Under the pieces are notes generated by a model. The model was not told where the DNA came from. It was given only the letters and a program-made list of their open reading frames with translations, and did not search any database. The translations under genes and the position numbers were made by a program. A stretch of DNA of 34,158 bases from an uncultured Bacteroidales bacterium (GTDB lineage Bacteria > Bacteroidota > Bacteroidia > Bacteroidales > Bacteroidaceae): contig CACZAN010000043.1 of the NCBI GenBank assembly GCA_902779165.1, positions 1 through 34,158 of the forward strand, in the 5' to 3' direction. Positions 1 through 34,158 of the stretch are shown in pieces. Numbering within the stretch: position 1 is the stretch's first letter; each line of letters begins with the position of its first letter.

Positions 1-561
1 GCTGGTGCACCTGTTCTCCGCAGGAAGGCAAACTCATCGTCAAAGTGCAGAAGACCGAGGCACCGGACGACCGTTCAGACGCCATCATCCTCACTGCAAG
101 AGGATATTACGGCGACACGACCAGCAGCCGCATCCTTGTCTATCAGAAAGGAAAGAACGAGGGCGGTGGTGATGATGTAGGCAGTTGGGCAGATACGAGA
201 TGGCAGATGAGTGGTACATTGACTGTCGATGAAGTCTATAACGACTCGTTCGTTGCCGACTTCACCGGAGGAAAGGCCAGCTTCAGCCAAGGAATATTGG
301 GAGAGGTATTTGCCCTTTCCAGATACACAGCTGAGCAGTCGGGGCAAGATCTCATCGTCCGCATTTTCTGCGCCATCTACGACAATCATGGCGGTGTCTA
401 CACCCTCAACATCCAATACACCTTCCATCGCAATGGCAGCACTGTCACCCGGCGTGGAAGCCATCTATGATGCCAACGGCAGAAAACTCAGCAAAATGCA
501 GCGAGGAGTGAATATCATACTGATGAACGATGGTACGAAACGAAAGGTCATTATGAAGTAG
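1..561 (+). CDS. C-terminal part of a secreted BACON-domain protein, probable frameshift
   Basis: The gene enters from the left edge, so its start is not seen. Frame 3 opens with a WCTCSP...GKLIVKV stretch and ends this part with RILVYQKG, the pattern of a BACON domain (a carbohydrate- or mucin-associated beta-sandwich of Bacteroidota surface proteins). A beta-rich stretch of about 90 residues follows. Frame 3 stops at 470 (RRGSHL). Frame 1 from about 440 to 561 encodes VEAIYDANGRKLSKMQRGVN...RKVIMK, a typical C-terminal tail of Prevotella-type exported proteins. The best reading is one protein with a single extra base near 432-445. Whether this is a real mutation, an assembly error or phase variation cannot be told here. 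The role is inferred to be at the cell surface; the substrate is unknown. Confidence 0.6.
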
Positions 562-689
562 ATTATTCCGCTCGGCTTGCCGCTTCGATACGTCGAAGAA
601 TTAATTTACGTCTTAATGACCATTGCGACAGCCATATTCCATTGAGAATGTGGCTGTTGCGTGTTTTCTATAGCGAGGCGTGGTCAATT

Positions 690-808
690 GTCATTTGTCA
701 AAATCGATTTCGGATTCGGTCATTTTTCGCCTAAATAATTATATATTAATAAATTAATACTATATTTAGTGAGTTTGTGACATCCCGAAATCGATTTTGA
801 CAAATGAC
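690..808. repeat. 24-bp perfect inverted repeat with AT-rich 71-nt spacer
   Basis: Arms 690-713 and 785-808 are exact reverse complements (GTCATTTGTCAAAATCG...CGG and its complement). The spacer is very AT-rich. It could be a long hairpin, a small MITE-like insertion or the site of an invertible segment. No recombinase gene is nearby. Confidence 0.8.
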
Positions 809-886
809 CAAATGACCAGATTGGGGGCTTAAAATGCGATATCTATCTGTATGTCAACATATTGTACACCATACGAAATGGTCATT

Positions 887-1035
887 AAAAACGGAGAATT
901 ATTTCAAAAACACTACACACTACACACAATTGTGCTTATCGGCTCATTTTTTCTGCCTGTTTATGGGTAAAAAGAGGAAAATAGTCGGGAAAAGTTGTGT
1001 AGTGTGTAGTGTTTTTGAAAAAATTCTCCGTTTTT
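887..1035. repeat. 40-bp imperfect inverted repeat
   Basis: Arms 887-926 and 996-1035 match in reverse complement apart from one or two positions. The core is CACTACACACTACACA. The 69-nt spacer has no recognisable gene. The structure resembles a MITE or a strong transcript hairpin downstream of the BACON-domain gene. Confidence 0.8.
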
Positions 1036-1192
1036 TGCGAGAAAACGAAGTAGTACTTCGACGGGCGTGGAAGTAGTACTTGGTCGGGCGTGGAAGTATA
1101 GTTGCTTGCCCGACAGACTATACTTCGTTTCAGTTAGGGGGCATAGTCCGCGCGTTAGGACATCTGGGCGGAGACGTATATACGTGATGACG

Positions 1193-1210
1193 TTTATGTA
1201 TATACATAAA
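1193..1210. repeat. 18-bp perfect palindrome
   Basis: TTTATGTATATACATAAA is its own reverse complement. It sits among related GACGTATATACNTGA copies at 1172 and 1216, just before the 22-bp tandem array. Confidence 0.6.
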
Positions 1211-1232
1211 GGCTGAGACGTATATACATGAA

Positions 1233-1335
1233 AGCCGATACGTCTTATTGCAGAAGCCGATACGTCTTATTGCAGAAGCCGATACGTCTTATCACAGGAG
1301 CCGATACGTCTTATTGCAGAAGCCGATACGTCAGT
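1233..1335. repeat. 22-bp tandem repeat, four units plus a partial fifth
   Basis: Units start at 1233, 1255, 1277, 1299 and 1321 with an exact 22-bp period. The shared core is AGCCGATACGTCTTATTGCA, and the unit at 1299 is the most diverged. The last partial unit continues into TACGTCAGTT...GCTGACGTTC, which reappears at the other side of the ATPase gene (2934-2966). The array lies just past the 3' end of the minus-strand ATPase gene. Confidence 0.8.
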
Positions 1336-1392
1336 TCGGAAGGGTGCTGACGTTCTATTAACCATTCTTGGACTTGCACAATTTGGAATACT

Positions 1393-2667
1393 TTAATTCT
1401 TCAGGCAACCAATAGGGATAACATATACTCCATCTTTCCTTTGATAGGCATACTTGCCGACGCCGACAATAACTGCCATAAATGATGGTGCCGGCATTTT
1501 ATCAGTATCTATATTTGCTGCAAGTTCTATCATACTGGCCGCACCAGCATTGATATTTTCTTCTCCTCCCAATTTCACCTCAAGCAGAGCGTAGCTGCCA
1601 TTACGCCGATGAAGAACAGTGTCACATTCAAGACCTTTGCTGTCTCTGTAATGGTAAAGATGACCATCCAATGCCTCAGCGTACACGCGCAGGTCTCGCA
1701 CGGCCATGTCCTCAAAGAACAGTCCGAATGTATCTAAATCGTTAATCAAATCTTTAGGCCCAATTCCTAATGCGGCAATCCCGATACTTGGGTCAACGAA
1801 ATGTCGCGTGTCGCCGGTTCTGATAGCGGCCTTGCTTCGCAGGTTAGGATTCCAGGCGGCAAGGTCTTCAATGACAAAGAGTTTTTTCAGAGCCTTGATG
1901 TAGTCGGCTACGGTGTCTTCGTCCAACGTGCTTGCATCGTTTGCAAGCATATCTTTACGAATGGTTGCGTAGGAAACTTGCTGGGATATATTTCTTGCAT
2001 ACGAACGCAACAGTAACATTGCCCGTTCGGGACTTCTCTTCACTTTGTCCACGCGCTGTATATCTCGCTTTGTAACAGAGTCCACATAATCAAATGCCTG
2101 ATCCAGAGCCACATCTTTAGGAATCAGCGTAGCCCAAGGCCATCCGCCTCGGCAAGTCAGGTAGGCGATGTCATCAATGCTTAGGTCACATTGTTGCACT
2201 TCTGGAGTTTTGCCTTCGAACAAATCCTTCAGACTAATTGTGCCCGACGATTCGCCTGATTCATACAAACTCATAGGACGCATCATGATATGTGCGAATC
2301 GCCCCGTACCACTATGAATGGTCTCATCGGCATCCGGAAGTACGGAAGAACCTGTAAGGATAAACTGAGATGGTTCCCCTCGCTTGTCCACTTCACTGCG
2401 GATGGAATCCCAAATGGGAGGCAGTGCCTGCCATTCGTCAATCAAGCGAGGAGTCGTTCCTTCCAACAGAGACTGGGGACTTATCTCTATCATCTGCGCG
2501 CTTTGCTTCAGCACCGATGCATCCCCAAGGTCAAGCACACTCTTTGCCAGTTGTTTGGCCGTTGTCGTTTTGCCACACCACTTGGGCCCTTCAATGAGAA
2601 CGGCACCTTTTCCGAGAACCTTACGTTCAAGAAGTTTGTCTGCTATTCGTTGTTTGTATTTTACCAT
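1393..2667 (-). CDS. AAA ATPase with C-terminal DUF4143-like domain
   Basis: A 424-residue protein of the common Bacteroidota family of ATP-binding proteins with a C-terminal DUF4143 (PD-(D/E)XK-like) region. Near the N-terminus it has Walker A GPKWCGKTT, Walker B-like PRLIDEWQ and sensor-like FILTGSS. The C-terminal half carries ECDTVLHRRNGSYALLEVKLG, the nuclease-like core motif of DUF4143. The cellular role of the family is unsettled; defence or toxin-like roles have been discussed. An ATG 30 nt further upstream (2697) is in frame, but a TATCTTTG -7 box lies at 2687-2694, so the start at 2667 (MVKYKQR) fits the transcript. The gene stands alone between repeat-rich spacers with related repeats on both sides, which suggests a mobile or accessory origin. 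Confidence 0.85.
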   Translation of the reverse strand: MVKYKQRIADKLLERKVLGKGAVLIEGPKWCGKTTTAKQLAKSVLDLGDASVLKQSAQMIEISPQSLLEGTTPRLIDEWQALPPIWDSIRSEVDKRGEPSQFILTGSSVLPDADETIHSGTGRFAHIMMRPMSLYESGESSGTISLKDLFEGKTPEVQQCDLSIDDIAYLTCRGGWPWATLIPKDVALDQAFDYVDSVTKRDIQRVDKVKRSPERAMLLLRSYARNISQQVSYATIRKDMLANDASTLDEDTVADYIKALKKLFVIEDLAAWNPNLRSKAAIRTGDTRHFVDPSIGIAALGIGPKDLINDLDTFGLFFEDMAVRDLRVYAEALDGHLYHYRDSKGLECDTVLHRRNGSYALLEVKLGGEENINAGAASMIELAANIDTDKMPAPSFMAVIVGVGKYAYQRKDGVYVIPIGCLKN

Positions 2668-2686
2668 TACATTGCTGTTTAGGCCG

Positions 2687-2718
2687 CAAAGATACAACTT
2701 TTATGGAAAACCACCAAA
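2687..2718 (-). promoter_or_regulatory. Bacteroidota-type promoter of the AAA ATPase gene
   Basis: On the minus strand TTTG (2718-2715) is followed after 20 nt by TATCTTTG (2694-2687), which fits the Bacteroidota -33/-7 consensus. It fixes the downstream ATG at 2667 as the likely start. Confidence 0.75.
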
Positions 2719-2732
2719 GAAAATCGAAACTT

Positions 2733-2813
2733 TTCGGTTATTTGAGACTCTTTTGTTCGGTTATTTGTTGGTTTTTTGTTCGGTTATTTGTTGCAAATTC
2801 ATTCGGTGAATCA
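2733..2813. promoter_or_regulatory. Three 12-bp iterons at 23-bp spacing upstream of the ATPase promoter
   Basis: TTCGGTTATTTG occurs exactly at 2733-2744, 2756-2767 and 2779-2790. A half-matching copy (TTCGGTGAATCA) lies at 2802-2813, in the same 23-bp register. The array starts 15 bp upstream of the -33 element on the minus strand, where an activator or repressor array would sit. The binding protein is unknown. Confidence 0.6.
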
Positions 2814-2861
2814 TGGAAAGGATTCTTATAGATTATAGTCTGTTGGTGCAAAAGAAATGGT

Positions 2862-2915
2862 TTGACTTTACCTGAAATAGGTAACAAAGTGTGTACCTAT
2901 TTCAGGTAAAGTCAA
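2862..2915. repeat. 22-bp perfect inverted repeat (hairpin) between the ATPase and GH2 genes
   Basis: Arms 2862-2883 and 2894-2915 are exact reverse complements around a 10-nt loop. The position just past the GH2 stop fits a transcription-ending hairpin for the minus strand, but there is no clean T-run. It could equally protect the mRNA end or be a REP-like repeat. Confidence 0.65.
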
Positions 2916-2941
2916 TACGTCTTACGATGGAGGCCGTTACG

Positions 2942-5515
2942 TCAGTTTTGGATGCTGCTGACGTTCACTTCCAGCTCTGCTGACTGAAGCAGGGGGGAGG
3001 TGAAGCGGAGGCGGACGGTGGTGGAGGAGTCGTCGCCTGAGGGCTGTTCGGCACCAAAGGCTGAGGCGGGGAAGAACTGTCCACCGGGTGCAGCCTGCCG
3101 GCCTGGGGTGAGGTAGGCGAGGAGACGACCGCCGTGGGCACGCAGATGGCGTGTGGAGCGGAGGCTGGTGTCGCGTGCGTTGCCATTCTCGAGGCCGAGG
3201 ATGCGGGCGGGACCTTGCACCATGCAGCTGATGTCGTTGTCGGCGAGGGGTACGAGGTTGCCGTCTTCGTCAATGACTTCGATGTTGACGTGGGCCACTT
3301 CATCCGGTCGCGAGAGGGTGGCTTTGTCAATGGTGGCGCGCAGGGCGTAGGGTCGGCCGCAGGTGGTGATGGTGGAGGTGGCTCCGTTGTCGGCTGTGCA
3401 ACTGAGCGTACCTGCCTGGTAGTTCACGTCCCAATAGAGGATGCCGGTGGCTTCGTCGCGTGTAGCCTCTCCGCCGACGGGTTGGCCGTTGAGCAAGAGC
3501 TGGGCCGAGGTGCCATTGGTGTAGCAGACGACACGTACTGACTGCCCTTCGTCGTAGTTCCAGAGGGCGGGGGCGTAGGACGATACGAACTGACGTTGCT
3601 GTCTGCCGCCCCGACGTCCATTGCGTCCTCCGAAGCCGTTGGGTGTGGTGCCGATGTAGCATACGGGCGTTTCGCTCCAGAGCGAAGCGCGGTAGTATCC
3701 GTTGGGTTTGATGTTGCCTGCGAGGTCGAGGAGTCCGGCCTCCGAGCCGCGTGCGGGCCAGGCTCCGCTCTCGCCCAGATAGTCGATGCCTGTCCAGAGG
3801 AACTGTCCGAAGATGTGCTCGTTGTCGCGCACGGCCTTCCATGCGGCGAGGTCGTGACGGTTCTCGCTGCCGTAGATGACGCGCCTGGGATAGCGCTGGT
3901 GGTCTTCCTGATAGCGGCTCTCGGTATAGTTGTAGCCCACGACATCTACGGCCTCGGGATAGGCGGTCTGGTTGCTCATGACGACTCCGGCGAGGGCTCC
4001 GGTGACGGCGCGTGAATCATCGATCTCACGGACAATCCTTGAGAGTCGCTGGGCAATGATGCCGATGCGTTCGGCATTGGGCTGTCCGGGCTTGTAGCCG
4101 CCGTACATGGGTTGTGTGAAGTCGGCTGTGCCGCCATCGAGGATGGGATGTGTGTAGGGGTCATTGGGATAATCGACTTCGTTGCCGATGCTCCAGAGGA
4201 AGATGCTGGGGTGGCAGCGGTCGCGACGCACCATGTCGGCCACATCGCGATCTATCCATTCCTCGAAGTAGTCGTATGTGCCCTCGAAGCCGGGTGTGCC
4301 CTGGTTCCAGCCTTTCAGCCACTTGCGCTTGGGGAATTCCCATTCGTCGCTGGCTTCGTCCATGACCAGGAGTCCGAGCGAGTCGCAGAGGGAGTAGAAG
4401 GCGGGCAAGTGGGGATTGTGGCTCATGCGGATGGCGTTGACGCCCAGGGCTTTCAGGGTCTGCAGACGGCGCTTCCATACATCGGCGGGAACGGCAGTGC
4501 CGAGGGTGCCGGCATCATCGTGGATGCATACGCCCTTGACCTTCATCCACTGGCCGTTGAGGGCAAAGCCTTTGTCGGGCGAGAACTCCAGTGTGCGCAG
4601 TCCCATAGGCACTTCGGAGCGGTCGATTTCCTGTCCGCCCGCGAGCAGGCGTGCGCGTACCTTATATAAATAGGGTGTGGAGAGAGTCCAGAGGTGGGGG
4701 GAGGGGATGGTTAAAGAGCAGACCCACCCTCCGCCCTCCCTGTTAGGGAGGGAACTGTTACTTTTTCTGCTTGCCACAACATTACCAGTGGTATCAAGAA
4801 TATCGATTTGAACGCTTCTTGAGGATGTCTTGTCTTGAGAGGTGACCACTCCCTCCCTCACAGGGAGGGTGAGGGATGGGTCTTCTACCTTTACCTCCAC
4901 CACTGCCTTTTTGTCGTTCAGGCTCTTGACTTTCCACGAGGTGCCCCAGAGGTCGAAATGGGTGGCGGGGGCACTCACGAGCCAGACGGGACGATAGATG
5001 CCGGAACCCGTGTACCAGCGTGAGTCGTTCTGGCGGGAGTGGTCCACGCGCACGGACAGCACATTGTCCTCGCCCGCACGCAGATGGGGCGTGAGCTCAT
5101 AGAGGAACGAGGCAAAGCCGCTGGGACGATAGCCGAGCAACTGGCCGTTGAGGTACACGCTGGAGCGGTTGTAGACGCCCTCGAAATAGATGTAGAGGCG
5201 ACGACCGTCGGCGAGATCGCCGCTGCTCACGGTCAAGTGGCGACGGTACCATCCGATGCCGCCTGGCAGGTAACCCTGACACGAGCCGCAGTCGGGAGAC
5301 ATGGGCTGGGTGACACCCCAGTCGTGGGGCAGACGAACGTGTTGCCAGCGGCTGTCGTTGTAGGTGGTGCTGACGGCAGAGGAATCATCGGCGAGTTGAA
5401 AGAGCCAGCCGTCATTCAGGAGGCGTGCATCGCCAAAGCCAGTGGGGGATTGGGCTGCGACCAAGCCGCAACCAACACTGATGGCGAGAAGGAGGAAGAG
5501 GGTTCGGGTTTTCAT
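2942..5515 (-). CDS. Secreted glycoside hydrolase family 2 enzyme (beta-galactosidase-like)
   Basis: An 857-residue GH2 enzyme. It begins with a signal peptide (MKTRTLFLLLAISVGCGLVAA), then a jelly-roll sugar-binding domain (GIGWYRRHL, RPSGFASFLYEL), an Ig-like domain, the TIM barrel from about residue 310, and C-terminal beta domains. The acid/base Glu lies in WSIGNEVDYP and the nucleophile Glu probably in VIYGSENRHD. These features place it among exported Bacteroidota GH2 enzymes that trim beta-linked residues, often galactosides, from polysaccharides. The exact substrate is not visible. Two palindromic elements in opposite orientation (4721-4757 and 4849-4882) are read in frame as SLPNREGGGW and SLTLPVREG in the Ig-like region. 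The gene follows trxB on the same strand across a strong inverted repeat, so it may be transcribed separately. No SusC/SusD pair is in the window. Confidence 0.9.
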   Translation of the reverse strand: MKTRTLFLLLAISVGCGLVAAQSPTGFGDARLLNDGWLFQLADDSSAVSTTYNDSRWQHVRLPHDWGVTQPMSPDCGSCQGYLPGGIGWYRRHLTVSSGDLADGRRLYIYFEGVYNRSSVYLNGQLLGYRPSGFASFLYELTPHLRAGEDNVLSVRVDHSRQNDSRWYTGSGIYRPVWLVSAPATHFDLWGTSWKVKSLNDKKAVVEVKVEDPSLTLPVREGVVTSQDKTSSRSVQIDILDTTGNVVASRKSNSSLPNREGGGWVCSLTIPSPHLWTLSTPYLYKVRARLLAGGQEIDRSEVPMGLRTLEFSPDKGFALNGQWMKVKGVCIHDDAGTLGTAVPADVWKRRLQTLKALGVNAIRMSHNPHLPAFYSLCDSLGLLVMDEASDEWEFPKRKWLKGWNQGTPGFEGTYDYFEEWIDRDVADMVRRDRCHPSIFLWSIGNEVDYPNDPYTHPILDGGTADFTQPMYGGYKPGQPNAERIGIIAQRLSRIVREIDDSRAVTGALAGVVMSNQTAYPEAVDVVGYNYTESRYQEDHQRYPRRVIYGSENRHDLAAWKAVRDNEHIFGQFLWTGIDYLGESGAWPARGSEAGLLDLAGNIKPNGYYRASLWSETPVCYIGTTPNGFGGRNGRRGGRQQRQFVSSYAPALWNYDEGQSVRVVCYTNGTSAQLLLNGQPVGGEATRDEATGILYWDVNYQAGTLSCTADNGATSTITTCGRPYALRATIDKATLSRPDEVAHVNIEVIDEDGNLVPLADNDISCMVQGPARILGLENGNARDTSLRSTRHLRAHGGRLLAYLTPGRQAAPGGQFFPASAFGAEQPSGDDSSTTVRLRFTSPLLQSAELEVNVSSIQN
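4721..4882. repeat. Pair of inverted palindromic elements inside the GH2 coding region
   Basis: Each copy has an 8-bp stem: CCCTCCCT (4734-4741)/AGGGAGGG (4745-4752), and the same stem at 4852-4859/4863-4870. Flanks match only after reverse complementing one copy (AGACCCA then YCCCTC), so the two copies are inverted about 100 bp apart. Both orientations are stop-free in the GH2 frame and give the LPVREG/LPNREG peptides. Confidence 0.8.
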
Positions 5516-5552
5516 AAGAGGGGTGTTTGTGGTTGAGGGGTTTTATGGGATG

Positions 5553-5628
5553 AATGGGCTTAATGGGCATTATGGGCTTAATGGGTATTATGGAACCTAT
5601 AAAGCCCATAATGCCCATTAAGCCCATT
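5553..5628. terminator. 27-bp perfect inverted repeat just downstream of trxB
   Basis: Arms 5553-5579 and 5602-5628 are exact reverse complements made of AATGGGCTT and AATGGGCATT units, with a 22-nt loop that holds another such unit. It starts 2 nt after the trxB stop codon, so it probably ends or processes the trxB transcript before the GH2 gene. There is no obvious U-tract. Confidence 0.55.
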
Positions 5629-5630
5629 AA

Positions 5631-6563
5631 TTACAATGCAGCGAGATAGCGCTCTGCTTCGATGGCGGCCTTGGCGCCAGAACCGGCAGCCACGACAGCC
5701 TGGCGGTAGTGGGGATCTGCCACATCGCCGGCAGCAAAGACACCAGGGATGCCGGTGCGCGGAGAGTCGCCTTCGGTGAGGATATAACCCACCTCATCGG
5801 TCTTCACCCACGGGAGGAAGATGTCGCTGTTAGGTTTGTGGCCGATGGCAAGGAAAAAGCCATCGATGGGCAGGTCATAACGACGCTCATCGGCTTCGCC
5901 TTTGCGGTAGACGACATGGGCACCTTCGACACCGTTCTCGCCGTAGAGGCCGAGGGTGTTGTGCTCGAAGAGGACTTCGATCTTCGGGTTGTTTAAGACG
6001 CGGTCCTGCATGATCTGCGTGGCGCGAAGGTAGGGCTTGCGGACGATGAGATATACCTTCGAGGCCAGACCTGCGAGGTAGCTGGCTTCTTCACAGGCGG
6101 TGTCGCCTCCGCCCACCACAGCTACGGTCTTCTTGCGGTAGAAGAAACCGTCGCAGGTGGCACACGCCGAGACTCCCTGACCGCGGTATTTCTCTTCGTC
6201 GCTGAGGCCCAGGTACTTGGCGCTGGCACCCGTACAGATGATGATGCTGTCGGCCGTGACCTCGGTGTCGTCGTCGAACCATACGTGGTAGGGGCGCTGT
6301 GAGAGGTCGGTCTTCACGGCGCTGGCAGAACGGAACTCACAGCCGAAGCGCTCGGCCTGACTGCGCAGGTTGTCCATCAGCTCGTTGGCATCGATTCCTT
6401 CGGGGAAGCCGGGGAAGTTCTCCACTTCGGTGGTGGTGGTCAGCTGGCCGCCGGGTTGCAGGCCTTCGTAGAGTACGGGGCTGAGGTTGGAGCGGCCGGC
6501 ATAGATGGCGGCAGTGTAGCCGGCAGGGCCGCTTCCGATGATGAGGAGGGGGAGGTGTTGCAT
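5631..6563 (-). CDS. trxB: Thioredoxin-disulfide reductase
   Basis: A 310-residue flavoprotein that passes electrons from NADPH through FAD to thioredoxin in the cytoplasm. The FAD motif GSGPAG is at residues 10-15, the redox-active CATC at 134-137 and the NADPH motif GGGDTACEEA at 151-160; a C-terminal GVFAAGDV completes the FAD site. Length and order are those of ordinary low-molecular-weight bacterial TrxB. It lies 62 nt past the lolA stop on the same strand, so the two may be cotranscribed. The spacer is an AT-rich ATTGAAA repeat tract. Confidence 0.96.
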   Translation of the reverse strand: MQHLPLLIIGSGPAGYTAAIYAGRSNLSPVLYEGLQPGGQLTTTTEVENFPGFPEGIDANELMDNLRSQAERFGCEFRSASAVKTDLSQRPYHVWFDDDTEVTADSIIICTGASAKYLGLSDEEKYRGQGVSACATCDGFFYRKKTVAVVGGGDTACEEASYLAGLASKVYLIVRKPYLRATQIMQDRVLNNPKIEVLFEHNTLGLYGENGVEGAHVVYRKGEADERRYDLPIDGFFLAIGHKPNSDIFLPWVKTDEVGYILTEGDSPRTGIPGVFAAGDVADPHYRQAVVAAGSGAKAAIEAERYLAAL

Positions 6564-6625
6564 ATTGAAACGTTGAAATATTGAAATGTTGAAAAATTGA
6601 GAATTGAAAGATTGAAAGTTTATCC
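6564..6625. repeat. AT-rich TTGAAATATTGAAA tract between lolA and trxB
   Basis: Almost the entire spacer consists of ATTGAAA and TTGAGAATTGA units. The same family of tracts recurs at 13925-14012, 22822-22862, 23111-23147, 26231-26269 and 27571-27605, always at gene ends or just before a start. Confidence 0.7.
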
Positions 6626-7252
6626 TTACCTCAGGTCGATGACTTCTACATCAGGATAATCCTTGTTAGGGAAGGTGAAGTCGGCATCGCTGGCAGGTTG
6701 GTTTACTTGGAAGGAAAGGATGCTCAGACGCACCCAGTTGCCGTTCTGTCGCGCACGGATGCACAAGGGATTGTAGGTGGACTGCTCCACATCGACCAAG
6801 ATATCAGAGAAGGAGGCCTTCTTGCTCTTGGCTCTGAGGCGCACTTCGTAGGTGGGCTTGCCGCGTAGGGTGCTCGTGCGGAGGCTGTAGTTGTAGCCTT
6901 TCTTGTACAGGTGGATGAAGGTCGAGGGGTTCATGCCTACGAGTTCATCGTCGGTGGGTTCGGAGATGTTGACTTCACCGGAACCGGGCATCATGGACCA
7001 GAGGGTCTTGCCGTCGAACCAAGAGATGATGTCGGAGGTCTGCATGTGGAACTTACGCCCGCTGACGAGCATCGTTCCGGAGGCTTCGCTCTCAGGAGTG
7101 GTGCCGCGGAACTGGGTGGCTTTGAACTGCGAACGGATGCAGCCGGACTGTGTCATACGGGCGGCTGTGGCATCGAGGACGGAGCGGGCACTCTGGGCTT
7201 GTGCCATCATGCATGCGAGGAAAAAAGTAAGGAGAAATGCGATTCTTTTCAT
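6626..7252 (-). CDS. lolA: LolA-like outer-membrane lipoprotein carrier
   Basis: A 208-residue periplasmic protein. The N-terminus MKRIAFLLTFFLACMMAQAQ is a signal peptide, and the rest fits the LolA fold, with SGTMLVSGRKFHMQTSD, SWFDGKTLW and FTFPNKDYPDVEVIDLR as typical landmarks. LolA accepts lipoproteins from LolCDE and carries them to the outer membrane. The open frame extends 8 codons upstream, but the -7 box TATCTTTG at 7274-7281 covers that part, so the start at 7252 is preferred. Position between ftsK and trxB is a familiar Bacteroidales arrangement. Confidence 0.85.
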   Translation of the reverse strand: MKRIAFLLTFFLACMMAQAQSARSVLDATAARMTQSGCIRSQFKATQFRGTTPESEASGTMLVSGRKFHMQTSDIISWFDGKTLWSMMPGSGEVNISEPTDDELVGMNPSTFIHLYKKGYNYSLRTSTLRGKPTYEVRLRAKSKKASFSDILVDVEQSTYNPLCIRARQNGNWVRLSILSFQVNQPASDADFTFPNKDYPDVEVIDLR

Positions 7253-7273
7253 TGTTTCGTGCGATTTTTGGCA

Positions 7274-7312
7274 CAAAGATAACCCATAACAGCGAAAGTG
7301 CCGTTATGGGTT
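7274..7312 (-). promoter_or_regulatory. lolA promoter merged with an upstream hairpin
   Basis: The -7 box TATCTTTG lies at 7281-7274 on the minus strand. Immediately upstream a 10-bp inverted repeat (7281-7290/7303-7312, AACCCATAAC and complement) forms a hairpin that fits the end of the ftsK transcript. Hairpin and -7 box share one base, so terminator and promoter are fused. No clear -33 element is seen. Confidence 0.5.
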
Positions 7313-7352
7313 CATTGTTTTTTTGAAGGAAAGGGCTTCTTTTTAAAGTTTT

Positions 7353-9917
7353 TTAGCCGAGACTGTTGATAAGCATCTCCAAAGCATTGGGATCTTGAAT
7401 CAGAACGTCACGTGGTTTAGCGCCTTGGGCTGGTCCTACCACGCCTGCTTTCTCCAGCTGATCCATGAGTCGTCCTGCGCGGTTATAGCCGATGGCGAAC
7501 TTACGCTGTATCATGCTTGTGGAGCCTTGCTGCGACGAGACGATGAGGTGTGCAGCTTCGGCAAACATCGGGTCGAGGTGCTGCAGGTCGGCATCATTGG
7601 CATTGCCACCGGCATCCTCCATGGGCGGGCGAGGCAGGGCAAAGGGACCGGTGTAGCTCTGTTGGCAGGCGATATAATTGGCAATGGCCTCTACTTCGGG
7701 GGTGTCGACGAAGGCGCATTGCAGACGTACGGGCTCGCTGCCCGCGAGGAACAGCATATCGCCCTTGCCCACAAGCTGGTTGGCACCGGGACGGTCGAGG
7801 ATGGTGCGCGAGTCCACCATGGCGCTGACCTTGAAGGCCATGCGGGCAGGGAAGTTCGCCTTGATGGTTCCGGTGATGATATTCGTCGTCGGACGCTGGG
7901 TGGCGATGATCATGTGGATGCCCACGGCACGTGCCAGCTGGGCAATGCGGGCAATAGGCAGCTCGACCTCCTTGCCGGCGGTCATGATGAGGTCGCCGAA
8001 CTCATCGATGATGACCACAATATAGGGCATGAACTTATGGCCGTTCTGGGGATTGAGCTGGCGGCTCTTGAATTTCTCGTTGTATTCCTTGATGTTACGC
8101 GCACGCGCTTTCTTTAAGAGGTCATAGCGTGTGTCCATCTCGAAGCAGAGGCTCTTCAGCGTGTTCACAACCTTCTGCACATCGGTGATGATGGGCTCGT
8201 CCTCCTCGTCCTCGATTTGCGCAAGGAAATGGTTGACGATAGGCGTGTAGATGGGGAACTCCACCTTCTTCGGGTCCACCATCACGAACTTCAGCTCAGC
8301 AGGGTGTTTCTTGTAGAGCAGCGAGGTGATGATGGCGTTGAGGCCTACGGACTTACCCTGACCTGTGGCACCGGCAACAAGCAGGTGTGGCATCTTTGCC
8401 AGGTCGGCAATGAAGACCTCGTTAGTAATGGTCTTACCGAGCGCCATGGGCAGCTCCATCGTGGTCTCCTGGAACTTCTTGCTGTTGAGGATGCTCTCCA
8501 TCGAGACAATCTGGGGCTTGGCATTAGGAACCTCGATACCGATGGTGCCCTTGCCGGGGATGGGAGCGATGATGCGGATGCCCAGGGCCGCCAGCGACAG
8601 GGCGATATCGTCCTCGAGGTTACGGATCTTGGAGATGCGTACACCCGGAGCGGGGGTAATCTCATAAAGGGTGATGGTAGGACCCACGGTGGCTTTGATG
8701 CTGGAGATATTGACCTGGAAGTCATGCAGCACCTTCACAATCTGATCCTTGTTCTTCGTCTGTTCCTCCATGTCGATGGTGCCGCGAGGGTCGATATCGT
8801 AGTGTTTCAACAGGTCGAGGGTGGGGTAGCGGTAGTTCTCGAGGTCGAGCTTCGGATCGTAAGGTTCCAGGGCGGCCTCGTGGTTCTCATCGGCAACATC
8901 CTCTTCCACAGGTTGCTCGATGGTGAACTCCGTATCATCAGAGCCTTTCTTTCCGTCCTCGCTGCTGTCGGTGGCATTGACGATCCAGTCGGGAGAATCT
9001 GTGGCGGCAGCGGCATCCGTCGGTGCCTCGTTGCCTTCTTCGGGAGTGTAGACGGTGGCAATGGGGATGTCATCGTCATCAGCGTCGGAATGTTCCACAT
9101 CCTCGAACTCCACAACGTTGGCCTCCTCCTCGACATCTTCTTCCTCCACGTCTTCCTCTTCTTCGGCAACTTCTTTCTTCTTAGGCGTCAGCAAATACTT
9201 GAACCACAGGAAGACACGGGAAACACGTGGGTGGCTGTCGCCGAAGTCGCGAGCCATCTGCTTGGGATGCATCAGGCGCTTGATGAAGCGGAAGGTCTCG
9301 GTGCTGAGGTAGCAGAGATAGGCCAGCAGCGAGAGCAGGATGATAAGGAACGTGCCCACCCATCCGCTGACATTCTCCAGGATATCCACCATGTGCTTGC
9401 CGTGGTAGCCGCCGACATCGATTTTCTCGAAATACGAGGTGAAGAAGAACGCTGCTGCTACGCTCGTCCAGCAGAGGAGGAACGTGCAGTTCACGAACCA
9501 CTTCCACAATCGGATGTGGAACGCTTCCAGCAGCTTGAACGAGGCGGCAAAGAGGAAGATGGGAATGAAGAAAGCTCCGATGCCGAAGTTGTCGGTAATC
9601 CAGAACTTACTCCACCACGCTCCCACGTAGCCCGCCCAGTTCATGGCCATACCCGAATAGTTGGGCTCAAAGAGCTTCTGGTCGATGTAGCCGAAGAGCA
9701 GATGCGAGATGAAACTGAGCAGGGTGAAAAATGCCAGTGCCAGCAACAGGACGCCACACACGAGGCGGAAAATCTCCAGACGGTCCAGAGGTTCGGGCTT
9801 TCCGCCCTGTAAGGCCTTATTCAGATGCAGGGTATTTTTATCCGTGCTGACAGGTGACGATGCGACACGTCTCGTTGTACGTTTCCGAGGCGCTTTTGGG
9901 GTGCTTTGTGTTGCCAT
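7353..9917 (-). CDS. ftsK: FtsK/SpoIIIE DNA translocase
   Basis: An 854-residue septal DNA pump that moves chromosome dimers toward dif for XerCD resolution. About four hydrophobic membrane segments lie between residues 47 and 215. An acidic, disordered linker (EEEEDVEEEDVEEEA and similar) spans about 245-370. The motor carries Walker A GATGQGKSV near residue 512 and Walker B VVIIDEFGDL. The C-terminal gamma winged helix (SMIQRKFAIGYNRAGRLMDQLE) reads KOPS-type signals. All key parts are present at normal length. It is transcribed divergently from the DUF5063-like operon; a -7 box TAAATTTG lies at 9953-9946. Confidence 0.96.
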   Translation of the reverse strand: MATQSTPKAPRKRTTRRVASSPVSTDKNTLHLNKALQGGKPEPLDRLEIFRLVCGVLLLALAFFTLLSFISHLLFGYIDQKLFEPNYSGMAMNWAGYVGAWWSKFWITDNFGIGAFFIPIFLFAASFKLLEAFHIRLWKWFVNCTFLLCWTSVAAAFFFTSYFEKIDVGGYHGKHMVDILENVSGWVGTFLIILLSLLAYLCYLSTETFRFIKRLMHPKQMARDFGDSHPRVSRVFLWFKYLLTPKKKEVAEEEEDVEEEDVEEEANVVEFEDVEHSDADDDDIPIATVYTPEEGNEAPTDAAAATDSPDWIVNATDSSEDGKKGSDDTEFTIEQPVEEDVADENHEAALEPYDPKLDLENYRYPTLDLLKHYDIDPRGTIDMEEQTKNKDQIVKVLHDFQVNISSIKATVGPTITLYEITPAPGVRISKIRNLEDDIALSLAALGIRIIAPIPGKGTIGIEVPNAKPQIVSMESILNSKKFQETTMELPMALGKTITNEVFIADLAKMPHLLVAGATGQGKSVGLNAIITSLLYKKHPAELKFVMVDPKKVEFPIYTPIVNHFLAQIEDEEDEPIITDVQKVVNTLKSLCFEMDTRYDLLKKARARNIKEYNEKFKSRQLNPQNGHKFMPYIVVIIDEFGDLIMTAGKEVELPIARIAQLARAVGIHMIIATQRPTTNIITGTIKANFPARMAFKVSAMVDSRTILDRPGANQLVGKGDMLFLAGSEPVRLQCAFVDTPEVEAIANYIACQQSYTGPFALPRPPMEDAGGNANDADLQHLDPMFAEAAHLIVSSQQGSTSMIQRKFAIGYNRAGRLMDQLEKAGVVGPAQGAKPRDVLIQDPNALEMLINSLG

Positions 9918-9945
9918 AAATACGTTTCTATTCCTTTTTCGGCTG

Positions 9946-9953
9946 CAAATTTA
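9946..9953 (-). promoter_or_regulatory. -7 box of ftsK
   Basis: TAAATTTG on the minus strand, 29 nt upstream of the ftsK ATG. No convincing -33 partner was found. Confidence 0.45.
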
Positions 9954-10006
9954 AGCATTTTCATCAACTTTTCCTCTATTCTTTCGGATTTTTTTTCAAA
10001 AAAACG

Positions 10007-10014
10007 TAAATTTG
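10007..10014 (+). promoter_or_regulatory. -7 box of the DUF5063-exonuclease-RlmI operon
   Basis: TAAATTTG followed by CACC, 19 nt before the ATG at 10034. The -33 element is weak (TTTCGG near 9982). Confidence 0.5.
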
Positions 10015-10033
10015 CACCCCAAATCATACAAAA

Positions 10034-10546
10034 ATGGATATTGTTTACTCTTCTCAGGTGGTAGAATTCGTCACAGTGGGCGCAGAGTACTGCGCTTTTC
10101 TTGAACAAAGCGAAGGGCGCGACAAAGATTCTTTCATCGACACCCTCTTGAAACTGCTGCCCTTGCTCTATGTGAAAGCATCGCTCCTCCCGAAAGTGGA
10201 GGGAAGCAACGTCTTCGGTGCCGAGTCTTTCGTCACCGAGGAGGACTATGAATGGCTGCGGGCGATGCTGACAACAGTCATGGGGGAAGACGATGCCTAT
10301 GAGGACCTCATCTACGATGAACAGATGCAGACCGACGAGGCACGGTGGAAGAGCGTGGCCGAGGAACTGGCAGACATCTACCAGCCCGTACGTGACTTCG
10401 TGGAGACCTTCCGCAATGGCGTGGAGGACAACATCGCCGAGGCGCTGTGGGCAATCAACGACAGCTTCGAACTCTCCTGGGGAGGTAATCTGGTCGATGT
10501 GCTGCGCAGGCTGCACAGAGTGAAGTACACCATAATCCAACAATGA
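10034..10546 (+). CDS. DUF5063-like cytoplasmic protein
   Basis: A 170-residue acidic, helical protein without signal peptide or membrane segment. The pattern VEFVTVGAEYCAFLE...LLKLLPLLYVKASLLP and a C-terminal WGGNLVDVLRRLHRV fit the DUF5063 family. In Bacteroidales this family regularly precedes a 3'-5' exonuclease and an RlmI-type methyltransferase, as here. Its stop codon overlaps the next start (ATGA at 10543), pointing to translational coupling. The function is unknown; a role in nucleic acid metabolism is a guess from context only. Confidence 0.75.
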   Translation: MDIVYSSQVVEFVTVGAEYCAFLEQSEGRDKDSFIDTLLKLLPLLYVKASLLPKVEGSNVFGAESFVTEEDYEWLRAMLTTVMGEDDAYEDLIYDEQMQTDEARWKSVAEELADIYQPVRDFVETFRNGVEDNIAEALWAINDSFELSWGGNLVDVLRRLHRVKYTIIQQ

Positions 10547-11187
10547 CGAACGTAAAGATCCTATACAGCAAATTCGACAAGAAAGCCATCCCGGAACTGC
10601 CGAAGGTGGAGTTCGGTGGACGCATCATCGTCATACAGACGGCAGGTGAAGCTGACCGCGCCGTGAACTACCTGATGCAGTTTCCGCAGTTGGGCATAGA
10701 CACCGAGACGCGCCCGAACTTCAAGCCCGGAGGCATGAACCCCGTAGCACTCCTCCAGGTATCTACTCCCGAGGCATGCTTCCTCTTCCGTCTGAACCGC
10801 TTCGGACTCACCGACAGCCTCGTGCAACTCTTCACCTCCGAGACCGTGGAAAAGATTGGGCTATCCCTGCACGATGATTGGGCTCAGCTGCGTAAGCGAA
10901 AGGAATTTCAGCCGGTTAACTACGTCGAGCTGCAAGACTTCGTGAAGCCCTTTGGCATCAAGGACATGAGCCTCCAGAAACTCTATGCCAACTTCTTCGG
11001 ACAGAAGATTTCCAAGAACCAACGCCTGACAAACTGGGAGGCAGATGTGCTGACAGAACCCCAGAAACGCTATGCCGCCACCGATGCATGGAGCTGTCTG
11101 CAGCTCTATCAGAAGATGACGGAATTGCTGGCGACACGCGCCTACAAACTCATAGAAGTACCAGAACCCGAAAACTCCGTCTCATGA
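10543..11187 (+). CDS. DEDDy 3'-5' exonuclease domain protein
   Basis: A 214-residue protein with the RNase D/WRN-type exonuclease fold. Exo I is GIDTETRP (Asp53, Glu55), Exo II lies around LSLHDDWAQL, and Exo III is YAATDAWSCLQLY with the Tyr of the DEDDy class. It has no HRDC or polymerase domain, so it is a stand-alone exonuclease acting on RNA or DNA 3' ends; the substrate is not known. It overlaps both neighbours by 4 nt (ATGA), so all three genes form one coupled operon. Confidence 0.88.
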   Translation: MTNVKILYSKFDKKAIPELPKVEFGGRIIVIQTAGEADRAVNYLMQFPQLGIDTETRPNFKPGGMNPVALLQVSTPEACFLFRLNRFGLTDSLVQLFTSETVEKIGLSLHDDWAQLRKRKEFQPVNYVELQDFVKPFGIKDMSLQKLYANFFGQKISKNQRLTNWEADVLTEPQKRYAATDAWSCLQLYQKMTELLATRAYKLIEVPEPENSVS

Positions 11188-12365
11188 CAAAGATATTTCT
11201 CAAGCGCGGCAAGGACGAATCGCTCCGCCGCTTCCATCCTTGGATTTTCTCCGGGGCCATCCATCATTTCGAGGGTAAGCCTGCAGAGGGCGACCTCGTG
11301 CGTGTGTTCACCGCTGAAGGTGTGTTCATTGCCGTAGGACACTGGCAGATAGGGTCCATAGCCGTGCGCGTGCTGTCCTTCGACGATGAACCCATCGATG
11401 ATGCCTTCTGGCAGCATCGCCTCCAGGTGGCTCTCGATGCACGGCGTAGCATGGGAGTGGCAGACAATCCCCAAAACGACACCTTCCGCCTCGTGCATGG
11501 CGAAGGTGATAACCTTCCGGGACTGGTCATCGATGTCTATGGTCCTACGGCCGTCCTGCAGGCACACAGCGTAGGCATGCACCTCGTACGCCAGCAGATA
11601 GCCGATGCCCTGAAAGCCGTCATGGGACCCCGCTTACAGAACATCTTCTACAAGAGCGAGACCACGCTTCCCTTCAAGGCAGACCTCGGACAGGAAAACG
11701 GATTCCTCCTCGGGGGCGATGGAAATGACATCGCCACGGAGAACGGACTGAAGTTCCATATCGACTGGTTGCGCGGACAGAAGACGGGGTTCTTCGTAGA
11801 CCAGCGCGACAACCGCAGCCTCCTCGAGCACTACAGCCGTGGACGCGATGTGCTGAATATGTTCTGCTACACCGGTGGTTTCTCGGTCTATGCCATGCGG
11901 GGGGGAGCCCGCTTGGTGCATTCCGTGGACAGCTCCGCGAAGGCCGTGGAACTCGTGAATGCCAATGTAGAGCTGAACTTCCCAGGCGACACCCGCCACC
12001 AGGCATTTGCAGAGGATGCCTTCCGCTACCTGCAGCAGATGGAAGAGGGCGCCTACGACCTCATTATCCTCGACCCGCCCGCTTTCGCCAAGCATAAAGA
12101 TGCCCTCCACAACGCACTCAAGGGCTACACCCGCCTGAACCTGAGGGCCTTCGAGAACATCAGACCCGGAGGCATACTCTTCACCTTCTCCTGCTCACAG
12201 GCCGTGAACAAGGATCAGTTCCGCATGGCGGTATTTACTGCTGCTGCACAGAGCGGACGCCGTGTGCGCATTCTTCACCAGCTGCATCAGCCCGCAGATC
12301 ACCCCATCAATATTTATCATCCCGAAGGAGAATACCTCAAAGGACTCGTTCTCTATGTGGAGTAA
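11184..12365 (+). CDS. rlmI: RlmI-type class I rRNA cytosine-C5 methyltransferase
   Basis: A 393-residue SAM-dependent methyltransferase. The N-terminal PUA domain (FLKRGKDESLRRFHPWIFSGAI) is followed by the Rossmann fold with motif I NMFCYTGGFSVYA, motif IV LDPPAFAKHK and the catalytic Cys region FSCSQAV. In E. coli RlmI makes m5C1962 in 23S rRNA; the same role is likely but not proven here. The open frame extends 32 codons upstream, but the ATG at 11184 overlaps the exonuclease stop as ATGA and begins directly with the PUA sequence, so it is preferred. Confidence 0.88.
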   Translation: MTKIFLKRGKDESLRRFHPWIFSGAIHHFEGKPAEGDLVRVFTAEGVFIAVGHWQIGSIAVRVLSFDDEPIDDAFWQHRLQVALDARRSMGVADNPQNDTFRLVHGEGDNLPGLVIDVYGPTAVLQAHSVGMHLVRQQIADALKAVMGPRLQNIFYKSETTLPFKADLGQENGFLLGGDGNDIATENGLKFHIDWLRGQKTGFFVDQRDNRSLLEHYSRGRDVLNMFCYTGGFSVYAMRGGARLVHSVDSSAKAVELVNANVELNFPGDTRHQAFAEDAFRYLQQMEEGAYDLIILDPPAFAKHKDALHNALKGYTRLNLRAFENIRPGGILFTFSCSQAVNKDQFRMAVFTAAAQSGRRVRILHQLHQPADHPINIYHPEGEYLKGLVLYVE

Positions 12366-12470
12366 CCCATAAAATGGTCCTGCTGCGTTAATTCTATTAA
12401 CAAATTAAGGCGGTGGTGTAGAAATAATGTTAACAAAGATAAAATTATTGAGAAAATAATCCCGAAAGCA
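12366..12470. other. Spacer after rlmI, no gene
   Basis: An AT-rich spacer. The only structure seen is a small inverted repeat (GTTAAT 12387-12392 / ATTAAC 12396-12401). No clear terminator for the rlmI operon was recognised. Confidence 0.5.
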
Positions 12471-12500
12471 TTGCAATCAATAAGATAATGTGTATCTTTG
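12471..12500 (+). promoter_or_regulatory. Strong promoter of a short RNA
   Basis: TTG (12471-12473), then 19 nt, then TATCTTTG (12493-12500): a close match to the Bacteroidota -33/-7 consensus. No reading frame follows before the terminator at 12544-12573. Confidence 0.8.
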
Positions 12501-12505
12501 CACCG

Positions 12506-12573
12506 TGTTTTTCATGGTATTAGATTTAAGGTTAATGAAAGGTAGGTTGTCGTGAGACAACCTGCTTTTTTTT
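12506..12573 (+). ncRNA. Predicted small non-coding RNA of about 68 nt
   Basis: A consensus promoter ends at 12500, so transcription should start near 12506. The transcript ends in an intrinsic terminator: AGGTTGTC (12544-12551), loop GTGA, GACAACCT (12556-12563), then eight T (12566-12573). The 5' half (TTTTTCATGGTATTAG, then ATTTAAGGTTAATG) is predicted to be mostly single-stranded and would suit base-pairing with mRNAs. It resembles short sRNAs reported in Bacteroides, but I cannot assign a named family. It points toward the 3' end of gldE and could also be antisense to its mRNA tail if read-through occurs. Confidence 0.65.
12544..12573 (+). terminator. Intrinsic terminator of the small RNA
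   Basis: An 8-bp GC-containing stem with a tetraloop GTGA is followed by CTGC and a run of eight T. It lies 24 nt before the convergent gldE stop; the opposite strand has no U-run on its side, so it mainly acts on the plus strand. Confidence 0.85.
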
Positions 12574-12596
12574 ATGCTCAGATGCCTCCTGGCAAT

Positions 12597-13916
12597 TTAC
12601 TCTTTACCCACAATGACTTTGATTTTGACAATACGGCGCTCGTCCATCTCCATGACCTCGAAGGTGAAACGCTCATGGGAGATACGCTCGTGCTCCTGAG
12701 GGAACTCACCTTTGATCTCCAACAGCAGACCTGCCAGCGTGTCGGCATCTCCCGCCACATCGTCAAAGGCATCCTCGGGCAGTTGCATGATCTTGCGGAA
12801 GTCTGAGAGGAGGGTCTTGGCCTCGAAGACATAGGTGTTTTGGTTCAGACGGGTATAGCTACGCTCGTCTTCGTCGTATTCATCATTGATCTCTCCCACG
12901 ATTTCCTCGATGATATCTTCCATCGTGACCAACCCGCTGGTGCCGCCGAACTCATCCACGACAATGGCGATATGTACCTTCTGGGCCTGGAAGTCGCGCA
13001 GCAGGTCGTCGATCATCTTCGTTTCGGGCACGAAGGTGGCCTGACGTACTAAAGTCTGCCAACGGAAGTTGGCGGGCTTATTTAGGTGGGGAAGTAAGTC
13101 CTTGATATAGAGGATGCCGCGGATGTTGTCCTCGTTGTCTGCATAGACGGGGATTCGGGAGTAATTGTTCTCAACAATGCATTTAATAACCTCTGGGAAG
13201 GGAGTCTTCACGTCCAGACCTACAATGTCCACGCGTGGTGTCATCACCTCACGCGCCATCTCTCCACCAAAGCGGATGATACCTTTCAGCATCTGTTGTT
13301 CATCGGCGATATCTTTCTTATCGGTGAGCTCCAGGGCCTGTTCCAAATCGTCGACAGAAAGCTGTTGAGGGGTCATCTCCAGACGGCTGGTGAGCTTCGT
13401 GCTCTTCATCAGCAGGCTGCTGACGGGCCACCATACCTTAATCAGCACACCATAAGCGGGAGCACAGAAACGGGCCATGCGAAGCGGGTTCTGGGCTGAG
13501 GCAATCTTGGGCATGATCTCACCGAAGAGCAGCAACAGGAACGTCAGCACCACGGTCATCAGCACAAACTCCAGCATGGTATTTGTTCCGAAGGAGATGG
13601 TCTGATGAAAGAAGAACGTAAGTAGCATGATGATGGCTACGTTCACGAAGTTGTTGGAACAGAGGATGGTGGCCAACAGCCGTTCCGAGTCCTTCAACAG
13701 CTGCAGAACACGGCGGTCGGTGCTCGTGCGCTCTTCTTCCAACTCATTCATATCGGCCGGACTCAGCGAGAAAAAAGCTATCTCGCTGCCGCTGACAAAG
13801 GCAGAACAGAGTAATAACAATAATCCCAACGCCAGAGCAACATAGGCACCAAGGCTGGGGGAGAGTGGGGTGATTCCAGAAAATAAATCGGCAACAGCCG
13901 ATAGGTGATAATCCAT
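12597..13916 (-). CDS. gldE: GldE-like CNNM/CBS-domain membrane protein
   Basis: A 439-residue protein of the CorC/HlyC-CNNM family. It has an N-terminal DUF21/CNNM membrane region (about residues 25-200, several hydrophobic helices, LFGEIMPKIASAQNP), two CBS domains (about 215-340, MTPRVDIVGL, YSRIPVYADNEDNIRGILYIKDLL) and a C-terminal transporter-associated domain. The stretch IVVDEFGGTSGLVTMEDIIEEIVGEI is typical. In Bacteroidota the gene next to ssb is annotated gldE, a gliding/T9SS-associated protein; the general family handles divalent cations such as Mg2+. It follows ssb on the minus strand, probably in one operon. The small RNA gene converges on its 3' end. Confidence 0.88.
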   Translation of the reverse strand: MDYHLSAVADLFSGITPLSPSLGAYVALALGLLLLLCSAFVSGSEIAFFSLSPADMNELEEERTSTDRRVLQLLKDSERLLATILCSNNFVNVAIIMLLTFFFHQTISFGTNTMLEFVLMTVVLTFLLLLFGEIMPKIASAQNPLRMARFCAPAYGVLIKVWWPVSSLLMKSTKLTSRLEMTPQQLSVDDLEQALELTDKKDIADEQQMLKGIIRFGGEMAREVMTPRVDIVGLDVKTPFPEVIKCIVENNYSRIPVYADNEDNIRGILYIKDLLPHLNKPANFRWQTLVRQATFVPETKMIDDLLRDFQAQKVHIAIVVDEFGGTSGLVTMEDIIEEIVGEINDEYDEDERSYTRLNQNTYVFEAKTLLSDFRKIMQLPEDAFDDVAGDADTLAGLLLEIKGEFPQEHERISHERFTFEVMEMDERRIVKIKVIVGKE

Positions 13917-13924
13917 TTTAGCTA

Positions 13925-14012
13925 TTCAACGTATCTATATTTCAATTCTCAATTCTCAATATTTCAATATTTCAATATTTCAATTCTCAATTCTCAATAT
14001 TTCAATTCTCAA
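13925..14012. repeat. AT-rich TTCAATTCTCAATT tract between ssb and gldE
   Basis: The ssb-gldE spacer is a long run of TTTCAAT, TTCTCAATT and AATATTTC units. It extends into ssb and on the minus strand supplies the last codons GTT GAG AAT and the TGA stop of ssb. Confidence 0.75.
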
Positions 14013-14358
14013 CTTTCTCCCCTTTCGGCGTAAACAACTTCAAATCATCAGCCCAGATCTCCGTGATATAGCGGGTGATGCCCTGACGGTCATCGTAGGA
14101 ACGCGACTGAATCTTGCCTTCCACATAGATGAGGTCGCCTTTGTGAACATACTTCTCTACCGTCTCGCCCAGCTTACGCCAGAAGATGACGTTGTGCCAT
14201 TCCGTACGCTCGGGAACCTCAGTTCCGTTCTGCAGCGTGTAGCCGCGCTCGGTAGTGGCCAGACGCACCTGAGCCACACAGACACCTTGGTCCACATATC
14301 GCACATCGGGGTCTTTGCCCACATATCCGAGGAGGATTGCTTTGTTGACAGTTGCCAT
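14002..14358 (-). CDS. ssb: Single-stranded DNA-binding protein, short form without acidic tail
   Basis: A 118-residue OB-fold protein (NKAILLGYVGKDPDVRY, TERTEWHNVIFW-like core, YVEGKIQSRSYDD). SSB coats single-stranded DNA in replication and repair. The start is the ATG at 14358 (MATVNKA); the upstream in-frame extension is ruled out by the -7 box TACCTTTG at 14394-14387. It ends at LKLFTPKGEKVEN and lacks the acidic DDxPF-like tip used by most SSBs to recruit partners. The last residues and the stop fall in the AT-rich repeat tract, so the natural tail may have been lost to the repeat. A second, full-length SSB elsewhere in the genome is possible. Confidence 0.88.
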   Translation of the reverse strand: MATVNKAILLGYVGKDPDVRYVDQGVCVAQVRLATTERGYTLQNGTEVPERTEWHNVIFWRKLGETVEKYVHKGDLIYVEGKIQSRSYDDRQGITRYITEIWADDLKLFTPKGEKVEN

Positions 14359-14386
14359 AATTGATATTCTTGAGTGATATTTCCTG

Positions 14387-14394
14387 CAAAGGTA
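14387..14394 (-). promoter_or_regulatory. -7 box of the ssb-gldE operon
   Basis: TACCTTTG on the minus strand, 29 nt before the ssb ATG. A TTG lies 17 nt upstream (14413-14411), slightly short for a -33 element. Confidence 0.55.
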
Positions 14395-14476
14395 CAACGA
14401 ATATTTGAAACAATCGCTCTTTGAGGACAAATATTTCATTTTTTTGCTCATTTCAGCGTAATAATACTTATTTTAT

Positions 14477-14507
14477 TTTGTATACGCGCCATTTTTACGT
14501 ATTTTTG
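14477..14507 (+). promoter_or_regulatory. Promoter of the Na/Pi cotransporter gene
   Basis: TTTG (14477-14480), 19 nt, TATTTTTG (14500-14507), a good Bacteroidota promoter, 43 nt before the ATG at 14551. It is divergent from the ssb promoter. Confidence 0.7.
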
Positions 14508-14550
14508 CAGCGCAAATACGTACTAAAAACTCATTTAACACTTTACCAAG

Positions 14551-16302
14551 ATGTCCTACATGGTAATCTTCAAACTTCTCGGCTCCCTGGCACTCCTCAT
14601 GTTCGGTATGAAATCCATGAGCGAAGCCCTACAGAAAATGGCGGGACCGCAACTGCGCCACATCCTCGGTGCCATGACAACAAACCGGTTCACAGGGGTG
14701 CTGACGGGTATGTTCGTCACCGCCGCCGTACAGTCTTCCACGGCAACCACCGTCATGACCGTGTCCTTCGTGAATGCAGGACTACTGACACTCGCACAGG
14801 CCATATCGGTCATCATGGGAGCAAATATCGGTACGACACTCACCGCATGGATCATGTCTGCAGGTATGTCCTTCGACATCACCAGCGCAGTGTATCCTGC
14901 ATTCCTCGTAGGTATCATCCTCATATACATGAAGAAACACCGCTACATCGGTGACTTCCTCTTCGGCATGTCCTTCCTCCTGCTGGGATTAGGAACCCTG
15001 CGAGCTACGGGCATGGAGATGCACCTGGGCGAGAACCAGGCCGTACTGGATTTCTTCTCTTCCTTCGATCCCACGTCGTTCTCCACGACACTGATGTTCC
15101 TCCTGCTGGGCGGCATACTGACATTCTGCGTACAGTCTTCTGCCGCTGTCATGGCCATCACGATGATACTCTGCTCCAGCGGAGCACTCCCCATCTATCA
15201 GGGTATTGCACTGGTCATGGGTGAGAACATCGGTACCACCATCACCTCCAACCTCGCAGCCCTCTCCGCCAACACCCAGGCACGACGGGCTGCCCTCTCC
15301 CACATGTTCTTTAACTTCTTCGGCGTCTTATGGATGCTCTTCGTATTTCGCCCCTTCGTGGATGCGGTTTGTGGCATCGTGGGTTACGATGTGACGATGA
15401 CCAAGGAGAGCGCTGGCGTAGATGCCTTCGTGCTCAATGCGGGCAAACTGAACTTCGTACTCGCTACCTTCCACACCTGCTTCAATGTGGTCAACACCTT
15501 CATCCTCATTTGGTTCATACCCCAAATAGAGAAACTCGTATGCTGGATCATCAAGCCGAAGAAGATCGATGAGGAGGAGGACTTCCGACTGCATTTCATC
15601 ACCGCTGGCTTCATGAAAACACCAGAACTGTCAGTGCTCGAGGCACAGAAGGAGATTCAGGGATTCTCAGACCGCATGCAGCGTATGTTCGCCATGGTGC
15701 GCGAACTGCTGATGCTTTCCGCATCGGCAACAGGAAAGAAGAAAGGAAATCAGGAGGCGGAGTTCAACAGGCTCTTCACACGTATCGAGAAGTACGAGAG
15801 CATATCCGACAGCCTGGAGCTGGAGATTGCCAACTACCTCGATCAGGTCAGCGATGCACACCTCTCCGACGATACCAAAGCCAAAATCCGTGCAATGCTC
15901 CGCGAGATTTCCGAACTCGAGAGCATCGGCGACAGCTGCTTCAACATGGCGCGCACCATCAGCCGCAAATACCAGGGCAAGGAGGATCATTTCAACGAGG
16001 CACAGTACAACCACCTCCACCAGATGATGGAACTCACCAACAATGCCTTGACACTCATGAACAAGCTGATGGCGGGCCGCAAAGAGTCCTTCGATATCAA
16101 CCGCACCATCAACACCGAGAACGAGATCAACAACTACCGCAACCAACTGAAGCAGCAGAACATCGTGGATGTCAACAACCACGAGTACACCTATGCCGTG
16201 GGAACCATATACATGGACCTCGTCAGCGAATGCGAGAAACTCGCTGACTACGTCGTCAATGTGGTAGAGGCACGCATGGGCCAGAGAATACGCGAAGTAT
16301 AA
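14551..16302 (+). CDS. Na+/phosphate cotransporter family protein with PhoU-like C-terminus
   Basis: A 583-residue inner-membrane protein of the NptA/PNaS (SLC34-like) family. Two inverted repeats carry the signature pairs QSSTATT/GANIGTT (near residues 62 and 90) and QSSAAVMA/GENIGTT (near 195 and 226). About eight hydrophobic segments cover residues 5-325. The C-terminal third (about 350-575) is a helical PhoU-like domain, probably regulatory. It should import phosphate with sodium. It has its own promoter, and the RlmD-type gene starts 10 nt after its stop, so the two are likely cotranscribed. Confidence 0.9.
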   Translation: MSYMVIFKLLGSLALLMFGMKSMSEALQKMAGPQLRHILGAMTTNRFTGVLTGMFVTAAVQSSTATTVMTVSFVNAGLLTLAQAISVIMGANIGTTLTAWIMSAGMSFDITSAVYPAFLVGIILIYMKKHRYIGDFLFGMSFLLLGLGTLRATGMEMHLGENQAVLDFFSSFDPTSFSTTLMFLLLGGILTFCVQSSAAVMAITMILCSSGALPIYQGIALVMGENIGTTITSNLAALSANTQARRAALSHMFFNFFGVLWMLFVFRPFVDAVCGIVGYDVTMTKESAGVDAFVLNAGKLNFVLATFHTCFNVVNTFILIWFIPQIEKLVCWIIKPKKIDEEEDFRLHFITAGFMKTPELSVLEAQKEIQGFSDRMQRMFAMVRELLMLSASATGKKKGNQEAEFNRLFTRIEKYESISDSLELEIANYLDQVSDAHLSDDTKAKIRAMLREISELESIGDSCFNMARTISRKYQGKEDHFNEAQYNHLHQMMELTNNALTLMNKLMAGRKESFDINRTINTENEINNYRNQLKQQNIVDVNNHEYTYAVGTIYMDLVSECEKLADYVVNVVEARMGQRIREV

Positions 16303-16312
16303 GAAAAACACT

Positions 16313-17923
16313 ATGAGCAGAAAACGCAAAGAACTACCCCTCCTCTCCGCCGTCGAAATCACCGATGTGGCTGCTGAGGGGAAGGCACTCGTGAGAATCG
16401 ATGACCTCGTGGTATTCGTACCGTTTGTGATACCGGGAGACATCGTAGACCTACAGCTGACAAAGAAAAAACATAGCTATGCCGAGGCAGAGGCCGTAAG
16501 AATCCTACAGCCCTCCAAGGACCGACTCGAACCTTTCTGTCCCCATTTCGGGGTTTGCGGGGGATGTAAGTGGCAGATGTTGCCCTACGAGCTCCAGCTA
16601 CAGGCCAAGCAGAAACAGGTGATGGATGCACTCACACGCATTGGCAAGGTGGAACTGCCGCCCTGCAGCCCCATACTCGGGTCAAAGAAGATACAGGAAT
16701 ATCGCAACAAACTGGAATTCGGATTCTGCAACCGACGCTGGCTGACGAAGGAACAGATACGCAGTGGCGAGCAGTTCGAGCATCAGGAGAGCGTGGGATT
16801 CCATACAACGGGATCCTTCGATAAGATACTGCCCATCGAGGAATGCCACCTCATGGAACCCGTCAACGACCGCATCAGACTGTTCATACGGGATTATGCC
16901 TACGACCGCGGCCTCACATTCTACGACCAGCGCGAGCACACAGGACTCCTGCGCGGCATGATGATACGTACCTCCAATATGGGAGGACTGATGCTCCTCA
17001 TCCAGTTCTGCATGATGACCGAGGAAGAACACCGACAGGCACAAGACCTCCTCAAGGCCGTTGCCGACAACTTCCCTGAAATCACCTCCCTCCTCTATGT
17101 CGACAACCAGAAATGGAACGACACCTTCGGTGACCTCCCCGTCAACGTATTCCGCGGCGAAGACCACATCTTCCTCCAAATGGAGGACCTCCGCTTCAAG
17201 GTCGGACCCAAATCCTTCTACCAAACAAACACCGACCAAGCCCTCGAACTCTACAACGTCGCCCGCACCTTCGCCCTCTCCCCCTCCTTCGGTAGTGTGC
17301 CCGGCGGTTTCGCCGCCGGTTCCCCCACCTCCCCCTCCGCTTCCCCCTCCTTCTGTAGTGTGCCCGGCGGTTCCCCCGCCGGTTCCCCCACCTCCCCCTC
17401 CGCTTCCCCCTCCTTCGGTAGTGTGCCCGGCGGTTCCCCCGCCGGTTCCCCCTCCGGTCCTGTTTCCGCCGGTTCCCCCTTCCCCCTCATCTATGACCTC
17501 TACACCGGCACCGGCACCATCGCCAACTTCGTCGCCCGCCAGGCCCGTGAGGTGATAGGTATTGAATACGTCCCCGAGGCCATCGAGGACGCAAAGGTCA
17601 ACAGCCGCATCAATGGCATCACCAACACCAAGTTCTTCGCGGGGGACATGAAGGATATCCTCACTGAGGACTTCATCGCTCAGCACGGCCGCCCGGATAT
17701 CATCATCACCGATCCCCCGCGCGCAGGCATGCACGCTGATGTCATCAATGTCATCCTGAAAGCTGCCCCCAGCCGCATCGTCTACGTCAGCTGCAACCCC
17801 GCAACACAAGCACGTGACCTTGCGCTGCTCGATGCAGACTACAAGGTCACGCGTATTCAACCTGTCGATATGTTCCCGCATACGCAGCACGTGGAAAACG
17901 TGGTGCTGCTCGAGCGGCGCTGA
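16313..17923 (+). CDS. rlmD: RlmD-type 23S rRNA uracil-C5 methyltransferase with a repeat-coded insert
   Basis: A 536-residue RlmD/RumA-family enzyme (m5U in rRNA, SAM-dependent). It has an N-terminal TRAM domain, an Fe-S cluster motif with Cys76, Cys82 and Cys85 (CPHFGVCGGC) plus a later Cys in PIEECH, SAM motif DLYTGTGTIANFV, motif TDPPRAGMH and the catalytic Cys in SCNPATQARDL. Bacteroidota paralogues make RlmD versus RlmC/TrmA assignment uncertain. About 68 extra residues (DNA 17279-17484, residues 323-391) lie between NVARTFA and LIYDLYTG. They are three 63-bp copies of a palindromic GC-rich element read as SVPGGSPAGSPTSPSAS. The insertion point is the connection before the SAM-binding core. 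All catalytic motifs are intact, so the enzyme is probably active. Confidence 0.88.
   Translation: MSRKRKELPLLSAVEITDVAAEGKALVRIDDLVVFVPFVIPGDIVDLQLTKKKHSYAEAEAVRILQPSKDRLEPFCPHFGVCGGCKWQMLPYELQLQAKQKQVMDALTRIGKVELPPCSPILGSKKIQEYRNKLEFGFCNRRWLTKEQIRSGEQFEHQESVGFHTTGSFDKILPIEECHLMEPVNDRIRLFIRDYAYDRGLTFYDQREHTGLLRGMMIRTSNMGGLMLLIQFCMMTEEEHRQAQDLLKAVADNFPEITSLLYVDNQKWNDTFGDLPVNVFRGEDHIFLQMEDLRFKVGPKSFYQTNTDQALELYNVARTFALSPSFGSVPGGFAAGSPTSPSASPSFCSVPGGSPAGSPTSPSASPSFGSVPGGSPAGSPSGPVSAGSPFPLIYDLYTGTGTIANFVARQAREVIGIEYVPEAIEDAKVNSRINGITNTKFFAGDMKDILTEDFIAQHGRPDIIITDPPRAGMHADVINVILKAAPSRIVYVSCNPATQARDLALLDADYKVTRIQPVDMFPHTQHVENVVLLERR
17285..17484 (+). repeat. In-frame A-type palindromic repeats in rlmD, three 63-bp units plus a remnant
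   Basis: Units start near 17291, 17354 and 17417 with an exact 63-bp period (21 codons). Each holds a CCGGCGG...CCGCCGG hairpin (17301-17319, 17364-17382, 17427-17445; the latter two have one changed base beside the loop). A truncated copy (TTTCCGCCGGTTCCCCC) follows near 17464-17480. The coding strand is strongly pyrimidine-rich. Confidence 0.88.
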
Positions 17924-17964
17924 ACATGGGGGCTTCCTCGCCCTTTCTGCTCTATACCAACCTC

Positions 17965-19899
17965 CTACGAGTTCATGGAGATGAGGAACTCCTCGTTGGT
18001 CTTCGTATCTTCCAGTCGTTTCTTCAGTTCCGTCATGGCTTCCAGAGGAGTCATGTCTGAGAGGAACTTACGCAGGATCCACATGCGGTCCAGCGTGGTC
18101 TTGTCATGCAGCAGATCGTCGCGACGGGTGCTGCTGGCGATGATATTCACAGCAGGGAAGATGCGTTTGTTCGAGAGCATACGGTCCAGCTGAAGCTCCA
18201 TATTTCCCGTACCCTTGAACTCCTCGAAGATGACTTCATCCATCTTACTGCCGGTATCGATGAGGGCTGTAGCAATGATGGTCAGCGAGCCGCCACCTTC
18301 GATATTACGGGCTGCACCGAAGAAACGCTTGGGCTTGTGCAGCGCCTGGGCATCCACACCACCGGAGAGAATCTTGCCGCTGGCAGGAGCCACGGTATTG
18401 TACGCACGGGCCAGACGGGTGATGCTGTCGAGGAAGATGACCACATCATGACCGCATTCCACCATGCGCTTTGCCTTCTCCAGCACGATGCCGGCAATCT
18501 TCACGTGGCGCTCTGCAGGCTCGTCAAAGGTCGAGGCAATGACCTCCGCATTGACGGTGCGGGCCATATCCGTGACCTCCTCCGGACGCTCGTCGATGAG
18601 CAGCATCATCAGGTAGGCCTCGGGGTGGTTGGCGGCAATGGCATTGGCGATATCTTTCATCAGCAGGGTCTTACCGGTCTTGGGCTGGGCCACGATGAGG
18701 GCACGCTGACCCTTACCGATAGGGGCGAAGAGGTCCACGACACGTACGCTGGTGGAGTCGCTGTAGCCGCGGCAGAGTTGGAACTTCTCATCGGGGAATA
18801 GCGGGGTGAGGTGCTCAAAGGACTGACGGTCACGGATCCGGGCGGGATCCACACCATTCACACTGTCGATACTGATCAAGGGGAAGTATTTCTCGCCCTC
18901 ACGGGGAGGACGAACGCTGCCTTCCACCACATCACCGGTCTTCAGACCGAACTGCTTGATCTGCTGCTGGCTGACATACACGTCATCAGGGCTGGCAAGG
19001 TAGTTGTAGTCCGAGCTGCGCAGGAAACCGAAACCATCGGGAGTGGTCTCCAGCACACCCTCACACTTCACCAGATCACCGAAGTCATAACGGGCTTCGG
19101 GCTGTGACTGAACAGCGGGAGAGGGTAGGGCAGTGTGTTCACCATTGGCATCGCGGATACTGGAGAGATCCTGGATGAAAGAGGGAGGGGCTGCTACGGC
19201 CATAGGCTCGTAACCAGTCTCATAATCAGGAATCTCTGGCACAGACTGCAGGATGACGAAATCGGGCTCGTTGGCGTTGAAGAAGGCTTCCACCTCCTCC
19301 GGAGAGGGCATACCGTTAACCTGCGGATAGCCTACCTCAGAGGGAGTGTCGGCATAAGGCATGTCGGCCATCTCGGGCTGTTCCACCTCGGCAGAAACCT
19401 CCTCCGGCGCAACGTCTTCCTCACTGAAGAGCGTGGGCTGTTCTGCAGCGGCGGCAGCAGCCTCGGCTTCCTTCTCGGCCTTGGTCTTACGACCCCGTTT
19501 CTTGGGCTTCTCAGCGGCAACAGGGGCCTCAGATGTTTCTTCAGCAACTGTGGGCACTTCGGCAATGGGCTCCTCGGCTGGCTTACTGTCTTCAGCAGCA
19601 GCTTCGGGGGCCTCGGCAGGCACTTCCTTAGCCTTTTTGCTCGTGCGCTTGCTCTGCTTGGAGTTCTCTGTTGCGGACTGACTCTCTGCGGCTTCGGCTT
19701 CCTTCTCGGCCTTGGACTTACGACCGCGCTTCTTGGGCTTCTCTGCCGGTACAACAGCCGGCTGCTCACTCTCGGCACCGATGATGCCGTAGATGAGATC
19801 TATCTTTTCTGTACTTGACGATACGGGGATGTTCAATGATTTAGCGAGAACGACCAACTGTTCGTCCGTCAGATTCTCGAGTTCACTTTTAGTGTGCAT
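17965..19899 (-). CDS. rho: Transcription termination factor Rho with large disordered insertion
   Basis: A 644-residue Rho hexamer subunit, longer than the ~420 residues of E. coli Rho. A Rho-N SAP-like domain (about 1-40) is followed by a low-complexity Ala/Glu/Lys/Pro region (about 45-270), the RNA-binding cold-shock-like domain (about 278-345, [10 protein letters not shown]) and the ATPase with Walker A AQPKTGKT, Walker [17 protein letters not shown] and the Q/R-loop region. The disordered part contains a near-perfect duplication of [19 protein letters not shown] (residues 53-71 and 130-148). In Bacteroides thetaiotaomicron the comparable insertion is reported to drive Rho phase separation; the same may hold here. 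The promoter lies about 130 nt upstream, leaving a long leader that could serve autoregulation. It is convergent with rlmD. Confidence 0.95.
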
Positions 19900-20032
19900 A
19901 GAGTTTTTCGATATGTATTAAAAGGTAACGAAGATACCTTCATGAATATGATTCTTGTGAGAAATGAATTTCGTGGCTTTAACAACACACGGAAAAGCGC
20001 CAAAATAGGGTCTTCCGTCATAAATTCGCGTG

Positions 20033-20063
20033 CAAAGGTACGGTTTTTTCACCATTCTGCAAA
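20033..20063 (-). promoter_or_regulatory. rho promoter with a long 5' leader
   Basis: On the minus strand TTTG (20063-20060), 19 nt, TACCTTTG (20040-20033). Transcription should start near 20026, about 127 nt before the ATG. A weaker TACCTTTT at 19927-19920 could be a second start. Confidence 0.65.
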
Positions 20064-20082
20064 TTTTCTCGCACTTTTTCTT

Positions 20083-20090
20083 TACTTTTG
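20083..20090 (+). promoter_or_regulatory. -7 box of the ABC-F gene
   Basis: TACTTTTG followed by CACC, 18 nt before the ATG at 20109. The -33 element is not clear. It is divergent from, and partly overlapped by, the rho promoter. Confidence 0.55.
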
Positions 20091-20108
20091 CACCGAAAAA
20101 AGTGAATT

Positions 20109-22598
20109 ATGGCAGCAGTGAACCCCTATTTGCAAGTCGAAGGACTGCGTTTTGCCGTCGGCGACAAGGAACTTTTCCACGATATCAGCTTCGGAATTGC
20201 CGAAGGTCAGCGTATAGGACTCATCGCCCGCAATGGGGTGGGGAAGACCTCGCTCCTCAACATCATCGCGGGCAAGGAAGAACCCGAGGCGGGAACCGTG
20301 GTGTTCCGCCGAGACCTGCGCGTGGCATACCTCGAACAGGCACCTTCCTTCCCAAAGGAGATGACGGTCATGGAAGCCTGTCTGTGGCATTGTAGCGAGG
20401 AACCCAGACGCATCAAGGAATACCTCACCAAGCTCCATATCACCGACCACGACCAGCCCATAAGCCACCTATCAGGAGGGCAACTCAAGCGCGTGGCACT
20501 GGCCAATGTCCTCTGTCAGGAGCCAGACCTCCTCATCCTCGATGAACCCACCAACCACCTCGACCTCAAGATGATAGAATGGTTGGAGAACTACCTCTCA
20601 CGCTCACGGATAACGCTGCTCATGGTCACCCACGACCGCTACTTCCTCGACCGGGTGTGTTCGGTTATCCTGGAACTCGAGGACCAGAAGCTATACACCT
20701 ATCGCGGCAACTACGCCTATTACCTCGAGAAACGACAGGAACGCATCAATGTCACCAATGCCGAACTCGCGCGCGCGAGTAATTTATATAGGAGGGAACT
20801 GGAATGGATGCGCAGCACCCCACAGGCACGCAGCCACAAGGCCCGCTACCGCGAGGAAGCCTTCGAAGACCTTGAACGAAAAGTACGACAGCACCCCACG
20901 GAACAGAACGTATCCCTACAACTTAACAGCGCCTATATCGGTTCCAAGATATTCGAGGCAGAATACGTCTCCAAGACCTTCCCACCACGCGAGGATGACC
21001 CCAGTTCCACGGAGCGAGTGATTCTGAAAGATTTTTACTATAACTTCTCCCGCTATGAGAAGATGGGCATCGTCGGAGCCAACGGCACCGGCAAGTCCAC
21101 CTTCATCAAAATGCTCCTCGGTATCGTAAAACCAGATAGCGGCCGTTTCGTCATCGGCGACACCGTCCGCTTCGGCTACTTCTCCCAAGAAGACCTCCTC
21201 CTTCCCCCCTCTTCCCCCGCCCCCTCCCCCTCCTTCCCCTCTGGCTCCGCCCCCTCCGCTTTCCCCTCCTCCGGCCCTGTTTCCGGCGGTTTGTCCGCCG
21301 GTTCCCCCGTCCCCTCTTCGTCCAGTATGTTGCCATTTATGGCAACTTCTCCCTCCTCCGCCTCCCCCGCTCCCTCCCCTGTCTCCCCCTCTGGCTCCGC
21401 CCCCTCCGCCTCCCCCTCCGCTTCCCCCTCCTCCGGCCCTGTGCCCGGCGGTTCCGCCGCCGGTTCCCCCTCCCCCTCTTCGTCCAGTGCGTTGCCATTT
21501 ATGGCAACTTCTCCCTCCTCTGCCTCCTCCGGTTCCCCCTCCGCTTCCCCCTCCTCTGGCCCTGTGCCCGGCGGTTCCGCCGCCGGTTCTCCCGCCTTCC
21601 CCTCTTCGTCCAGTGCGTTGCCATTCATGGCAGTTCCTTCCTCCCCCGCCTCCCCCGCTCCCTCCCCTGTCTCCCCCTCTGGCTCCGCCCCCTCCGCTTC
21701 CCCCTCCTCCGGCCCTGTGCCCGGCGGTTCCGCCGCCGGTTCTCCCGCCCCCTCTTCGTCCATTATGTTGCCATTCTATGGCAACCCCTCCCCTTCTGGT
21801 CCCGTTTCCTCCACTTTCCCCTCCATCCCCTCCATCTCCCCCCGTGCCCGCGTCATCGACGCCGTGCGCAGCATCGCGGAATATGTGGATCTCGGCGGCG
21901 GCCGCCAGCTCTCCGCTATGCAGTTCCTCCAGCATTTCCTCTTCACACCCCTCCAGCAGCAGAACTACATCTACAAGCTCTCCGGCGGCGAGCGCAGGCG
22001 CCTCCAGCTCTGCATGGTCCTCATGCAGAACCCCAACTTCCTCATCCTCGATGAGCCCACCAACGACCTCGATATCGCCACCCTCAACATCCTTGAGGAC
22101 TACCTCGCTACCTTCCGTGGCTGCGTCATCGTCATCAGCCACGACCGATATTTTATGGACAAAGTCGTCGACCACCTCCTCGTCTTCCACGGCGATGGCA
22201 ACATCCAGGACTTCCCCGGCAACTACTCTCAATTCCGCGAATACCAGCGCGCCTCCTCCCCCTCCTCCTCCCGCCCCCTTAAGCCCCTCAAACCCCTTAA
22301 ACCCTCACCCCCCTCAACCCCGTCCTCCTCCCCCGCAGGTCCCGTGCCCGGCGGTTCCGCCGCCGGTTCTCCCTCCCCCCACCGCCGCCTCACCTACAAG
22401 GAAAAGCGCGAAATGGAAGCCCTCGAAGCCGAAATCGCTGCCCTCGAAGCCGAAATCGCTGCCCTCGAGACCGCCCTCTGCAGCGGCACCCTCTCCGTCG
22501 CAGAGCTCACCGAGAAAAGCCGCCGCCTCCCCCGCCTCGCCGAAGAACTGTCCGACAAAGAAATGCGCTGGCTCGAACTCTCAGAAATAGAAGGTTAA
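20109..22598 (+). CDS. ABC-F family ATPase (Uup-like) with two repeat-coded insertions
   Basis: An 829-residue soluble ABC-F protein with two nucleotide-binding domains: Walker A ARNGVGKTS, signature LSGGQLKR and Walker B LLILDEPTNHLD; then GANGTGKST, LSGGERRR and FLILDEPTNDLD. ABC-F proteins act on ribosomes or on branched DNA (Uup); relatives of this kind are usually about 620-650 residues. The surplus is about 214 Ser/Pro/Gly/Ala residues (DNA 21197-21840) between RFGYFSQEDLLL and RVIDAVRSIAEY inside the second ATPase domain, and about 43 residues (22252-22380) before the C-terminal coiled coil. Both are made of A and B palindromic elements. The C-terminus also has tandem ALEAEIA units (24-bp repeats). 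Every catalytic motif is intact, so the insert must be tolerated. Confidence 0.88.
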   Translation: MAAVNPYLQVEGLRFAVGDKELFHDISFGIAEGQRIGLIARNGVGKTSLLNIIAGKEEPEAGTVVFRRDLRVAYLEQAPSFPKEMTVMEACLWHCSEEPRRIKEYLTKLHITDHDQPISHLSGGQLKRVALANVLCQEPDLLILDEPTNHLDLKMIEWLENYLSRSRITLLMVTHDRYFLDRVCSVILELEDQKLYTYRGNYAYYLEKRQERINVTNAELARASNLYRRELEWMRSTPQARSHKARYREEAFEDLERKVRQHPTEQNVSLQLNSAYIGSKIFEAEYVSKTFPPREDDPSSTERVILKDFYYNFSRYEKMGIVGANGTGKSTFIKMLLGIVKPDSGRFVIGDTVRFGYFSQEDLLLPPSSPAPSPSFPSGSAPSAFPSSGPVSGGLSAGSPVPSSSSMLPFMATSPSSASPAPSPVSPSGSAPSASPSASPSSGPVPGGSAAGSPSPSSSSALPFMATSPSSASSGSPSASPSSGPVPGGSAAGSPAFPSSSSALPFMAVPSSPASPAPSPVSPSGSAPSASPSSGPVPGGSAAGSPAPSSSIMLPFYGNPSPSGPVSSTFPSIPSISPRARVIDAVRSIAEYVDLGGGRQLSAMQFLQHFLFTPLQQQNYIYKLSGGERRRLQLCMVLMQNPNFLILDEPTNDLDIATLNILEDYLATFRGCVIVISHDRYFMDKVVDHLLVFHGDGNIQDFPGNYSQFREYQRASSPSSSRPLKPLKPLKPSPPSTPSSSPAGPVPGGSAAGSPSPHRRLTYKEKREMEALEAEIAALEAEIAALETALCSGTLSVAELTEKSRRLPRLAEELSDKEMRWLELSEIEG
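21197..21840 (+). repeat. In-frame A/B palindromic repeat array inside the ABC-F gene
   Basis: A hairpins (CCGGCGG/CCGCCGG) lie at 21283-21301, 21445-21463, 21568-21586 and 21721-21739. B palindromes (GTTGCCAT/ATGGCAAC) lie at 21329-21346, 21491-21508, 21617-21634 (right arm diverged) and 21767-21785. A and B alternate, joined by CT-rich filler ending in CTTCGTCCA before each B. In frame A reads as [12 protein letters not shown] and B as SSSALPFMAT. Two plus frames and two minus frames remain open across most of the array. Confidence 0.9.
22252..22380 (+). repeat. Second in-frame repeat insertion near the ABC-F C-terminus
   Basis: CT-rich filler with a short AAGCCCCTCAAACCCCTTAA reiteration (KPLKPLKP) leads into one A hairpin at 22348-22366. 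It encodes [12 protein letters not shown] in the linker between the second ATPase domain and the C-terminal coiled coil. Confidence 0.85.
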
Positions 22599-23134
22599 CC
22601 TCTCCTCCTCTCTCCGCCCCTGTGTCCTCCTCTCTCCGCCCCTGTGTCCTCCTCTCTCCGCCGCCGTCCCGTCCATTATGTTGCCATTTGATGGCAACCC
22701 CTAAACCCTTAACAGAGGTATTCTCCCCCCTTCCTGGGTTCTGTGCACGGCGGTTTCCCCGCCGTTTCTCCCTTGAATAATTTTGAATTGTGCGCTTGAC
22801 CTTGCTCGCTTGACCCTTCAAGAATTATCAATTATCAATTCTCAATTATCAATTATCAATTACTCAAGTTTCGCTAGTATGCTAACCAGCTGTAATACAA
22901 AGCCCCAGCGGGGCGTGACAATGGTAGCCAGCCGTTTCCGCTCGGCGCTCTGCGACGCTTCACGCTTGAAGAACGCCCTGTCGCGTACCTACGGCACGCT
23001 ATCCGTTAACATCCTCATTACCAGCCATTGAAACGGCTGGCCGCTCGACCTTGGTCGCTTCATACCTGAAGAACCATTGTCAGATGCCTATGGCATCACT
23101 TCCGAAACTTGAATCAATTATCAATTATCAATTA
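22599..23134. other. Repeat-filled spacer between the ABC-F and trmH genes
   Basis: No gene is supported. It holds a 22-bp CT-rich tandem repeat (about 22608-22668, unit CTCTCCGCCCCTGTGTCCTC), one B palindrome (22680-22698), a decayed A copy near 22742-22770, an AATTATCAATT tract (22822-22862), a REP-like segment with inverted ends (22928-22938/23030-23040), two GACCTTGGTCG-type motifs (about 22795 and 23046), and another AATTATC tract (23111-23147) that reaches into trmH. The neighbouring genes are convergent. Confidence 0.75.
22880..23045. repeat. REP-like segment with 11-bp inverted ends
   Basis: CCAGCCGTTTC (22928-22938) pairs with GAAACGGCTGG (23030-23040). The interior has a CCCCAGCGGGGC hairpin (about 22902-22913) and Tyr/Ala-poor, stop-containing sequence with no gene. 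The layout resembles extragenic palindromic units of Bacteroidota. Confidence 0.5.
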
Positions 23135-23941
23135 TCAATTCTCAATTCCCCTCCTCTGTCTCACCGCCTCGTACACCAATATCGCCGACGACACACTAAC
23201 ATTCAGTGAGTCCAGCCGCCCCAGCATCGGTATCCGAATGTGCGCCGTCGCCGCACGCCGCCACTGCTCCGTAAGCCCCGTCGACTCCGTGCCCATGACG
23301 ATCGCCGTACCCACCCGCATGTCCACATCATAATACGGATGCGAGTCCTGCAGCTGCGCCGTGAGAATCTGGATGCCACGCTCCTGCAAAAAGGCAATAC
23401 ACTCTTCCGACGTACACGCCACCGTGGGCACCGTGAAACGAGCCCCGATGGAGCTGCGGATGAGGTTCGGGTTATACAAATCTGTGAGGGGGTCACACAC
23501 CACCACAGCATCCGCCCCAGCCGCATCCGCCGAACGCAGAATGGCACCTAAATTCCCAGGCTTCTCCACACTTTCCAACACCACGATGAGTGGCGCTTCT
23601 CTCATTTGTAAGTCATTGAGATCCAGGGGCCTCTCCTTTACAACCGCCACCACACCCTCCGTGCTCCCGCGATACGCAATATGCTCATATAGGGTGGGGG
23701 AGAGCTCATAGGCCGTTGCCGCCTTAGCCTCACTCAGCAACCGCTCTCCCGCAGCCCCCAACAAACTGCTGCACACATACCATTCCACCACCTCGTACCC
23801 CGCCGCTATACAATGTCCGAGTTCGCGTTGCCCCTCCACCACGAAGAGACCGCTACGACGACGTTCCGAAGACTTCTGTTGCAGCGCCAGCAGCGCTTTG
23901 ATGCGCGGGTTTTGTTTGCTGGAGATCAAAAGAGGTTCCAT
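23135..23941 (-). CDS. TrmH/SpoU-family RNA 2'-O-methyltransferase
   Basis: A 268-residue SPOUT methyltransferase. An N-terminal substrate-binding region (SSKQNPRIKALLALQQKSSERRRSGLFVVEG) is followed by the knotted SPOUT core with VLESVEKPGNLGAILRSADAAGADAV, IVMGTESTGLTEQW and IPMLGRLDSLNVSVSSAILVYE. Family members methylate ribose 2'-OH in rRNA or tRNA; the target cannot be told. The C-terminal GIEN and the TGA stop are formed by the AATTGAGAATTGA repeat tract, which suggests that the repeat replaced the original end. A -7 box TAAATTTG lies at 23995-23988. Confidence 0.88.
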   Translation of the reverse strand: MEPLLISSKQNPRIKALLALQQKSSERRRSGLFVVEGQRELGHCIAAGYEVVEWYVCSSLLGAAGERLLSEAKAATAYELSPTLYEHIAYRGSTEGVVAVVKERPLDLNDLQMREAPLIVVLESVEKPGNLGAILRSADAAGADAVVVCDPLTDLYNPNLIRSSIGARFTVPTVACTSEECIAFLQERGIQILTAQLQDSHPYYDVDMRVGTAIVMGTESTGLTEQWRRAATAHIRIPMLGRLDSLNVSVSSAILVYEAVRQRRGIEN

Positions 23942-23987
23942 AGTGTTCCTTTTTTTTGTATTTTGTAGTTTCTTGTAATGTTTACTG

Positions 23988-23995
23988 CAAATTTA
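23988..23995 (-). promoter_or_regulatory. -7 box of the trmH-family gene
   Basis: TAAATTTG followed by CAGT on the minus strand, 46 nt before the ATG at 23941. No clear -33 element is seen. Confidence 0.45.
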
Positions 23996-24101
23996 CATAT
24001 AATCCACCGATTTATCCTCTTTGTTAGGGGAATTTATGACCTTTTTTATTGATTTTAAGATTTCTTAACGGCTCGCATCGTTTTATCGTAATAATATTTC
24101 G

Positions 24102-24109
24102 TACCTTTG
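24102..24109 (+). promoter_or_regulatory. Promoter of the upxY-like locus
   Basis: TACCTTTG followed by CACCGC gives a predicted start near 24115. That leaves a leader of about 205 nt before the ATG at 24322. A plain TTTTA lies near 24081 where the -33 element is expected. Confidence 0.6.
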
Positions 24110-24114
24110 CACCG

Positions 24115-24321
24115 CATTTAGTGAACACTTTATCGGGACCCCTATTTCGAGGGCTCGAGAATGCAATAAAAATAGGTCCAGAAGTCCACTGACAGAGGGC
24201 GACAATGCATCATCCTCAGGCGTCATACAAATTTCGGAGACCGTAAGAAGGCTGAAAGTCTTTCACTTTCAGTAGTTTAGTCCAAGCGATATCAATCTGC
24301 AAGGACAAGGCCTTGTCGTAA
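24115..24321 (+). promoter_or_regulatory. Structured 5' leader of the upxY-like gene
   Basis: The leader contains three foldable parts: GGACC...CCTATTT (24136-24147) with AAATAGG-TCC (24170-24179), CTGAAAG/CTTTCAG (24252-24258/24266-24272), and a perfect 14-bp palindrome GACAAGGCCTTGTC (24304-24317) ending 4 nt before the start codon. In Bacteroides, UpxY proteins act on the untranslated leader of their own capsule operons; this leader could be the recognition site or an attenuator. No inverted repeats typical of invertible capsule promoters were found next to it. Confidence 0.55.
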
Positions 24322-25911
24322 ATGAACACAACGAGCACCACCCTTTCAGCACCCACCACGGTTCCTGCTGAGGCACACCTTCCCCAGTGGCATGTCATGA
24401 CACATCTGGAGATGGCACGCTTTCAGAAATGGTTCTCCAATGTCAACGCCATGCGCTTGCGCGACGGACTGCCCGTTATCCAGACCTTCTATCCCTACGA
24501 TTTTCTTAGAGGCCGAATACGTGACACACGCGAAACCTCCGATGCTGAGCAGCAGAAGACCACCGTCAAGGCAGATGCCCACGTGGAGTTCCGCCGCTTC
24601 GTCTTCCTTAAGGCCACCGACAAAGACATCCGAGACCTCGTCTACTCCAAGGAAAACCTCGACTCCTTCATTCGCCTCCGCCGATACCTCGACCCCACCG
24701 GTCATCAGGCTCTCGTACGCGATGCCGTCATGCGGGAGTTCTTCCAGGCTTGCCTTGACTACCGCGAGCGCTTCGAGCTCAGCCCCTCCCTCGAGGGCGT
24801 CAAAGCCCTCGACAAAGTAAAGATCATCAGCGGACCCTACAAAGGCTATGAGGCCACCGTCGTCAGCATCAAGCTCGTCAACGGCAAACTCGACCTCCGC
24901 CTCGCCATCCCCATGGTCCACGGGCAGATCGACATCCACCGCAAGAATGTCAGTGCCAAGGAGGTAGTCCCCCTCAACCCCTCCGATGCCAGCGCCCTCC
25001 GCGCCGACTTCATCCGCTACACCCAGGACTCCCTCCTCGACATCCTCACCGCCCGCGCCGCCGCCCTCGAAAAAGCCGAGCGCGCCCACCGCCGTCCCTC
25101 CTCCTCTTCTCCTGTCCCCCCCTCTGGCTCCGCCCCCCTTAGTAGTGTGTCCGGCGGTTCCCCCGCCGGCTCCCCCGCCTCCTCCGCTTCCTCCGCCTTC
25201 TCCGCTTCCCCCTCAGGTCCCTCCCCCTCTGGCTCCTCCCCCCTTAGTAGTGTGTCCGGCGGTTTGTCCGCCGGTTCCCCCGCCTCCCCCTCCGGCTCCT
25301 CCCCCCTTAATGGCCCTGTGTCCGGCGGTTTCGCCGCCGGTTCCCCCGCCTCCCCCTCCGGCTCCTCCCCCCTTAATGGCCCTGTGCCCGGCGGTTCCGC
25401 CGCCGGTTCCCCCGCCTCCCCCTCCGGCTCCTCCCCCTCCAGCCCTGTTTCCGCCGGTTCCCCCGCCTCCCCCTCCGGCTCCTTCCCCCTTAATGGCCCT
25501 GTGTCCGGCGGTTCCGCCGCCGGTTTCCCCCCCTCCTCCGACCTCTCCCTCTATCGCCGCCACGCCGAGCTGCTCACCACTCTCTACCGCTACCGCGACT
25601 ACGAGATTCAGAACCCCTCCGCCGAGGCCCATTTCACTGCCCTCATGCTTATCTGCGCCCACCTCTGTCAGGACGCCAAGGGCGAGAAAGAACTCCAGCA
25701 GCGTGCCCTCGCCCAACTCGAGGCCATCAACGCCAAAGGACCCGCCAAAGCCGCCACCGACACACGCACCTACCTCTGGATAGCCCTGAAGATCTCCACC
25801 GGAGACCCCCAATACCGCGACCTGGCCAAGGACTACATCCGCACTAAGCAACCCAAGTCCCCCCAACTCCGCCAGTTCGTCACCCTCATCTCCAAAAAAG
25901 TCCGCCTCTAA
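24322..25911 (+). CDS. Long UpxY/NusG-like transcription antiterminator with repeat-coded insert
   Basis: A 529-residue NusG-related protein. Residues 21-140 fit an NGN domain of the UpxY/RfaH kind (PQWHVMTHLEMARFQKWFSN...FVFLKATDKDIRDLV), and residues 163-215 a KOW domain (DKVKIISGPYKGYEATVVSIK). Ordinary UpxY proteins are about 170-190 residues. Residues about 259-405 (25096-25535) are Ser/Pro/Gly/Ala-rich and built of A elements. A helical C-terminal domain (about 406-529, SLYRRHAELLTTLYRYRDYEIQNP...) of unknown function follows. UpxY proteins bind paused RNA polymerase to allow transcription of long polysaccharide operons. The neighbouring ugd gene and a dead wecB fragment support a surface-polysaccharide setting, though most of such an operon is missing here. 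Confidence 0.75.
   Translation: MNTTSTTLSAPTTVPAEAHLPQWHVMTHLEMARFQKWFSNVNAMRLRDGLPVIQTFYPYDFLRGRIRDTRETSDAEQQKTTVKADAHVEFRRFVFLKATDKDIRDLVYSKENLDSFIRLRRYLDPTGHQALVRDAVMREFFQACLDYRERFELSPSLEGVKALDKVKIISGPYKGYEATVVSIKLVNGKLDLRLAIPMVHGQIDIHRKNVSAKEVVPLNPSDASALRADFIRYTQDSLLDILTARAAALEKAERAHRRPSSSSPVPPSGSAPLSSVSGGSPAGSPASSASSAFSASPSGPSPSGSSPLSSVSGGLSAGSPASPSGSSPLNGPVSGGFAAGSPASPSGSSPLNGPVPGGSAAGSPASPSGSSPSSPVSAGSPASPSGSFPLNGPVSGGSAAGFPPSSDLSLYRRHAELLTTLYRYRDYEIQNPSAEAHFTALMLICAHLCQDAKGEKELQQRALAQLEAINAKGPAKAATDTRTYLWIALKISTGDPQYRDLAKDYIRTKQPKSPQLRQFVTLISKKVRL
25096..25535 (+). repeat. In-frame A-type repeat array inside the upxY-like gene
   Basis: Full A hairpins lie at 25151-25169, 25256-25274, 25322-25340, 25388-25406 and 25505-25523. 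A half copy lacking the left arm is at 25451-25457. Spacing of central units is 66 bp. No B palindrome occurs in this array. It encodes SVSGGLSAGSP and [12 protein letters not shown] blocks joined by SPSGSSPLN. Confidence 0.9.
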
Positions 25912-26269
25912 TCTCCCCCCTTCGGCCCTGTTTCCGGCGGTCTGTCCGCCGGCTCCCCCGCCTCCTCCGCTTCCCCGGCTCCCTCCCCGGCTCCCCTCTG
26001 GCTCCGTTCCCCCCTCCTCCTCCCCGCTTCCCTCTCTCCGGCCCTGTTTCCGGCGGTTTGTCCGCTGATCTCCCCTCCCTCCCTTTTCGTCCAGTATGTT
26101 GCCATTTTATGGCAACCCCTCCTCCCCTCTGGCTCCGTTCCCCCTCCTCCTCCCCACTTCCCCCTCTCCGGCCCTGTGCCCGGCGGTTCCGCCGCCGGTC
26201 CCTCCCCCCTCCTCCGCTTCCCCCTTTTCAATCTTTCCATTTTCCATTTTCAATTCTCAATCTTCAATT
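25912..26269. repeat. Intergenic A/B repeats between upxY-like and ugd
   Basis: No gene. A copies lie at 25934-25952, 26050-26068 (right arm decayed) and 26180-26198, and one B palindrome at 26098-26116. All have the same orientation as the genic copies. The last 40 nt before the ugd ATG are an AT-rich TTTCCATTTTCAATTCTCAA tract. The open frame running from 26096 into ugd is a repeat artefact. Confidence 0.85.
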
Positions 26270-27571
26270 ATGAAAATTTCAGTCGCCGGCACCGGCTACG
26301 TCGGCATGTCCATTGCCACCTTACTCGCCCAGCACAACGTCGTCACCGCTGTGGACGTCGTTCCCAGCCGCGTCGACATGGTCAATAACAGGAAGTCCCC
26401 CATCCAGGACGACTACATCGAGGACTACCTGGCCCACAAAACCCTCAACCTCAAGGCCACCCTCGACCAGGAGGCAGGCTACCGGGATGCCGACTTTGTC
26501 ATCATCGCCGCTCCCACCAACTACGACCCGCAGAAGAACTTCTTCGACACCACACACGTCGAAGAAGTCATCGATGCCGTCCTCAACGTCAACCCCAATG
26601 CCGTGATGGTCATCAAGAGCACCATCCCCGTGGGCTACACACGCAGCCTCTACCTCAAATACCACCAAAAAGGTGCCACCCGCTTCAACCTCCTCTTCTC
26701 GCCCGAGTTCCTCCGCGAGAGCAAGGCCCTCTACGACAACCTCTACCCCTCCCGCATCATCGTCGGCATCCCCAAGATGATGGACGGCGAGGAATACCAG
26801 GAGGAGAACGAGGCCATCAAGGCCCTGACCGATATCCAGTGGCTCACCGAGAAAGCCCACCAGTTCGCCCGTCTGCTGCAGCAGGCCGCCATCAAGGAAG
26901 ATGTACCCACGCTCTTCGTCGGAATGAAAGAGGCCGAGGCCGTGAAACTCTTCGCCAACACCTACCTCGCCCTGCGCGTCAGCTACTTCAATGAGCTCGA
27001 TACTTATGCAGAGATGAAAGGCTTGGACACACAAGCCATCATCGACGGCATCGGTCTCGACCCCCGCATCGGCACCCACTACAACAACCCCTCCTTTGGC
27101 TACGGAGGTTACTGCCTCCCCAAGGACACCAAGCAGCTCCTCGCCAACTACGAGGACGTGCCCCAGAGCATGATGACCGCTATCGTGGAGAGCAACCGCA
27201 CCCGCAAGGACTTCATCGCCGAGCAGGTACTCCGCAAGGCCGGCTACTACGAAGCCAGCAGCCAGTGGGACGCCCAGCGCGAACAGCGCTGCGTCATCGG
27301 CGTCTACCGCCTCACCATGAAGTCCAACTCCGACAACTTCCGCCAGAGCGCCATCCAGGGCATCATGAAGCGCATCAAAGCCAAGGGCGCCGAGGTCATC
27401 ATCTACGAGCCCACCCTGAGAGACGGCGAGACCTTCTTCGGCAGCCTGGTCGTCAACGACCTCGCCAAGTTCAAGGCCGAGAGCCGAGCCATCATCGCCA
27501 ACCGCTACGACTCCTGCCTCGACGATGTGAGAACGAAAGTATATACAAGGGATATTTTTGAGCGAGATTGA
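26270..27571 (+). CDS. ugd: UDP-glucose/GDP-mannose dehydrogenase family (UDP-glucose 6-dehydrogenase-like)
   Basis: A 433-residue NAD-dependent sugar-nucleotide dehydrogenase. The Rossmann motif is [10 protein letters not shown] (residues 5-14), the central domain has [14 protein letters not shown], and the active-site Cys282 lies in [10 protein letters not shown]. It most likely oxidises UDP-glucose to UDP-glucuronate for surface polysaccharide; a related substrate cannot be excluded. The start at 26270 gives the normal N-terminus [12 protein letters not shown]. From 27530 on the codons turn AT-rich and finish as [10 protein letters not shown]-stop, followed by an ATTATCAATT tract. At 27608-27640 the gene's own-style GC-rich codons for VYTRDIFKRD-stop survive as a displaced end, so the 3' end was exchanged. 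Confidence 0.88.
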
Positions 27572-27605
27572 TTATCAATTATCAATTATCAATTATCAAT
27601 TCATT
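27571..27605. repeat. AATTATCAATTATC tract at the new ugd 3' end
   Basis: Four to five direct ATTATCAATT units begin directly at the ugd stop codon and end just before the displaced original gene end. It is the same tract family as at the ends of ssb and trmH. Confidence 0.8.
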
Positions 27606-27607
27606 TA

Positions 27608-27640
27608 GTCTACACCCGCGACATCTTCAAGCGCGACTAA
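27608..27640 (+). pseudogene. Displaced original 3' end of ugd
   Basis: The 33 nt read V-Y-T-R-D-I-F-K-R-D-stop in GC-rich codons (GTC TAC ACC CGC GAC ATC). This matches the ugd C-terminus [10 protein letters not shown], which is now encoded by AT-rich codons 69 nt upstream. Nearly every third base differs, so this is not a recent tandem copy. Confidence 0.8.
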
Positions 27641-27772
27641 TCTCCCTTTTCCCTACTCAATGAAACCTCTCAGTTCATGGAAGAATGATTCTGCGAATAT
27701 CCGCGAGATCTGCGTGACATAATCTAATTGATGAGTTCGCAGAACGACCATCAAAAGAAAAACGGCCGAAAA
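27641..27772. other. Spacer with no recognised feature
   Basis: AT-balanced sequence up to the promoter of the toxin-antitoxin pair. Nothing beyond chance short frames is seen. Confidence 0.4.
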
Positions 27773-27804
27773 TTTGGAGATTCAACAGAAACTCCCTATC
27801 TTTA
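27773..27804 (+). promoter_or_regulatory. Promoter of the PIN toxin-antitoxin pair
   Basis: TTTG (27773-27776), 20 nt, TATCTTTA (27797-27804). It excludes the TTG at 27774 as a start codon and supports a start at 27816 or 27831. Confidence 0.6.
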
Positions 27805-27815
27805 CGGCGAAATTA

Positions 27816-28067
27816 ATGAAACCCATAGTCATGTGTACATATAAAATCACAGTCAAAGATACATTAATAGATCGTGTAAGGCCAGCTTTTGTTGACAACC
27901 ATGAAATAGCCTCATGGATGCAACAACAGCTTGAAGTCATCTTGCTGCAGTTGGCAGCTCAGATGGAAGGAAGGAGTGCAGAACGAGGCCTTTCGCAACG
28001 CCTCCGTGGAATTGCACATGCGCCAAAGGATTTCGACTATAAGGCAGAACTGGCAAATCGTTATTGA
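27816..28067 (+). CDS. Putative antitoxin of a PIN-type toxin-antitoxin pair
   Basis: A small protein of 83 residues (79 if the ATG at 27831, MCTYKITVKD, is used). The N-terminal beta-strand/helix pattern TYKITVKDTLIDRVRPAF and helix ASWMQQQLEVILLQLAAQM fit small DNA-binding antitoxins found next to PIN toxins in Bacteroidota, but I cannot name the family. It ends 6 nt before the toxin ATG, so the two are cotranscribed. The antitoxin should neutralise the toxin and repress the shared promoter just upstream. Codon use is clearly more AT-rich than in ugd. Confidence 0.7.
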   Translation: MKPIVMCTYKITVKDTLIDRVRPAFVDNHEIASWMQQQLEVILLQLAAQMEGRSAERGLSQRLRGIAHAPKDFDYKAELANRY

Positions 28068-28073
28068 GTTGTG

Positions 28074-28475
28074 ATGAAGCACTATCTGATAGACACCAAT
28101 GTCATCATAGACATGTTGTTAGACCGTGAAGATGCTGATGCGGCATGTGCAGTCATTGATGCTGCAGAACGTGGCGAGATAATGCTTCACTTTTGTGCGT
28201 TGTCATATACGAATATCTATTATTCTCTTCGCAAGTACCTTTCACGTGAAGAACGCATCTCCTGCTTAACGCAGCTTAGTGGATTGTTGGTCACGATTCC
28301 TGTCGATGGTCTCATTATTCACGATGCGTTAATGTCAGGATGGAAAGACTTCGAAGATGCAGTTCAGTACTTTGCTGCAAAATCACAGCCAGATATCATC
28401 GGTATCATTACTCGCAATGTTCGAGACTTTAGTCTCTCAGAATTGGAAGTCAAAGATTCGATAGATTTCTTGTAG
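28074..28475 (+). CDS. PIN-domain toxin (VapC-like ribonuclease)
   Basis: A 133-residue PIN protein. The N-terminal YLIDTNVIIDMLLDRE holds the first catalytic Asp, WKDFEDAVQYFAA the central acidic pair, and IITRNVRDFSLS the last acidic motif. PIN toxins cleave specific RNAs, often tRNA or rRNA, when the antitoxin is degraded. A GTG two bases before the chosen frame (28071) is possible, but the ATG at 28074 gives the usual MKHYLIDTN start. It directly precedes the predicted defence operon, as is common in defence islands. Confidence 0.85.
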   Translation: MKHYLIDTNVIIDMLLDREDADAACAVIDAAERGEIMLHFCALSYTNIYYSLRKYLSREERISCLTQLSGLLVTIPVDGLIIHDALMSGWKDFEDAVQYFAAKSQPDIIGIITRNVRDFSLSELEVKDSIDFL

Positions 28476-28807
28476 TTCCTCTATTCCAAACTACTTTCCA
28501 CCATCGGGAAAAATCCCCCGAGAATCAAAGTGGTCTATAGAATATAAAATCCAGTAAGTTCAAAAGAACTAGATTCGGAAGTCCTTTGCTAAAGGACTCC
28601 TTCATCCTTCATCTTTAATCCTTCGCTCGACCTCGGTCGCTCATTCGAGCTTGCGAGTCTTGAGAATGCTTAACCAAAGGTCCCCCTTCACCAAAGGTCC
28701 CCAAGATGTGCTCGGGCTCGCTCGACTATGTCGCTTATTCGAACAACTTTGTGAGCTAATGTGCCAAAAGGGGGGGATGCTTACTTATTTTCACATGCCC
28801 ACAACCT
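28476..28807. other. Spacer with hairpins and GACCTCGGTCG-type repeats
   Basis: No gene. It contains a hairpin AGTCCTTT (28580-28587)/AAAGGACT (28591-28598), a CTCGACCTCGGTCGCTC motif near 28623 related to those at about 22795 and 23046, a second diverged copy near 28712, and direct CCAAAGGTCCCC repeats near 28674 and 28694. No clear TAnnTTTG promoter for the next operon was found. Confidence 0.55.
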
Positions 28808-29581
28808 TTGATAGATCAATATAATCATAAGATTGTGAATTATCATTGGCTTTTAAAAAAATGCACCTTCGCATTTTTCGCTATATCCATTAGCATTATT
28901 GTATGGACGTTGATGAACAGAAAATCAAATTTGCATGGGATGATGACTAATAAAGTGGATTCTAACGACAATAAACAACCTAGTTGTGAGATGAAAGATG
29001 TAATGCCTAATTCTATTGATCAACTTAGTGCAAGACTAGATCGTGTAAATAAGTGGATTGAGAATTGTGATCAAAAGGTTTATATTATGCTGGCTTTTAT
29101 CGGAGCTTGCATAACAGTTGTCTTTTCATCTTGTATGTTCTTTAAGGCACGTACTGTTCTGATACATCCTTTTTACGCCTTTCTAAAACATAACGATGCA
29201 TATTGCGTAGATTGTCGGAAATTACTTCTTTTTATTGGTTTGATAATAATAAGTATCTTTGTGGGGCGAATGATATATTTTTTGATAAAGGCATTAACTC
29301 CGAAGACGATAACAAATGATTTTTTGAAAAAGAATCCTAGCCTGGAGGGCAAATCCCTACTTCATTTTCAAACAATAGCGGGAATGCCGTTTGATGAATT
29401 TGAGTCACAAGCAGACAATGATACAAAAGAACGATATAAGCATGACCTTTATTCTCAGATATATATCAATTCAAGCATTTGTGATGCAAAGTTTGAGAAC
29501 TTGAAGAAGGGTTTGCAAGCAATGAATTGTTTGTTTGTCTTTATTCCATTGGAGGCAGCATTGGCTTTCTTTCTTCCATAG
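28808..29581 (+). CDS. Predicted Pycsar transmembrane effector (PycTM-like)
   Basis: A 257-residue membrane protein. Hydrophobic segments lie at about residues 18-36, 90-112, 138-160 and 239-256. The stretch from residue 73 (LSARLDRVNKWIENCDQKVYIMLAFIGACITVVF) through FDEFESQADNDTKERYKHDLYSQIYINSSICDAKFENLKKG resembles the Pycsar effector family PF18967 (formerly DUF5706), where a membrane protein senses cyclic UMP or CMP and permeabilises the membrane of infected cells. The match is from memory of the family pattern. The extra N-terminal segment (18-36) is not required by that family. The start is uncertain: the frame offers TTG at 28808 and no ATG until 28913, which would remove the first membrane segment. 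Two cyclase genes follow at 4 and 8 nt, forming one operon. Confidence 0.7.
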   Translation: MIDQYNHKIVNYHWLLKKCTFAFFAISISIIVWTLMNRKSNLHGMMTNKVDSNDNKQPSCEMKDVMPNSIDQLSARLDRVNKWIENCDQKVYIMLAFIGACITVVFSSCMFFKARTVLIHPFYAFLKHNDAYCVDCRKLLLFIGLIIISIFVGRMIYFLIKALTPKTITNDFLKKNPSLEGKSLLHFQTIAGMPFDEFESQADNDTKERYKHDLYSQIYINSSICDAKFENLKKGLQAMNCLFVFIPLEAALAFFLP

Positions 29582-29585
29582 CACT

Positions 29586-30530
29586 ATGAGTAAGAAATCA
29601 TTCTTTGAGACTATTGACAAGGTGATAGAGGATTGGCGAACTACGTCATTTACATTCTATCAAAAAGATTATGTACCCGGGTTAGATTCCGATAATAACC
29701 TTACTTATGGCGACGGGGAGAATAAAAAGGGTGTTGAACTATATACCTGTGTGCTCTTTGTGGATATTCGCAACTCTGTAGCACTTACAAAGGAGCATCA
29801 GATTCGCACTATGGCTAAGATTTACTCTGTTTTTACACATTGTGTACTTCTTGCAGCTCAAGAGGAGGGTGGTTTTGTACGCAATATAATAGGAGATAGG
29901 GTAATGGTTGTCTTTCCTCCTGATGGGTGTTATACTAAAGCTGTTGATTGTGCAATGACAATATATCAGGCGGCACTGCATATCAATGATAAGTTTTCAA
30001 ATATTGAATTTAAGTGCGGAATAGGTATTGAATATGGTAAAATAAATGTGATGAAAGTTGGTATAAAGAAGAAAGGTGAAGAAAACGATGATAATAAGGG
30101 ACTTGTATGGATTGGATATCCTGCAAACTTTGCATCTCGTCTTTGCGATAATGCCAACAAAACAATAATAGATGAGTATTACCATGTAGAGGGTGAAGGG
30201 TTAACTTTTTCCCTTCTTGGAGGTCCGACAATTCAACCACCTGAAAAGAAAGTCAAGGAGTATTCAAAAGAAGATTTGTTGAATGCCATCCATCTATATG
30301 ATGGTGCTTTACGTTTAAGTTCTTTTGCTAGAATAAATTCATTTGAGGCTAAGAGTGGTTCCTTTAAGTTCGAACCAATTTTGATGTCTAAACAGGTTTA
30401 CGACGGATTTGCAAAAGATAATCCTAATAGGAAAAGTGTTAAAAAAGGATATTGGGCAGTGCAAAATCACCCAATAAGAGATATTGACTTTGTTATATAT
30501 GGCGGTCACGTTACGTGGGATTTAACTTAG
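29586..30530 (+). CDS. Class III nucleotide cyclase, predicted Pycsar cyclase 1
   Basis: A 314-residue soluble protein with a class III cyclase domain at about residues 50-190. Metal-binding Asp60 lies in LFVDIRNS and Asp104 in IIGDRVMVVF. The transition-state Asn181 and Arg185 lie in GYPANFASRL. At the position that selects adenine in class III cyclases (seven before the Asn) there is Val174, not Asp. In Pycsar systems such cyclases make cCMP or cUMP upon phage infection; that specificity is inferred, mainly from the adjacent effector. The ATG at 29586 is chosen over the in-frame TTG at 29535, which would overlap the effector gene. The C-terminal ~120 residues are of unknown fold. Confidence 0.75.
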   Translation: MSKKSFFETIDKVIEDWRTTSFTFYQKDYVPGLDSDNNLTYGDGENKKGVELYTCVLFVDIRNSVALTKEHQIRTMAKIYSVFTHCVLLAAQEEGGFVRNIIGDRVMVVFPPDGCYTKAVDCAMTIYQAALHINDKFSNIEFKCGIGIEYGKINVMKVGIKKKGEENDDNKGLVWIGYPANFASRLCDNANKTIIDEYYHVEGEGLTFSLLGGPTIQPPEKKVKEYSKEDLLNAIHLYDGALRLSSFARINSFEAKSGSFKFEPILMSKQVYDGFAKDNPNRKSVKKGYWAVQNHPIRDIDFVIYGGHVTWDLT

Positions 30531-30538
30531 ATTCTTAT

Positions 30539-31309
30539 ATGGAAGCAACTAATAAGGCATATAATTTTGCAGATTCATTGAGTAGGATAGACGATATCCT
30601 TAATGCGGACAATAAGCAGTTTGAAGAGAGGGAGTCCATCCCTGCCCGCAGTAGCCTAACCCATACAAATGGGTTCTACGTGAATTGCACAGCATTGTTT
30701 GTGGATATCTGTGATAGTAGCAAGCTACCTCAATATCAGAACCGTCCAGTATTAGCCAAGATATATAGAAGTTTCATATCTGAACTTGTGGCATTATTTA
30801 ATGGTGCAAACAATTGCAAGGAGGTGAATATTAATGGCGATTGTGTATGGGCGGTATTTGATACAACCACAAAGTCAGACGTTGATGGCGTTTTCGACTG
30901 TGCCGCAGCCGCCAACTCTCTTGTTAAGATATTGGACTATAAGCTTGAAAAGAAAGGTTACAAGACCTATAAGGTAGGTATCGGTATTGACTACGGTCGT
31001 GCGTTGATGATTAAGGCAGGCCACAAAGGTTCTACTATTAATGATGTTGTATGGATGGGAGATGTGGTGAACCAAGCAAGCCATTTGGCAGCAAAAGGGA
31101 ATGATGCATACTCCAGTGGCAATCCGATAATGCTATCTGATGTAATATATGATAATTTGAATGAAAAGTATCAAGACTTTTGTAGCCGCAATTCTAACAA
31201 TCTTTGCTATCAGTCAGACGCTATCAATATTGAGATGAATAACTGGCTTAAAGAACAGAAAGAAAAAGACCAGAAGAGATTGGGTGATAACGGGTTCTCT
31301 GGATGGTAG
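30539..31309 (+). CDS. Second class III nucleotide cyclase, predicted partner with altered active site
   Basis: A 256-residue protein with a class III cyclase domain at about residues 45-185. Asp56 (LFVDICDS) and Asp101 (INGDCVWAVF) keep both metal ligands, and Asn178 is kept in GDVVNQASHL, but the Arg four residues later is His182. Class III cyclases work as dimers with composite sites, so this subunit could pair with cyclase 1 and give one competent site, or it could be a sensor. The two cyclases differ widely outside the motifs, so this is not a recent duplication. A GTG at 30515 would overlap cyclase 1 by 16 nt; the ATG at 30539 is preferred. Confidence 0.72.
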   Translation: MEATNKAYNFADSLSRIDDILNADNKQFEERESIPARSSLTHTNGFYVNCTALFVDICDSSKLPQYQNRPVLAKIYRSFISELVALFNGANNCKEVNINGDCVWAVFDTTTKSDVDGVFDCAAAANSLVKILDYKLEKKGYKTYKVGIGIDYGRALMIKAGHKGSTINDVVWMGDVVNQASHLAAKGNDAYSSGNPIMLSDVIYDNLNEKYQDFCSRNSNNLCYQSDAINIEMNNWLKEQKEKDQKRLGDNGFSGW

Positions 31310-31482
31310 TATTATTTTGCCGCCTAGAGTCTCCAAAACATACGCGCTGAATATGGTCGGGCTCTCATGGAAGATGACCATTAATCATTAACCCTGAGCC
31401 CTCACCCCTTGGCCGCGCCTTCACATCTTCCCTCTTCCATCTTCCCTCTTCCATCTTACATCTTCCATCAATCGAGCAAAGT
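31310..31482. other. Spacer ending in CATCTTCCCTCTTC repeats
   Basis: No gene. Between about 31425 and 31470 it is a run of CTTCCCTCTTCCATCTTACA-type units that recurs at 31995-32095. Confidence 0.6.
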
Positions 31483-31932
31483 ATGAGCGAGATTAGTTCT
31501 TCCATCCAAGACAAATGCCTGGCCTTCGGCGACAGAATCATCAAACTCAATGATTACCTGCTGGCTCAGGCATGCAAGAGGGAAGAAGCAAGAAGTAAGA
31601 AGGAGAAAAGCAGTAGAATACCCATTCAGCTTCTTGCTGTCGCGAACCTCTCTAATCAGCTCTTACGTGCAGGCACAAGCATAGCTGCCAATAACGCAGA
31701 GGCCACAAATGCTATCAGCAAAGCTGATTTCAAGAGTAAAAGTTTCATAGCTCTTAAGGAAGCCCGGGAGTCATTATGCTGGATTGAGCTCCTGCACCGC
31801 AATGGCTATCTGGACGAAAAACAATATACATCCATCCACAGTGATTGCGAGGAACTCGTGAAGATCCTGGTCCACAGATGCAAGAAACTCAATGAAGGAA
31901 ACGACGGCGAGGATGCCGCAAGTAAGAAGTAA
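31483..31932 (+). CDS. Four-helix-bundle protein (23S rRNA intervening-sequence protein family)
   Basis: A 149-residue helical protein. LCLAFGDRIIKL-like start, QLLRAGTSIAANNAEATNAISKADFKSKSFIALKEARESLCWIELLHRNGYL is the signature of the S23/IVS four-helix-bundle family, usually about 120 residues. Its function is unknown; it was first found inside rRNA intervening sequences and is common in polysaccharide loci. Between helix 1 and helix 2 about 15-20 extra residues (KREEARSKKEKS) come from a purine-rich stretch (31573-31612). This is the reverse complement type of the TCTTCCCTCTTCC repeats flanking the gene. The C-terminal AASKK ends in similar sequence. Confidence 0.78.
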   Translation: MSEISSSIQDKCLAFGDRIIKLNDYLLAQACKREEARSKKEKSSRIPIQLLAVANLSNQLLRAGTSIAANNAEATNAISKADFKSKSFIALKEARESLCWIELLHRNGYLDEKQYTSIHSDCEELVKILVHRCKKLNEGNDGEDAASKK

Positions 31933-32165
31933 GACGAAGTGTATGGGAAATGCGCAAAGAATCACATCCTCCACGGCCTACCCCCACACATCTTCCATAT
32001 TCCATCTTCCTTCTACCCTCAACCCACATCTTCCTTCTTCCATCTTACATCGAAGTCTTCTTCCCTCTTCCCTCTTCCATCTTCCATCGAAGTTCCGCTG
32101 GAACTTCTGTCAATCCTCGGGGGATTAACCGAAATGTTATAACGAGAAATTAATATATACGATAT
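31933..32165. repeat. CT-rich TTCCATCTTCC repeat spacer
   Basis: From about 31990 to 32095 it is a degenerate array of CATCTTCC, CCCTCTTCC and CATCTTACATC units, like that before the four-helix-bundle gene. Small frames read through it (31892-32153) are repeat artefacts. Confidence 0.7.
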
Positions 32166-32312
32166 ATGAAAAAAGTAATGTTAGTGTTTGGAACCAGACC
32201 AGAGGCCATCAAGATGTGTCCTCTGGTGAAGGAGTTCCAGAAATACCATGATTAATATGTAACGATTGTTTGTGTGACGGGACAGCACCGCGAAATGCCG
32301 GACCTGGTGCAT
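32166..32312 (+). pseudogene. wecB: wecB fragment (UDP-GlcNAc 2-epimerase), nonsense and truncated
   Basis: [20 protein letters not shown]...VKEFQKYHD is the unmistakable N-terminus of WecB, which makes UDP-ManNAc for surface glycans. A TAA at 32253-32255 interrupts it; the same frame continues with YVTIVCVTGQHREMPDLVH before homology stops. A CAA-to-TAA change explains the stop. Less than one fifth of the gene remains, so it is dead. It suggests that a polysaccharide operon once extended here. Confidence 0.88.
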
Positions 32313-32576
32313 CAAACCATCCGCCTAACATTTATTAACATGGCTATCGGTATTACGCACAGCCGGAGCTGCGATGAGGTAGTAGAATCTTCTGCACAAA
32401 TGAATTGATTAAATTAAAACGAATAATAAACAATAAATTATAAACACTTGATCAACGTTGGAATTATCGGTTGTACCCTATTGTCACGGGTGTGAGTAAA
32501 CAATTGCTGGAGAAAATAATAAAAAAAACGAGCCGCACCATCGGCGCAACTCGTCACTAGAATATAGGTTCCTCAG
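32313..32576. other. AT-rich decayed region
   Basis: No intact gene. A short plus-strand frame near 32451-32495 (INVGIIGCTLLSRV-stop) faintly resembles the start of a Gfo/Idh-type oxidoreductase, but it is too short to claim. Confidence 0.4.
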
Positions 32577-32783
32577 GTTAGCTCTCCATTGAATCACTAG
32601 GCCAATCAAGGCTGTCCACCTTTGCGCTATGCGTCTTCCGCTTCGGCACCTTACTCTGTTGCGGAACCTTGCTTAAGCCGAGCACTGCACCCCTCTTGAA
32701 CGTCAACAACAATCAGTTGTTCCCGTCAAGAGGCCCTCAGGCTCCAGGTCGCCATAGTCCCAGAGAGCGTCAAAACAAGGGTG
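32577..32783 (-). pseudogene. Amidase-tail remnant fused to an unrelated C-terminal fragment
   Basis: Positions 32733-32780 are identical over 48 nt to 33058-33105 in the intact amidase gene (CFDALWDYGDLEPEGLL). The remnant then reads TGTTDCC-stop. In another minus frame, 32577-32699 reads FKRGAVLGLSKVPQQSKVPKRK and finishes as LDWPSDSMES-stop, nearly the amidase's own LDWPSDSMEN end. This is a scrambled duplication of the amidase 3' end with about 120 bp of another gene inserted; that piece might be an HU-like tail, which is a weak guess. Confidence 0.65.
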
Positions 32784-33002
32784 GCATCAAAGAGAGTAAC
32801 TGAGTGTTACTATCAAAGATGACTTCTCAGAGCTCAGAGGGTGCAAAATAGATTTATTCTAATTGCGGCAACCGACGTTTAGCTCGTGAGGTGCCATCAA
32901 AGGTGGCAACTGAGTGTTGCCAGCAAAGATGGTTTCTCAGCAATCAACAGATGCAAGGCATGCTTGTCATAGCCGAAGCAGAAGTTGGCAATTGCGTGAG
33001 GG
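32784..33002. repeat. Two tandem copies of the amidase upstream element
   Basis: Copies at about 32784-32890 and 32891-33002 match the sequence around the amidase start (33505-33602). On the minus strand each reads roughly PHALNVGCFGYDKHALHPL then SAEKPSLMTALS, with stops in the 32784-32890 copy. The most similar part is TTGTCATAGCCGAAGCA and ATCAAAGATGGTTTCTCAG. Confidence 0.75.
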
Positions 33003-33021
33003 CAGTCGGGAGGCTTTATGA

Positions 33022-33522
33022 TCAGTTTTCCATCGAATCACTTGGCCAATCCAGGAGCCCCTCAGGCTCCAGGTCGCCATAGTCCCAGAGAGCGTCAAAA
33101 CAAGGGCAAAACTTCAGCCATTCCTCTGGCTCCACGTGTCCATCCCCATCCAGATCCGGCGACAGGTCACGGTGTCCCATGATAATGGTTGACGGAAACT
33201 GATCATGAAGCCTGGTTAGCAGCGCCCGCATGGATTCACGCTGCGCCTTGGTTCGCGTGTCGCAGGCATTGCCGAGGGCATCGAGCCCACCTTCGTAGCA
33301 GATGCCGATGGAGTGTTTGTTGTGGCCCTTGCAGTGAGCACCCTCCTGCCACAGTGGCCGGCCCTCATGCACCTGGCCGTCGCGCGTGATATAGTAATGG
33401 TACCCGATGTCCTTCCACCCTCTCTTGAGGTGGTCTTCTTTGCACCGACGGAACGTGTAGCTCTGTGTCGTCCGCGTGCCGCTGCAATGCAGCACTATCA
33501 ATGTTATTCTGAGTGCTGTCAT
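33022..33522 (-). CDS. N-acetylmuramoyl-L-alanine amidase (Amidase_2/PGRP-like)
   Basis: A 166-residue amidase of the phage-lysozyme-like family frequent beside smalltalk and HU-like genes in Bacteroidales. LIVLHCSGTR carries the first Zn ligand His, WKDIGYHYYITRDGQVHEGRP the substrate region, KHSIGICYEGG the core strand, and IIMGHRDLSPDLDGDGHVEPEEW the second His plus a calcium-like loop. It should cleave the MurNAc-L-Ala bond in peptidoglycan. The ATG at 33522 (MTALRITLIVLHC) is preferred; an open frame extends 11 codons upstream through the dispersed element at 33505-33602, which appears to have supplied the start codon. No signal peptide is visible, as is usual for this family. Confidence 0.85.
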   Translation of the reverse strand: MTALRITLIVLHCSGTRTTQSYTFRRCKEDHLKRGWKDIGYHYYITRDGQVHEGRPLWQEGAHCKGHNKHSIGICYEGGLDALGNACDTRTKAQRESMRALLTRLHDQFPSTIIMGHRDLSPDLDGDGHVEPEEWLKFCPCFDALWDYGDLEPEGLLDWPSDSMEN

Positions 33523-33602
33523 CAAAGATGGTTTCTCAGCGCTCAGAGGGTGCAAGGCATGCTTGTCATAGCCGAAGCAACCGACGTTAAGCGCGTGAGG
33601 GA
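33505..33602. repeat. Third copy of the amidase upstream element
   Basis: Covers the amidase start. It shares ATCAAAGATGGTTTCTCAGC, CTCAGAGGGTGCAAGGCATG and CTTGTCATAGCCGAAGCA with the copies at 32784-33002. Confidence 0.78.
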
Positions 33603-33815
33603 AAAGAGAAGTTTAGTGTTCTAAGATAGTTTAGTGTTCTAATTTAGTTTAGAGTTTAGTGTTTAGAGTTTAGAGTAGTTCCGAAGTTGAGTGTTCTAAG
33701 ATAGTTTAGAGCTTAAGCTCTCGAGTTTGCTCGCACTCTCCACTCCCAAACTGCTCTACACTCTACACTCTCAACTCTCAACTTGAGAACCCTCTCCACT
33801 CTCAACTACGATAAG
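33603..33815. repeat. GTTTAGAGTTTAG / CACTCTCAACTC simple-repeat spacer
   Basis: The left half is made of TTTAGTGTTCTAAGATAG and GTTTAGAG units, the right half of ACACTCTACACTCTCAACTC units, partly complementary to the left. No gene is seen. Confidence 0.65.
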
Positions 33816-33920
33816 TTACCCAACGCAGCTCGTCGTTGTAAGCGAGGTGATGATCGCGGTGAGGATGGTGATGATGATGTCAATCACTCTCTTGATGGTT
33901 CGTTTCGATGAATCTGTCAT
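33816..33920 (-). CDS. Smalltalk-type small membrane peptide
   Basis: A 34-residue peptide starting MTDSSKRTIKRVIDIIITI and ending TTSCVG. A positively charged N-terminus, one hydrophobic helix and a terminal TSC are the hallmarks of the Bacteroidales 'smalltalk' proteins, which sit just upstream of a muramoyl amidase as here. Function is unknown. The ATG at 33920 is chosen because the longer in-frame extension (to 34085) has no family likeness. Confidence 0.75.
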   Translation of the reverse strand: MTDSSKRTIKRVIDIIITILTAIITSLTTTSCVG

Positions 33921-34158
33921 AATGGTGGTTAAGGGGTTATAAAGAATTAAAAAATTAAAGAATTTATCACGTTCTACAATCACGTGGATTGAATTAAACC
34001 GCACGCAGAAAACGCAGAAAACACAGAAAAGATCCATGCGGCAGCTTCTTTCAGAAAAACCTTGTTTTGTAGAAAAGAATATCAAGAGCGAGCTCTCATA
34101 GTTCTTTTATCAAAACCAGGTCTTTATTCTCTCGCGAGAGAAGAAAGGTTTATATTTG
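33921..34158. other. AT-rich spacer with a 16-bp palindrome
   Basis: No gene. It holds reiterated CGCAGAAAACG/CACAGAAAAG near 34003-34030 and the perfect palindrome TTCTCTCGCGAGAGAA (34127-34142), extended by CTTT and AAAG on either side with one unpaired base each. Confidence 0.5.

Follow-up and report, generated by a model that had tools for sequence, protein, structure and literature searches.

Our analysis identifies a family of short palindromic elements, here called hairpin A, with copies in intergenic DNA as well as in frame within genes. The family occurs mainly in one uncultured Bacteroidales genus, mostly from the rumen, and is rare in other genera of the same bacterial family. The window, that is the whole stretch of 34,158 nucleotides that was analysed, carries copies in three protein-coding genes and in the spaces between genes. 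The reading that we favour, with a probability of roughly 70%, is that copies of this family enter genes by chance, are retained by selection in tolerant linkers and are then lengthened by tandem growth. The features of the window on which the description rests are as follows.

16313..17923, plus strand: rlmD-like 23S rRNA (uracil-5-)-methyltransferase gene (Pfam tRNA_U5-meth_tr and TRAM) with a 70-residue linker that contains three hairpin A copies
17301..17445, plus strand: rlmD hairpin A copies at 17301-17319, 17364-17382 and 17427-17445, spaced 63 nt (pattern scan)
20109..22598, plus strand: ABC-F ATPase gene (Pfam ABC_tran, ABC_tran_Xtn, ABC_tran_CTD)
21283..21739, plus strand: hairpin A copies of ABC-F linker 1 at 21283-21301, 21445-21463, 21568-21586 and 21721-21739 (pattern scan)
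21328..21785, plus strand: hairpin B copies (TGTTGCCATTNNATGGCAAC type) of ABC-F linker 1 at 21328-21346, about 21491-21508, about 21617-21635 (degenerate) and 21767-21785
22348..22366, plus strand: hairpin A copy of ABC-F linker 2 (pattern scan)
22680..22765, plus strand: intergenic hairpin B (22680-22698) and hairpin A variant ACGGCGG..CCGCCGT (22747-22765)
24322..25911, plus strand: upxY-like gene (KOW by Pfam) with five hairpin A copies and a half copy at about 25440-25460
25151..25523, plus strand: upxY-like hairpin A copies at 25151-25169, 25256-25274, 25322-25340, 25388-25406 and 25505-25523 (pattern scan)
25934..26198, plus strand: intergenic array of hairpin A (25934-25952, 26050-26068, 26180-26198) and hairpin B (26098-26116)
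4734..4869, minus strand: second palindrome type CCCTCCCTNNNAGGGAGGG, two in-frame copies (4734-4752, 4851-4869) with 8-bp stems, inside a long ORF (2942-5515)

The name upxY is the label of an earlier note on this DNA, the family match obtained here being KOW, and the minus-strand ORF at 2942-5515 presumably encodes a protein of the GH2 beta-galactosidase type, which it resembles.

Scanning the window with CCGGCGGTTCCGCCGCCGG and up to three mismatches gives 15 matches, all on the plus strand, against a mean of 0.03 and a maximum of 1 in 100 shuffled sequences. A looser core finds 17 places, again all on the plus strand: three in rlmD (17303, 17366, 17429), five in the ABC-F gene (21285, 21447, 21570, 21723, 22350), five in the upxY-like gene (25153, 25258, 25324, 25390, 25507) and four between genes (22749, 25936, 26052, 26182). 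The pattern scan thus confirms the hairpins and the coding counts of the earlier note, including the half copy in the upxY-like gene; rlmD has an additional half copy at about 17456-17475. Intergenic copies exist as claimed, but their number is four and not three, the copy at 22747-22765 having been missed. All 13 coding copies share the same codon phase, and each of the ten spacings between neighbours within a gene is a multiple of three; among short intergenic spacings this is true of one in five (116 and 130 in the window; 103, 105 and 106 at locus L031). The rule that copies always point the same way as the plus-strand genes is true of the window but fails at L031 (contig C27), where plus-strand copies at 9486, 9589, 13392, 14389, 14494 and 14600 are flanked by long ORFs on the minus strand.

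The element is a palindrome of about 30 nt with the consensus GGCASTGTKYCCGGCGGTTYNNCCGCCGG and a 5' tag consisting of a conserved TGTK, a variable base and CC. In-frame copies code for the peptide V-S/P-G-G-x-x-A-G. In 50 of 68 in-frame coding copies base -3 of the stem pairs with base +2, the silent third position of a Gly codon (2000 shuffles: mean 23.0, maximum 36; copies of the window, L031-L098, the Bacteroidales loci of L099-L178 and L249-L256). This covariation may partly stem from a few founder subfamilies (TCC..GGA, CCC..GGG, GCC..GGC). Predicted energies of the three window copies that were folded range from -15.4 to -18.0 kcal/mol, and one window copy folds just modestly better than its shuffles (z -1.56). 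A search of Rfam gave no RNA family match at the hairpins. The conserved core is about 30 nt; longer composite units are present in the genome of the window. Neither a target-site duplication nor sharp element ends were found in the orthologue pairs compared, which are too diverged to fix the borders. Hairpin B was considered as a general unit and rejected: its exact pattern occurs in the genome of the window only (1 of 61 genomes).

Comparison with relatives indicates how much sequence the coding copies have brought. The rlmD linker has 70 residues, versus 6-7 in 15 of 29 relatives from the genus and 9-53 in the remaining 14; the best PDB relative has 6 residues at the place of residues 322-391. 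Linker 1 of the ABC-F protein (about residues 361-574), with four copies each of hairpin A and hairpin B, has 220 residues versus 9 in all 29 relatives fetched, and EttA (7msc) has 3 residues there. Linker 2 (about residues 719-756) holds the single remaining hairpin A copy, but its 54 residues lie within the 34-62 of the 23 readable relatives. The 43 residues said to have been added at this second site are therefore no net gain. Alignment gaps against relatives in G019, G029 and G079 put the addition to the upxY-like protein at about 128-156 residues (about 147 in the earlier note), and the relatives aligned across the insertion site do not have the insert. In both proteins that were modelled the inserts are predicted to be disordered: pLDDT is below 50 at residues 327-386 of the rlmD product, which is mostly above 70 elsewhere, and at 363-569 and 719-756 of the ABC-F protein. 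The statement that catalytic motifs stay intact is upheld for rlmD and ABC-F, in which alignment-invariant positions are kept (26 of 30 sequences aligned for each).

When the genome and its relatives were searched, as the earlier note had proposed, the element was recovered as a dispersed palindromic repeat family in Bacteroidota. Its strict pattern is present in 16 of the 139 genomes of the window's genus and absent from 123. A sample of the family contains six carriers among 399 genomes, five of them in the same genus, and other genera of the family give one in 365; the only carrier among 393 genomes sampled across the order is the window's own. The idea of a restriction to one genus was given up, as G543, a genome of genus g220 in the same family (four g220 genomes sampled), has three copies. 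The element is found in none of 387 genomes sampled from other families, although one looser match lies in another family (G053). Named assemblies whose sources are goat, sheep, yak, deer and buffalo have the element family in other genes, and one viral contig bears an in-frame copy.

The earlier picture of three affected genes is therefore too narrow, many more being affected across the group. Pfam names among the hosts include IleRS, PolA, RadA, YidC, HisB, AroE, FGGY kinase, CstA, GH43/92/97, A2M and CbiD/J, and in PolA, HisB and RadA the copies sit between domain matches. A named scan covered 90 loci, of which 26 titled outside Bacteroidales were excluded from the frame counts. In the Bacteroidales-titled records 48 of 68 copies (42/62 plus 6/6, loci L179-L188 being counted only in the latter part) lie in sense frame 0 of an ORF of at least 250 codons; ORFs were called mechanically and the coding reading comes from sequence alone. 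These 48 copies all share one frame of the six possible. In the wider set, drawn from the same loci as the covariation set, 65 of 95 tagged copies are in the sense frame. Frame 1 is used in a decarboxylase gene (L086). The reverse-strand frame, GG-x-T-A-G, would be about equally harmless, yet it is nearly absent, so simple selection on the peptide is not a full explanation of the sense bias. Six of the 26 excluded loci read GGGTAGH on the opposite strand, which we take to be a MurG motif. Not all loose-core matches belong to the element: GGYAAGYYSY in L041, L047 and L049 is ordinary coding sequence and resembles a conserved peptidase motif.

Aligned orthologues show that an insertion found in some species is missing at the corresponding place in others. 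In IleRS the element occurs in G019 and L106 and is absent from 29 other loci aligned (L130 being the G019 gene again); GH92 has it in L093 versus none at the same place in L133, and GH43 in L048 versus none in L099. The insertion place is common to the species pairs L060/L175 (GH43), L117/L150 and L140/L155, which means that not every copy is a separate gain. This comparison covers queries from outside the window, matches of at least 35% identity and rows that differ over the insert. Near-identical insert-bearing proteins were also obtained from separate assemblies (L104/L162, 97%; L157/L174, 99%).

The linkers are not exclusive to hairpin A. In rlmD, ABC-F linker 2, a GH43 and a GH92, sister species carry other palindromes or tandem repeats in the same linkers, so what recurs is the permissive linker and not one element. 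The proposal that protein loops serve as landing sites of this family thus stands for the location but not for its exclusiveness. GGCGGTT hairpins, GACCCAYCCC/GGGAGGGG palindromes and GTTGAC tandem palindromes occur at more than one linker place; TCTCCCC/GGGGAGA hairpins and CACAATTCACAAT heptads are seen in the rlmD linker only. It is possible, although we would rather bet against it, that a general, sequence-unspecific process grafts any abundant genomic repeat into the same few linkers of housekeeping enzymes, perhaps including the last two types. Such linkers would be continually rewritten by intergenic DNA and serve to try out new protein segments, and viruses would draw on the same pool.

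In the favoured mechanism a copy would enter a gene by chance, and selection would retain those insertions in a tolerant linker that are translated into a small and flexible loop of Gly/Ser/Ala. The linker may then grow, together with the C/T-rich surroundings of the element, by slippage and tandem duplication, to about 211 extra residues in ABC-F. How copies arise is less certain. A general repeat- or hairpin-driven process such as template switching during replication has close to an even chance, and it is favoured over a dedicated enzyme acting in trans, which we consider rather unlikely, given that sister species have different repeats in these linkers. The earlier idea of a self-propagating family stays a conjecture: no dedicated copying enzyme was found and Y1/RAYT transposases do not track the element in the genomes searched. 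The specific version of such an enzyme, an IS200/IS605-type (Y1, RAYT) transposase acting on a REP-like element by recognition of its single-stranded hairpin and 5' tag, is improbable. Size, hairpin and the conserved TGTK tag are similar to those of REPs, REPs inside genes are reported from several species in PMC3733652, and the genome of the window (G000) has one full Y1_Tnp gene (C5:81182-81523). However, the Y1_Tnp search, which covered the carriers G000, G010, G015, G018 and G019, gave no match in G018 (14 strict copies), G015 or G019 (73-85% complete), while G013 and G022 have full Y1_Tnp genes and no strict copies. Moreover, the Y1 locus of the window's genome (L262) has CCAGCCG..CGGCTGG hairpins and no hairpin A, and the tag is neither GTAG nor CGTC.

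The predicted fold energies, the copies between domain matches and the strong sense orientation would also suit a hairpin kept for mRNA or protein function, either as a translation pause at a domain boundary or as a selected flexible linker, with its recurrence due to convergence. We give this little credence, as the strict pattern is missing from most genomes of the genus and most orthologues read, intergenic copies run against flanking ORFs, and the same linker contains different sequences in other species. Inheritance or sharing of an old linker motif (VSGGxPAG) at the protein level, with DNA likeness arising from codon usage, would account for the shared insertion places but appears very improbable in view of covariation at a silent site, the other frame of the decarboxylase, intergenic copies, unrelated host proteins and orthologues lacking the insert. 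An assembly artefact of one metagenome bin has a slighter chance still. The assembly does consist of 75 contigs at 86% completeness, and tandem GC-rich repeats are hard to assemble; yet the five ruminant sources, the near-identical proteins of separate assemblies and the frame-preserving coding spacings all speak against it. The precise number of tandem copies in the window may nevertheless be incorrect.

With 139 genomes in the genus, one linker can be compared across dozens of relatives that have or lack inserts, which would allow the gain of an insert, its frame choice, tandem growth and replacement to be traced step by step. Natural, evolution-tested insertion sites are indicated in IleRS, Pol I, RlmD and ABC-F proteins. 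The question of whether new protein sequence regularly comes from intergenic repeats becomes testable. For annotators, Ser/Pro/Gly blocks in such bins are not necessarily artefacts. None of the matches listed in our search of the open-access literature describes such elements in Bacteroidota.

Palindromic DNA that codes for protein is on record from Rickettsia, Wolbachia, an archaeon and a few others. The Rickettsia and Wolbachia palindromic elements (RPEs and WPEs), according to PMC10969869, PMC3767692 and PMC2996958, are dispersed palindromic repeats that occur between genes and in frame at tolerant places of many unrelated genes, and the use of hotspots is left there as a possibility (PMC3767692). 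The parallel drawn earlier with Rickettsia is the right one for a dispersed in-frame repeat that leaves the protein core intact (rlmD and ABC-F only), a likeness judged from published descriptions. However, RPEs are 100-150 bp long, whereas our element has a GC-rich core of about 30 nt, is found in a Bacteroidales family and occupies linkers that other repeats also use. REPs of the REP/RAYT systems (REPtrons) are closer in size (palindromes of 20-40 nt with a conserved tag at one end), but they carry GTAG or CGTC tags and are predominantly extragenic, in contrast to the 48 of 68 copies in frame here, and no Y1 transposase has a matching distribution in the incomplete genomes searched. MITEs and ERIC/RU elements with coding potential are, according to PMC10969869, non-autonomous palindromic repeats able to fuse in frame to genes; for our element neither terminal inverted repeats beyond its hairpin nor a target duplication were seen in the orthologue pairs, whose divergence leaves the borders imprecise. 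Another repeat of the same group, with GACCCAYCCC..GGGAGGGG arms (L056), is more MITE-like. PARCELs (palindromic amphipathic repeat coding elements) share with hairpin A that palindromic DNA codes for repeated protein segments, as PMC2996958 describes; they are amphipathic repeats of 25 residues that occur in tandem and are associated with membrane proteins, whereas hairpin A gives short Gly/Ser/Pro loops, predicted to be disordered, in housekeeping enzymes such as an rRNA methyltransferase and an ABC-F protein.

Searching the window with the palindrome CCGGCGGTTCCGCCGCCGG (up to three mismatches) reveals 15 copies of hairpin A, where 100 shuffles average 0.03; all 15 are plus-strand. A looser core finds 17 places, with three in rlmD (16313..17923), five in the ABC-F gene (20109..22598), five in the upxY-like gene (24322..25911) and four between genes; the earlier note had the same genic counts but one intergenic copy fewer. 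Within the ABC-F gene, and in intergenic DNA as well, hairpin A alternates with hairpin B (TGTTGCCATTNNATGGCAAC). All 13 coding copies (looser core) share the same phase and their spacings are multiples of three in 10/10 cases, while this holds for 1/5 of the short intergenic spacings (116, 130, 103, 105 and 106). The three inserts are pyrimidine-rich (77-80%). Exact CCGGCGGTTNNNCCGCCGG occurs 20 times in the genome to which the window belongs, 14 of them on the window's contig, and a GH2-like ORF of the window carries two in-frame CCCTCCCT/AGGGAGGG palindromes. The window also contains a Pycsar-like defence locus (28808-31309), in which the presence of two cyclases seems unusual.

Other features of the window
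887-1035: inverted repeat, 40 nt, 69 nt apart, 98% complementary
1168-1332: 22-nt tandem units following this inverted repeat
12505-12574: FopS paralogous sRNA of Bacteroidetes (RF04319, 81 bits, cut-off 56)
28808-29581: PycTM-type effector of the Pycsar-like locus
29535-30530 and 30515-31309: two different PycC-type cyclases, following the effector
32711-33601: amidase-like ORF surrounded by duplicated segments, direct repeats of 93 nt (81% identity) and 71 nt (87%)

The inserts do not represent an old protein linker. The first linker of the ABC-F protein is 220 residues long in the window versus 9 in 29/29 relatives fetched, and EttA has 3 residues at this place. The rlmD linker, located before the methyltransferase motif, has 70 residues in the window, 6-7 in 15/29 relatives, 9-53 in the other 14 and 6 in the best PDB relative. 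Of 60 other genomes, 7 have a match to the upxY-like gene, and those copies that were aligned over the insertion site are without the insert. The second ABC-F linker has 54 residues versus 34-62 in 23 relatives (the search pattern missed the linker in six more, which are outside this count); this site is rewritten in sequence and not lengthened. Positions invariant across 26 aligned sequences (of 30) are retained in the window's RlmD and ABC-F proteins, among them what look like the nucleotide-binding and methyltransferase motifs. AlphaFold gives pLDDT below 50 for residues 327-386 of RlmD and for residues 363-569 and 719-756 (likewise 1-3 and 262-270) of ABC-F, with well-predicted flanking domains, the pTM of the whole ABC-F model being low (0.38).

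A Pfam scan of 36 chosen element-bearing ORFs left one (locus L117) without a match. Besides RlmD and ABC-F, hosts include IleRS (genome G019), DNA polymerase I (G015, element between two exonuclease matches), HisB (element between the HAD and IGPD matches), an AIR-synthase-like protein and RadA of a named Prevotella bin. YidC, a radical SAM protein with TRAM and DPP IV are hosts in the window's own genome; shikimate dehydrogenase, FGGY kinase, CstA and U32 peptidase in G018; and alpha-2-macroglobulin, GH43, GH92, GH97, GH35 and CbiD/J were also named.

Scanning one genome per species (84,980 species) with the pattern TGTNNCCGGCGGTTYNYCCGCCGG matched 90 stretches, 64 with Bacteroidales-type titles. 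Among these titles, 31 mention rumen, reticulum or abomasum and five more red deer; most others are RUG isolates, which we take to be of rumen origin. The other 26 stretches are from Actinobacteria, Clostridia and others, and at least six of them look like chance matches within one coding motif. In the window's genus, 16/139 genomes carry the strict pattern (16 copies in the window's genome, 14 in G018, 8 in G067 and 1-4 in each of the others). Six of 399 genomes match in a family sample, 5/34 from the window's genus and 1/365 from other genera (G543, three copies). The sole match among 393 genomes of an order sample is the window's own, with 0/387 from other families (five of the 392 non-window genomes belong to the window's family). 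One copy lies in frame 0 of a 1380-codon ORF on a viral contig (IMGVR_UViG_3300026549_000055, 101,861 bases), the only stretch matched in the viral collection.

Among the 68 strict copies in the 64 Bacteroidales loci, 48 lie within ORFs of 250 codons or more and in sense frame 0, where they encode V-S/P-G-G-x-x-A-G (42/62 in the first 60 loci and 6/6 in the last four). The rest of the 62 comprise one frame 0 copy at an ORF edge, five in other sense frames (three at edges), two antisense, three ambiguous and nine without such an ORF. In a wider set of 95 tagged copies, 65 are in sense frame 0, 11 in other sense frames, eight antisense and 11 without a 220-codon ORF. Frames other than 0 do exist in real genes, as seen in a decarboxylase (L086) with hairpin A in frame 1 within its C-terminal domain match. 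Since the reverse-strand reading GG-x-T-A-G would likewise be mild, the sense bias exceeds the available explanation. Sense orientation is nevertheless no insertion rule, because intergenic copies on contig C27 of the window's genome are oriented opposite to the long ORFs on either side; the earlier claim that hairpins always follow the plus-strand genes fails here.

Of 128 non-redundant copies (looser core), 95 have a TGTK tag, the consensus being GGCASTGTKYCCGGCGGTTYNNCCGCCGG. Among in-frame copies in coding sequence, limited to non-identical ones and a single copy per ORF, base -3 pairs with base +2 in 50/68 (shuffles mean 23.0, maximum 36); among the remaining copies it does so in 27/39 (shuffles 11.8, at most 21). 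As base +2 falls at the silent third position of a glycine codon, what is conserved is DNA or RNA and not protein. A few founder subfamilies may account for part of this covariation.

The same linkers hold other repeats in sister species. In the rlmD linker, which holds GGCGGTT hairpins in the window, G010 has a CCCCTCCC/GGGAGGGG hairpin, G066 has two C/G-rich hairpins, G019 has TCTCCCCTTACGGGGAGA, G079 has CACAATTCACAATGCAC heptads and G002 has PVPDDAG repeated in tandem. The second ABC-F linker of G018 contains PTPSPSREGGE, derived from the CCCCTCCC type, and several other genomes have resembling segments. One GH43 linker reads VSGGLPAG in G015 and VSGGFPAG in locus L175; in G018 it contains a long inverted repeat, GACCCACCCCCAGCCCCTCCC...GGGAGGGGTTGGGGATGGGTC. 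A GH92 linker reads VPGGFPAG in loci L133 and L171; in G018 it holds a GTTGACGAGTTGAC array together with the reverse complement of that array. In the minus-strand GH92 ORF of G018 (L093), the GTTGACGAGTTGACAAGTAAACAA array closes with its reverse complement and is read in frame as KQVDELTS repeats. Two repeat types occupy different sites in HisB and a GH43 of G018. In the fetched loci, the CCCCTCCC type is dispersed (24 copies, 20 in ORFs in mixed frames and four outside), as is a GTTGAC repeat (seven matches, three loci); a TCTCCCC hairpin occurs once, and the CACAATTCACAATGCAC heptads have only similar CAATT repeats, 10/12 outside ORFs.

Hairpin A is probably a non-autonomous repeat resembling the Rickettsia palindromic elements (RPEs); selection would screen its insertions for frame and position, and tandem duplication would then enlarge the insert along with its C/T-rich surroundings. 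A Y1/RAYT enzyme as the copying agent is unsupported, with none found in the carriers G018, G015 and G019 and full Y1 genes present in two genomes without strict copies. As the linkers are common to other, partly non-palindromic repeats, we tentatively prefer a general copying process driven by repeats to a dedicated transposase, at slightly below even odds. A gene for a Y1 transposase of the IS200 type lies on contig C5 of the window's genome; its locus contains the hairpin pairs AAGCCCC..GGGGCTT and CCAGCC..GGCTGG, which are unlike hairpin A, and may be a separate REPtron.

Among known elements, hairpin A departs from REPs in the REP tag and in extragenic location (PMC3733652). No such elements in Bacteroidota were found among the matches listed in open-access literature. 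The Rickettsia parallel drawn in the earlier note holds for the mode of working, in which RPEs are the nearest likeness (PMC10969869, PMC2996958, PMC3767692). Length and lineage differ and the likeness is by description, hence we withhold the name RPE. A 2024 MITE review considers a process of this kind conceivable in other prokaryotes (PMC10969869).
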